Source of the DNA: Fulvia fulva
Lineage: Eukaryota; Ascomycota; Dothideomycetes; Mycosphaerellales; Mycosphaerellaceae
NCBI RefSeq assembly: GCF_020509005.1
Contig: NC_063013.1
Coordinates: forward strand, 930,001-994,000
Length of the DNA stretch: 64,000 nt
Reading direction: 5' to 3'
A program made the position numbers and the translations under genes. Below the pieces are notes generated by a model that had not been told where the DNA came from, ran no database searches, and saw only the letters and a list, made by a program, of their open reading frames with translations. Positions 1 to 64,000 of the stretch are shown here, in pieces. Position 1 is the first letter of the stretch; the number at the start of each line of letters is the position of its first letter.

Positions 1-453
1 TAGGAGTAGGACTAGAAAAGGAAGCCCCCTAAGATAACAGGCCCGATAGTACTCCGAGCCTTCTAGAGACACAATTACTAGCTATATAGGGACCTAATAA
101 GGGCCGAAGTAAGTAGAGCGATTCAAGTTAGGTCCGAATATATTAGATTAAGGGCCTACCTATTTAGGAGACGCGTACTAGACATCTAAAGCCTAGTCTA
201 CTAGTATAGCTACCTATCGTAAAACCTAGAATATATACTACTACGATACCCGTAGTAGGCGAGTAGTAGGGGAAATTAGAGGCACTAAGCGGGAAGGCGA
301 GACTATAAGTTAATTATTAGGGACAAAGGTAATATTCGCCGAATCTCTCGGTAGATATTATAGTAGGGATACCTCTAGTAGTTTAGCCTAGCTAGCGAGA
401 CGGAGGAGTAGATAGATAAGAGGCGGAAGTTAGAGGGGTTATATATAGGGTAG
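1..453 (+). pseudogene. LINE-B copy B2, C-terminal part of ORF2 (RIP-mutated, cut by window edge)
   Basis: This stretch aligns base for base with about 29707-30155 of the full-length LINE-B1 copy and differs almost only by C/T and G/A changes. It covers the region after the reverse transcriptase domain, including the degraded C-terminal Cys/His segment, and runs into the 3' UTR. Many in-frame TAG/TAA stops make it non-functional. The 5' part lies outside the window. At 453/454 it is interrupted by a chimeric LINE; the remaining 3' end resumes at 3733. The bases 441-453 (ATATATAGGGTAG) are repeated at 3733-3745 as the target-site duplication of that insertion. Confidence 0.85.
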
Positions 454-1530
454 AGTCGACAACGAGAATTACCTATACGTAGTATCGGCTACGAACCTCT
501 CGTCTTACTACGAGAGAGCTAAGTATTCTTACGCTAGAGCGTCGTAGGCGCGACGGGCGCGTAACGTAGGCGAAGCCGCGGCGAATAGAGGACTACTAGT
601 AAAACGGGTATAAAAACTATCCGACGAGCGTATACTCGTGTCGGGAGCGAGTCCCTCTTCTTTCTACGTATAAGAAGGGCGCGGAACCGTAGCCTATACG
701 CTCGATAGGACACCTCTAGTATAAGTATAGAATTTTTACCTCTAGAGACCGTAAACTAAGCGGGCCGAGCGACGAATATTAGACGAGCGGACTAAAGACT
801 AACAACTAAGCGGACTATACGACGGCGTCGAGCGGACTACGAAAGAATCTAGTATTTACTAGCGGGCAATACGGTAGGTAGGTAGATACGTGACGAAGCC
901 TATAAGGGCCTATCAAGTCCCCGGTATAGGAACGAGGGTTTTACCTAAGGCACTACCTATCCCGCTACATAACGTACCTAGTCTAATATAGTAGATTACG
1001 ACGAGGAAAAGACAATAGTCTAAGTAAGGAAAAGACGGCTATTAGGACGGAGAAAAGACGTATAATACGAGTAGATTAGTTCTATAATCGGGGAGGATCG
1101 AGGGTAGGGTAATAAGGAACTTTATATTAGTTAGTAGGTAGAAACGTAAGGAGTACGCTACCCGGCGTAGTGTATACCCCGAGCAAACCTACGAGGTATA
1201 GACGGCCGCTTTCTAGAGATAGGCTACGGTAACGCGAAGGGCGTCAAAACCTAGGGCGTAGTATATACTAGTAGCGACGGCTAATACTATCTATATAGCC
1301 CGAGAGGACGGATACGTATATCAGTTAATAGAGAGTACTAAAGGGCTTAGGCCTATAGAGGTGGATATTAGCTTAAGGACTAAATAGGGAGGGAGGGCGT
1401 AGAGGGAAGCTTTTGCTCCGGGCTAACCTCTCGAAACGAAGCTATACGGTAGTACTAGATAAGTAGGAAAGCGCGGTTAAGACTTATTACCTTATCTCGT
1501 AGCTAGCTTACTAAATACGATTCCTTCCTT
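454..1530 (+). repeat. Module D, RIP-mutated copy (noncoding ~1.08 kb)
   Basis: Colinear with 54099-55176 over its whole length. The differences I checked are CpA/TpG to TpA, with this copy carrying the mutated state. No reading frame of note exists in either copy. It begins with GTCGAC and ends with TTCCTTCCTT in both. It contains short palindromes (CTCTCG..CGAGAG and CTTCTT..AAGAAG types) and a cluster of GAGCGGACTA-like decamers around 770-850. Its function is unknown. It could be a discrete structured RNA captured by a LINE, or the 5' region of an unseen LINE. Confidence 0.8.
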
Positions 1531-3590
1531 ACCTAGGACTAGATAGGATTCCAAACTTGTTTATCAAGACATATAAGGACTAGATCTCCCCTATACTATT
1601 AAACATCTTTTTATAGTATATAGCCTAAGGACACTACCCTAAATACTTTAAGGAGTCACTAACTATAGTCTTGAGACAACTATAGAAAGAGGACTATATA
1701 AAGCTAAAGGTATACAGACCTATTGCCTTGCTTAATACACTAGGCAAACTCCTAGAAAAGATTATAGTAGAAAGGCTAACAAACCTAGCTAAAGAACATA
1801 GAATCCTTCCTAAAGAACAGATAGGAGGTAGGAAATAAAGATTAATACTAATAGCTATAGAACTTATTACAGAGCAGATCAAGACCCTATAGCACTTTAG
1901 GAGTAACAAAGTAGCCACACTCCTCTTACTAGACATATTAGGAGCCTTTGACAATGTCTTATACTAGAGGCTGATCTACATCCTAAAACAGAAGGCTATC
2001 CCTAACTAGACAGTCTAGTTCATCTAGTCCTTCCTTAGAGGCAGAACTATAAGACTAAGACTAGGTAGATATAAATCTGACAGTATGCCTATAGAGACAG
2101 GAATCCTATAGGGATCAATAATGTCTCTAATCCTGTTTCTCCTCTTTATAGCAGACCTACTAGCAAGGCTAAACTCTAGAAACACATTAGCCTTAGGGTT
2201 TGTAGATGATATAAACATCCTAGCCTAGTCAGATAGTATAGAAGAGAACTGTAGAATCTTATAGAAGAAACATAAGGAATGTGAGGAATAGGCTAGGAAA
2301 TATAGAGCTAGATTTGCCCTAGAGAAGTATCAACTTATCCACTTTAGTAGAGCCAGAAATAGACATAATATACAAGCCCTAATCACTATTTAGGGACATA
2401 TAACAGAACCCTTAAGTGAATTAAGGGTGCTAGGAATATGGCTAGATCTAAAGCTTAGCTAGGGACTATAGGTCAAGAAAGTATAGGTAAGAGCAGACAA
2501 TAACAGGCAATTAATTGACAGGCTTATAGCCTCTATATAGGGAGCTACATTTGCGAAAACAAAGGTTATATACAAGGCTATTATAAAGCCAGCTATGCTA
2601 TATAGAGCCTAGATCTAGTCAGCCTAAGACAAGATCCTAAAGAGAATTATAGATCCTATTAGTAGAGCCTAAGCCTCCTGTCTAAAAAAGGTGCTTAGAG
2701 TATATAAGTCAACTCTAATAAGGGTGGTCGAAATGGAGTCTAGCTCCCTACTAGCTAAGCTCTACCTTCAAGGGTTAAGATACTAGTATATAGGAAAGAC
2801 GTCTATATACCTAGCCTAGCTAGTAATCTAGAAGGTAGTTAACAAAATTAGGAGCTAGTATATAAGAAGGCATAGACAAGTAAGACCTAATCTAGCCTAT
2901 AGAAGTAGTAGGACCTATAGAAGTTCAAAGAACTAATAGAATAGCTACACCTAGCCTAGTAGGAACAGGACAGAAGGGCTTAAGGGAGAGGATTAGTAGC
3001 TAGCTAAGAGAAGAAGTAATAGTCTCTAGCTAAAAGGATAGTAGGACTCCTCTAGAAGACTGAATAGATAAGAACCCTATAGAGGCTAGGAACCCTTAAG
3101 GCACTCTAACAGTTTAGTAGCTATAACTACCTACTATACTTAGACCTAACTAGGTTAGAAGTAAGCATAGCAATACAAATCCGCTCTAAATATATAGGAG
3201 TTAGGGCATACCTATATTAGAGAAAAGTCCTAGGTATCGAAGATAAGAGTTGCCTATACGGCTACCTGTCCTAGAATGTCGAATATAGACTTCTAGTTTG
3301 TAAAGAATAGAGTATAGGGAGAGGTGAATAGAGGGTAAGGGCAAGGAACAGAAACTTCTAAGCTATAATTAGTAATAAGGGAGACCTCTAGAGAATTATA
3401 AGGTGGATTATCTACTAAGGATTTTTGGAGCAGTTCTCTCTTACTAGGGAAATAGAGAGATAGATTGAGGAGAGAAAGAAGGAGGAGGTGAGTAGGAAGA
3501 GGGGGACAACTCTAGGGTTATAGACAAGGTAGTCAGAGGCTAACCACTATAACACTAGTATACCCTAATAGAAGGAAAACTAAGAACTTA
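1531..3590 (+). pseudogene. LINE-C ORF2 relic: reverse transcriptase and C-terminal region
   Basis: Conceptual translation, read through stops, gives a non-LTR reverse transcriptase. It starts at a degraded PGPDGIPN-like block. It then shows KEDY..YRPIALLNTLGK (about 1690-1750), a LLLDILGAFD-type block (about 1925), a GIPQGS-type block (about 2100) and the catalytic FVDD near 2200. Downstream is a degraded LINE C-terminal domain. The endonuclease and ORF1 are absent because module D replaces everything 5' of the RT fingers. The relic is more similar to LINE-B than to LINE-A but clearly a separate family. Numerous TAG/TAA codons from CpA/TpG decay inactivate it. Confidence 0.8.
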
Positions 3591-3732
3591 TAGCAAGGAA
3601 GCTATTAGAGAAGGAGAGGAGGTTTTTACCTAGGAATAGGTTTCCTACCTTATATAGTAATATATATAGACATAAACCCGTATAGGCCGGAGGGCACTAC
3701 AACGGGTAAATAAATCATCAATCTATCTATCT
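3591..3732 (+). other. LINE-C 3' UTR with conserved hairpin-like motif and TCTA tail
   Basis: Contains GGTTTTTACC, a short spacer and AGGTTTCC (3621-3645), matching in layout the 3' UTR motifs of LINE-A and LINE-B. ACCT/AGGT can pair as an inner stem. The element then ends in ATCTATCTATCT-type repeats rather than poly(A). This is probably the region recognised by the reverse transcriptase; that role is inferred from position and conservation only. Confidence 0.6.
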
Positions 3733-3943
3733 ATATATAGGGTAGTCATTAGGGCAGGCCTATAACACTAGCGCACCCTTGATAAGGGAAATCTAAGACG
3801 AGAACGAGGGGGAAAAGATAGGCGGGAAGGAGGAGGGGTTTTTACTAATACGGTTTCCCCTCTATATATATAAAAACAAGATAGTATAGCTATATAGGCT
3901 AAAGGGTACTACAATAGCTTAATAAAATATCTATCTATCTATA
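3733..3943 (+). mobile_element. LINE-B copy B2, 3' terminal UTR and TCTA tail
   Basis: Resumes the B2 copy after the chimeric insertion. It matches about 30155-30353 of LINE-B1, including the GGGGTTTTTACT..GGTTTCCCC motif and the terminal (TCTA)n run. The first 13 bases are the second copy of the chimera's target duplication. About 50 bases after it (3944-3996) are not assigned to any element. Confidence 0.85.
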
Positions 3944-4181
3944 TATAGAGGTCAAATATATTTGGTTAGGAATCGACGTCTATCGGCGCTATCGCTAAAT
4001 ACGACATATTCAAAAGCCCTTATTAAGGCTATTCTAACGATCTATAAAGTAGGCTACTACCCCTAGACTTAAGGGAGTTCTACCTTATTTAATTTAGATA
4101 GCTTGAAGTCCTCTCTTTACCTTACTTCTTTAGCTCTAAACGCCGCGGAGGTGCCTAGCTATACTAGGTAACTCCTAGGTA

Positions 4182-5459
4182 GTAGTAGCCTAGGCTACGG
4201 TACTACCGGCGCCTACGGCTCTATAGGCGAAGCTCCCCTAAGATAACTAGTAGTAACTTATAGAGGACGTAAAAAGTATAGAAACTAACGATTAGCTCCT
4301 ATACTAGCCTCTCTAGGTAATAATTACTTAGCTACGTATAGCGCTAGTACTATTATATTACCGAGAGTAATAAGAAACAAGGACGACGTCTTAGGCGATT
4401 AATAAGGCCACCCGGAATTAACACCCCTATAGCTAGGCATCGGTCGCGGTATTGATACTAGGCCCCCGCCTAACGTACAATATAGTTACGATCCGTATTA
4501 TAGTAAAGGAAGACGAGGCCGAAGTTACGAAGCTATCGAATAAGGAGCTCGCCTAACGAATTAATTAACTAGGGGTAGTCGTAGTAAACTAATAGTCTAA
4601 CGGTACTCTAGAGATCTATACTAGCTCTACTACTACTAGGAGGCACCTAGAGGTATAGCTATAGTAGGTATCTAAGGTTACGGTATTAGCGAAGGTCTTA
4701 ACGAAGCAATTTACGATCCTAGTCTACGATATACCTAAAGAGTTCGACCTAACTAACTAAGGTTACCTACATACTCTCTAAGAGGATAACCCGGTTACTC
4801 TTAACTCTCTAATCTAGAAGGCAACTTAGCTCTATAGGAAATAGCTAGAAGGTAAGAAGGCCTCGGCGCTAATCGTATAGCTATAAGACGTAAAAGCGGC
4901 GGATCTAGCGATAGAACAAGGCCTAGTCTAGTAATATAGCCTTAAGATAGTAGAAAAGTACTCCTTATCCTTTCGTGTCCTCTAATACTTCAAATACTAA
5001 CAGTATAGACACTAAACCTACACGTGTATAAACAAGCAGGCCTACTCGAACTATATAGGAGACTATATGTCTAGGGACTATATATCGACTACGAGACGGT
5101 ACGCGAACTGTTAGGGGTACTACCTATCGTATAGTACGGAATGCCTATAGCGGAAACTAGCGAAAAACAAGGTAATCACAAACAGAACCGTCGCCCTAAG
5201 ATTCTACGGCGACCGTAAGGCTAGTCTATACTAGAACTAGCTAGCGGCGGTCGGGTATAAGCGCCCTAGGGCCGAGAATAATATAAAGGATACGTAACCT
5301 AGAGCGTACGGGAGGCTACGGGCTCTACTAGTTACGGCGAGGGAACCTAACTAGGCCCGGCTTCCCTTTAGTATATAACTAATAGGCGTAGACTAGGACG
5401 CGCTAGGTAGTAGGACATAGGATATTATAGAGGAAATAATTGTCGATAACGATAACTAG
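4182..5459 (+). pseudogene. LINE-A2 ORF1 (gag-like) relic
   Basis: Same length (1278 nt) as the intact ORF1 of LINE-A1, so no net indels. The ATG start has become GTA, and CAG/CAA/TGG codons have become TAG/TAA throughout. The three CCHC zinc knuckles are recognisable but cysteines are changed to tyrosine (TGC to TAC). Killed by RIP-type transitions, not by deletion. Confidence 0.85.
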
Positions 5460-7435
5460 CCGCGATACGCTTAGTATTATCTAGTATAACGTTAACTATA
5501 GTAAGGATATAGTATAGAACCATTTCCTATACGAGGCGGACCCGTATATCTACTACGTCCTAGTAATCTAGGAGCTATAGATTAACCCGTACTATAAGAG
5601 ACTAACGACCTATAAGTTACTAGGCTATACGATATGCCTACGAAGCAACGGTAGACCCCGTACGTACTTCTATATTAGTAAGGACATACTAGAATCCGAC
5701 TGGGAGGTAGTATACTATATAGACGAAGAAGGCGGGGGCGATATTACCTCCCTCTACGTAGGTAGTACCTAGATACACAACCTATATATATAACTACTAG
5801 CCTCGAGGTCTAGCCGCGACCTAGGGGTCTATAGATACCTAGATAGTACGCTTAAGAGATAAGGGTGCCACATCGTAGTAGGAGACTTCAATATATACTA
5901 CCCTTCCTAGGAAAGCCTTATATAGCCGCAACCTATAGCCGACGAAGTACTCGACTTAATAGCAAGTAACGTAATTGCCCTTAATACCCCGAAGGACCTA
6001 GGTACCTAGAAGAGAGGGGGACTCTAAGGCACGATCGACCTCTTCTAGATCTTAGATAGCTACTACTATACGGTAACCTACTATAGGAGCGAACATAAAC
6101 TCGAGGCGTCGTTAGACTATATACTAGTTAGGACCTCTATTACGATATAGATATAATATATACTAGCGAGAAATCCTTAGCTAAACTAGGGAAAGGCCTA
6201 CTAGGCTAATATCTAGACGTACCTTAACGACTCCGAGAGGCTAGTCTAGATCGCGTAGTAGTAATACAATAGTAAAGACGAGATAGACGAGGCAGTCTAA
6301 GGGTTAATAGACGAAATAAGAAAAGCGACCTTACTTTACGTTCCGCTTACCTAACTAACGATATAGTCTAAACTATACTAGACGCCGAAGTATACTACGG
6401 TAGTAAGAGAAGTAAGGAGAGCCCGCCGGGTATAGACGAGTAGCTATAGCGAGGAGGCCTAGAACGTATATAGGGAGGCATACTAATAGAAGAAAGCTAT
6501 AATACGAAGGGAGAAAGTAGTCGGCTAGAGAGCTATACTAGAAGAAATCGCCGGTAAGCTAGCGAGGATATAGAAGCTAGTAAAATAGGCCCGATAGGAC
6601 CCTATATAGGGCCCCTCCCTCTCTATCCTAGCGCTATAATCGCCTAGTAGCCCGGTTAGTAACTCCGAGGCTAAGACGCGTCTACTAGCTAGTAAGTTCT
6701 TCCCGCCCCTAGTCGAGGCTAATCTAAGCAATATAAATAGCTCTACTCCCCTAGCCCCTAGTATTACGGTCTAATAGAGTATATCCGAGGGAGAAGTTAC
6801 CGCTATACTTAGGAGGTTACCGGCGAAGAAAGCCCTAGGGCCGGATAGGATCCTAAACGAGCTACTCAAGAAGTATAGAGATTAACTAGCCCTAGTAGTC
6901 GTAGCGATCTTTAAGGCCTGCCTATAGACCGGATACTACCTAATAGTATTTAAATAATCGACGATAGTAGTCCTACGTAAGCCGTAAAAGGAAGACTATA
7001 CGTAGGTAAAGTCGTACCGCCTAATTACGCTCCTTAACACTCTTAGGAAGGCGCTTAAGAAGCTAGTTATAACGAGACTCTCTAAGGCGGTAGAGGAGTA
7101 CTCCCTACTCCCGGACACCTAGATAGGTACGCGCCTATAGCGATCGACGCTATCCGCGATAGAACTTTTACCTCTTAGGTAAAGGCTATCTAGTATAGGA
7201 ATAGGGACAAGGTAGTATCCTTACTTAGTCTAGATATATCGGGAGCCTTCGACTACGTATTATACCCGCGGCTACTCTATATCCTAAGGTCGAAAGGACT
7301 CCCTAAGTAGCTTATTAACTTCGTACGGTCCTACCTCTAAAACCGTAGTACGTCGATCCTAGTTAGTTAGTATAAAAGCCTATTTTAAGTAGTCTATACT
7401 AGAATCCCGTAAGGCTTAACGCTAGTATATATCCT
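5446..7435 (+). pseudogene. LINE-A2 ORF2 relic, endonuclease and N-terminal part of RT
   Basis: Follows LINE-A1 ORF2 closely: AP-endonuclease motifs (QE-W, GDFN near 5883, the TIDL block near 6035, a mutated SDHMPV near 6110) and the RT region up to the GIPQG block near 7400. It contains many stops. The remaining RT palm with the FVDD site lies beyond Gypsy-1 at 31193-31693. Confidence 0.85.
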
Positions 7436-7619
7436 TATAAGGGCGCGCGTACTATAGGGTCCGAATAAGAGAGTTATTATTCTACGAAGCTACGAAAGAG
7501 GAGCGCGAGGCGCGGCGAAGTTATAAAGTAAAGCTAAGCCGCGCTAACCCGATACGGAAGGTCCGCGGTTTCCCCGGGCCGACGTAGCTATAGTAAGGGG
7601 TCGCGGGCTACCCGTAATA
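7436..7619 (-). repeat. Gypsy-1 3' LTR (184 bp)
   Basis: Minus-strand LTR with ends that read TATT..TATA after RIP (TG..CA before). It nearly matches 31004-31187 and both Gypsy-2 LTRs. Just to its right is TACCCCCCCT, the complement of a purine-rich polypurine tract, which marks this as the 3' LTR. Confidence 0.9.
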
Positions 7620-8386
7620 GTACCCCCCCTCTTAAAACGCGTCTTAGTCCTCTAAGCGTTATCTATCTTATACGGCCACTTACCCGTACTACTCTATAAC
7701 CGTACAAAAGTCTAATTATCCTCTAATACCTTATTAACGTCTAGTAACATATCAATATCTAGTCTATCTATAACTAGCCTATCCGCGACCGGCTCCCTTC
7801 GAGAAATATACTACCTAGTTAGCTAGCTTACCCTAGACCTAAGTCTGTCTTCGGCTAGTACTCGCGTATAATCCTTATAGCTAAGGTTATATATTATTAT
7901 AGGCTCTATAGGCTTTACTCGAGTATCGGTATAACTACCGGTACTATCGTAGAGCTAAGGGCGGTAGGTAATACCGGAGTCCTTAGTTAAGATAGTAGGC
8001 TTTCCCGTAACCTAGCTAGTATAGCGGTACGTAGTAAATATATACTAAGTAGATTCTATTAGAGGTATAGCTCGAGACAACTTATTCGTAACGGTATTAC
8101 TATTAACCCTAATCGTATTGAGCCCGAGTATCTTATTACTTAGGAGGACCTAAGTAGATAGAGCTACGAAGCCTATAGGCGTAGACAACTCCGGCCGGTT
8201 ATAGTAAAAGTCTATAATATACGCGGCCGCGTATATAAATATATTCTTAGCCGGTTACTAGGTCTTACTATCCTCCTTATTCTAATATCTAAGCCATTTC
8301 ACCTTATACTAAGTGTCTACTTTACGCTTCTACCCCTTCTTTACTTTGCCTACTTACTTACGGGTATATATATCTAAGGTCTTCTC

Positions 8387-8417
<31 letters not shown>

Positions 8418-11400
8418 GGTATTACGACTATATTAGCGACTATATCGGCTTTAGTAGTATTAGGCTCGATAGCTATCGGCGGTAGTAGTACTAGATACTA
8501 GCCTTCGAGTAGTAGGAAGTCGGGATGATCGGCTCGCTAAAGTAACGAGGTATAAAAGTAGTTATCGAGTCCTACTATAGCGTCCGATAATCTTAGTTTA
8601 TATAAGAGCTTAGCTAGTATAACCTCTATAATCTAGTACGGGCTAGCGTATCTTCTATCGAGCTTCTTAGATAGTCGAGTCGTATAGATGTTCTTAGTAC
8701 TTAGGTATACCTAGTCGCCTACTTTATAGTCTAGCGGGATGCTTCGGTAGCGGTTTACTACTTAAGCTTAGAGAGCTTATAACATCCGTATGTTTTCTTA
8801 AAGGTGCTTATAAAGGTCGTAAATCCGGCGTACGAAGGCTTTAGCCGATCGCGTATCTAGTCGCTAGAGAGTAGTTAGTCCTCCCTCTTTTCTAGCGCTT
8901 AGGTCTACGCGCTCTATAAACTTAGGGTTGTAGCCTAAAGTAGCGTAGAATAGCGATATATAAGTAGTTTTAGAAAGGTGGTTATTGATCGCGAATTGAG
9001 CTAGACAAAGCTATTCTACCTAGTTATCTTATACCTCGTTAGTAAATATACGGAGATACTATTCTATTACTTAGTTAGTACGTTCCGACTATCTATTAGT
9101 TTCTAGGTAGTATAAAGAACTTAGCTTACGACTTATATAAAGCATCTTATAAAGTTTCTTCTAGAAGGTAGTAACCTATTACTTACCGCGGTCTAAAGTA
9201 ATAGTATTAGGAAATCCGCGTCGGGAGAATATATACTTTAGGAAAAGTCTTGCCGTATTCTATATAGTTATCGCTCCGATCGGAATCAGCTCGACTTCCT
9301 TTGTTAGCCTATCTATTACGGTTATAATATTGTTATAGGTTATACTATCGAGGGTGCTATTAGGAAGTCCGACTACGAAGTCTACCGCGATATACCTCTA
9401 AGGTCGGTCCGGTACTAAAAGTAGGTATAATAATCTAGGTAGCTAGGAGTATAGAGATTTCGTCGTACGGTATATACGGCAAGTCGCGGTATATCTACGT
9501 ACTAATCTTACTAAGCCACGCTAATAGAATTCTCGTACTACGAGTCTATAGGTTCGAGCTCGTCCTAGATATCCTACTACTAGAGCGTCATAATTTATTC
9601 TAATAAGCCGAGTCCGTAGGGCCTAGTTATCGGGTACCTATAGGCTCTAACTATCGTACTAGTTTCGTATATACAATATATTACTATCTACCTTATAGTA
9701 CGTAGGGTGTATCTTCGCCTTCTATAAGAGTAGAGGGATAGTACTATCTTTCCGTAGTATCTTAATTACCGCCTTAAGTTCTTAGTCTAGGGCATAAGTA
9801 GTCGTTATACGGTACTCGAGTTTAGCTTCGACTTCGGCTTTATTCGTAGTCTTTACTTCCTAAGCTAGTACTAGCTATGTTTATAGTACCTGTTCTAGTT
9901 CTAGAATAAACTCGATTACTTTAGGATTTAGGGGAGTCGTCTCTTCTTCTTCGGGCGTATCTTCGATAGTAGCTCGTATAGAGTCGATCTTAAGGAATCG
10001 CTCTAGCGGAAGCAATGTCTAATACTAGTACTAACTTCTCGGATCGTCTACCCCCTACGGAAGGTCCTAGCTACGCCTCGTTAGGCTATCTAGCTTCGTT
10101 CCTTATACACCTAGGCGGTATATAATCTAGAAGTTAAATTATAATAGAAATTCTACCTATCGCGCTTATCGGCGATTTAGCTACTTCGTAGTCATAAAAT
10201 ATTCGAGGTTCTTATAGTCTATAAACACTTTGACTAGATCGCCGTCCTCGTCTACTTCGTAAGTAAGCTCCGGGCGCTACTCTTCGAATACTTTAATAAT
10301 AGCGAGGGGTTCCTTATCGTAGATCTCGTAATTATACTCCTAGGGGCTTAGCTTCTTCGAATAGAAAGCTATAGGATGTAACAGTCCCTACTCGTCGTTA
10401 TAAGAGTACACCTATATTAATAAAGTCTAAGGAGTTAGTCTCGACGACAGTCTACCTACCCGGTATATAGTATACTAGTATACCCGCCTTACTAAACGCT
10501 ACTTTTAACGCCTCGAATGCCCTCTAGTAATCATTAGTCTAGTTGATTCTACGGTTCTTATAATTGCTAGGCCTATCTAACTTCGTTAGGTTAGTTAATA
10601 GGGATGTAATATAAGAGAAGGCCTCGATAAACCTACGGTAGAAGTTCGCGAATCCTAGGAAGGCTTAGATATCCTTAAGATTAGTTAGTACTTCCTAGGT
10701 CTATATATATTCCAATTTCTCCGGGTCTATCTCGATGCCCTAGGGTATAATAATAAGGCCTAGATATTTTATACGTTCCTAGTAGAACTCGGACTTATCG
10801 ATATTAATAGTAAGTCTAGTATCTCGTAGCTTAATTAATACCTTTCGTACGTATTCGACGTGTTCCTCTAGAGTGTCGCTAAAGATAAGGACGTTATCTA
10901 GATATACTAATATAAAGTCATCGAGATGTTTCTATAGAACCTTATTAATATATAACTAAAAGGTTACGGGTCCGCTATAGAGGCCGAACGGTAATACGAG
11001 GTATTCGTATATACCGTAGCGTATTACGAAAGCTATTAGCTACTCGTGCCCTTCCGCGATACGTAACTTATTAAAGACCACTATAATATCTAGTTTCGTG
11101 AAGTACTTCTTTCTATATATAGGGTTAAGCGTTTCCTATATTAATAGAATAGAATAGCGATTCTTAATAGTAATAGCGTTTAGCCTACGGTAGTTAATAT
11201 ATACTAGTAGCCCTCCTCTAGGCTTTCTTACTACTAATACCGGTGCCGGTGACTAGCTTGTTTTCTAACCGGCCTTACGTACCTTACCTTCTAAAGTCTA
11301 TTCGAGTAACTATTTCTTAACGGCTTCATTCTCCTTCTCGGCTAGTCCGTATAGCTTTCGATATAGCGGTTCTTAAGGTCTACCGGGTTTAATATAAATC

Positions 11401-12150
11401 TCGTAGCCGATACCTAGTTAGTAAGGTAGAAGTCCCTCGTAGTCCTTTACTAAGTAAGTATCTATAATATCGTAGTATATAGGCGGGAGCTTCTCTTTAG
11501 GATTATAGTTGAACTACTTATTTAAGAACTGATCTAGGTCATTAGCTACTATCGCGCTTAGTTTGAGGCTATTATCGTTATTGTCGTTATCCTCGCGCCC
11601 CGTAGGCATAATATAGAAGTACTCGGCCCTAGGCCGGTACGCGTATATCTCCTATACGCGCTACGAGACTTCCTAGTAATCCACCCCTTTATCTACCTCT
11701 AGAGCGGATATATTCAGCTCCGCCCCTCCGGCTATAAATCCTACTAATTTGCTAGTAAAGGGCTTTAGTCTATATTTCGTTTACTAGGTTCTGCCGATAT
11801 AGTTTAGAGATTATACTATTATCGATATCTTGTTATATAGATAGTGACCGAAGCAGTAGTTAGATCTAAACGCTACCTCGCTAGTTTCCTAGAAGATGTT
11901 TAGGTTATACGCGGAGAGCTACGGTAGTCTAAAGACGATATCGTATTCGAGGTCAGTAACGTAGTATAGTATTTACTCGTAATAACCGCCGATAACCACC
12001 TCTATAAGGGCTATTTATATGATCTAACGCGCTATAGCCGATCTATCTCCTAGTATTAACCGTCTATTCTTCGTCAAAGGGATTAAGGGGGTTATATATT
12101 TACGTATAAATTTCTAATTAAGAAAGAGAGAGGTAGAGGTAGAATTTATA
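7620..12150 (-). pseudogene. Gypsy-1 pol relic: protease, RT, RNase H, integrase, chromodomain
   Basis: Minus-strand translation with stops ignored shows, in order from high to low coordinates: a retropepsin-like block (about 12150-11950), RT with YLDNVLIFS near 10890 (YLDD with the second Asp changed to Asn), RNase H (about 10560-10130), integrase (about 9600-8500) and a chromodomain near 8360-8220. A C-terminal extension of more than 100 residues follows down to 7620. A (TA)n run at 8391-8417 interrupts the chromodomain region and may be a decayed CA/TG repeat. Not translatable. Confidence 0.85.
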
Positions 12151-13948
12151 AGGCCGCGAGCCTTTTTATATTATACTATTACGAGTAATACTATATAAGG
12201 GTGTATAGCTAGTTATTATTTATCTAGTATATATACTAATATCTTAAGCTCCTTACTATAGTCCGTCTCTTATATTCTATATCTCTTAATCTTATACTCT
12301 TTCTGTCTTAGAAAGTTCGGTTACTAACCGCTATCTACTACGCTTAGGTAGCGGTCGTACTTTTTCCCTATTACTATAGGTCGGTAGTAAGGGAGCTAAG
12401 GGTCGGGTTAGCGTTCGCGTTATTTCGTAGACGTAGAGGGCGGTAGTCGCTATCGTAACTATGTATCGGGTATTTAGGGTTCGTTAATACGTACGAGCCT
12501 ATACGGTAGCGGTAGTACTTACCCTACTTCTTAAGGTCCTTACGCTACTTACGGTTTAATAAAGGTAGGTTCTATAAGTAAACCGGTAGGTCCTCCTTCT
12601 TCTTTATACCTACGTATTATAGTAGTCGCTAGACAATTATAGCGGTCGTACTAGTAGCTACGGCGCCTACGGTATTACTACCGCCCTATACGCCGTTATT
12701 ATTCGAATTAGAGTTACTACGTAGGCGCTCCTTCTATAGATATAGTCGGTCGGTCTCGTAGAAGCTCTTATCTAATACCGTATATTCCTTAATAACATCC
12801 TATATATTGTATAAGCGTCTATCTACTTCCCTATCGCCGAAAGTCTTAATAAAGTACTTACGGTTTAGGCGGTTACGAAATAGTATTAGCTTAGTCTCGT
12901 CGGTCTACTCTATCTAAGTACGTAGCTTCGAGTAGCGAGCGTAGAAGATAATAAAGGTCTCGCCCTACTCCTACTTATAGGTAGTAATATTAACTATAGC
13001 CTTAGTTCCTTTATTACGGGTGCCGTACTAGCGCGTTATCTAATCTAGTAGTTCTTTACTAGTCTTAAACTCGTTAAATAATTATTGTCTAGGCACGCGG
13101 ATCCTCGGTTTAATACTTCTCTAAGGGTCACTCTATATCTATCTATATATAGAACGTAGGCCGTCTACCTCGGAGCGGAAAGTAGTTATAGTTAGCTTAA
13201 GAAGCACGCTACTATACTAACTATCGAAGTTAGGGTCGTTATCGTTCTTAAAGTACTTCGGGTTAGGCACGCCCTTACTAACCTCGATACCGCGTATTAG
13301 AGTACGGTCAAAAGTAAATAGGCGTTCTAAAAGTTAGGTTAGGGGAGTCTATATACGGGTGTTACGCGCTCGAGAGTCGCGACCGTTATTATTATTAGGT
13401 CGTAGACGGTTTCTATTACGTCCTCGGTCATTATTACTATTGTCGTTATTATCGTTACTACCGCCTCCGCCGCCGCCGCCTCTACTAGTAGCTTTATAAT
13501 ACTTACGTATTAGCTACTCGAGTAAAGTCTCGCGCGGAGGTGAATAGGAGGGTCGGCGACTAGAGCGGCCCCTACCTCTATTCTATATAGTGTCTTTAGT
13601 AGCTTAGAGTCGAGTCTTTAGATCGTTAACCTCCTTCTATAGAGCCTAGTTCTTAGCTTCGGTATCCTATACCTTCTTCTTCTCCTTTTCGTAAATCTCG
13701 CTAAATTACTTATATAGGTTATTAGCCTCTCTATACTTCTTCTCTACCTCTTATAACTTTACTAGGTTATAATCCTTCTTACTCTTTAGGTCTATAGCCA
13801 TCTTCTATATTATAGCCTCCTCGCTTTATAGTATCTTATAGATACGGTTATACTCGGTATATAGCGTAGTATACTAGGTGTTCTAGAGGTTATTAGCTCG
13901 CTCTATTTTATCGAGTTGTCTACCTTTAGTAATCGCTATATTTACTAC
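12151..13948 (-). pseudogene. Gypsy-1 gag relic, C-terminal two thirds
   Basis: Colinear with Gypsy-2 gag (about 52212-53900). It contains a Gly/Arg/Ser/Asn-rich low-complexity linker near 13380-13560, a retrotransposon gag core near 12850-13250 and a degraded zinc knuckle near 12500. It is interrupted at 13948 by LINE-B1, whose 12 bp target duplication TATATTTACTAC lies at 13937-13948 and 30354-30365. Confidence 0.75.
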
Positions 13949-14332
13949 TATTAACAAGCTACTTATATCTAAGTAGATCGACGAGGACTATTTAATCGAC
14001 AGCCCTTATTAAGACAAGCAATCTACTTAAGCAGTAGCGACCCGCCTACGCTAGCGGCGGCGTAATCGTAGTACAAAAAACCCTAAAACCGAGGTCCCCT
14101 TCCCCTAAAGGCAGACCCTAGAATTGCGGAGTTACGGAGGACAACTACCTAATTAGGAAGCGCGACCCTAAACAGTAGCGAAGGATAGTAACTAACGAGA
14201 GCTATAGCCTTACGAACATTCTATACTAAGAGTCAAACCGGGGAACAAACTAAGAAAAAACCTAGGACATAAGCCAAGGCCTACTATATAGAAAGTAGAG
14301 GCTAACGACAAACAATATAGCGTAGACGACCC
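13949..14332 (+). other. LINE-B1 5' region (UTR and probable ORF1 start)
   Basis: About 380 bases unique in the window, lying between the target duplication of LINE-B1 and that of LINE-A1. No long frame is visible. The 3' part probably encodes the N-terminus of ORF1, because ORF1-like sequence continues on the other side of LINE-A1. Promoter elements cannot be identified. Confidence 0.5.
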
Positions 14333-14556
14333 TATATACGGAGGCGATTTATTATCGATCGATCTCTGCGCCAAAACACGACACATTCGAAAGCTCTTAT
14401 CAAGGCCATTCCAACGATATAAAAAGCAGGCCACTGCCCCTAGGACTGAGGGAGTTCTACCCCATTCAATCTGGACAGCTTGAAGCTCTCTTCACCCTGT
14501 TTCTTCAGCTCCAAACGCCGCGGAGGTGCCTAGCTACATTAGGCAACTCCTAGGCA

Positions 14557-15834
14557 ATGGCAGCCCAGGCTACGGTACTAACGGCGCCTACGGCCCTACA
14601 GGCGAAGCCCCCCCAAGACAACTGGCAGCAACTTATAGAGGACGCAAAAAGCATGGAAACTAACGATCAGCTCCCTTACCGGTCTCTACAGGTAATGATC
14701 ACTCAGCTACGCACGGCGCTTGTACTGTCGTATCACCGAGGGCAACAAGAAATGAGGACGACGTCCCAGGCGATTAGCAAGGCCACCCGGAATCAACACC
14801 CCCATAGCTGGGCATCGGTCGCGGCATCGATACCAGGCCCCCGCCCAACGCACGATGCAGTTACGATCCGCATTGCAGCAAAGGAAGACCAGGCCGAAGT
14901 TGCGAAGCTATCGAACAAGGAGCTCGCCCAACGAATTAACCAACCAGGGGTGGTCGCAGTGAACCAACAGTCTAACGGCACTCTACAGATCTATACTAGC
15001 TCTGCTACTGCTAGGAGGCACCTAGAGGCACAGCCACAGTGGGCATCTAAGGTTGCGGCATCAGCGAAGGTCTCAACGAAACAATTCACGATCCTAGTCC
15101 ACGACATGCCTAAGGAGTTTGACCCAACCAACCAGGGTCACCTACGCGCTCTCCAAGAGGACAACCCGGTCACTCTTAACTCTCCAATCCAGAAGGCGAC
15201 TTGGCTCCATAGGAAATGGCCAGAAGGCAAGAAGGCCTCGGCGCTAATAGTATGGCTACAAGACGCGAAAGCGGCGGATCTAGCGATAGAACAAGGCCTG
15301 GTCTGGCAATACAGCCTCAAGACAGTAGAAAAGCACTCCTCATCCTTTCGTGTCCTCCAATGCTTCAAATGCCAACAGTATGGACACCAAACCTACACGT
15401 GCACAAACAAGCAGGCCTGCTCGAACTGTGCAGGAGACCATATGTCTAGGGACTGTACATCGACTACGAGACGGTGCGCGAACTGTCCGGGGCACCACCC
15501 ATCGTATAGTGCGGAATGCCCACAGCGGAAACTAGCGAAAAACAAGGCAATCACAAACAGAACCGTCGCCCCAAGATTCTACGGCGACCGTGAGGCTAGC
15601 CCACACCGGAACCAACTAGCGGCGGTCGGGCACAAGCGCCCTAGGGCCGAGAACGATGTAAAGGATGCGCAGCCTAGGGCGTACGGGAGGCCACGTGCTC
15701 TGCTAGCTGCGGCGAGGGAATCTAACCAGGCCCGGCTCCCCTTTAGTACACAGCCGATAGGCGTAGACCAGGACGCACAGGGCAGTAGGACACAGGACGA
15801 TACAGAGGAAATGATTGTCGATGCCGATGACTAG
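14557..15834 (+). CDS. LINE-A1 ORF1 protein, gag-like RNA-binding protein (425 aa)
   Basis: Starts at an ATG that is destroyed in the RIP copies. The N-terminal half (about 1-260) has no motif I recognise beyond a Gln/Ala-rich start, and a middle region (about 100-255) reads like the ORF1 core of fungal LINEs. Three zinc knuckles follow: C269-x2-C-x4-H-x4-C282, C288-x2-C-x3-H-x4-C300 and C307-x2-C-x3-H-x6-C321. The C-terminal tail is basic and then ends acidic. Such proteins bind the element's own RNA to form the retrotransposition particle (known for the class). The stop at 15832-15834 overlaps the start of ORF2, suggesting coupled translation. No premature stop is present. Confidence 0.92.
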   Translation: MAAQATVLTAPTALQAKPPQDNWQQLIEDAKSMETNDQLPYRSLQVMITQLRTALVLSYHRGQQEMRTTSQAISKATRNQHPHSWASVAASIPGPRPTHDAVTIRIAAKEDQAEVAKLSNKELAQRINQPGVVAVNQQSNGTLQIYTSSATARRHLEAQPQWASKVAASAKVSTKQFTILVHDMPKEFDPTNQGHLRALQEDNPVTLNSPIQKATWLHRKWPEGKKASALIVWLQDAKAADLAIEQGLVWQYSLKTVEKHSSSFRVLQCFKCQQYGHQTYTCTNKQACSNCAGDHMSRDCTSTTRRCANCPGHHPSYSAECPQRKLAKNKAITNRTVAPRFYGDREASPHRNQLAAVGHKRPRAENDVKDAQPRAYGRPRALLAAARESNQARLPFSTQPIGVDQDAQGSRTQDDTEEMIVDADD

Positions 15835-18800
15835 CCTCGACACGCTTAACATCATCCAGTATAACGTCAACCATAGCAAGGATATAGTCCAGAACCATTT
15901 CCTACACGAGGCGGACCCGCGCGTCCACCACGTCCTTGCAATCCAGGAGCCATGGATTAACCCGCACCATAAGAGACCAACGACCTGCAAGTCACCAGGC
16001 TACACGACATGCCTACGAGGCGACGGCAGACCCCGCACGTGCTTCTATGTCAGCAAGGACATACTAGAATCCGACTGGGAGGTAGTGTACTACGCAGACG
16101 AAGAAGGCGGGGGCGATATTACCTCCCTCCACGTGGGTAGCACCTGGATACACAACCTATACATGCAACCGCCAGCCTCGAGGTCTAGCCGCGACCTAGG
16201 GGTCTGCAGACACCTAGACAGTGCGCTCAAGAGACAAGGGTGCCACATCGTAGTAGGAGACTTCAACATACACCACCCTTCCTGGGAAAGCCTTATGCAG
16301 CCGCACCCTATAGCCGACGAAGTACTCGACTTGATGGCGAGCAACGCAATTGCCCTCAATACCCCGAAGGACCTGGGCACCTGGAAGAGAGGGGGACTCC
16401 AAGGCACGATCGACCTCTCCTGGATCTCAGATAGCCACTACCACACGGTAACCTACTGTGGGATCGAACATGAACTCGAGGCGTCGTCAGACCACATGCC
16501 AGTCAGGACCTCTATTGCGACACAGATACAACGCACACCAGCGAGAACCCCTAAGCCAAACTGGGGAAAGGCCCACTGGGCCAACATCCAGGCGTACCTC
16601 GATGACTCCAAGAGGCTAGTCCAGATCGCGCAGCAGCAATACAACAGTAAAGACGAGATAGACGAAGCAGTCCAGGGGTTGACAGACGAAATAAGAAAAG
16701 CGACCTCACTTCACGTTCCGCTTGCCCAACCAACGACATGGTCCAAACCATACTGGACGCCGGAGTGCACTGCGGTAGTAAGAGAAGCAAGGAGAGCCCG
16801 CCGGGTGTGGACGAGCAGCCATAGCGAGGAGGCCTGGAACGTATACAGGGAGGCATGCCAACAGAAGAAAGCCATAATACGGAGGGAGAAAGCAGTCGGC
16901 TGGAGGGCCACAGTGGAAGAAATCGCCGGCAAGCCAGAGAGGATGTGGAAGCTAGCGAAATGGGCCCGACAGGACCCTACACAGGGCCCCTCCTTCTCTA
17001 TCCCAGCGCTACAATCGCCTAGTGGCCCGGTTAGCGACCCCGAGGCCAAGGCGCGTCTACTGGCTAGCAAGTTCTTCCCACCCCCAGTCGAGGCTGATCT
17101 AAGCGACATAAACAGCTCTACTCCCCTAGCCCCTAGCATCGCGGTCCAACAGGAGGTGTCCGAGGGAGAAGTTACCGCTGTGCTGAGGAAGTTGCCGGCG
17201 AAGAAAGCCCCGGGGCCGGATGGGATCCCAAACGAGCTACTAAAGAAGTGTAGAGATCAACTAGCCCCAGCAGTTGCAGCGATCTTCAACGCCTGCCTAC
17301 AGACCGGATACCACCCGATAGCTTTTAAACAATCGACGACAGTGGTCCTACGCAAGCCGCAGAAGGAAGACTATACGCAGGTGAAGTCGTACCGCCCAAT
17401 TGCGCTCCTTAACACTCTTGGGAAGGCGCTTGAGAAGCTGGTTGCAACGAGACTCTCCGAGGCGGCAGAGGAACACTCCCTACTCCCGGACACCCAGATG
17501 GGTGCGCGCCCACAGCGATCGACGCTATCCGCGATGGAACTTATCACCTCTCAGGTAAAGGCCATCTGGTATAAGAATAGGGACAAGGTGGCTTCCTTAC
17601 TTAGCCTAGACATATCGGGAGCCTTCGACTACGTGTCACACCCGCGGCTTCTCTACATCCTAAGGTCGAAAGGACTCCCTGAGTGGCTTGTCAACTTCGT
17701 ACGGTCCTACCTCCAAAACCGCAGTACGTCGATCCTGGTCGGCCAGTACAGAAGCCCATTTCAAGCAGTCCACACTGGAATCCCGCAAGGCTCAACGCTA
17801 GCACCTATTCTGTTCCTCTTCTTTATGGCGACGCTGCTCCCAGCCCTAGAATCCCAGAACACCGCTGCGAGCGGCTTCGTAGACGACACAAACATCCTAG
17901 CGTGGTCTTCCTCGACTGAGGAGAACTGTAGGCTACTAGAAGAGAAGCACAAGATCTGCGAGGACTGGGCTAGGAGGCACGGGGCTCGGTTTGCCCCAGA
18001 AAAGTACAATCTGATACACTTTACGCGCCGGCCACGGTTCCACAATATGCAAGCTTCTATCCAGATACAGGGGCACACGACTAACCCGGCAAATCAGCTC
18101 AGGATCCTCGGACTATGGGTGGACCCGGCGCTACGGTGGAGGAAGCACGTACAGGCAATATTACGGAAAGCTGAACAGAATATGGCATCATGCCAGAGGC
18201 TCACTGCGTCCACATGGGGGGCGGACTTCCGGCAGTCACGACTTCTATATACGGCTATTGTACGGCCAGTCCTTACCTATGGCAGCCAAGTGTGGTCCTT
18301 AGGCGAGAGGGCCTGCCCATCGAAGGGACTCGTCGCGCCGCTAGCGAAGATCCAAAACCAATGCCTAAGGAAGGTCACCGGGGCATATAAGTCGACACCA
18401 ACGAGGATGCTTGAGCACGAGACCGCTATACCGCCGATCGACCTATACATCCAGGGACTACGGACCTCCTACTTAGGCAAGTCGGCACAGTACCCAGTAC
18501 AGAAGGTCATCGCCAGTGCAGTCGCAAGGGCCCGCGAATCAGTACCAGCGCATAAGGGCATTCGACCCGGAAACGAGCCGAACTACCGGGCAAGGGACGA
18601 ACAGCTAGCAACACAATGGGAAGGTGAGAAATCGTTTGTAGAGCAACTATGGAAAGAGAGGTGGAACAACCAGGTTGTAGGGCATAGTGGACGCCCTCAG
18701 CCAGCGGGACAACCTAAGGAATGGTCAGCTACAAAATCCGCGGTCAAGCACCCCCCGAAGCTCATCCACTACCGCCTTACGAGGGCACAGAGTAGCATAG

Positions 18801-19138
18801 CAACCCAACTGCGAAGCGAACACATCGGCCTCCAGGGGTACCTATCATGGAGGAAGGTCCCAGGATACACGAATACTAGCTGCCCCTGCGGCTATCGCTC
18901 CCAGAACGTACGGCACGCACTCCTCGTCTGTCCGAGGTGGTCGCTAGGAAGGGGGGAGTGGATGGCAAAGGCGAGGAACCGGACGATTGGGGCACTTCTT
19001 AACAACGCTGAAGACCTACGGCGCATTACGAACTGGATACTAGAGAAGGGCTGGCTAGAACAGTACCGCCTAGTAGGAGCAGTGCAGGAAGAGAGGACAC
19101 GACGCAGCGCGACGAGACCGGCTAGGAGCGGGGGCTAA
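15821..19138 (+). CDS. LINE-A1 ORF2 polyprotein: AP endonuclease and reverse transcriptase (~1105 aa)
   Basis: Two in-frame ATGs, 15821 and 15827, both lie inside the end of ORF1. Residue numbers here count from a TTG two codons upstream of 15821. The endonuclease domain is about 10-235: QEPW at 44-47, GDFN at 148-151, TIDLSW near 198-203 and the catalytic SDH at 225-227. The RT domain is about 450-760: KAPGPDGIPN (464-473), YRPIALLNTLGK (526-537), LDISGAFD (598-605), GIPQGS (655-660) and catalytic FVDD (688-691). A C-terminal zinc motif C1023-x-C-x8-H-x4-C1039 follows. I see no RNase H domain, unlike Tad1 itself. EN nicks the target and RT primes cDNA synthesis from the nick (known for the class). 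All core catalytic residues are present. Confidence 0.95.
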   Translation: MPMTSLDTLNIIQYNVNHSKDIVQNHFLHEADPRVHHVLAIQEPWINPHHKRPTTCKSPGYTTCLRGDGRPRTCFYVSKDILESDWEVVYYADEEGGGDITSLHVGSTWIHNLYMQPPASRSSRDLGVCRHLDSALKRQGCHIVVGDFNIHHPSWESLMQPHPIADEVLDLMASNAIALNTPKDLGTWKRGGLQGTIDLSWISDSHYHTVTYCGIEHELEASSDHMPVRTSIATQIQRTPARTPKPNWGKAHWANIQAYLDDSKRLVQIAQQQYNSKDEIDEAVQGLTDEIRKATSLHVPLAQPTTWSKPYWTPECTAVVREARRARRVWTSSHSEEAWNVYREACQQKKAIIRREKAVGWRATVEEIAGKPERMWKLAKWARQDPTQGPSFSIPALQSPSGPVSDPEAKARLLASKFFPPPVEADLSDINSSTPLAPSIAVQQEVSEGEVTAVLRKLPAKKAPGPDGIPNELLKKCRDQLAPAVAAIFNACLQTGYHPIAFKQSTTVVLRKPQKEDYTQVKSYRPIALLNTLGKALEKLVATRLSEAAEEHSLLPDTQMGARPQRSTLSAMELITSQVKAIWYKNRDKVASLLSLDISGAFDYVSHPRLLYILRSKGLPEWLVNFVRSYLQNRSTSILVGQYRSPFQAVHTGIPQGSTLAPILFLFFMATLLPALESQNTAASGFVDDTNILAWSSSTEENCRLLEEKHKICEDWARRHGARFAPEKYNLIHFTRRPRFHNMQASIQIQGHTTNPANQLRILGLWVDPALRWRKHVQAILRKAEQNMASCQRLTASTWGADFRQSRLLYTAIVRPVLTYGSQVWSLGERACPSKGLVAPLAKIQNQCLRKVTGAYKSTPTRMLEHETAIPPIDLYIQGLRTSYLGKSAQYPVQKVIASAVARARESVPAHKGIRPGNEPNYRARDEQLATQWEGEKSFVEQLWKERWNNQVVGHSGRPQPAGQPKEWSATKSAVKHPPKLIHYRLTRAQSSIATQLRSEHIGLQGYLSWRKVPGYTNTSCPCGYRSQNVRHALLVCPRWSLGRGEWMAKARNRTIGALLNNAEDLRRITNWILEKGWLEQYRLVGAVQEERTRRSATRPARSGG

Positions 19139-19312
19139 CGGGGTAGTGACATGGACTACGTACGTTCAGAGGGAAAGCTAATCTAGACAAGGAGTAGTCG
19201 GGGGCGGGAAGGGTTTTCACCTATTCGGGTTTCCCTTTGTACATAACAATAGATATATACCTGCATAGGCCGGATAAGGTCCTAGAACAGGGGAATGACA
19301 AATCTATCTATC
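19139..19312 (+). other. LINE-A1 3' UTR: hairpin motif and TCTA tail
   Basis: GAAGGG (19208-19213) can pair with CCCTTT (19233-19238), with one G-T pair. Between them an inner ACC..GGT stem follows a U-rich bulge. LINE-B has the same layout with a different outer stem (GAGGGG/CCCCTC). The UTR ends in AATCTATCTATC. In other LINEs a 3' hairpin is the RT recognition site; here that role is inferred. Confidence 0.65.
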
Positions 19313-19326
19313 TATATACGGAGGCG

Positions 19327-20507
19327 GAAAACTTACTAGGGGATAACAAACACCTAGCCCGGGTATATAAGAACACTATAGCATAGCTACTAGGAGCGCT
19401 AAAAGCGCTATTATACTAAATCCCGAAGACAATCTAACAAGTAATACAGAAGGTAGCCTAGAAACTAACTATATAGGTAATAGTAGTAGTAGGTAAGAAT
19501 TAACCCCCTCCGAAGGCAAGTAAGGCGGTACGCCTATATATTACTAATCCGGCGGAGAAACAAGAAATCGTAGCCCTAATAAGCAAGGAGATTGTCGACA
19601 GAATCGGCTAAAAGGAGGTAGTTAGGGCGAGGGTAGAGGCAATAGACGTAGTAAGACTCTTTACCGTATAAGAGTCTAATAGACGAAAGCTAGAGACCTA
19701 TAAGGAGTAGACTACTAAAGTCGCGAAGTCGGTACGAGTCTCCTACTAATAGTATACCGTCATCGCCTACGGGGTCCCTAGGATATTCAAGGTCGAAGAC
19801 CTTCCCTACCTCTAAGTATAGAACTAGAACGCCTCCCTAGGAGTACGACTAACGAAGGCGGTATAGCTATATAAGACAGTAGACCGAGAAAAGACGTATT
19901 TATTGCTTATTATTTAGGTAGAAATAGCGGAACAAGCTAACTAGATACTAGACAATAGGCTATTCTATAACTACGAGAGAATAGACACGGAGATCTATTA
20001 GAGTAGCTATAGGGTACTACAATGCTTCTAATACTAATAGTACGGTCATATAGCCCTAAAATACGGGGGGAAGACCCTAAGGTGTCCTTACTACGTAGGC
20101 CTATACTAGGGAAGGGAATGCCTAAAAAGGAGAGTAGGTACGTATACTACGGCAGAAGGTACCTAGCGTATTTAAGCCAATGCCTAGCTAGAATAGTAGT
20201 ATAAGAACGAGCGAGACAAGCAAGGATCTCTATACTAGCTAGGTACCCCTAACGATAGTAGGAGGGACCTACCGTATATAAGGGCTTCGAGCCGAGCAAA
20301 AGAAAGAGGGTAGAAGAGACGAATAAGGGAACCTAACCGTAAACGTATCTACCTCCTAGTAGGCCTCGACACCTTGACCGGGCTACTAACGGACTAGGCT
20401 AAATATAAATCTTTAGGGCGCCCTAGCGGCCCTAGGGCTAGCCGGACAGCGAGATATAGGCTTAGGAGACATAGTAGGTTAGTATAGAAATGGACCTTAC
20501 GGATAAC
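19327..20507 (+). pseudogene. LINE-B1 ORF1 (gag-like) relic
   Basis: Continues LINE-B1 after LINE-A1. Read through stops, it gives a gag-like protein with a recognisable zinc-knuckle block near 20010-20110 (RVLQCF..QQYGH..), where several Cys codons have become Tyr. The following C-terminal segment is basic and ends near a DLTDNE block at about 20495-20507. The N-terminus probably lies upstream of LINE-A1. Many RIP stops; not functional. Confidence 0.75.
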
Positions 20508-22311
20508 GAATAATACTATACGACGACATTACTATCGAATAGTATAACGTAAACAAAAGTAGGGACAAGGTCTAGCGCCACTTTCTATAAGAGCTAGACC
20601 CGCTACGGCACTACGTTATTACGGTATAGGAACTATAGATCAACCCCTACGTAGGACTCCTAGCCACTTATAATGACCGGAGATACTATACCGTAATCGC
20701 GGGCTAACGAGGCGTTATCCCGAGGACATATATATACGTAAGTAAGACTATAGACCTTAAGTCGTAGAAGGTTATACTACCGTAGTAGGGTAACCTAGGA
20801 GACATAACATCAATCTAGATCGATACGATATAAGGCCCTATCTAGATCTATAACGTTTATAACCCGCTACCGCGGGGTCGGACGAGTAGGGAACTAGGAA
20901 CCCTCGCCTACCTAGAGCGGACCCTAAGCTAAGATATAAAGTAAGTACTCCTCGGCGACTTTAACCTCTACTACCTATAGTAGGGACTCGAATTCACTCC
21001 CCCGTACGCGTTTCTAGGGGGGAAGCTACTAGATATAACCGTACGCTACGGAATGGCCTTAGTAATACTAAAGGGAATAGAGACGTAGAAGGCACGTACT
21101 AGTATAAGCACGATCGACCTATACTTTCTATTACGAGAACTTGAAGAGAGACTAGTCTAATACCGACCGAACTACGCGCTAGAAGCCTCCTTAGACTATA
21201 TCCCTATCTAAACGACGCTAGGGGTAAAGGAGATAGAGGAGCTAGTAAACGAACTACGCCGTAACTAGAAGAAGGTACGCTAGGACGATATAAGAGGCTT
21301 CCTAATAGCGAACCTACTATAGTATAGAGAACTCGAGACGACAGCTTAGCTAGATTAAGTAGCGGAACAGATTACCTCGGTTATATAGTAAGTAGCGGAA
21401 TAATATACGCCGTTACTCCGGCCCTTAACGTAGTAGAAGGCCTTCTAGACCCCTAAATGCTCTACGAAGGTAAGGGAGGCTAGAAGGGCAAGGCGACAGT
21501 AGACGAAGGAGTATACCTAAGAGACGTAGGAGCAATACTGTTACGCGACACAAGAGAAGAAGGCATAGATAAGACGCGATAAGCTATAGGACTAGAGAGC
21601 GACGATCAGGCTCGTTATAGAAAACCCGGAATAGATATAGAGACTTACTAAATAGGCACGACTACCGGGAGAGTAACAAGCCCCTTACTTCCCCCTAATT
21701 ATAGACCGCGAAGGGATTGCCTAGGCTACGCCCCGGGGTAAGGCAAAAGCGTTAGCCGACCATTTCTTTTCGACGTAAGTAGAGGTAGACCTTACGGATA
21801 TCGACCCGAGTATATACCCGGAACCCCTAGAAATAGATTAGGCGGTTAGCTCTAATATAGTAATAGGAGTTATAAGTAAGCTAAAAGGACGAAAAACCCT
21901 AGGCCTAGATAGGATACTAAACGTACTACTAAAAGAGTATAGAGAAGAGATCGCGCCGAGCCTTATAAACCTATTTACCGCGTACCTACGGCTAGGGTAT
22001 TACCCGAAGCCGTATAGAGAGTCTATAATAGTAGTACTACGTAAGCTATAGAAGGAAGACTATACTCAGCCCAAGTCGTACAGACTAATAGTACTTCTAA
22101 ATACGATAGGGAAGGTCCTAGAAAAGATAGTAGCCTAGAGACTTACGTAGCTTACCGAGGACAACTACGTACTCCTAGCAATATAGATAGGGGGAAGAAG
22201 CTAGCGATCGACACTAATAGCAATAGAGCTAATTACGGAGCAAATTCAGACCCTCTAGCACTACGGTAGGAACCGAGCGGCGTCCTTACTATCCCTTAAG
22301 ATCGTAGGGGC
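20508..22311 (+). pseudogene. LINE-B1 ORF2 relic, endonuclease and N-terminal RT
   Basis: Begins with an EQYNVN block near 20530, as in LINE-A ORF2. It continues with LLGDFN near 20945, a TIDL block near 21113 and a decayed SDHxP block near 21195. The RT fingers run from about 21840, including a degraded PGPDGIPN block, YRPI..LLNTIGK near 22075-22110 and the residue block before LDxxGAFD. It is split at 22311 by Gypsy-3 exactly within that block and resumes at 28603. Confidence 0.8.
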
Positions 22312-22832
22312 TATTAGGGCGAGAGCCTAGCCTATAAGATATAAGGGTAAAAGCGAGAATGTAGGTACGAAGTGTAGATACAAAAGGGTATAGTATAATT
22401 ACTACACAAAACAAAAGACGAAGGAAGCAAGAGAGGCCTAGGGAAGGCCAGATATTTATACGCGACCCTCGCGAGTGCGTGTCCCCGTATTAATAGGGCT
22501 AACCCGTACGAAGCCGCGCTTAGTAGCTTTACTCAAAACCTTATTCCAACCTGCCCTACGTTCCGAGTCTTCCACGTGCTTCTTCTAGGGTCTAGCGTAG
22601 TCGCGGGTACTCGCGGGAGTGCCGTAAGTCACATAGTCACGAGCCGAAGTAAATCTGTTAAGGTTTAGTAGAGGGGTGAATTTGGAGGGCTAGGTCCCGT
22701 AGTAAATATTACGGGGTATATGATTCTTAGCGCTTATACACTAAGCTAGACTATCACTTCTTGACGACTTCTGAGCACTCTAAGGCTCTTCTGTCCCCAC
22801 CTTCTATACTCTCTATAGGGAGACTATAATAG
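22312..22832 (-). repeat. Gypsy-3 3' LTR (~521 bp)
   Basis: Near-identical to 28083-28602. The differences I noticed are mostly CpA/TpG-type. Terminal bases read TATT..AATA after RIP. It is followed on the right by the polypurine tract complement, so it is the 3' LTR of a minus-strand element. Confidence 0.92.
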
Positions 22833-25800
22833 TAGCCCCCCCGAACAAAGCTAAGTTCCTACGAAGGCGTAGTAGTTCTATATATCGAGGATGTTCAGCT
22901 TCAGTACTAGGCCTAGGCCTAATATTATAGTCGATACACTATTAGTAAGCCCCGTCGAAGAGCTTAGATTCGAAGAGCCTGCCGATGTTAACTTCTAGGC
23001 CGTCTACGCGGGCGTAGTATTCTTCGATTGCTTGACGATTAAAGATGATATATTAGATAGGTTCCTATAAGGTATCCTACTTAGGGCAACCTTACTATTC
23101 GACTTTATACTTGATCGGCGGTAGTCCTTTAACGTCGTTAGGCTCTACGCGGATTCCCCGGATCTTACGGACGGTATAGTCGTTAGAAGGTAGGTTAATA
23201 GGCTCGTCGACTTCTACTTTATCGGGAGGACCTAGTATGTCTTAGTTTTAGTTCGGGAATAGGTCCTTAGCCGACGGCCGAAGGCGTACGGGATAGAAGA
23301 CGTCGTGGATCTTTATGTTCGTAGGAAGAGCTAGACGGTAGGCGTGTGAACTAATACGCTCGGTGATCTCAAAAGGACCTAGGTTCTTCTAGTTCAGCTT
23401 CTTAGAGGGGCGGTCTGTCTTAATGTTCTTAGAGTTAAGGTAGACTATATCGCCTACTTAGTAGTCGGGAGCTAGCTAGCGACGACGATTAGCTTGATCC
23501 TCGTAGATTGCTTATACGTACACTATCTCGTCGTGAACTTCTTTATAGATCTATAAGAGTATAGTAGCGAACTCGTCTACTACTTACTCGTTTGCGTCTT
23601 CGGTAGGCGGGAGAGGTTCTTCTAGTTCTATGCCTATACGAGGGTAGTAACCTCTCGTAGTATAGAAGGGAGAGTAGCTAGTAGTCTCCGAGTCCTAGTT
23701 ACGAGTAGCGAACTCTACCGTAGGGATATACTAAGGCCAATCCTTCTAGTGGTAGTCGACGAAGTAACGAAGGACCTACTCGAGGATAGCGTTCGTAATT
23801 TCGGTCTAGCCGTCGGTCTATAGCTAAAAACTGGTCGAGAGGTTATACTTGATACCTAGGATAGCATACAGACGCTTCTAGAAGTACGAGATGAACTGGG
23901 TACCTCTATTAGAGGTGATGCTATCCGGGAGGCCTTAAAAGCGCCAGACGAATTCGTAGAACAAGCGAGTAGTCTCCTTTACGGTCATACTCTAGCACGG
24001 GATTATGTACCGGTCCTTAGAGTGACGGTCCACGATCACTAGAAGGGCCTTTGCTTTTACGCCGCTAAAGGTCTTACCGTAAGGAAGATCGGTAATAAAG
24101 TCTATAGTAATGTGCTTCTACGGACGATTAGGAGCCGGGAGAGGGTATAAGAGACCGTAGGGACGGTAGCGGTTAGCTTTAGCTCTTCGGTAAGTAGCGT
24201 AGTTTAGTACGTAGCGGCGGACGTCCTTCTAGGAATACGGCTACTAGTAATACCTAGCGAGGAGCTTATAGGTCTTAGCTACGCCTAGGTGACCCCTAGA
24301 GGCGGAGTCGTGGATGATTTAAAGAATCTTAGCTCGGATATTAGAGCCTTCGGGCTACGGTACGTAAAGCTTCTTACGGAAGTAGACGACACCTCCCTAG
24401 AGCTCGTACTCGGACAGCGAGAAGCCCGGGAATGTCCTCGCGCCAGATTCAAGGGCCTGAACTAACTCTTAGGCGTCTATGTCGGCATCGTACGCTATTC
24501 GTACTCGTGCTATAATACCTTCGGGCTGCTCCTTATTATCAAACCCCTTAAAGTCTAATTCGGATAAGCCGTCGGTCGTTACTAAGCCCTCTTCATCGTC
24601 GTTCAAGTCCTTAGCGTCCGAGGCGTATTCTTCAGGCTCGGATTTATCGTCACTCTCGTTAAGGTAGGTAGGAGCGAGCACGAGAGTAGCAAAGGAAGCG
24701 GCGAGCGTAGGCTAGCCGTTCGATAGGTACTCTCGAAGCTCGGAAGAGAGGTTGTACTCTTTGATAACTTGTTGCCCTACGATTTGCCGGCCCCCTCTTC
24801 GATCAACTAGAGAGTCACTAGGGCGGCGGGTAAGGGCGTCGGCTATCGAGTTGGCCTTACCGGGCGTATACGAGATCACGAAGTTAAACCGGGAGAGGAA
24901 CTCGCTCTAGCGGGCCTAGCGACGATTAAGCAGCTTGCTCTTTATAAAGTAGACGAGGTTCTTATAGTCGGAGCTTACTTAGACGGGTATAGTAGAGCCT
25001 TCGAGCTCGGGGCGCTACTCTTCGAAAGCTTTGACGATAGCGAGAAGCTCCTTGTCGTAGATCTCGTAGTTATACTCCGTAGCGGTCATCTTCTTAGAGA
25101 GGAAGGCGATAGGTAACCAGGGGGATTCAGGCGAGCGGCGTTATAGCAGGACACCGCCCACTACGCCGTCGGATACGTCGGTCTCTATACGGGTCTCTAG
25201 TTCGAAATCGAAGTGCCGTAGAAGCGGGTTCTTAACAAACTTCGCTTTGAGCAAGTCAAAAGCCTCCTAGCATTCGTCGGTCTAGGCGAACTTCTCACCC
25301 TTACGCGTAAGCTTCGTTAAAGGGCGTACTACGCCCGAAAATGCGTAGATGAAGCGGCGGTAGAAGTTAGTAAAGCCTAGGAAACCCTAGACCTCTTTGA
25401 CGTTCGTAGGAGCATCCTATTCGACGATAGCGTCGATCTTCTCTTAGTCTATCTTGATGCCGTCTGCGGTAATGATCAAACTAAGGAACTTGACTTCGGT
25501 CTTCTTAAACTCGTACTTATCGATATCGAGCTACAAGCCGGCGTCTACGAGCTTCTAAAGGACCTTATAGACGTGCTCGCGGTGCTCCTCCTTAGTCTCG
25601 CTATAGACTAGGATGTCGTCGATGTAGGTAGTGTAGAACTGATCGAGGAACTCCTAAAGGATGTCGTTAATAAAGTTCTAGAAGGTACTAGGCCCGTTAT
25701 AAACGCCGAAGGGCATAACGAGCGACTCGAACAGCCCGTAGCGAGTACGGAAGGCTATAAGATACTCGTGTCCTTCTACCATTCGTAACTTATTGAACGT

Positions 25801-26830
25801 AGCGATAACATCGAGCTTAGTGAAGTACTTGGCCTTAGAGAGGCGCTCGAGCGTCTCCTAAATTAACGGTATTAGGTAGCGGTTCTTCTTTATAATAGCG
25901 TTCAAGCCTCGGTAGTCTACGTAGAAGCGTAGACCACCGCCGGGCTTCTTAACGAACATGACGGGACTGCTAGCGCTAGAACGGCTCGCTCGAATGAACC
26001 CCTTCTTTAGGTTCTCTTAGAGGTATCTCTTAAGGACGATAAGCTCTTCTCGGGACATAGAATATAACGGTCCGAACGGTGTCTCTACACCTTCTTCTAG
26101 CTTAATCTTATAGTCGTAAGGGCGATAAGGAGGTAGCTCGTCTACGGCTTTAGTATCGAATACGTAGAGGATGTAGTGTGCCTAAGGAGGGACCTTCGTA
26201 GTAGGGTCGGTAGGTATACGCTTCTTGTCGAGCTTCTCGAGGGCGATGTCGATATCGCGGAGAGAGGCGGCGAAGACTTGAGCTTTAGGCTACTTAGTAG
26301 TAGTAGTGAAGGTAGCGGCGTTCACCTAGAAGATCTTAGTATACTTAGGACCGCGCTGAGGCGGCGGAGAAGGCGGAGGTGCCGGAGGAACTTCTAGAGG
26401 GAAGCTGATAGTAAGGGAAGTCTAGTCGATAATAGGTCGGTGTCGTCTGAACTAGGGGAGGCCGAGGATAAACTTCTGATGCGGTAGGGACGTAAGGAAG
26501 CTAGTGATCGACATACGCTTACCTCCGAGGGTAATTGACGTGTGTATAACATAAGTAATCTTACTAGTAGTAGTCTCCGTACCGTTAAAGAGTTCAAGGG
26601 TGCGAGGGTACTTTAGTTCCTAGGGTTCGAGGTTAAGAGAGGTCGCGAGTTTATAGTCTATAAAAGACTCGCCTAGTACGCTAGTGTCTATAAGAGTGAG
26701 ATTAGAAGAAGAGAGTTTCTTTAAGCCGATATTTACATTCGTAACGAACGGTTTGTAAGCGTGGTCCTTGCCCGTCTCGTCGTATAGGTCTAGCTATGCT
26801 ATATTGATCCTCAACTTCTTTCCTCTCTTC
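22833..26830 (-). pseudogene. Gypsy-3 pol relic: protease, RT, RNase H, integrase, chromodomain
   Basis: Minus-strand reading through stops gives: a retropepsin block (LIDTS near 26690); RT with MPFG near 25710 and an intact YIDDILVYS near 25620; RNase H (about 25250-24850); an acidic linker (about 24680-24470); an integrase with an HHCC-like start near 24310, IDF near 24110, a mutated SDRGTQF (SNRGTQF) near 23930 and DGQTE near 23810; and a chromodomain near 23190-23020 (YKVE..GC-x-Q-DT-x-QEP). The Asp-to-Asn change in the integrase core and the multiple stops inactivate it. Chromodomains steer integration of this class to heterochromatin. Confidence 0.88.
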
Positions 26831-28060
26831 ACTTTCGGTAAACGTTGTTCTTGGTCTTTATCGCGTCGATAAGGAAGACCTAGGCTTTTTCCTACTTAGC
26901 GGGAGCAGTAGGAGTAGGCTCGATAGCGCCGATAGCGCCGCGAACCGGGTTACGGGCGTTACGGGTAGCGAGCTACGGACAGTTAGCTACGATGTGGCCT
27001 GGACCGCCGTAGTAGGTATAGAGTCCGGCCTAGCGACGGCGAAGCTTCTCTTCGGGAGTGAGCTTACCGTTGACGAGGCCCTAGACTCGAGGGACGGCGG
27101 TACTAGCGCTAAGATCTATAGCGTTACCTATAGAGACGGGAGGGAGAGCCGTAGGAGCGGCGGCGCCTAGTAGAGCAGCGAAGTGGCTTCCGGGACTACG
27201 AGGCTGACGACCTTAAGAACGGGAAGCGAGGAGAGAGGCGGTGTGTTTTATGTTAGAGTCGAGGCGCTAGTAGGTCTCGACGAGCTTACGGAAGCTTATA
27301 GTACCGACGTCCTTGTCCTCGAGGGCTCGAAGAAGCTCTACTAACAAACTACGGCGGAGAGTGCTCTTCTTAGTCTCTTCGTTATAGCCGGTAAACCCGA
27401 TGTCGCGGTTAAAGGCCGCGAGGTACTCGGCGAAGCTCTTGTTCTTCTAGAGGAGGTTATAGATAGCGTTCTAGGCGGTGGCTCTACGGTCTAGATCACT
27501 AAAGGCAGCACGGAGGTCCTACATTAAGGTGAGGACGTCCGGGTAGCCGATAGTCTGCGTAGCGTTGTCGATGTAGTGTTATACCTAAGCCGCGGCGTCT
27601 CCCCGAAGGAGGGAGAAGACGTACGTAACTTTGTCCTTCTCTTACGGAAAGTGGTCGGCATTAGCTAATAGCTTAATAGTAAGCTATGTCTTAAATGCCT
27701 CAAACTTGCTCTTATTACCGTCGAACTCGTCTAGGTCGTTGACCTTCTTAGAGAAGTACTAGCGGCGGTTATCGTCGGCGTACGGGGCGAGGTTCTAGAA
27801 GGTGTTTATAATACCTTGAAGGTATGTTACTTAGTTATTTGCTTGCTCGACCTACTGGGCGGTCTCGCGGAAAGAGGAGACGGTACGGTTAATAAGAGCG
27901 TAGGCGGTATCGGGGTTAGCGTTTGCCTAGGCACCGAAGGTAGCGGCGTTCGAGAAGGGGATGTTAGTCTACTTACTAAAGTAGAATAGAGTGTCTTGGT
28001 TGTCGAGGTTGACACCTCTATCGGTGGCGTGGTCACCTATAAGGATGACTCGAGTAGTTG
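26831..28060 (-). pseudogene. Gypsy-3 gag relic
   Basis: Runs from the 5' LTR side (about 28040, Pro/Ser/Thr-rich start) to a single zinc-knuckle block near 26990-27030 (..GGPGHIVANCP, with Cys codons partly turned to Tyr). The core resembles a retrotransposon gag domain by position and composition. Stops are scattered; fewer than in Gypsy-1. Confidence 0.7.
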
Positions 28061-28082
28061 ACGGTTTGTTAGTCTTTTATAA

Positions 28083-28602
28083 TATTAGGGCGAGAGCCTA
28101 GCCTATAAGATATAAGGGTAAAAGCGAGAATGTAGGTACGAAGTACAGATGTAAAAGGGTATAGTATAATTACTACACAAAACAAAAGACGAAGGAAGCA
28201 AGAGAGGCCTAGGGAAGGCCAGATATTTATACGCGACCCTCGCGAGTACGTGTCCCCGTATTAATAGGGCTAACCCGTACGAAGCCGCGCTTAGTAGCTT
28301 TGCTCAAAACCTTATTCTAACCTGCCCTACGTTCCGAGTCTTCTACGTGCTTCTTCTAGGGTCTAGCGTAGTCGCGGGTACTCGCGGGAGTGCCGTGAGT
28401 CACATAGTCACGAGCCGAAGTGAATCTGTTAAGGTTTAGTAGAGGGGTGAATTTAGAGGGCTAGGTCCCGTAGTAAATATTACGGGGTATATGATTCTTA
28501 GCGCTTATATACTAAGCTGGACTGTCACTTCTTAACGACTTCTGAGCACTCTAAGGCTCTTCTGTCCCCACCTTCTATACTCTCTATAGGGAGACTATGA
28601 TA
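28083..28602 (-). repeat. Gypsy-3 5' LTR (~520 bp)
   Basis: Partner of 22312-22832. Left of it (28060-28082) is the leader with the presumed primer binding site, whose tRNA I could not identify. Confidence 0.92.
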
Positions 28603-30155
28603 GGGGCCTTCGATAACGTCTTATACTAAAGGCTAATATATATCCTATAGTAGAAAGGCATCCCCTAGTAGGTAACGACGTTCGTCTACTCCTTTCTCTA
28701 GGAACGGACGACATACCTAGTCCTAGGAAGGTATACGTCCGACCCGGTAAAGGTAGAGACTAGAATACCTTAGGGATCTACTCTCTCCCCTATCCTGTTT
28801 CTGATATTTATTTCGGATCTAATCCCCCTACTCACCTCTCCGTAAACCTTAGTATCGGGGTTCGTAGACGATATAAACATCCTAGCCTAGTTAGACTCGA
28901 TAGAAGAGAACTGTCGCCTCCTTAAAGATAGGCACAAGAAATGCGAGGAGTAGGCAAAGAAGTATAGTGCCCGGTTCGCCCCTAAAAAGTACTAACTTAT
29001 ACACTTTAGTAAAGCGAGAACACACTATAATATAAAGGCGGCGGTAAGAATCTAAGGCTACGAGACCAAGCTATTAGCGGAGCTACGAGTACTAGGGATC
29101 TGGCTCGACCCGAAGCTAAGCTAGAATATATAGATTAAGAAAGCCTAGAGTCGAGCGCAACTTAATAAAGCCTCGATAAAGAGGCTTACGGCATCTATAT
29201 AGGGAGTAACATTCGACAAGGCAAGAGTAATATATAAGGCGATCGTTAGACTAGCTATATTATACGGGGTATAGATTTAGGGAACAGGAGGCGTAGGCAA
29301 GCCGATCCCGAAACGGATAGAGCAACCCCTAAACAGGATATAGGTAGGTAACCTACGTAGGGTACTAGGCGTATATAAGACAACGTTAATAAGCACGGTA
29401 GAAATAGAGATAGGAATACTACTAATCGGCTAGTATATCCGGGGAATAAGAATTTAATACGCGGCAAAGACGACAGGTTACCTAGTACAAACTACGATCT
29501 AGGAGGCAAAGAATAAGATAGAAAGCCGCTACCGGAGAGGGGCAGGACATAGGACAAGCTAAAAAGAGGATGACCTTACTACCTTTACGGCTATATAGAC
29601 AAGTACCGAATGGCTAGCACGAAAAGAGGAGGAGCGTAGGACTCGCTAGGCCGGCGGGAGCAAGGCTAAGACCTAAAGCCTAGCGGAATAGATAGCGAGC
29701 TACCTATAGGAGTAGGACTAGAAAAGGAAGCCCCCTAAGACAATAGGCCCGATAGCGCTCCGAGCCTTCTAGAGACACAATTACTAGCTATATAGGGACC
29801 TAATAAGGGCCGAAGCAAGTATAGCAATCCAAATTAGGTCCGAACATATTAGATTAAGGGCCTACCTGTTTAGGAGACGCGTACTAGACATCTATAGCCT
29901 AGCCTACTAGTATAGCTACCTATCGCAAAACCTAGAACATATACTACTACGATGCCCGTAGTAGGCGAGAGGTAGGGGAAATTAGAGGCACTAAGCGGGA
30001 AGGAGAGACTATAAGTCAATTATTAGGGACAAAGGTAACATTCGCCGAATCTCTCGGTAGATACTATAGAAGGGATACCTCTAGTAGTTTAGCCTCGCGA
30101 GCGAGACGGAGGAGTGGATAGACAAGAGGCGGAAGCGAGGGGGGTTGTAGATAGG
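28603..30155 (+). pseudogene. LINE-B1 ORF2 relic, RT palm and C-terminal domain
   Basis: Resumes at GAFDNV directly after Gypsy-3. The catalytic FVDD is near 28865, followed by N-I-L-A and EENCRLL, conserved with LINE-A. A C-terminal segment near 29930 preserves the spacing of the LINE-A zinc motif with cysteines mutated. Many TAG stops. No RNase H motif seen. Confidence 0.85.
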
Positions 30156-30353
30156 GTAGTCATTAGGGCAGGCCTATAATACTAGCGTACCCCTAATAAG
30201 GGAAATTCAAGACGACAACTAGGAGGAAAAGACAGGCGGGAAGGAGGAGGGGTTTTTACTAACACGGTTTCCCCTCTATATATACAAGAACAAGATAGTA
30301 TAGCTATATAGGCCAAAGGGCACTACAATAGCTTAATGAAATATCTATCTATC
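30156..30353 (+). other. LINE-B1 3' UTR: hairpin motif and TCTA tail
   Basis: GAGGGG (30247-30252) pairs with CCCCTC (30271-30276), enclosing a U-rich bulge and an ACT..GGT inner stem (ACC..GGT before RIP). Ends in ATCTATCTATC directly before the 12 bp target duplication. Confidence 0.65.
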
Positions 30354-30365
30354 TATATTTACTAC

Positions 30366-31003
30366 CTATAGTACGAAGTCGTAGGTAGTCTTCGGGTACT
30401 AGGATACGAGGGTCGTAAGTTTGTCTAGTATAACATTCTAGTATTCGGATATAAGAATGTACTCTACCTCGTCGAGTAATAGGTACACCTCGTCTAGGTC
30501 GCCGCCTAGGTTCTCTTTAAGCTTAAACTCGAACAGTTCTACAAAGTCAATCTTACTACCTTCTTCTCGCTCGAAGGCTTTCTAGTAAGCTTTATTAATT
30601 TCCTATTATAGCGCGATACCGGTGTCTACTATAACCCGCCGGTTCTCGTCCTATATCTAACTCTAAGGAAAAGAGGAGAGGTCGGGGAAAAGAGATATAC
30701 ACTACTTACCTTTACCCTTAGGCTTTAGTAGCGGTAGTATACCGCCGTTTGTCTATAAAGTTATATTGTCTAGGTTCGGGGGAGGCGTAACGATACCTAT
30801 TTCCTAACTGTCTACGAGCGCGCGACTACCTACTAATAAACTCGCCGCGTTACGTTCTCTAGGCATTTACGTACTATACGCCTTACCGTGCTCTATATTC
30901 TAATACGACTCTACGCGATCTTCGAGTTCTATAGTTCTATCTATTCCTATTATTACGCGTCCCTTACCTAGATCCGCGATCTAGGTAGGGTAGTAGAACA
31001 AAC
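30366..31003 (-). pseudogene. Gypsy-1 leader and N-terminal gag
   Basis: The missing 5' part of Gypsy-1, colinear with Gypsy-2 51579-52211. The gag start corresponds to Gypsy-2 51817; here the ATG reads ATA near 30765. The gag N-terminus (to about 30366) is acidic and helical in reading. The last 240 bases before the LTR are leader. Inactive. Confidence 0.8.
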
Positions 31004-31187
31004 TATAAGGGCGCGCGTACTATAGGGTCTGAATAAGAGAGTTATTATTCTACAAAGCTACGAAAGAGGAGCGCGAGGCGCGGCGAACTTATAAAGTAAA
31101 GCTAAGCCGCGTTTACCCGATACGGAAGGTCCGCGGTCCACCCGGGCCGACGTAGCTATAGTAAGGGGTCGCGGATGACCCGTAATA
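31004..31187 (-). repeat. Gypsy-1 5' LTR (184 bp)
   Basis: Matches 7436-7619. Directly followed by ATCCT (31188-31192), the target duplication, and then LINE-A2 sequence continuing exactly where it broke off at 7435. Confidence 0.9.
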
Positions 31188-31693
31188 ATCCTATTCCTCT
31201 TCTTTATAGCGACGCTACTCCTAGCCCTAGAATCCTAGAACACCGCTACGAGCGGCTTCGTAGACGATACGAACATCCTAGTATAGTCGTCCTCGACTAA
31301 GGAGAACTATAGGCTATTAGAAGAGAAGTATAAGATCTACGAGGACTAGGCTAGGAGGTATAGGGCTCGGTTTGCCCTAGAAAAGTACAATCTAATATAC
31401 TTTACGCGCCGGCTACAGTTCTATAATATATAAGCTTCTATCTAGATATAGGGGTATATAACTAACTTAGTAGATTAGCTTAGGATCGTCGGACTATAGG
31501 TAGACCCGGCGCTACGGTAGAGGAAGTACGTATAGGTAATATTATAGAAAGCTAAATAGAATATAGTATTATACTAGAGGTTTACTACGTCTATATAGGG
31601 AGCGGACTTTCGGTAGTTACGACTTCTATATATAGCTATTATACGGCTAGTCCTTACCTATAGTAGCTGAGTATAGTCCTTAGGCGAGAGGGC
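31188..31693 (+). pseudogene. LINE-A2 ORF2 relic, RT palm (second part)
   Basis: Continues A2 through GFVDD (near 31255) and on to the LGERA block. It ends abruptly at a GGCCT that also fits the ORF1 sequence which follows, a short microhomology. Expected downstream ORF2 and 3' UTR are missing. Confidence 0.85.
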
Positions 31694-31913
31694 CTAGAAG
31701 GCAAGAAGGCCTCGGCGCTAATCGTATAGCTATAAGACGCGAAAGCGGCGGATCTAGTAATAGAACAAGGCCTAATCTAGTAATATAGCCTAAAGATAGT
31801 CGAAAAGTACTCCTCATTATTTCGTGTCCTCTAATACTTCAAATACTAATAGTATAGATACTAAACCTATACGTATATAAATAAGTAGGCCTACTTAAAC
31901 TATATAGGAGACT
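31694..31913 (+). pseudogene. LINE-A ORF1 fragment, joined out of order
   Basis: About 220 bases matching LINE-A1 15225-15440 (the region just before and into the first zinc knuckle), placed after ORF2 sequence. There is no target duplication, so it arose by recombination or deletion between LINE-A copies rather than by insertion. About 30 unassigned bases follow. Confidence 0.8.
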
Positions 31914-31943
31914 AGAGAAAATCGATTAGCTAATTAAGACAAG

Positions 31944-33015
31944 TGACATTCGAAAGCCCTTACTAAGGCTATTCTAACGATCTATAAAGTAGGCCACTAC
32001 CCCTAGGAATGAGGGAGTTCTACCTTATTCAATCTAGATAGCTTGAAGCTCTCCTCACCCTGTTTCTTCAGCTCTAAACGCCGCGGAGGTGCCTAGCTAC
32101 ATTAGGCAACTCCTAGGCAATAGTAGCCTAGGCTACGGCACTACCGGCGCCTACGGCTCTATAGGCGAAGCTCCCCTAAGACAACTAGTAGCAACTTATA
32201 GAGGACGTAAAAAGTATAGAGACTAACGATCCGCTCCTATACCGGTCTCTATAGGTAATAATCACTTAGCTACGTACGGCGCTAGTACTATCGTATTACC
32301 GAGGGTAATAAGAAATAAGGACGACGTCTTAGGCGATTAATAAGGCTACCCGGAATTAACACCCCTATAGCTAGGCATCGGTCGCGGCTTCGATACTAGG
32401 CCCCCGCCTAACGTACGATATAGTTATAATCCGTATTATAGTAGGGGAAGACTAGGCCGAAGTGGCGAAGCTATTAAACAAGGAGCTCGCCTAGCGAATT
32501 AATCGACTAGGGGTAGTCGTAGTGAACTAATAGTCTAACGGCACTCTATAGATCTATACTAGCTCTACTACTACTAGGAGGCACCTAGAGGTATAGCTAT
32601 AGAAGGTATCTAAGGTTACGGTATTAGTGAAGGTCTTAACGAAGCAATTCACGATCCTAGTCTACGATATGCCTAAAGAGTTCGACCTAACTAACTAAGG
32701 TTACCTACGTACTCTCTAAGAGGACAACCCGGTCACTCTTAACTCTCTAATCTAGAAGGCGACTTGGCTCTATAGGAAATGGCTAGAAGGTAAGAAGGCC
32801 TCGGCGCTAATAGTATAGCTATTAGACGCGAAAGCGGCGGATCTAGTAATAGAACAAGGCCTAATCTAGTAATATAGCCTTAAGATAGTAGAAAAGTACT
32901 CCTTATCCTTTCGTGTCCTCTAATGCTTCAAATGCTAATAGTATTAATACCAAACCTATACGTGTATAAACAAGTAGGCCTACTCGAACTATATAGGAGA
33001 CTATATATCTAGGGA
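31944..33015 (+). mobile_element. LINE-A3: 5' UTR plus ORF1, 3'-truncated
   Basis: Matches LINE-A1 from its 5' UTR through ORF1 to the second zinc knuckle (ORF1 relic from 32120, ATG now ATA). It stops at CTAGGGA (33015). LINEs are normally truncated at the 5' end, so a 3' loss points to recombination. RIP stops throughout. Its end lies only about 25 bases further into ORF1 than the end of the preceding fragment. Confidence 0.85.
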
Positions 33016-33251
33016 AAGATCACTATATATACTTTACGAACCGCTAAGTGACATTCGAAAGGGCCCTAAAACACGAAACATTCGAAAGCTCTTATTAAGG
33101 CTATTCTAACGATATATAAAGCAGGCCACTACCCCTAGGACTAAGGGAGTTCTACCTCATTTAATCTAGATAGCTTGAAGCTCTCTTCACCCTGTTTCTT
33201 TAGCTCTAAACGCCGCGGAGGTGCCTAGCTACATTAGGTAACTCCTAGGTA

Positions 33252-34525
33252 ATAGTAGCCTAGGCTACGGTACTAACGGCGCCTATAGCTCTATAGGCGA
33301 AGCTCCCCTAAGACAACTAGTAGTAACTTATAGAGGACGCAAAAAGTATAGAAACTAACGATTAGCTCCCTTACCGGTCTCTATAGGTAATAATTACTTA
33401 GCTACGTACGGCGCTTGTACTATCGTATTACCGAGGGCAACAAGAAATAAGGACGACGTCCTAGGCGATTAGTAAGGCCACCCGGAATCAACACCCCTAT
33501 AGCTAGGTATCGGTCGCGGTATCGATACTAGGCCCCCGCCTAACGTACGATATAGTTACGATCCGTATTATAGTAAAGGAAGACTAGGCCAAAGTTACGA
33601 AGCTATCGAATAAGGAGCTCGCCTAACGAATTAACTAGCTAGGGGTGGTCGTAGTGAACTAATAGTCTAACGGTACTCTATAGATCTATACTAGCTCTAC
33701 TACTACTAGGAGGCACCTAGAGGTATAGCTATAGTAGGTATCTAAGGTTACGGTATTAGCGAAGGTCTTAACGAAACAATTTACGATCCTAGTCTATAAT
33801 ATACCTAAGGAGTTCGACCTAACTAAGGTCACCTACGCGCTCTCTAAGAGGACAACCCGGTCACTCTTAACTCTCTAATCTAGAAGGCGAGTTAGCTCTA
33901 TAGGAAATGGCTACAAGGCAAGAAGGCCTCGGCGCTAATAGTATAGCTATAAGACGCGAAAGCGGCGGATCTAGCGATAGAACAAGGCCTAGTCTAGTAA
34001 TATAGTCTTAAGATAGTAGAAAAGCACTCCTTATCCTTTCGTGTCCTCTAATGCTTCAAATACTAACAGTATAGACACTAAACCTATACGTATATAAACA
34101 AGTAGGCCTGCTCGAACTATATAGGAGACTATATATCTAGGGACTATATATCGACTACGAGACGGTACACGAACTGTCCGGGGCACTACCTATCGTATAG
34201 TACGGAATGCCTATAGCGGAAACTAGCGAAAAACAAGGTAATCACAAACAGAACCGTCGCCCTAAGATTCTACGGCGACCGTAAGGCTAGTCTATACTAG
34301 AACTAGCTAGCGGCGGTCGGGTATAAGCGCCCTAGGGCCGAGAATAATATAAAGGATACGTAACCTAGAGCGTACGGGAGGCTACGGGCTCTACTAGTTA
34401 CGGCGAGGGAACCTAACTAGGCCCGGCTTCTATTTAGTATATAACTAATAGGCGTAGACTAGGACGCGCTAGGTAGTAGGACATAGGATATTATAGAGGA
34501 AATAATTGTCGATAACGATAACTAG
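33252..34525 (+). pseudogene. LINE-A4 ORF1 relic
   Basis: ATG changed to ATA. It is 1274 nt against 1278 in the intact gene owing to a 4-base deletion near 33827, so it is frameshifted as well as filled with RIP stops. Zinc knuckles near 34055-34210 have Cys-to-Tyr changes. Confidence 0.85.
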
Positions 34526-37078
34526 CCGCGATACGCTTAGTATTATCTAGTATAACGTTAACTATAGTAAGGATATAGTATAGAACCATTTCCTATACGA
34601 GGCGGACCCGCGCGTCCACTACGTCCTTATAATCTAGGAGCTATAGATTAACCCGTACTATAAGAGACTAACGACCTATAAGTTACTAGGCTATACGATA
34701 TGCCTACGAAGTAACGGTAGACCCCGTACGTACTTCTATATTAGTAAGGACATACTAGAATCCGACTGGGAGGTAGTATACTATATAGACGAAGAAGGCG
34801 GGGGCGATATTACCTCCCTCTACGTAGGTAGTACCTAGATACACAACCTATATATATAACTGCTAGCCTAGAGGTCTAGCCGCGACCTAGGGGTCTATAG
34901 ATACCTAGATAGTACGCTTAAGAGATAAGGGTGCCACATCGTAGTAGGAGACTTCAATATATACTACCCTTCCTAGGAAAGCCTTATATAGCCGCAACCT
35001 ATAGCCGACGAAGTACTCGACTTAATAGCAAGTAACGTAATTGCCCTTAATACCCCGAAGGACCTAGGTACCTAGAAGAGAGGGGGACTCTAAGGCACGA
35101 TCGACCTCTTCTAGATCTTAGATAGCTACTACTATACGGTAACCTACTATAGGAGCGAACATAAACTCGAGGCGTCGTTAGACTATATACTAGTTAGGAC
35201 CTCTATTACGATATAGATATAACGTATACTAGCGAGAACCCCTAAGCTAAACTAGGGAAAGGCCTACTAGGCTAACATCTAGGCGTACCTCGATAACTTT
35301 AAGAGGCTAGTCTAGATCGCGTAGTAGTAATACAATAGTAAAGACGAGATAGACGAGGCAGTCTAAGGGTTAATAGACGGAATAAGAAAAGCGACCTTAC
35401 TTCACGTTCCGCTTACCTAACTAACGATATAGTCTAAACTATACTAGACGCCGAAGTATACTACGGTAGTAAGAGAAGTAAGGAGAGCCCGCCGGGTATA
35501 GACGAGTAGCTATAGCGAGGAGGCCTAGAACGTATATAGGGAGGCATACTAATAGAAGAAAGCTATAATACGAAGGGAGAAAGTAGTCGGCTAGAGGGCT
35601 ATAGTAGAAGAAATCGCCGGCAAGCTAGAGAGGATGTAGAAGCTAGCGAAATAGGCCCGATAGGACCCTATATAGGGCCCCTCCTTCTCTATCCTAGCGC
35701 TACAATCGCCTAGTAGCCCAGTTAGCGACCCCGAGGCCAAGGCGCGTCTACTAGCTAGTAAGTTCTTCCCGCCCCTAGTCGAGGCTAATCTAAGCGATAT
35801 AAATAGCTCTACTCCCCTAGCCCCTAGTATCGCGGTCTAATAGGAGGTGTCCGAGGGAGAAGTTGCCGCTATACTAAGGAAGTTGCCGGCGAAGAAAGCC
35901 CCGGGGCCGGATAGGATCCTAAACGAGCTACTAAAGAAGTGTAGAGATCAACTAGCCCTAGTAGTTATAGCGATCTTTAACGCCTACCTATAGACCGGAT
36001 ACTACCCGATAGCTTTTAAACAATCGACGACAGTGGTCCTACGTAAGCCGTAGAAGGAAGACTATACGTAGGTGAAGTCGTACCGCCTAATTACGCTCCT
36101 TAACACTCTTAGGAAGGCGCTTAAGAAGCTAGTTATAACGAGACTCTCCGAGGCGGTAGAGGAACACTCCCTACTCCCGGACACCTAGATAGGTACGCGC
36201 CTATAGCGATCGACGCTATTCGCGATAGAACTTATTACCTCTTAGGTAAAGGCTATCTAGTATAAGAATAGAGATAAGGTGGCTTCCTTACTTAGCCTAG
36301 ACATATCGGGAGCCTTCGACTACGTTTTATACCCGCGGCTACTCTATATCCTAAGGTCGAAAGGACTCCCTAAGTAGCTTATTAACTTCGTACGGTCCTA
36401 CCTCTAAAACCGTAGTACGTCGATCCTCGTCGGTTAGTATAAAAGCCTATTTTAAGTAGTCTATACTAGAATCCCGTAAGGCTTAACGCTAGTACCTATC
36501 CTATTCCTCTTCTTTATAGCGACGCTACTCCTAGCCCTAGAATCCTAGAACACCGCTACGAGCGGCTTCGTAGACGACATAAATATCCTAGCGTAGTCTT
36601 CCTCGACTAAGGAGAACTATAGGCTATTAGAAGAGAAGTATAAGATCTACGAGGACTAGGCTAGGAGGCACGGGGCTCGGTTTGCCCTAGAAAAGTACAA
36701 TCTAATACACTTTACGCGCCGGCCACGGTTCTATAATATGTAAGCTTCTATCTAGATATAGGGGCATACGACTAACCCGGTAAATTAGCTTAGGATCCTC
36801 GGACTATAGGTAGACCCGGCGCTACGGTAGAGGAAGTACGTATAGGCAATATTACGGAAAGCTAAATAGAATATAGCATTATACTAGAGGCTCACTACGT
36901 CTATATAGGGGGCGGACTTTCGGTAGTTACGACTTCTATATACGGCTATTATACGGCTAGTCCTTACCTATAGTAGCTAAGTATAGTCCTTAGGCGAGAG
37001 GGCCTACCTATTAAAGGGACTCGTCGCGCCGTTAGCGAAGATCTAAAACTAATACCTAAGGAAGGTTACCGGTGTATA
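34512..37078 (+). pseudogene. LINE-A4 ORF2 relic, C-terminally truncated
   Basis: Endonuclease and RT blocks align with LINE-A1 throughout (GDFN near 34948, PGPDG-like near 35900, GAFDYV near 36312, FVDD near 36572), with many stops. The last ~250 residues and the 3' UTR are lost at the Copia-1 junction. Confidence 0.85.
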
Positions 37079-37312
37079 TATTAAATAGATACGGGTTACG
37101 TAGTAGTAGAAGACGGCGGATTATACGAAAGACGAAGAAGGACCTAATAGGATAGCGTGTATCTATATATAGTATCGCCGGTATAAGTATAGGTAGATAC
37201 TAGGTGTCCGGATATTTACTAGCCTATAGGCTAGCAAACCCTAGTCACGTGATCTAGTCACATAATACACCTATACCTATATACTTGTCCTACGGCCTAT
37301 ATGTTCTTAACA
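37079..37312 (-). repeat. Copia-1 3' LTR (234 bp)
   Basis: Ends read TATTAA..TTAACA, i.e. TGTTAA..TTAACA before RIP, a 6 bp terminal inverted repeat. Same length as the right LTR. Confidence 0.92.
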
Positions 37313-37319
37313 CTCCCAC

Positions 37320-40300
37320 TTAGGCCATATAGTCTCCTATAATCCCTTTACGTAAGCTAGAGCTGCCTTATAAAGTTTTGGAACTACTAGCTATTAAGGG
37401 GCTTTATTAACCTATTAGTAGCTATGTCCTTTATATAGTAGTAGTCTACTATAATCTTCTTCTACTACTAGAGATGTCTAATATAGTTATATATAACATC
37501 AATATGCTTTGACCTTTTATATATATAGGCATCTTTAATAAGTATCAAAGCGGCTTAGTTATTACCTATAAGCTTAACTAGCCTTAGCTCGTTAATAGTG
37601 CCCTTGCTTACCCTTATACTCGGCTAGAAAGAGCTCTTTCCCACTAGTTCTAGGCACACTATTTCCCTAAGGATAGTAGCAAGAAATTGTGACTACTTTA
37701 CGGCTACGTTTATAGCTATAAACTTAGCTTCTATTGTTAATGTTATAATAGACTTCTACTTCCTACTTATCTAGGACATAGGTGATCTATAAAGGAACTA
37801 CACGTATCCTAGAATTAAGACTCTATCCACTTTGTCTATAGCGTAGTTAGAGTCCGAGTATCCCTAGAGATTGCCCCCTCCCTTTCTATATATAAGACCT
37901 AGGTCTAGGTACGACCGTAGGTATCGGGAGAGCTTCTTTAAAGCCTTTATATACTACTACGAGGGATTAGTAACAAATAAGCTAATTCTTCTAAGGGGGA
38001 ATGCTAAGTCTAGCCTTGTTATTATTATTAGCTATATCTAGGTACTATTATAGCTCTAGTAATCCTGTTTGTTACACCTCTTATCTATAGGTGCCGTAGG
38101 TACTAAATGCTCGTAGCTCTCTATAGGTGAGTAGGTTGGCGTAGCCTTCTCTCTAGTCATATTCATCTTAGCTAAGTTAGCGTAGACATAGTGTCCTTAA
38201 TCAAGCTTTAAAGTGCCTTAGGACCTGTCTCTTATAATCCTTATTCTAAGGATCTTTGTAGGTTCACTAAGATCTTTAATCTTAAACACTTTTCTAAGCT
38301 TAGCCTTAAACCACTGAACATCTAATAGCTTCGGAGCTATAATAGGTATGTCATCTATATAGGTAAGGACTATAAGGTCTCTATCCGTATAGATAAGTAG
38401 GTATAGATCTACCTAGGACTAGGTAAATCTAATCTTCTCTAGCTTCGTAACATAGAGCTTGTTCCAGTCTCTAGCTACTTACTTAAGCCTATAAAGGCTT
38501 CGTAGGACCTTAAACACTATGTTTAGAGGTGCTTTAACTCCTAGGGGTGGGATTATATAGATGTCTTTAAGAAGGCTACTTTAGGTAAAAGTATTATTTA
38601 TATCTACTAGGTGCATCTCGAGATCTCTCTTACACACTACTACTATAAATACTCGGAGAGTATTATGTCTAATAGTAGGTACTAAGGTCTCTTCGAAGTC
38701 AACCCTATATTTCTATAAAAACCCTCTTATAACTAGTCTTGCCTTGAACTTCTTAATAGCTCTACTAATCATTCTTTTCATATTAAAGACCTACCTAGAA
38801 GTAATTAGATTCGTACCCTTTGGCGGTACAACTACTTCCTAGGTATTGTTGCTTACTAAGGCAATAAGTTCGTTCTCAATTACCTCTCTCTATATATGTC
38901 CCTATTCGGGGTCTCCTACGGCTACCTTATAGGACTTTAGGATTAGTACTTCCTACTAAGAGGCTATAGCCTACCTAATAGTAGCAAATATATGTTCTTC
39001 TACGTCGTTTAGAATCTCCTCTACCTAGCTCATTATAGGGTCTAGATAGAATATCTAGGCGATAAGAGCCTTATAGTGTTTAGCCTTATACTCTTTAGAG
39101 TTATTATCTCCGTCCCCCCTTGACCTCTTATTGCCTACAACCTAAGGTGGCGCTAGGTGTTCGGATGGGTCGAACTAAACGACATCTTCTTTTTCTTTCA
39201 TTAGAGTACCCTAATCTCTAAACTTCTAGTATTCCCTAATGTCCTTTAGGAGAGGGGGAAGTTATATAAACAGCGGTTACTATAGTGTTAATGACTTAGG
39301 TAGGTTCTGTATAGATCCACCGTTATCGGCCTTCGACAGTGTTAAAACCGCCTTAATATTTTCTCCTAGCCTTCGTAATAGTGTCTCTAATCATCACCTA
39401 TCGGAAAATTTCGCCCTAAAGGGCTTCCTCCTAATAGGATTACGCTATAGCGCTCGACTCGGCTAGTTAGTAAAGGTGATACTAAGATCTATATCTCCCC
39501 CCTTCTTATTCTTAAACTAGTCGACGTAACTATACGCTTTTATTACTTTTATATCGGGATCCTAGAATAGCTATTGTTTTGTAGTGTTTTCTAAGTAGCC
39601 TATAAACACGGCTTCTTTTCCTCGGTTCATCAACTTGTCTCTCCTTAAGCCTTGAGGTTAGGCTCTTAGGTCTATATAGACTATAGCTTTGTATCCCTAG
39701 ACGCGGAAATGGTCGACTAACGGTCCTTAGCTAGTAAAGGCTTCTTCTAGTAAAAGAGCAATACTATTAATAATCGGACTATTAGGTAGTCTGTTTCTGA
39801 TCATAGTCTATACTTATAAAGCTCCTAGCTAGAACTCAACTAGTATACTAGAGTCTTTAAGTATAGCCCGGACTGTGTTCTTAGAGGCTTGAATTGACCT
39901 TTCTATAGGTCCATTTTAAAGAGAGTTGTAGGCATTAGTTATGTCTATCTAAGTGCTAAACTCCTTCTCCTACTCTTTTAGTAAGGCGAGAATTTCCTTT
40001 ATACTATCACTACGGATCGTAGACAGAAAGTACCTTAACTACCGTTCTGCCTAGACCTTCTAATCCCGTAGGGCTATAGGAGCGTCGCTCCTAGCCTTCA
40101 AAGGGATTACCCACTTCTTCCTAGAGAAGTTGTCTATAATCTCAAGCTAATATTTATATCCTAGCCTAGAGACGGCGCCCTAAAAAGGCCTATAGATATT
40201 AATAGAGATGAGGGCTAGCCTCTCCTATTTCCTCTCTATAGTAGGTCCTTTGAACTTCCTTATGTTTATAAGGGAGTAGACCTTTCAATTCTAGTGTTTA

Positions 40301-40900
40301 GAAGGAATAGGAATAGGATCTTTCTTATTAGTAACTCTATATAGGTTTCTTAGTAGTCCCTTACTAAGGTGTATACATCTTCTATACTATAGCTCCTACT
40401 AATCTTCGGACTTAGTATTAGCTATAGCGGTACCGTCACGTTCTTAAGAGAGTATACTAGTATACTATAGCTTAAGAATTTCCGAGATCGAGTAGATAAA
40501 CGGTACTCCTCCTCGAAGTTTAGTCTAGACAACGGGTTTACTAGAAAAGGATTTTAGGGTGAAACTAGGTGGTTAGATAGTAAACTATTAGCTGAACTAA
40601 TTCTACGAAACAAGACTAACTCTAAGGCTAGGAACAAACAGGACATTTTCTAAGACAATTTGCTTTCTAGACGGACTACCTATTACTACACTTTCTATAT
40701 ATATAGCTTGTAGATAGCCACCCCTAACCTTGATCCACTCCCTCTTTTAAAGAGGCTTTAGTATCCTAAATAGTGAATCTTGGTTAGTTATATATAATGA
40801 TGCACAAGAGTTAAGTAACTACTCGGACGAGGAGTACTTACCTTTGGCTTCTATAGTAGAATAGGCAACCTTATTAACATCATCATCTTCTAATAGTATC
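37320..40900 (-). pseudogene. Copia-1 pol relic: protease, integrase, RT, RNase H
   Basis: Minus-strand reading with stops ignored. The protease has a S-L-Y-I-T-N block near 40780-40815. The integrase core and C-terminal part (about 40700-39470) show QNGPIERSIQ near 39890 and NRLPNSP near 39790. The RT shows FKARLVIRGF near 38740, DFEETLVPT near 38690, SLYRLKQ near 38485 and catalytic TYIDD at 38350-38364. RNase H follows at about 38100-37380. Integrase lying before RT is the Copia order. Inactivated by numerous stops. Confidence 0.88.
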
Positions 40901-41626
40901 TTAGGGTCTAATACGTCTCCCTAGGTCGTATAGGCCCTTATAGGCTTACTAGAGGAGGCCTTTGGCTTACGGCTCTCCTTTATCTACTTTATAAGGTCCG
41001 TTATTACCTTAAGGACATTACGAAGGTTTAGTAATAATGACCTCCTACGAGGTAGTAACAGTTGTCTCTTAGTAGGGTAGGTAACCCTAGCTAGTTTGTC
41101 CTTGTTCCTAATAGCCTACTAAGCTATAGAAAGGTATAGGCACTTACTTATAAAATAGTCACTACCGTAGAGATAGTACGTAAGCTTACCCTAGAAACCC
41201 TTCTTAGCGAACATAGCTAGCCCTTAATAAATCATTAATTCTTGCTTCTCCCTAAGAATTGTAAGAATGTCTTATAGTGAGAGATTCACCTAGGCATTAA
41301 TTGTATCGCGAATTGAGCTAAATGAGTCTAGTAGAGCTACTAAGAGTTACTAGATCTTTATGTCCTTAGTCTTAATGTCTTAGAACTAAGGCGAGATTGA
41401 AACAGCCCTCCTTATAACTAAGCTAAGCTCCTACTAGGCGTCATCTATTGACTAGTCCTCTGTCATTACGAAATTGGTGTATTACTAAAGCAAACTTCTT
41501 CTAGTAGCGAGAAGTCTTCTCTTATATTTAGCTTTAGCCTATTCCTATCACTCCTTCGTAAACTGGATCTCGTATATTATCTCTTAGTTATCTATCGACA
41601 GACAGATATACATCTTATATAGGGCC
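40901..41626 (-). pseudogene. Copia-1 gag relic, C-terminal part
   Basis: Continues upstream of the protease block. A degraded CCHC-like knuckle lies near 41130-41190. Interrupted by LINE-A5; TATATAGGGCC at 41616-41626 recurs at 46598-46608. Confidence 0.6.
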
Positions 41627-41845
41627 CACCTTATAATACCTAGTAGATCGATCTCTACGCCAAAATAAGACACATTCGAAAGCTCTTATCAAGGCTATTC
41701 TAACGATATATAAAGCAGGCCACTGCCCCTAGGACTAAGGGAGTTCTACCTTATTTAATCTAGACAGCTTAAAGCTCTCCGCACCCTATTTCTTCAGCTC
41801 TAAACGCCGCGGAGGTGCCTAGCTACATTAGGCAACTCCTAGGTA

Positions 41846-43123
41846 ATAGTAGCCTAGGCTACGGTACTAACGGCGCCTACGGCCCTATAGGCGAAGCCCC
41901 CCTAAGACAACTAGTAGCAACTTATAGAGGACGTAAAAAGTATAGAAACTAACGATCAGCTCCCTTACCGGTCTCTATAGGTAATGATCACTTAGCTACG
42001 TACGGCGCTTATACTGTCGTATTACCGAGGGCAACAAGAAATAAGGACGACGTCCTAGGCGATTAGTAAGGCCACCCGGAATCAACACCCCTATAGCTAG
42101 GTATCGGTCGCGGTATCGATACTAGGCCCCCGCCTAACGCACGATATAGTTACGATCCGTATTATAGCAAAGGAAGACTAGGCCGAAGTTACGAAGCTAT
42201 CGAACAAGGAGCTCGCCTAACGAATTAACTAACTAGGGGTAGTCGTAGTGGACTAATAGTCTAACGGCACTCTATAGATCTATACTAGCTCTGCTACTAC
42301 TAGGAGGTACCTAGAGGCATAGCTATAGTAGGTATATAAGGTTGCGGTATTAGCGAAGGTCTTAACGAAACAATTCACGATCCTAGTCTACGACATGCCT
42401 AAGGAGTTTGACCTAACTAACTAGGGTCACCTACGCGCTCTCTAAGAGGACAACCCGGTCACTCTTAACTCTCTAATCTAGAAGGCGACTTGGCTCTATA
42501 GGAAATGGCTAGAAGACAAGAAGGCCTCGGCGCTAATAGTATAGCTATAAGACGCGAAAGCGGCGGATCTAGCGATAGAACAAGGCCTAGTCTAGTAATA
42601 TAGTCTTAAGACAGTAGAAAAGCACTCCTTATCCTTTCGTGTCCTCTAATGCTTCAAATACTAACAGTATAGACACCAAACCTATACGTATATAAACAAG
42701 TAGGCCTACTCGAACTATATAGGAGACTATATATCTAGGGACTATATACCGACTACGAGACGGTACGCGAACTGTCCGGGGTACTACCTATCGTATAGTA
42801 CGGAATGCCTATAGCGGAAACTAGCGAAAAACAAGGCAAGTATAAACAGAACCGTCGCCCTAAGATTCTACGGCGACCGTAAGGCTAGCCTATACCGGAA
42901 CTAACTAGCGGCGGTCGGGTATAAGCGCCCTAGGGCCGAGAACGATATAAAAGATACGTAACCTAGGGCGTACGGGAGGCTACGTGCTCTACTAGCTACG
43001 GCGAGGGAATCTAACTAGGCCCGGCTCCCCTTTAGTATATAGCCGATAGGCGTAGACTAGGACGTATAGGGTAGTAGGACATAGGACGATATAGAGGAAA
43101 TGATTGTCGATACCGATAACTAG
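41846..43123 (+). pseudogene. LINE-A5 ORF1 relic
   Basis: 1278 nt, as in A1. The start is ATA instead of ATG. Stops appear from the CAG and TGG codons, and knuckle Cys codons are often TAC. No indels. Confidence 0.9.
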
Positions 43124-46100
43124 CCTCGATACGCTTAGTATTATCCGGTATAACGTTAACTATAGCAAGGATATAGTCTAGAACCATTTCCTATACGAGG
43201 CGGACCCGCGCGTCTACTACGTTCTTATAATCTAGGAGCTATAGATTAACCCGTACTATAAGAGACTAACGACCTATAAGTCACTAGGCTATACGATATG
43301 CCTACGAGGCGACGGTAGACCCCGTACGTGCTTCTATATTAGCAAGGATATACTAGAATCCGACTAGGAGGTAGTATACTACGTAGACGAAGAAGGCGGG
43401 GGCGATATTACCTCCCTCTACGTAGGTAGTACCTAGATACATAACCTATATATACAACCGCTAGCCTCGAGGTCTAGCCGCGACCTAGGGGTCTATAGAC
43501 ACCTAGACAGTGCGCTTAAGAGACAAGGGTGCTATATCGTAGTAGGAGACTTTAACATATACTACCCTTCCTAGGAAAGCCTTATATAGCCGTACCCTAT
43601 AGCCGACGAAGTACTCGACTTAATAGCGAGTAACGCAATTGCCCTTAATACCCTAAAGGACCTAGGCACCTAGAAGAGAGGGGGACTCTAAGGCACGATC
43701 GACCTCTCCTAGATCTTAGATAGCTACTACTATACGGTAACCTACTATAGGATCGAATATAAACTCGAGGCGTCGTTAGACTATATACTAGTCAGGACCT
43801 CTATTACGATATAGATATAACGTACACTAGCGGGAACCCCTAAGCTAAACTAGGGAAAGGCCTACTAGGCCAATATCTAGGCGTACCTCGATAACTCTAA
43901 GAGGCTAGTCTAGATCGCGTAGTAGTAATATAACAGTAAAGACGAGATAGACGAAGCAGTCTAGGGGTTGATAGACGAAATAAGAAAAGCGACCTTACTT
44001 TACGTTCCGCTTATCTAACTAACGATATAGTCTAAACTATACTAGACGCCGGAGTACACTACGGTAGTAAGAGAAGCAAGGAGAGCCCGCCGGGTATAGA
44101 CGAGCAGCTATAGCGAGGAGGCCTAGAACGTATATAGGGAGGCATACTAATAGAAGAAAGCTATAATACGAAGGGAGAAAGCAGTCGGCTAGAGGGCTTT
44201 AGTAGAAGAAATCGCCGGTAAGCTAGAGAGGATATAGAAGCTAGTAAAATAGGCCCGATAGGACCCTATATAGGGCCCCTCCTTCTCTATCCTAGCGCTA
44301 CAATCGCCTAGTAGCCCGGTTAGCGACCCCGAGGCTAAGGCGCGTCTACTAGCTAGTAAGTTGTTCCCGCCCCTAGTCGAGGCTAATCTAAGCGATATAA
44401 ATAGCTCTACTCCCCTAGCCCCTAGCATCGCGGTCTAATAGGAGGTGTCCGAGGGAGAAGTTACCGCTATACTAAGGAAGTTACCGGCGAAGAAAGCCCC
44501 GGGGCCGGATAGGATCCCAAACGAGCTACTAAAGAAGTGTAGAGATCGAATAGCCCTAGTAGTTATAGCGATCTTTAACGCCTACCTACAGACCGGATAC
44601 TACCCGATAGCTTTTAAACAATCGACGACAGTGGTCCTACGTAAGCCGTAGAAGGAAGACTATACGTAGGTGAAGTCGTACCGCCTAATTGCGCTCCTTA
44701 ATACTCTTAGGAAGGCGCTTAAGAAGCTAGTTATAACGAGACTCTCCGAGGCGGTAGAGGAACACTCCCTACTCCCGGACACCTAGATAGGTACGCGCCT
44801 ATAGCGATCGACGCTATCCGCGATAGAACTTATCACCTCTTAGGTAAAGGCTATCTAGTATAAGAATAGGGATAAGGTAGCTTCCTTACTTAGCCTAGAC
44901 ATATCGGGAGCCTTCGACTACGTATTATACCCGCGGCTACTTAGTATCCTAAGGTCGAAAGGACTCCCTAAGTAGCTTGTCAACTTCGTACGGTCCTACC
45001 TCTAAAACCGTAGTACGTCGATCCTAGTCGGCTAGTATAGAAGCCTATTTCAAGTAGTCTATACTAGAATCCCGTAAGGCTTAACGCTAGCACCTATTCT
45101 GTTCCTCTTCTTTATAGCGACGCTACTCCTAGCCCTAGAATCCTAGAACACCGCTACGAGCGGCTTCGTAGACGACACAAACATCCTAGCGTAGTCTTCC
45201 TCGACTAAGGAGAACTATAGGCTACTAGAAGAGAAGTACAAGATCTACGAGGACTAGGCTAGGAGGCACGGGGCTCGGTTTACCCTAGAAAAGTACAATC
45301 TAATACACTTTACGCGCCGGCTACGGTTCTATAATATATAAGCTTCTATCTAGATATAGGGGTACACGACTAACCCGGTAAATCAGCTTAGGATCCTCGG
45401 ACTATAGGTAGACCCGGCGCTACGGTAGAGGAAGTACGTATAGGCAATATTACGGAAAGCTAAACAGAATATAGCATTATACTAGAGGCTCACTACGTCT
45501 ATATAGGGGGCGGACTTCCGGTAGTTACGACTTCTATATACGGCTATTATACGGCCGGTCCTTACCTATAGTAGCTAAGTGTAGTCCTTAGGTAAGAGGG
45601 CCTACCTATCGAAGGGACTCGTCGCGCCGCTAGCGAAGATCTAAAACCAATGCCTAAGGAAGGTCACCGGGGTATATAAGTCGACACTAACGAGGATACT
45701 TAAGTACGAGACCGCTATACCGCCGATCGACCTATATATCTAGGGACTACGGACCTCCTACTTAGGTAAGTCGGCATAGTACCTAGTATAGAAGGTTATC
45801 GCTAGTATAGTCGTAAGGGCCCGCGAATTAGTACTAGCGTATAGGGGCATTCGACCCGGAAACGAGCCGAACTACCGGGTAAGGGACGAATAGCTAGTAA
45901 TATAATAGGAAGGTAAGAAATCGTTTGTAGAGTAACTATAGAAAGAGAGGTAGAACAACTAGGTTGTAGGGTATAGTAGACGCCCTTAGCTAGCGGGACA
46001 ACCTAAGGAATAGTTAGCTACAAAATCCGCGGTCAAGCACCCCCTAAAGCTTATCTACTACCGCCTTACGTAGGTATAGAGTAGTATAGTAACCTAACTA

Positions 46101-46427
46101 CGAAGCGAACACATCGGTCTCTAGGGGTACCTATTATAGAGGAAGGTTCTAGGATATACGAATACTAGCTACCCCTACGGCTATCGCTCCTAGAATGTAC
46201 GGTACGTACTCCTCGTCTATCCGAGGTAGTCGCTAGGAAGGGGGGAGTAGATAGTAAAGGCGAGGAACCGGACGATTAGGGCACTTCTTAACAACGCTAA
46301 GGACCTACGGCGTATTACGAACTAGATACTAGAGAAGGGCTAGCTAGAACAGTACCGCCTAGTAGGAGTAGTATAGGAAGAGAGGACACGACGTAGCGCG
46401 ACGAGACCGGCTAGGAGCGAGGGCTAA
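43110..46427 (+). pseudogene. LINE-A5 ORF2 relic
   Basis: Same length as A1 ORF2 and ends at the same TAA. Endonuclease, RT (FVDD near 45169) and C-terminal zinc motif are all traceable but interrupted by many TAG stops, mostly former CAG, TGG and CAA codons. A stretch at 44445-44651 still reads open across the RT fingers; this is chance survival. Confidence 0.9.
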
Positions 46428-46608
46428 CGGGGTAGTGATATGGACTACGTACGTTTAGAGGGAAAGCTAATCTAGATAAGGAGAAGTTAGGGGCGGGAAG
46501 GGTTTTCACCTATTCGGGTTTCCCTTTATATATAACAATAGATATATACCTATATAGGCCGGATAGGGTCCTAGAACAGGGGAATGACAAATCTATCTAT
46601 ATAGGGCC

Positions 46609-47342
46609 GTTATATTGTGCCGTCTATACGATGCCTTTCTTATCGCTTAATCTAAAGGAAGGGATGACTCCGATAATATAGAGGGTGTCGCTATAGATAG
46701 GGTTATAGCGGGAACGTCCGTAATAATGTCTTCGAGGACCTAGTTAACCTGCTTTGATACTAGGTATATTCTTATTAGCTTGAACTATATTTTGTAGTTC
46801 TCTCTTATTAGAACAGGTGCTACTCTCTTTCTTATAAACCTAGTCTCGCTCTCTATTTTTATAAGTTAAGGGACAGGTTAGCTACCCTTAGGTAAAAGGA
46901 TATATTCGGTCGTACGCGATCGGATCGAAATAGGATAAAACGAACGCGACGTTAATAGCGGAGAGGATAGCTATCCGCCGGGAAGGGGAGGAAAGTCGAA
47001 GGATCGTATTATTACTAAGACACTATAGCGTAACTCTCTTAGTAGAGGGGGTTTCTAAGACACTACGGCTCTCTTAGAATGAACAGTTAGTCGATACGAA
47101 CGCGATGTCCGGAGAGCGACTCTTCTTAGTAAGCTTACCTACTTGTCTAAGGTTTTAGTATAGGCTCTCTAACTCGGAGTCTAATAGTGCCTTACTAGGC
47201 TCTTTTACGTCTTATATATACCTATAGCACGGCTATAGCTTCCTATATAATACGGGTACGGCCTCTAGTCTACCTTCCTTTTGTTCTAAAGAGGAATAAC
47301 TCTAATACGACTTTGTCGAGGGTAAAACACCGAGTTACTAAC
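46609..47342 (-). pseudogene. Copia-1 gag N-terminal part and leader
   Basis: The remaining Copia-1 interior between LINE-A5 and the primer site. The gag start cannot be fixed because of RIP. Imperfect direct repeats around TAAGACACTA occur near 47018 and 47057. No other gene is seen. Confidence 0.55.
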
Positions 47343-47356
47343 CCGGGCTTATAACC
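47343..47356 (-). promoter_or_regulatory. Copia-1 primer binding site (initiator tRNA-Met anticodon arm)
   Basis: The plus strand reads CCGGGCTTATAACC directly beside the LTR. Restoring one RIP change gives GGGCTCATAACC, the anticodon arm of initiator tRNA-Met. Priming by an internally cleaved tRNA-iMet fragment is known for Drosophila copia. An identical site lies at 50131-50143. Confidence 0.75.
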
Positions 47357-47590
47357 TATTAAATAGGTACGAGTTACGTAGTAGTAGAAGACGGCGGATT
47401 ATACAAAAGACGAAGAAGGACCTAATAGGATAGCGTATATCTATATATAGTATCGCCGGTATTAGTATAGGTAGATACTAGGTGTCCGGATGTTTACTAG
47501 CCTATAGGCTAGCAAACCCTAGTCACGTGATCTAGTTATATAACACACCTATACCTATATACTTGTCCTACGGCCTATATGTTCTTAATA
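47357..47590 (-). repeat. Copia-1 5' LTR (234 bp)
   Basis: Pairs with 37079-37312; differences are mostly RIP-type. Directly adjoins Copia-2 interior at 47591. Confidence 0.92.
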
Positions 47591-50143
47591 GTAAAGGAGA
47601 TACCTAAGTCTAGATATCCCTCCTTCTCGTTTTTAAACTAATCTACTTAGCTATACTACCTAATAGCTCGTATATCTAGCTCCTAGAACAACTATTACTT
47701 AGTCGATTGACCGTATCTAACGAAAATAGCTTCCTTACCCCGGTTTATTAACTTATCCTATCGTAGCCCTTTTAGATATAATTTCGATTCTATATAAACT
47801 ACTACCCTATAACCCTATAGTCTTAGGTAATCTACCGTCGGTACTTTGCTAGTAAATACTTCTTCCGGCGAAAGTTAGATACTATTAAGTAACGGTCCGT
47901 TCGGTAGTAGGTTACGTATAACCGCCTATACCTCTAGCGCTTTAGGCTAGAATTCTACCGGCATCCCTAATTCCTCGAGTATTACGCGGATCGCGTTCTC
48001 CGATACTAAGATTAACCTTTCTACTACTCCGTTTTGTATAGAGTTATAAGTATCCGTCGTATCGTATTAAGCCCCCGATTTTTTCTCCTATTCTTTTAGA
48101 ACTATTAGTAGCTTAGGTATATTGTTACTCCGTACTACTCTTACGTAGCATTTCGATAACTTCTCTATAGTTAGCCGCTATTATCGTAGTACTTACGGCG
48201 CGTCGGATTTGTTCTTAAGCGGGATTACCTACTTCTTTCTTAAGGAGTTATCTATAATCTCTAGCTAGTATTTAAAACCTAGCCTAGATATTGCATTTTT
48301 AAAGGGTCTATAGATGTCGATAGATATAAGCGCAAGTCTTTCGTTCTTTTATTCTACGACAGCGCCTTTACACTTCCGTATATTCGCGATAGAGTATACC
48401 TTATAGTTATACTCGTCCGGGATAGGAATCGGGTCCTTCTTATTACTTACCCTATAGACGTTCCGGAGCAATCCTTTACCTAGGTATACGAATCTTCTAT
48501 ACTAAAGCTCCTACTAATCCTCGGTAGTTACCGCGGCTAGAGCTTCCTTATATAATATCTCCGGGGATCTATTATCTACCTAGTTTAGGGAGTCGGATAT
48601 CGAAGATACTACCGGTACCCCCCCTTGTAGTACTATTCGTACGATAGGCTTTCCGCTCTTATACTTAAGTATAAAGCTTAGAGGTTCGATATCGAATTGC
48701 TTACTAAACTACCTCTATAAAACTAGATTAACTCCGAGATTAGGAATAAACAAGACTTTCTCTAGCGTACCTTGTTTCCCGTTAGTCCTCCTATAGTTAC
48801 TATTCCTTTATAGAATGTATCTAGATACCCCCTACCGACTTTAATTACTTTCCTTCTTACTAGTTTCCTAAGCGATCTGAATAGAGACTTATTATTAGTT
48901 ATGTATAAGGAGGTATAGGAGTCTAGTAACTATTCGGAGGCGGGAAACTTACCTTTTACTTTGGTAGTAGAATAGGCGACTTCGTCGTCGTATATTTCCT
49001 CGGTATTGCTTTCTCGTAAGGTATAGGCTCGTATCGCCTTTACCTTTGTCTTGTTATTAGATTGGCTTCTCCTATCCTTCTGCTTTTTCCTAGACTTCTT
49101 AAGGGCGTTTTAGGCCTTCTCTAGATCCCGGACTAGCTCTTCGTAGGACTTCTTCTCCGGTTACTTCTAGGTATTCTTCTTTTTAACAAACTCCTTTACG
49201 GAATCTCGTTCTAGGTACGATATAACTAGGTAGTTACTATCGTAGATAAAGTAGCCGCTCTTACCCCCTTGCCTCTAGGAGTATAGAGCGGTCTCGCCCT
49301 TACTCTCTTAGATCCGTAATTCGTAGGATTTAAGTAAGGTTATAGCGGATTCCTAGCCTAGGTTTAGCTAGGCTAGGATAGTGTCCCTAGTACTAGCGTA
49401 GACGTCCGGGAGGCTACTTAGTAGGTACTTAAACCTCCGGATAGGGTCCTTATAGTAGGTCTCTTTACTATCTGTTTCGGTAATCTATATAGATAGGTTA
49501 CCTAGATATGTCTACTCTTATCTAATTGTCTAATCGTCTAGTAGCTTAAACGATACTAGCTATTTTATAAGCGCTACTACGTATACCTTATAGACCTTAC
49601 TATACTTCTTCTATAGAAGTTTCTAGATCTCTTTCGTATCTCGTATATCTAAGATTTCTTAGTTGTCCTCCTCGGATAAATATACTAAGATAGTATATCT
49701 CGCTATACCGTTCGCCTTCGAAGTGATCTTAGACGTAACGGATTCTAGGAGATTAGCCGACGAGTCGTCGATAACCTAGAATACCTCCCGGCTTTCGAGA
49801 TAGTCTCGTAGTATAACGAACTAGCGCTTCTAGTTCTTACGAGTAAGGGTAGGGCCGACCTTCTAGGGCCCTAGTAACTTATTAAGTCTTCTATAGCGAA
49901 GGTAGCCTTAGATATATAGCAAGCTCTACTTAACTACGGTAGTTAGATATATAGTAGGCTCTACTTAACTACGGTAGTTAGAATAAGCTTAGACTCCCCG
50001 AGTCTATTAGTAGCGTTCCGTATAGTAGACTCTCCGAGTCTATTAGTACGTTACCGTACGGATTCCGGGTATAGGGTATAATACCCTACGTCGTACTTCC
50101 TTAGTATATCGATGTCCTATTAAGTAAACTCGGGCTTATAACC
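47591..50143 (-). pseudogene. Copia-2: truncated related Copia (integrase C-terminus to leader)
   Basis: Starts at sequence equivalent to Copia-1 near 39472 and runs through integrase, a protease block (S-Y-T-S-L-Y-I-T-N near 48890) and gag (about 49100-49900) to a half-tRNA-iMet primer site at 50131-50143. RT, RNase H and the 3' LTR are missing. It is clearly diverged from Copia-1, so it is a separate subfamily. RIP stops throughout. Confidence 0.8.
49909..49978. repeat. Two tandem 35 bp units in the Copia-2 leader
   Basis: Units at 49909-49943 and 49944-49978 differ at two bases. A second, looser direct repeat (CGAGTCTATTAGTA) follows near 50000-50055. Leader repeats may be regulatory in retrotransposons; here that is only a possibility. 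Confidence 0.85.
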
Positions 50144-50400
50144 TATTAAATAGGTATGGTATATATATATACGGAAGTTAGGACACGTAATAGGGAAGGA
50201 GGAAGGACTAATATAGTATACGAGAGTATATAGTAGAATAGTATTTAGTACTAAAAGTGTCTCTACTATCGGTATAGAGACTACGTCTCTTATACCTATA
50301 TAGAGGGATATTGCTCTAGTCCTAGTTCTATTTCACTACGCCTTATCGGTTTTACCTATATCTTATCCTACGACGGCAGTTCCTCCGATAGTCTCGTACT
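50144..50400 (-). repeat. Copia-2 5' LTR (outer end uncertain)
   Basis: Starts with the same 11 bases as the Copia-1 LTR (TATTAAATAGG) directly beside the primer site, then diverges. Its outer boundary cannot be placed because the partner LTR is missing. Confidence 0.5.
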
Positions 50401-51389
50401 AACTAGCTAAGCGACTTTAGGTCCTCTAAGTCGCTCCTACTACTCGTACGGTATCTCGGTAGTATTTACGTACTATTGTCTCGACTAGCTTAGTATATAC
50501 TAAGTTAGTCTTAGTGCCGTACAATATACCTACCAACCTATATTCGTAATATTAGCTAGTATTCTCGCTTACTTCTCCTCGTAAAGCTCTTTCTCCGTAA
50601 GTAATAACTATCTAAAGAACTCTATAATAAACTAGCCCTACCCTAGCTATTAATAAACTATACAATAGTATATAGCTTCTATTACTTAGACCGACTAGTA
50701 CTAAAGTAATTACCGCGCCGCGTATTCTATACTAGCGTTATAATATCTATACTACGCCTATAACTTCTCTTCTTAATCTTTACGGTCGTTAATAGCGATA
50801 CTAGCGGCTACGTTAGGGCTATAGGTATCGCTAGAGGTTTATTCTAGATCGAGGTCGCGGCGCGTATACGCTTCGTCGAGCGTAGTATTATAGATATAAG
50901 GAGAGAGCGCGGATTATAGAGAAAGGGGTCGCGGGCCTTACGTAATAGTATAGATAGTTAGTAATATACTAGTATCGTAAATACTATAAGTAGCTATCGA
51001 TAAGGTTAAAGCGATTACTATCGTAACGGCTTTAGTACGTAAATAATAACATTACGCTAGCCGTATTATACTATAGTTTATACTCTAGATAGCGGTAGTA
51101 TAACTATACGACGGATATCCTACCTTATATAGTAGTATACTATACGCTTAATATAGTATTATATATACTACCTATAGTTCTTATACTAATACGAAACGAA
51201 CGAGCGATAGTAGATTACGACGGTATAAAATATAGGTACTTATAGAACGTAGGAGATAGTTAATATTATAACGTACTTTACTACCGAGCGGGCTATACTA
51301 CCGAGCGGGCTACTTTTACTAAGAACTATACTACTTCTACTTTAATTACGACGGTATCTTAACACGATAACATCCTATAGAATTGTTAC
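50401..51389. other. Unassigned RIP-decayed sequence, right part probably Fot1/pogo terminal region
   Basis: No reading frame and no match to other blocks apart from a short ACCGAGCGGGCTA motif. Two 17 bp tandem units (51280-51296, 51297-51313) carry that motif, which also occurs in module D (54400-54412). The last bases before 51389 continue the 3' end of the transposase relic that lies beyond Gypsy-2 at 61057. Confidence 0.5.
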
Positions 51390-51394
51390 TAGGA

Positions 51395-51578
51395 TATTAC
51401 GGGCAGCCCGCGACCCCCTACTATAGCTACGTCGGCCCGGCTAAACCGTAGACCTTCCGTATCGGGTTAGCGCGGCTTGGCTTTACTTTATAACTTCGCC
51501 GTGCCTCGCGCTCCTCTTTCGTAGCTTCGTAGAATAACAACTATCTCGTTCGGACCCTATAATACGCGCGCCCTTACA
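51395..51578 (+). repeat. Gypsy-2 5' LTR (184 bp)
   Basis: Ends TATTACGGG..CCTTACA, i.e. TG..CA before RIP. Nearly identical to 60868-61051. Confidence 0.93.
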
Positions 51579-51816
51579 GTTTGTTCTACTACCCTACGTA
51601 GATCGCGGATCTAGGTAAGGGACGCGTAATAATAGGAATAGACAGAACCGTAGAACTCGAGAACGCGTAGAGTCGTATTAGAACATAGAATACGGTAAGG
51701 CGTATAGCGCGTAGATGCCTAGAGAACGTAACGTAGCGACATTATTAGTAGGTAGTCGCGCGCTCGTAGATAGTTAGGATATAGGCACCGTTACGCCTCC
51801 CCCGAACCTAGACAAT

Positions 51817-53900
51817 ATGACTTTATAAATAGCGAACGGCGGTATGCTACCGCTACCTAAGCCTAAGGGCAAAAGTAAGTAGCGTATATCTCTTTTCCCT
51901 AACCTCTCCTCTTTCCCTTAGAGTTAGACATAGGACGACAACCGGCGGGTTATAGTAGACACCGGTGTCGCGCTATAATAAGAGATTAATAAAGCTTACT
52001 AGAAGGCCTTCGAGCGAGAAGAAGGTAGTAAGATTGACTTTATAGAACTGTTCGAGTTCAAGCTCGAAGAGAACCTAGGCGGCGACCTAGACGAGGTGTA
52101 TCTATTACTCGACGAGGTAGAACACATTCTCGCATCCGAATACTAGAATGTCACCCTAGACAACCTTACGACCCTTATATCCTAACACCCGAAGACTACC
52201 TACGACTTCGTACTATAAGTAGTTAACACGGCGATTACTAAGGGCAGACAACTCGATATAATAGAGCGAGCTAACGACCTCTAGAACACCTAGTATACTA
52301 CGCTATATACCGAATACGACCGTATCTATAAGATGCTACGAAGTGAAGAGCTTGTTATATAGAAAATAGTAGTAGATCTTAAGAGTAAGAAGGATTGCGA
52401 CCTAGCTAAGTTATAAGAGCTAGAGAAGAAATATAAGGAAGCTAATAACCTATATAAGTAGTTTAGCGAGATCTACGAGAAGGAGAAGAAGAAGGCACAA
52501 GATGCTAAGGTAAAGAACTAGGCCCTATAACAAGAAGTCGATGACCTAAAGGCTCGGCTTAAGGTAGGAGACACTATATAGAACGGAGGTAGGGGCCGCT
52601 TAGGCCGCCGACCCTCTCGTTCCCGCCTACGCGAGACCTTACTCGAGTAGCTATTACGTAGGTATCGCGAAGCTACTAGTAGAGGTAGCGGTAGCGGTAG
52701 TAGTAATAACGATAGAGACGACTATAACCGTAGTAATAATAGCCGAGGACGTAATAACGACCGTCCGCGACTAGGACCTAATAATAGTCGTAACTCGAGA
52801 ATACGTAATACCCGTACCTAGACACTACTAGTTAACCTTCTAGAACGTCTCTTTACTATTGACCGTACCCTTACTCGCGGCATAGAGATCGGTAAGGGTG
52901 TGCCTAACCCTAAGCACTTTAAGAACGATAATGACCCTAATTTCGATAGCTAGTATAGTAGTGTTCTCCTAAAGCTAACTATAGTAACCTTCCGTACTAA
53001 GGTAGATAGTCTACGCTTCGTATATAGGTAGACGTAAGGTGATCCTTAGCGAAGTATTAAGCCGAGGATCCCTATACCTAGACAGCAGTCCTTTAACCAG
53101 TTTAAGACTAGAGAAGAGTTATTAGATTAGATAATACGCTAATATAGTATACGTAATAAAGGAACTAAGGCTATAGTTAACATTACTACCTATAAGTAAG
53201 AACAAGGCGAAACCTTTATAGCCTTCTATATACGCTACTCGAAGTTGCGCGCCTAGATATTATAGACCGATAAGGCCGAGCTTATACTGTTCCGTAACCG
53301 ACTAAACCGTAAGTACTTTATTAAGACCTTCGGCGACCGCGAAGTCGACCGCCGCCTAGATAGTATATAAGACGTTATCGAGGAGTATACCGTACTAGAC
53401 GAGAGCTTCTACGAGACAGATCGACTATAGCCGTAGAAGGAGCGCCCCCGTAGTAATAGTAACTCGAATAGTAATAGCGGCTAGAATAACTAGAATAACG
53501 GTAACGTAGTTACTAGTACCGCTACCGGTGTAGTAGGTGCCTTAGTATAGCGCCTACTACAGTACGCTAGTACTAAGAAGAAGGAGGATCTGCCGACATA
53601 TCTATAGAACCTACCTACGCTTAACCGTAAGTAGCGCGAAGACCTTAAGAAGTAGGGTAAGTGCTACCGCTACCGTATAGGTTCTTACGTATCGACTAAC
53701 CCTAAATGCCTAATATATAGGTACGATAGCGACTATCGCCTACCGCGTCTACGTAATACTACGCCGAATCCGAACGCGAACCTCAGTTTCCTAGCCGCCG
53801 ATCCGTAGTAGGGAAATGGTACGACCGCTACCTAAGCGTAGTAGATAGCGGTCACCCGAACTTCCTAGGACAGAAAGAGTATAAGATTAAGAGACACGGA
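51817..53900 (+). pseudogene. Gypsy-2 gag relic
   Basis: The ATG at 51817 is preserved but the fourth codon is already TAA. A charged coiled-coil-like region lies at about 52370-52560, an Arg/Ser/Asn/Gly-rich linker at about 52590-52800, a gag core at about 52850-53400 and one degraded zinc knuckle near 53655-53710. The 240 bases between LTR and start are leader. Confidence 0.78.
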
Positions 53901-54098
53901 ATGTAAGAGACGGTAATAGACTATAGTAAGGAGCTTAAGATATCGGTATACGTACTAGATAAATAATAGCTAGCTATATACCCTTATATATTGTTACCCG
54001 TAATAATATAATATAGAAAGGCTCGAGGCCTTATAGATTCTACTTCTACCTCTCTCTTTCTTAACTAGAAATTTATACGTAAATATATAATACCCCTA
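53901..54098 (+). pseudogene. Gypsy-2 protease relic, N-terminal part
   Basis: A retropepsin-like block reading LIDSTSTSLF (LIDSGATSLF-type) near 54030, followed by KFIRKY up to the insertion point. The rest of the protease continues at 56540 (ITH, VIGD, VTDL blocks). The 13 bp TATAATACCCCTA at 54086-54098 is repeated at 56527-56539. Confidence 0.75.
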
Positions 54099-55176
54099 GG
54101 TCGACGACGAGAATCACCTGTACGTGGTGTCGGCTACGAACCTCTCGTCTAGCTACGAGAGAGCCAAGTATTCTCACGCTGGAGCGTCGTGGGCGCGACG
54201 GGCGCGTAGCGTAGGCGAAGCCGCGGCGAACAGAGGACTACCAGCAAAACGGGTATGAAAACCATCCGACGAGCGTGTACTCGTGTCGGGAGCGAGTCCC
54301 TCTTCTTTCTACGTGTAAGAAGGGCGCGGAACCGTGGCCTATACGCTCGACAGGACACCTCTGGTATGAGTGCAGAATTTTCACCTCCGGAGACCGCAAA
54401 CCGAGCGGGCTAAGCGACGAACATTGGACGAGCGGACTACAGAACAACAACTGAGCGGACTATGCAACGGCGTCGAGCGGACTACGAAACAATCTGGTGT
54501 TTGCCAGCGGGCAATGCGGTGGGTAGGTGGACACGCGACGAAGCCTGTAAGGGCCTGTTGAACACCCGGTATGGGAACGAGGGTTTTGCCTGAGGCACTG
54601 CCTGTCCCGCTACACAACGCACCTAGTCTGACATAGTAGATTGCGACGAGGAAAAGACGATAGCCTAAGCAAGGAAAAGACGGCTGTTAGGACGGGGAAA
54701 AGACGTACAATGCAAGTGGATTAGTTCTGTGATCGGGGAGGATCGAGGGCAGGGTGATAAGGAACTTCATATTGGTTAGTAGGTGGAAACGCAAGGAGTA
54801 CGCTGCCCGGCGTGGTGTGTGCCCCGAGCAAACCTGCGAGGCATGGACGGCCGCTTTCTAGAGATAGGCTGCGGTAACGCGAAGGGCGTCAAAACCTGGG
54901 GCGTGGTGTACACTGGCAGCGACGGCTGACACTGTCTGTACAGCCCGAGAGGACGGATGCGCATGTCGGTCAATAGAGAGCACTAAAGGGCTTAGGCCTA
55001 TGGAGGTGGATATTGGCTTAAGGAGCAAACAGGGAGGGAGGGCGTAGAGGGAAGCTTTTGCTCCGGGCTAACCTCTCGAAACGAGGCTACACGGTGGTGC
55101 TAGATGAGTGGGAAAGCGCGGTTAAGACTTGTCACCTTATCTCGTAGCTAGCTTGCTAAATACGATTCCTTCCTTG
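54099..55176 (+). repeat. Module D, unmutated copy (noncoding ~1.08 kb)
   Basis: The best-preserved copy. G+C-rich, no convincing reading frame on either strand (the longest are under 80 codons). Four GAGCGG(A/G)CTA decamers start at 54403, 54430, 54453 and 54475, spaced 22-27 bases. Hairpin-capable arms include CACC..GGTG (54115-54130 region), CTCTCG..CGAGAG (near 54140-54162) and CTTCTT..AAGAAG (near 54303-54322). The composition suggests a structured RNA, but no known RNA family is recognised. Confidence 0.8.
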
Positions 55177-56526
55177 CTAGACATATCGGGAGCCTTCGAC
55201 TACGTGTCACACCCGCGGCTTCTCTACATCCTAAGGTCGAAAGGACTCCCTGAGTGGCTTGTCAACTTCGTACGGTCCTACCTCCAAAACCGCAGTACGT
55301 CGATCCTGGTCGGCCAGTACAGAAGCCCATTTCAAGCAGTCCACACTGGAATCCCGCAAGGCTCAACGCTAGCACCTATTCTGTTCCTCTTCTTTATGGC
55401 GACGCTGCTCCCAGCCCTAGAATCCCAGAACACCGCTGCGAGCGGCTTCGTAGACGACACAAACATCCTAGCGTGGTCTTCCTCGACTGAGGAGAACTGT
55501 AGGCTACTAGAAGAGAAGCACAAGATCTGCGAGGACTGGGCTAGGAGGCACGGGGCTCGGTTTGCCCCAGAAAAGTACAATCTGATACACTTTACGCGCC
55601 GGCCACGGTTCCACAATATGCAAGCTTCTATCCAGATACAGGGGCACACGACTAACCCGGCAAATCAGCTCAGGATCCTCGGACTATGGGTGGACCCGGC
55701 GCTACGGTGGAGGAAGCACGTACAGGCAATATTACGGAAAGCTGAACAGAATATGGCATCATGCCAGAGGCTCACTGCGTCCACATGGGGGGCGGACTTC
55801 CGGCAGTCACGACTTCTATATACGGCTATTGTACGGCCAGTCCTTACCTATGGCAGCCAAGTGTGGTCCTTAGGCGAGAGGGCCTGCCCATCGAAGGGAC
55901 TCGTCGCGCCGCTAGCGAAGATCCAAAACCAATGCCTAAGGAAGGTCACCGGGGCATATAAGTCGACACCAACGAGGATGCTTGAGCACGAGACCGCTAT
56001 ACCGCCGATCGACCTATATATCTAGGGACTACGGACCTCCTACTTAGGCAAGTCGGCATAGTACCTAGTACAGAAGGTCATCGCCAGTGCAGTCGCAAGG
56101 GCCCGCGAATCAGTACCAGCGCATAAGGGCATTCGACCCGGAAACGAGCCGAACTACCGGGCAAGGGACGAACAGCTAGCAACAGGAACCGGACGATTGG
56201 GGCACTTCTTAACAACGCTAAAGACCTACGGCGCATTACGAACTGGATACTAGAGAAGGGCTGGCTAGAACAGTACCGCCTAGTAGGAGCAGTGCAGGAA
56301 GAGAGGACACGACGCAGCGCGACGAGACCGGCTAGGAGCGGGGGCTAACGGGGTAGTGACATGGACTACGTACGTTCAGAGGGAAAGCTAATCTAGACAA
56401 GGAGTAGTCGGGGGCGGGAAGGGTTTTCACCTATTCGGGTTTCCCTTTGTACATAACAATAGATATATACCTGCATAGGCCGGATAGGGTCCTAGAACAG
56501 GGGAATGACAAATCTATCTATCTATC
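55177..56526 (+). pseudogene. LINE-A ORF2 fragment and 3' UTR in chimera 2
   Basis: Begins at LDISGAFD (ORF2 residue 598 in LINE-A1) and encodes the RT palm with intact FVDD up to a premature TAG at 56023-56025 (CAG in A1). The open frame extends upstream into module D from 55129 but has no ATG there. A ~360 base deletion removes the region before the C-terminal zinc motif. It lacks endonuclease and RT fingers, so it cannot be autonomous. The 3' UTR hairpin and tail are intact, so LINE-A proteins could recognise its RNA. Confidence 0.88.
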
Positions 56527-56539
56527 TATAATACCCCTA

Positions 56540-59500
56540 ATCCCTTTAACGCAAAGCCGACGACTAACACTAGGAGATAGAACGGCTACTACACGGCAGA
56601 TTACACACGCGGCCCTTATAGACGTAGTTATCGGCGATTATTACGAGCAAATGTTATACTACGTTACCGACCTCGAATATAACATCGTCTTTAGCCTACC
56701 GTAGCTTATAGCGTACAACCTAAACATCTTCTAGGAGACAGGCGAGGTGGCATTTAGATCGTATTACTGCTTTAGTCACTGTCTATAGAATAAGACATAG
56801 ATAATAGTATAATCCCTAAACTATCGCGAGAAGAAGAAGTAGGTACTAGTACGGTACGGACTAGAGCCCTTTACTAGAGAAGTAGCGAGCTTTATAGCAG
56901 GAGGGGCGGAGCTAAACGTCTTATTATATAACCTAGAAGATATAGACGATGAAGAAGTGGACTACTAGGGCGTTTCTTAACGCGCGTAGGGAATATACGC
57001 GCACCGGCCTAGGGCTAAGTACTTCTATATCATGCCTACTAGGCGTAAGAGCGACGACGGAGAGCTTAAGCTAAGTGTAATAGCTACTAATAATCTAGAC
57101 CAATTCTTAAACAAGTAGTTCAATTACAACATGAAGGAGAAGTTACCGCCGATATACTACGATATTACGGACGCTTTCTTAGCTAAGGATTATAAAGGAC
57201 TCCTACCTTACCGACTAGGCGTAGATTATAAGATTCATATTAAGCCTAATAGTCTATAAGAGCCACTATACCGCAAGCCCTACGGCCTAGCTAAGAAGGA
57301 GAACGAGGTAGTCAAGAAATGGCTAGACGAGTAAATATCTAAAGGGAAGGTACGGAAAGTAGGGCAAAAGACGAGCTAGTCTCCTATACTAGTACTAGTA
57401 GTACGTAAGCCTAGAGGTAGGCTACGTGTTTATATCGACTATAGAGGATTAAATACGATCACTATTAAGAACCGGTATCCGATTCCCTTGATATAAGAGA
57501 CGCTTAACCGTATATACGGCAAGAAGTACTTTACGAAGCTAGACATTCTAGTAGCCTTTAACAAGTTACGGATAGCTAAAGGGCACGAGTAGTTAACGGC
57601 GTTTGCGACACGATACGGCATCTACGAGTGTCTAGTACTACTATTCGGCTTATACAACGGACTAGTATCGTTCTAATTATATATTAACAAGGTCTTATAA
57701 GAACACCTAGACGACTTTGTGTCGGCCTACCTAGATAACGTACTTATCTTTAGTAACACCTTAGAGGAGCACATTAAATACGTACGGAAGGTTCTTACTA
57801 AGCTACGCGATGTAGGACTTATAGTAGACATCGACAAAAGCGAATTCTACTAATAGAAGGTGAGGTATCTTGGGCTAATTATAACCCCTAACGGTATCGA
57901 GATAGACCCCGAGAAACTCGAATATATTTAGATATAGGAAGCTCCTAAGAACCTGAAGGATGTCTAGGCCTTCCTTAGATTTGCCAACTTCTATAGGCGG
58001 TTTATCGAAGCATTTTCGCGTATAGCTACTCCTCTTACAAACCTGACTAAGTCGGACGGACTAAGTAATCATAAGAACAGAAGGATTCAATAGTCACTAG
58101 ATTGCTAACGAGCCTTTAACAATTTGAAAGCTACGTTTAGCAAAGCCGGTATGCTCGTACATTATATACTAGGTAGGGAAACGGTAGTAGAGACAGATTC
58201 TTCAGATTTTATAAACGCCGGCGTACTTTCGTAGTATAACGAGAATAGTATGCTACATCCTATAGCCTTCTACTCGAAGAAGTTGAGTCTATAGGAGTGC
58301 AATTATGAAATCTATAACAAGGAACTATTAGCTATTATTAAGGCTTTTAAGGAATAGAGACCCGAGCTCGTCTATAAAGTAGATAATAAGGACTTATAGC
58401 TAGTCAAGATTTATACCGACTATAAGAACCTAGAATACTTTATAAAGACAAAGTAGCTAAATTGGCGACAAGCGCGTTAGGCTAAGTTCTTGTTACAGTT
58501 TAACTTTAAGATAATATACCGTCTAGGACTTCAAGGTACAAAGCTAGACAGCCTAACGAGACGTAGCTAGGACCTTCTGTAGGGGGTAAACGACCCTTAG
58601 AACTAGCATTAGTATTAGACATTGCTGCCTCCTAAGCGATTCCTTAAGATCGCCTTACTATAGGCAATAGTAGAAGATGCGCCGGAAGAAGAGGAACTAG
58701 TATAGCTAGACCCTAAAGCTGAAGAGTTTATACCTATAGAACGAGATACGCCTACTAAACAACCGGCGATACGTAAAAGTTAATAGGAAGCCGAACTCGA
58801 GTATCGAATGTCGACGGCGTACGTAACCGATAACGAGCTTAAGACCGCGATCAAGGACCTATAGAAAGACCGCACTCCTACACTACTATAGAGAGCGAAG
58901 ATTTACCTAGTATACTATAAAGTAGATAGCGACCTACTATATATTCGAAATCAATACGACGGCTAGAGCTTATAGGTACTAAATGACTAAGCCTTATAGA
59001 CTAGGATAATTAAGATAAACTATAACGCTCTAGTAGTAGGCTATCTAGGACGAGCTCGTACTTATAAACTCGTAGTACGTAAATTCTACTAGCCTAGATT
59101 AGCGAGATCCGTACGTAGATATACCGCGAATTACCGTACCTACCGTATAACAAAATCTCTATACTCCTAGCCACTAGGATTATTATAGCTACTTCCTGTT
59201 CCAGATCGGCCTTAGAAATATATTGTAGTCGACTTCGTTATCGGACTCCTAGATAGTACTCTTAACGGTATAGTCTATAACAACATTATAACCGTTACTA
59301 ATAGGCTTACTAAGGAAGTCGAGCTGATCTCTATTAGCGTAATAATAGTACAGAATGCGGCAAGGCTTTTCCTTAAACATATGTTTTGTCGGCGCGGGTT
59401 TCCTAATACTATTATATTAGACCGTAGTAAGTAGTAGGTTACTACCTTCTAGAAGAAACACTATAAGATGCTCCGTACAAATCGTAAGCTAAGTTCTTCG

Positions 59501-60440
59501 TATCACCTAGAAACTAATAGACAGTTAGAACGTACTAACTAGGCGATAGAACAGTATCTTCGTATATTTACTAATAAGGTATAGGATGACTAGGCAGAAT
59601 GGCTATGCCTTACTTAGTTTGCGATCAAGAATTACCTATCCGAGACTACTAGTGTGTCGCCTTTCTACGCTACCTTAGGCTATAACCCTAAGTTTATAGA
59701 GCGAGTTGACCTGAACGCTAGAAAGGAGGGAGGACTAACTACTCTCTAGCGACTAGATACGCGATTAGTAGAAACCTTTATACGTCGGATTTACGAGCTT
59801 TATAAGTACCTTTAAGAGAATATACGAATGTTATAAGCTCTCTAAGTAGAAGTAGCAAACCGCTACCGAAGCATTCCTCTAGACTATAAGGTAGGTGATT
59901 AGGTATATCTTAGTACTAAGAACATCCGTACGACTCGACTATCTAAGAAGCTAGATAGGAAATATACCGGCCCTTACTAGATTACGGAAGTCATACCGGC
60001 TAGACTCTCTTATCGACTAAAACTATTAGACGCTCAAGTAGGACTTAATAACTACTTCTATACCTTACTACTATAACGAGCCGACCACCCCGATTTCCTA
60101 CTACTTAAAGGGTAGTATCTAGCGCCGCTACTACCGATAACTATCGAACCTAACACTACCGAGGCTAATATAGTAGCTAATATAGTAGTAGTACCTACGT
60201 ATATATACGAGGTAGGAAAGATCCTTAATATATACACCCGTAAGCGGGTAGGCAAGGTAAAGAAGGGGCATAAGTGTAAGGTAGATATATAGTATAAGGT
60301 GAAATGGGCTAGATATTAGAACGAGGAGGATAGTAAGACCTAGTAACCTATAGAGGATATACTTGAACACGCGGCCGCCGCTATTATAGACTTTTACTAT
60401 AACCGGCCGGAGTTGTCTACGCCTATAGGCTTCGTAGCTC
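56540..60440 (+). pseudogene. Gypsy-2 pol relic: rest of protease, RT, RNase H, integrase, chromodomain
   Basis: Protease remainder at 56540-56720. RT at about 57120-57900, with [16 protein letters not shown] near 57440-57490 and YLDNVLIFS near 57728 (second catalytic Asp changed to Asn). RNase H at about 58130-58560. Integrase at about 59080-59780. The chromodomain is at about 60200-60400 (YEV-x-KIL..YKVKWA-x-YQNEED..PIEDILEH). Numerous TAG/TAA stops. Members with a chromodomain target heterochromatin, consistent with the transposon-rich setting. Confidence 0.88.
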
Positions 60441-60867
60441 TATCTAACTAGTCCCTACTAGCTACTAAGGTGCTCGGGCTTAATACGATTAGGGTCATTC
60501 CGAAAGACACCGTTACGAATAAGTCGCCTCGAGCCTTACCTCTAATAGAATCTACTCCGTATATATTCGATACTCGAGTAGAGCCTATAGAGCCTATAAT
60601 AATACCTAACTTTGGTTATAAGGATTATACGCGAGTACTAGCCGAAGACAGACGTAGGTCTAGGGCAAGCTAGCTAACTAGGCAATATATCTCTCGAAGG
60701 AAGCCGGTCGAGGATAGTCTTAATAGAGCGAATATTATGTTATCGGATAACGATAGGGCACTAGAGGATAATTAGGCGTTCGCGCGATTATAGAGCCCGA
60801 CAGGCAAGTAGCCTTATAAGGTAGATAACGCTTAGAGGACTAAGGCGTGTTTTAGGAGGGGGGATAC
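60441..60867 (+). pseudogene. Gypsy-2 C-terminal extension after the chromodomain
   Basis: About 140 codons of Gypsy-2 pol continue after the chromodomain, with a stretch still open at 60470-60673, before the polypurine tract at 60854-60863. Gypsy-1 has the corresponding stretch (about 8220-7620). No known domain is recognised; the region is rich in Arg, Pro and acidic residues. Confidence 0.6.
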
Positions 60868-61051
60868 TATCACGGGTAGCCCGCGACCCCCTACTATAGC
60901 TACGTCGGCCCGGCTAAACCGCGGACCTTCCGTATCGGGTTAGCGCGGCTTAGCTTTACTTTATAACTTCGCCGCGCCTCGCGCTCCTCTTTCGTAGCTT
61001 TATAGAATAATAACTATCTCGTTCGGACCCTATAATACGCGCGCCCTTATA
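60868..61051 (+). repeat. Gypsy-2 3' LTR (184 bp)
   Basis: Partner of 51395-51578; followed by TAGGA (61052-61056). Confidence 0.93.
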
Positions 61052-61056
61052 TAGGA

Positions 61057-61510
61057 GGACAATTCCTCTTTAGATTCTTCGCTATCTAGTGAGTCTACTT
61101 AATAGGTACGTACTTTATACCCCGACTCGTTATATCGCTTATAGCGTCGTAGCCTTAGTACTAGCCGAACACTATCTAGCGACTCTCTACTTACTTCCTA
61201 CCTCGTAGTATCCTCTAGAGGTATTAATTACGACGCCTTATTAAAGGTTAGAGACCCTCTAGACTAAATATACTTACGCTTTCGTGCTTTCCGCTATATA
61301 AGGGCCTCGTTAGACTTACGTAGCTTACTAATCTCGCTTCGTATAAGAGCTATCTAATACGCTATCTCTCTACTCCCTCTCTATTGCCCTGTTAAACGAC
61401 CTTCCTCTTTCTACTACGCCTTTCTGAACCCGTAACGACGCTCTAAGACGTAATAATACCTATTATAAACCCTATCTCGTCGAAGTTATAGGTGTCCTAG
61501 TTAATGTTAC
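61057..61510 (-). pseudogene. Fot1/pogo-like (Tc1/mariner) transposase relic
   Basis: Minus-strand reading gives YNFDE-x-GF (61477-61496), the first catalytic Asp region of Fot1/pogo transposases, then VVT..SERR and QGNRE (61379-61393). A C-terminal block SEISKLRKSNEALI..RKARKRKYI (about 61345-61270), typical of fungal pogo transposases, follows with an acidic Ser-rich tail to 61057. The ~200 residues normally between GNREW and the C-terminal block are missing, so this is an internally deleted copy. Its end continues left of Gypsy-2 at 51389. RIP stops present. Confidence 0.7.
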
Positions 61511-61954
61511 GGCCCTAGGCCTAGTAAATAGTTAGCTAGTATATAGATTACGCGACCGCGCGTTACTAGCGCGCCTCGGCTATATATAACCTTAGCGTAC
61601 CTCGCGCTCCTCTTTCCTACGTACCTAGCTACTTTGTATTAACACGATTATAAACCGTTATACTTAGCTAGGTCTCTATATCTATAGAAGAGCTTCGACG
61701 GGATCTATAAGAGCGTAGATTATTAATAACCGCGACAAGAAATCGCGGCGTACGATAGAAGAGTACGACGTAGTATGAGAGACTACCTTAGGCTAAGTAG
61801 TACCTAATGTAGTACGAACCTAAGGATAGCAAGGCTCGCTACTAGCTATCCGCCTAGTAGTACGGCGCGAGTCTATATTTAATATATAGACTTAAGGACA
61901 AACTTAAGAATAGTAGTAGGCTACTAACGACGCCGTCTAGTAGAGACTCGAGAA
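61511..61954. other. Unassigned sequence; possible diverged Gypsy LTR fragment
   Basis: Positions about 61530-61650 share CCTCGCGCTCCTCTTTC and the surrounding layout with the Gypsy-1/2 LTR, suggesting a related, older solo LTR or fragment. The rest (61650-61954) shows no frame and no match that I can see elsewhere in the window. Confidence 0.4.
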
Positions 61955-64000
61955 CTTATAAAGCTTTAGTACTAGGCCTAGGCCTAATATTATAGTCGAT
62001 ATACTATTAGTAAGCCCCGTCGAAGAGCTTAGATTCGAAGAGCCTACCGATATTAACTTCTAGGCCGTCTACGCGGGCGTAGTATTCTTCGATTGCTTAA
62101 CGATTAAAGATGATATATTAGATAGGTTCCTATAAGGTATCCTACTTAGGGCAACCTTACTATTCGACTTTATACTTAATCGGCGGTAGTCCTTTAACGT
62201 CGTTAGGCTCTACGCGGATTCCCCGGATCTTACGGACGGCATAGTCGTTAGAAGGTAGGTTAATAGGCTCGTCGACTTCTACTTTATTAGGAGGACCTAG
62301 TATGTCTTAGTTTTAGTTCGGGAATAGGTCCTTAGCCGACGGCCGAAGGCGTACGGGATAGAAGACGTCGTAGATCTTTATGTTCGTAGGAAGAGCTAGA
62401 CGGTAGGCGTATAAACTAATACGCTCGGTAATCTCAAAAGGACCTAGGTTCTTCTAGTTCAGCTTCTTAGAGGGGCGGTCCGTCTTAATGTTCTTAGAGT
62501 TAAGGTAGACTATATCGCCTACTTAGTAGTCGGGAGCTAGCTAGTAACGACGATTAGCTTGATTCTCGTAGATTGCTTATACGTATACTATCTCGTCATA
62601 AACTTCTTTATAGATCTATAAGAGTATAGTAGCGAACTCGTCTACTACTTACTCGTTTACGTCTTCGGTATATAGGAGAGGTTCTTCTAGTTCTATACCT
62701 ATACGAGGGTAGTAACCTCTCGTAGTATAGAAGGGAGAGTAGCTAGTAGTCTCCGAGTCCTAGTTACGAGTAGCGAACTCTACCGTAGGGATATACTAAG
62801 GCCAATCCTTCTAGTGGTAGTCGACGAAGTAACGAAGGACCTACTCGAGGATAGCGTTCGTAATTTCGGTCTAGCCGTCGGTCTATAGCTAAAAACTGGT
62901 CGAGAGGTTATACTTGATACCTAGGATAGCATACAGACGCTTCTAGAAGTACGAGATGAACTGGGTACCTCTATTAGAGGTGATGCTATCCGGGAGGCCT
63001 TAAAAGCGCCAGACGAATTCGTAGAACAAGCGAGTAGTCTCCTTTACGGTTATGCTCTAGCACGGGATTATATACCGGTCCTTAGAGTAACGGTCTACGA
63101 TCACTAGAAGGGCTTTTACTTTTACGCCGCTAAAGGTCTTACCGTAAGGAAGATCGGTAATAAAGTCTATAGTAATATACTTCTACGGACGATTAGGAGC
63201 CGGGAGAGGGTATAAGAGACCGTAGGGACGGTAGCGGTTAGCTTTAGCTCTTCGGTAAGTAGCGTAGTTTAGTACGTAGCGGCGGACGTCCTTCTAGGAA
63301 TACGGCTACTAGTAATACCTAGCGAGGAGCTTATAGGTCTTAGCTACGCCTAGGTGACCCCTAGAGGCGGAGTCGTAGATAATTTAAAGAATCCTAGCTC
63401 GGATATTAGAGCCTTCGGGCTACGGTACGTAAAGCTTCTTACGGAAGTAGACGACACCTTCCTAGAGCTCGTACTCGGATAGTAAGAAGCCCGGGAATGT
63501 CCTCGCGCTAGATTTAAGGGCCTGAACTAACTCTTAGGCGTCTATATCGGCATCGTACGCTATTCGTACTCGTGCTATAATACCTTCGGGCTACTCTTTA
63601 TTATTAAACCCCTTAAAGTCTAATTCGGATAAGCCGTCGGTCGTTACTAAGCCCTCTTTATTGTCGTTCAAGTCCTTAGCGTCCGAGGCGTATTCTTTAG
63701 GCTCGGATTTATCGTCACTCTCGTTAAGGTAGGTAGGAGCGAGTACGAGAGTAGTAAAGGAAGCGGCGAGCGTAGGCTAGCCGTTCGATAGGTACTCTCG
63801 AAGCTCGGAAGAGAGGTTATACTCTTTAATAACTTGTTACTCTACGATTTGCCGGCCCCCTCTTCGATCAACTAGAGAGTTACTAGGGCGGCGGGTAAGG
63901 GCGTCGGCTATCGAGTTAGCCTTACCGGGCGTATACGAGATTATAAAGTTGAACCGGGAGAGGAACTCGCTCTAGCGGGCCTAGCGACGATTAAGTAGCT
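61955..64000 (-). pseudogene. Gypsy-3 second copy: chromodomain, integrase, part of RNase H (cut by window end)
   Basis: Colinear with 22890-24940 of Gypsy-3 and more heavily RIP-mutated. On the minus strand it covers RNase H remnants, the acidic linker, integrase and chromodomain. The left LTR and polypurine tract are missing: homology starts abruptly at AGCTTTAGTACTAGGC. The right side leaves the window. Confidence 0.88.

Follow-up and report, generated by a model that had tools for sequence, protein, structure and literature searches.

The closest described system to the one reported here is MINE of Magnaporthe grisea/oryzae, in which a full-length copy of a ~1.1 kb non-coding RNA, WEIRD, stands 5′ of a 5′-truncated LINE, MGL, and the whole is flanked by one target duplication of 10–20 bp (PMC2104539). 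The breakpoints in the LINE are variable and partly repeated, and no solo copy was found in that 2007 study. The switch motif was given as GCC*A/U, with GTC, GCT and AGC among the variants in the table; microhomology was stated to be absent and the nature of WEIRD was left open (PMC2104539). It is established that HDV-like ribozymes can head LINEs, as well as the short elements that parasitize them (PMC3774820, PMC3414825, PMC4035085).

Here, we focus on module D, a 1,078-nt unit of Fulvia fulva (Cladosporium fulvum) whose composites have the same anatomy as MINE: a full-length RNA copy, a 5′-truncated LINE in the same orientation, one target duplication, variable and partly reused breakpoints with a GCC*A/U-like switch, and no solo copy among the junctions examined. 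Module D is probably a linear RNA of ~1.08 kb, headed by a ribozyme, that has been joined to LINEs by template jumping. The Race 5 assembly of Cladosporium fulvum comprises 67.17 Mb in 14 chromosomes, the smallest of 460 kb, and LINE/Tad1 accounts for 16.3% in it (PMC9453070); by this published annotation, the LINEs of the composites are presumably of the Tad type.

Module D and its copies

The window, the whole stretch of 64,000 nt that was analysed (C2:930001–994000), contains two copies of module D (table 1). Copy 2 starts at the first G of GGTCGAC and its last base is the G after TTCCTTCCTT. The two copies align end to end, and 114 of the 126 positions at which copy 1 differs are G>A or C>T, the pattern expected of RIP. 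The earlier note had given them as 454–1530 and 54099–55176; the second interval stands, while the first gains a base once the RIPped last position is counted.

Table 1. Features of the window that bear on module D, its predicted ribozyme and its LINE partners.
Feature	Position	Strand	Remarks
Module D copy 1	454..1531	+	RIPped; base 1531 is A where un-RIPped copies carry G; 88.4% identity to copy 2
HDV-like ribozyme of copy 1, decayed	454..530	+	one pair lost in each of P1 and P3; no descriptor match
LINE-F part of composite 1, 5′-truncated, TCTA tail	1532..3731	+	
Target duplication of composite 1, 5′ side (TATATATAGGGTAG)	440..453	+	14 bp
Target duplication of composite 1, 3′ side (TATATATAGGGTAG)	3732..3745	+	
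LINE-A copy	14357..19315	+	two long open frames; donor family of composites
LINE-B copy in pieces, other insertions between	19312..30353	+	matches to L012
Module D copy 2	54099..55176	+	un-RIPped; 4 other genomic copies tie with its self-score
Predicted HDV-like ribozyme	54099..54175	+	cut before 54099; catalytic C candidate 54164
P1 (predicted)	54099-54105/54129-54135	+	GGUCGAC with nt 31–37 GUCGGCU; 7 bp, includes G1–U37
P2 (predicted)	54109-54114/54170-54175	+	GAGAAU 11–16 with AUUCUC 72–77
P3 (predicted)	54116-54118/54126-54128	+	ACC 18–20 with GGU 28–30; 3 bp, 7-nt loop
P4 (predicted)	54142-54147/54156-54161	+	CUCUCG 44–49 with CGAGAG 58–63
LINE-A part of composite 2, 5′-truncated, TCTA tail	55177..56526	+	
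Target duplication of composite 2, 5′ side (TATAATACCCCTA)	54086..54098	+	13 bp
Target duplication of composite 2, 3′ side (TATAATACCCCTA)	56527..56539	+	

Both ends of the module are constant across the genome (67,169,167 bases in 14 contigs). The 3′ end, searched as the 21 nt preceding the final base, gave 218 un-RIPped matches and, with the RIP change at the first base of the same pattern, 328 RIPped matches; the reversed control gave none. A 36-mer of the un-RIPped 5′ end (from nt 2) gave 143 matches, fewer, we think, because the 5′ pattern holds more RIP targets. Of the 100 listed among these 143, 94 have a listed un-RIPped 3′ end no more than 60 bp off the expected distance. The other six (C2:5658592, C3:652759, C3:4151939, C5:4119750, C6:1940641 and C6:3616162) have no such partner and are candidates for interrupted, 3′-variant or solo copies. 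When the best 40 of 656 first-pass candidates were scored, a sample biased toward young and complete copies, 40 full-length matches and one covering nt 168–1078 were obtained, and the top score was common to five matches, window copy 2 among them. The 20 composites fetched are the best-scoring and hence the youngest copies; in all 20, as in window copy 2, the module starts with an identical G right after the duplicated target, and window copy 1 has A at this base.

A protein-coding module was rejected, the longest stop-to-stop frames being 79 aa on the plus strand and 101 aa on the minus strand. One D pattern had no match in IMG/VR contigs, Rfam at the gathering threshold returned nothing for the whole window, and all of D at a permissive E gave a single lncRNA match at chance level, which was discarded. 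The description of D as a discrete non-coding unit with constant ends, first drawn from the window copies, is supported by the genomic 3′ ends and by the absence of a long ORF. The module also contains short direct repeats, with a GAGCGGACTA-like unit present in four copies spaced by 22–27 nt and GGAAAAGACG in three copies spaced by 23 nt, and these are possible protein-binding or folding units.

LINE partners, breakpoints and insertion

The earlier note had proposed listing the copies of D with what follows each, and this was done for 198 of the 218 un-RIPped junctions and, among the 328 RIPped ones, for those of window copy 1 and L010. In the 198, the module continues into LINE-B (71), LINE-A (59), LINE-F (42), LINE-E (20), a fifth LINE (1) or a truncated D (5), so that the two LINE families counted earlier become five. 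The letters A, B, E, F and G are names coined in this analysis; L149 was counted as LINE-F on a 99% match where the script had called E, and L083 was counted under LINE-B at only 78.6% identity. No solo D occurs among these 198 junctions, the 3′ boundary of D is the same in every one, which the earlier note had made a test of its reading, and no poly(A) lies between D and LINE in the junctions examined. Several apparent solo copies were rejected: L069, L085 and L118 run into 5′ parts of LINE-B; L131 is the fifth LINE, which carries LDISGAFD; L123 and L157 have their matches in L015, in stretches that immediately precede the LINE-E copy there and are here taken as the probable 5′ part of LINE-E; and L063, L194 and L205 join LINE-A 5′ ends, with 25–43 unplaced bases between D and LINE. 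Across all 218 junctions, TTCCTTCCTT is followed by G-C-Y (163), G-C-R (16), G-T (18), G-A (1) or A (20). Among the last, 18 read AC and one AT, as RIP of TG would give, and the remaining one (L031) is a D–D joint.

By eye, window copy 1 joins LINE-F at the codons for PGPDGIPN and window copy 2 joins LINE-A at those for LDISGAFD, as had first been read. The LINE-A parts of 11 composites are 99.3–99.96% identical to the LINE-A copy of the window, which has a frame of 425 aa without a Pfam family (14557–15834) and one of 1107 aa with endonuclease and reverse transcriptase (RT) domains (15815–19138); the same two domains are found in ORF2 of LINE-B. The 5′ part of LINE-B lies at 13992–14346 and from 19312 on, and the pieces at 20121–22311 and 28602–30353 match the LINE-B part of L012. 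The 5′ ends of LINE-A vary (L151, L194 and L205; 14373, 33068 and 41662 in the window), with different leaders ahead of AAAACACGACAC, as if LINE-A RNA may start at, or upstream of, varying points.

A total of 190 junctions could be mapped, and their 105 distinct sites are spread over LINE-A, B, E, F and G and over D itself; the eight left out are seven whose match starts past base 5 and L090, which fell outside the trimmed LINE-F reference. A fixed 3′ end of D facing 105 breakpoints supports the earlier proposal that the RT changed templates, leaving the LINE RNA for another RNA at whose 3′ end it resumed. The breakpoints carry a motif, R-Y^C, at 76 of 89 distinct donor sites compared with 1,161 of 18,181 LINE positions (a background of 6.4%); a few of the 89 lie one base apart and are possibly one site, and the other 16 of the 105 fall in RIPped, partial or end-of-reference stretches. 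The base replaced by the final G of D is a pyrimidine at all 89 sites and is preceded by a purine at 79, and the first retained LINE base is C at 84. A single C would usually be shared between the LINE break and the 3′ end of D, which suggests a possible pairing of one nucleotide.

Use of the sites is uneven. There are 250 same-site pairs where ~15 are expected under equal use of R-Y^C sites, an excess that can mean hot spots, re-copying of composites, or both. The codons for LDISGAFD/LDIAGAFD are hot in several families (8 joints in LINE-A, 11 in LINE-B, 10 in LINE-F and 1 in LINE-E, judged by eye). It is conceivable that the composites do not stem from many independent jumps but from a few founders multiplied as whole units, the variety of breakpoints being old: 31 of the 105 sites are used repeatedly, one of them 11 times and one 10 times, and the 10-copy site, in LINE-F, carries the rare G-T junction and accounts for 10 of the 18 G-T junctions in total. 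We nevertheless consider this rather unlikely, if slightly less so than the other alternatives, since 74 sites are used once, young composites of differing breakpoints and LINE families carry an identical D, which argues for many captures of the same RNA, and RIPped and young joints coincide at A3349, B2172, B1087 and B2431, as hot spots would.

The module is also found joined to itself. In five D–D joints a full D 3′ end meets an internal position of a second D, at nt 164, 167 (twice), 296 and 370, with R-Y^C at four of the five; the two joints at nt 167 come from different locations on C9. These joints indicate that D RNA also acts as a donor.

Each composite appears to have entered the genome as one unit. 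In all 22 composites with both ends (20 fetched and the two of the window; L010 is cut before its end), one target duplication of 11–16 bp and a TCTA tail are present, and the bases that immediately precede D are found again directly beyond the TCTA tail. Insertion as a unit ending in TCTA repeats had been proposed for the window copies, and in both the duplication does adjoin the tail; a single duplication per composite also holds, and the 13 bp given for both applies to copy 2, that of copy 1 being 14 bp. In L151, which is the L063 locus, 35 unplaced bases separate D from a LINE-A that begins with its own 5′ end, and the duplication lies beyond LINE-A. The LINE-A part of composite 2 has an internal gap of ~360 bp at 56184, from either an internal jump or a later deletion. 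Elsewhere, five RIPped D 3′ ends at exactly 3,318 bp spacing (C2:2705820–2719113) suggest a DNA-level tandem array of a whole composite, and C1:8826060–8835422 holds a similar series of three, ~4.67 kb apart (L117, L119 and L121).

A predicted ribozyme at the 5′ end

An HDV-like self-cleaving ribozyme can be fitted to nt 1–77 of D, with a predicted cut at exactly the first nucleotide of the module. The nested double pseudoknot can be drawn with P1, P2, P3 and P4 and a C-N-R-A in J4/2; P4 is followed by AGCCAAGU, which contains C-N-A-A. The G1–U37 wobble of the predicted ribozyme matches HDV itself. A descriptor that combines rules for P1, P2, P3, L3, P4 and C-N-R-A matches the plus strand of D at nt 1–2 only and the minus strand nowhere, and it matches the first base of D in L011–L030, window copy 2, L010, L151, L152 and the older D in L021. 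Outside D, five matches were found in 543,230 strand-bases (window and loci, excluding L001–L008, which are repeats of other stretches), none of them at another LINE 5′ end and at the same rate as in 7,678 dinucleotide shuffles (77 matches, 0.0093 per kb), a rate that gives no clean p-value because the descriptor was written after the fold had been seen.

Rfam lends weak independent support. On 111 bases (the first 102 of D and 9 upstream), the best of 4,227 families was RF02682 (HDV-F-prausnitzii), whose match is full length and starts at exactly 54099, with a score of 13.1 bits, far below the gathering threshold of 44, and an E of 1.9 over all families; two further matches on the same bases were at chance level and were set aside. 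The D of L152 shows 42 differences from module D, namely 37 substitutions, of which 14 are outside the RIP direction, and 5 gaps; only one of the 42 falls within nt 1–77, in the P4 loop, whereas a proportional share would be ~3. Most ribozyme pairs are kept in RIPped copies, which is weak evidence, as a pair changed by RIP often still pairs as G-U or A-U, and comparative covariation is absent because the D copies compared are near-identical or RIPped. Pseudoknot-free folding energies were no better than those of shuffles for nt 1–82 (z −0.13) or nt 1–1000 (z +1.16). Copy 2 further contains a perfect 12-nt inverted repeat between the P4 region and the 3′ region (D 51–62/1042–1053; 54149–54160 and 55140–55151), which is not used as evidence, since only 10 or 11 of the 12 are found in older copies.

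A 5′ ribozyme leaves the fixed 3′ end of D unexplained. The module has no T-run at its end, no tRNA-like 3′ end and no second ribozyme in its 3′ 231 bases, and Rfam at a permissive E gave nothing relevant there. Pairing of the 3′ end with a purine tract around 55031–55046 is possible, in a fold no better than shuffles. An origin from Pol III was judged unlikely, there being no B box, two A-box-like matches and three TTTT runs inside D.

Origin of module D and comparison with known systems

Our proposal can be divided into the making of D RNA and its capture. Module D would represent, in DNA, a linear non-coding RNA whose two ends are fixed, and the HDV-like ribozyme would most likely make the 5′ end, freeing D from longer transcripts. 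Target-primed reverse transcription of LINE RNA would begin at the TCTA tail, and the RT would stall at R-Y^C and jump to D RNA at its 3′ end (...CCUUG or ...CCUUGC), one C being shared in most cases. The RT would then copy D up to the ribozyme-defined first G, and the product would be inserted with its single target duplication. Sometimes a prior jump between two D RNAs may occur, giving D-D-LINE. The resulting composite, which starts with a ribozyme and finishes as a LINE does, should be open to re-copying as a non-autonomous, SIDE-like unit.

The captured RNA was not uniform. The D of 21 young copies differs by 0–2 positions, with G at nt 537 in 11 of them and A in the other 10; both alleles are joined to LINE-A and to LINE-B, and a 449A variant occurs with two breakpoints. 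Together with the L152 variant, these alleles imply more than one form of D RNA over time, which either one evolving source or many sources would fit.

The earlier note named both a parasitic and a cellular RNA as possibilities, and the balance has since shifted. Module D could be an ordinary host non-coding transcript, as proposed for WEIRD, abundant enough to be caught by the LINE RT, the composites being dead-end retropseudogenes. The near-identity of the 21 young copies fits one or few source genes, and WEIRD was reported as highly expressed and as a possible housekeeping RNA (PMC2104539). We regard this as unlikely: solo D is absent from the 198 of 218 junctions, and the predicted ribozyme lies exactly at the 5′ end, as in several retroelements. 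The two nt 537 alleles also point to more than one D RNA, although one evolving gene would fit them too.

A second possibility is that D RNA comes from tandem or circular forms (a retrozyme, a viroid-like RNA or an extrachromosomal circle) in which the ribozyme of the next unit sets the 3′ end, so that one ribozyme could explain both ends and the missing genomic source. Head-to-tail D–D units, the hallmark of retrozymes and circular RNAs, had no match in the assembly (0–12 spacer bases, main RIP change allowed), the folding of nt 1–1000 speaks against a viroid-like rod, the D–D joints are of the jump type (3′ end to internal site) rather than the circle type, and the minus strand is without a descriptor match; this origin is improbable. 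Least probable is that D is the 5′ UTR of a LINE and the composites internally deleted copies, a reading that could draw on the HDV-like ribozymes at LINE 5′ ends in other organisms and on the three loci with D before a LINE-A 5′ end, yet what comes after D, at 105 sites among the 190 junctions, is any of five LINE families or a second D, so that no one intact LINE carries it as a leader, LINE-A copies without D have leaders of their own (copy 14357 adjoins its target duplication), and other LINE 5′ ends in the 543 kb lack a descriptor match.

With a predicted ribozyme at its first nucleotide, D looks more like part of a mobile element than like an ordinary cellular RNA, and this prediction, with the lack of a solo copy, makes a cellular RNA less likely than a parasitic or mobile one. 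We lean towards D being a mobile, parasitic RNA across its forms. More tentatively, and with somewhat less than even confidence, D may be an obligate template-jump parasite, which has no host gene and never enters by mimicking a LINE 3′ end, with WEIRD as a second example. As such a parasite, D would be freed by its ribozyme from any transcript crossing its composites, a separate second step would fix its 3′ end, and the R-Y^C jump of the LINE RT would paste it onto any LINE being copied. If WEIRD is indeed a second such element, the lack of solo WEIRD would be explained.

The composite type is already known; newly described, as far as the titles and abstract openings of the publications listed show, are the scale, the number of LINE partners, the D–D joints and, above all, the 5′ ribozyme. 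At that level, none of these publications links HDV-like ribozymes to such fungal composites; in the collection searched, none combines HDV ribozyme, Magnaporthe and retrotransposon, and none combines hepatitis delta ribozyme and Cladosporium fulvum. For template switching and fungal LINEs, PMC2104539 alone was on the subject among the matches listed. The word 'ribozyme' does not occur in PMC2104539, nor 'ribozyme' or 'chimer' in a five-isolate Cladosporium fulvum paper. A second WEIRD-like system, for which a chromosome-level genome offers hundreds of joints and in which a predicted ribozyme starts precisely at the first base, lends itself to short tests of whether D cuts itself, where D RNA ends and whether WEIRD shares the same 5′ fold. 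The joint collection provides natural data on where a fungal LINE RT releases its template, namely at R-Y^C, and it suggests a route to ribozyme-headed non-autonomous elements by RNA jumps instead of DNA recombination.

Among known systems, mammalian L1 chimeras with U6 and other RNAs share the jump from a LINE template to another RNA; their acceptors are small RNAs, Alu and mRNA fragments, and a 5′ ribozyme is not mentioned in the sections drawn on (PMC13174262, PMC4476161). Fungal HDV variants have the same architecture and an extra nucleotide, mostly C, between P2 and P3, as at nt 17 of D, whereas their consensus has an E-loop in P4 and typically C-G at the cut, where D has a plain P4 and G-U; their gene associations are widely variable, with no LINE composite among those described in the sections drawn on (PMC5640933). 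The Pr77 ribozyme of the trypanosomatid L1Tc/ingi elements frees retroelement RNA from co-transcripts, as is proposed for D; unlike D, it belongs to the LINE clade itself, and the abstract does not speak of variable junctions (PMC4035085).

The R2/R1 SIDEs of Drosophila come closer, being non-autonomous elements with a 5′ HDV-like ribozyme, immediately followed by the 3′ part of another LINE, and a 14 bp target duplication (PMC3414825). D composites likewise have a 5′ ribozyme, by prediction, a LINE 3′ end and a flanking target duplication. SIDEs form few lineages in rDNA, for which the authors favour DNA recombination (PMC3414825), whereas D composites carry ~1 kb of non-ribozyme sequence after the ribozyme and are joined at many sites.

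The likeness to MINE that the earlier note had seen in the design is closer than it supposed, as the switch motif also agrees with the published one: GCC*A/U fits R-Y^C (PMC2104539). If the last base of the motif is shared with the acceptor, GCC and GTC both read R-Y-C and AGC misfits; agreement with the published MGL table was judged by eye. By published description, WEIRD (1113 nt) is of similar length to D (1078 nt), and a single double jump, the tripartite WEIRD-MgSINE-MGL, is comparable to the D–D joints. MINE comprises 33 bipartite elements and the one tripartite element, and involves one LINE plus a SINE (PMC2104539), against at least 546 D 3′ ends and five LINE families. Two further features set D apart from MINE as described: donor jumps inside the module, and a predicted HDV-like ribozyme at its first nucleotide.
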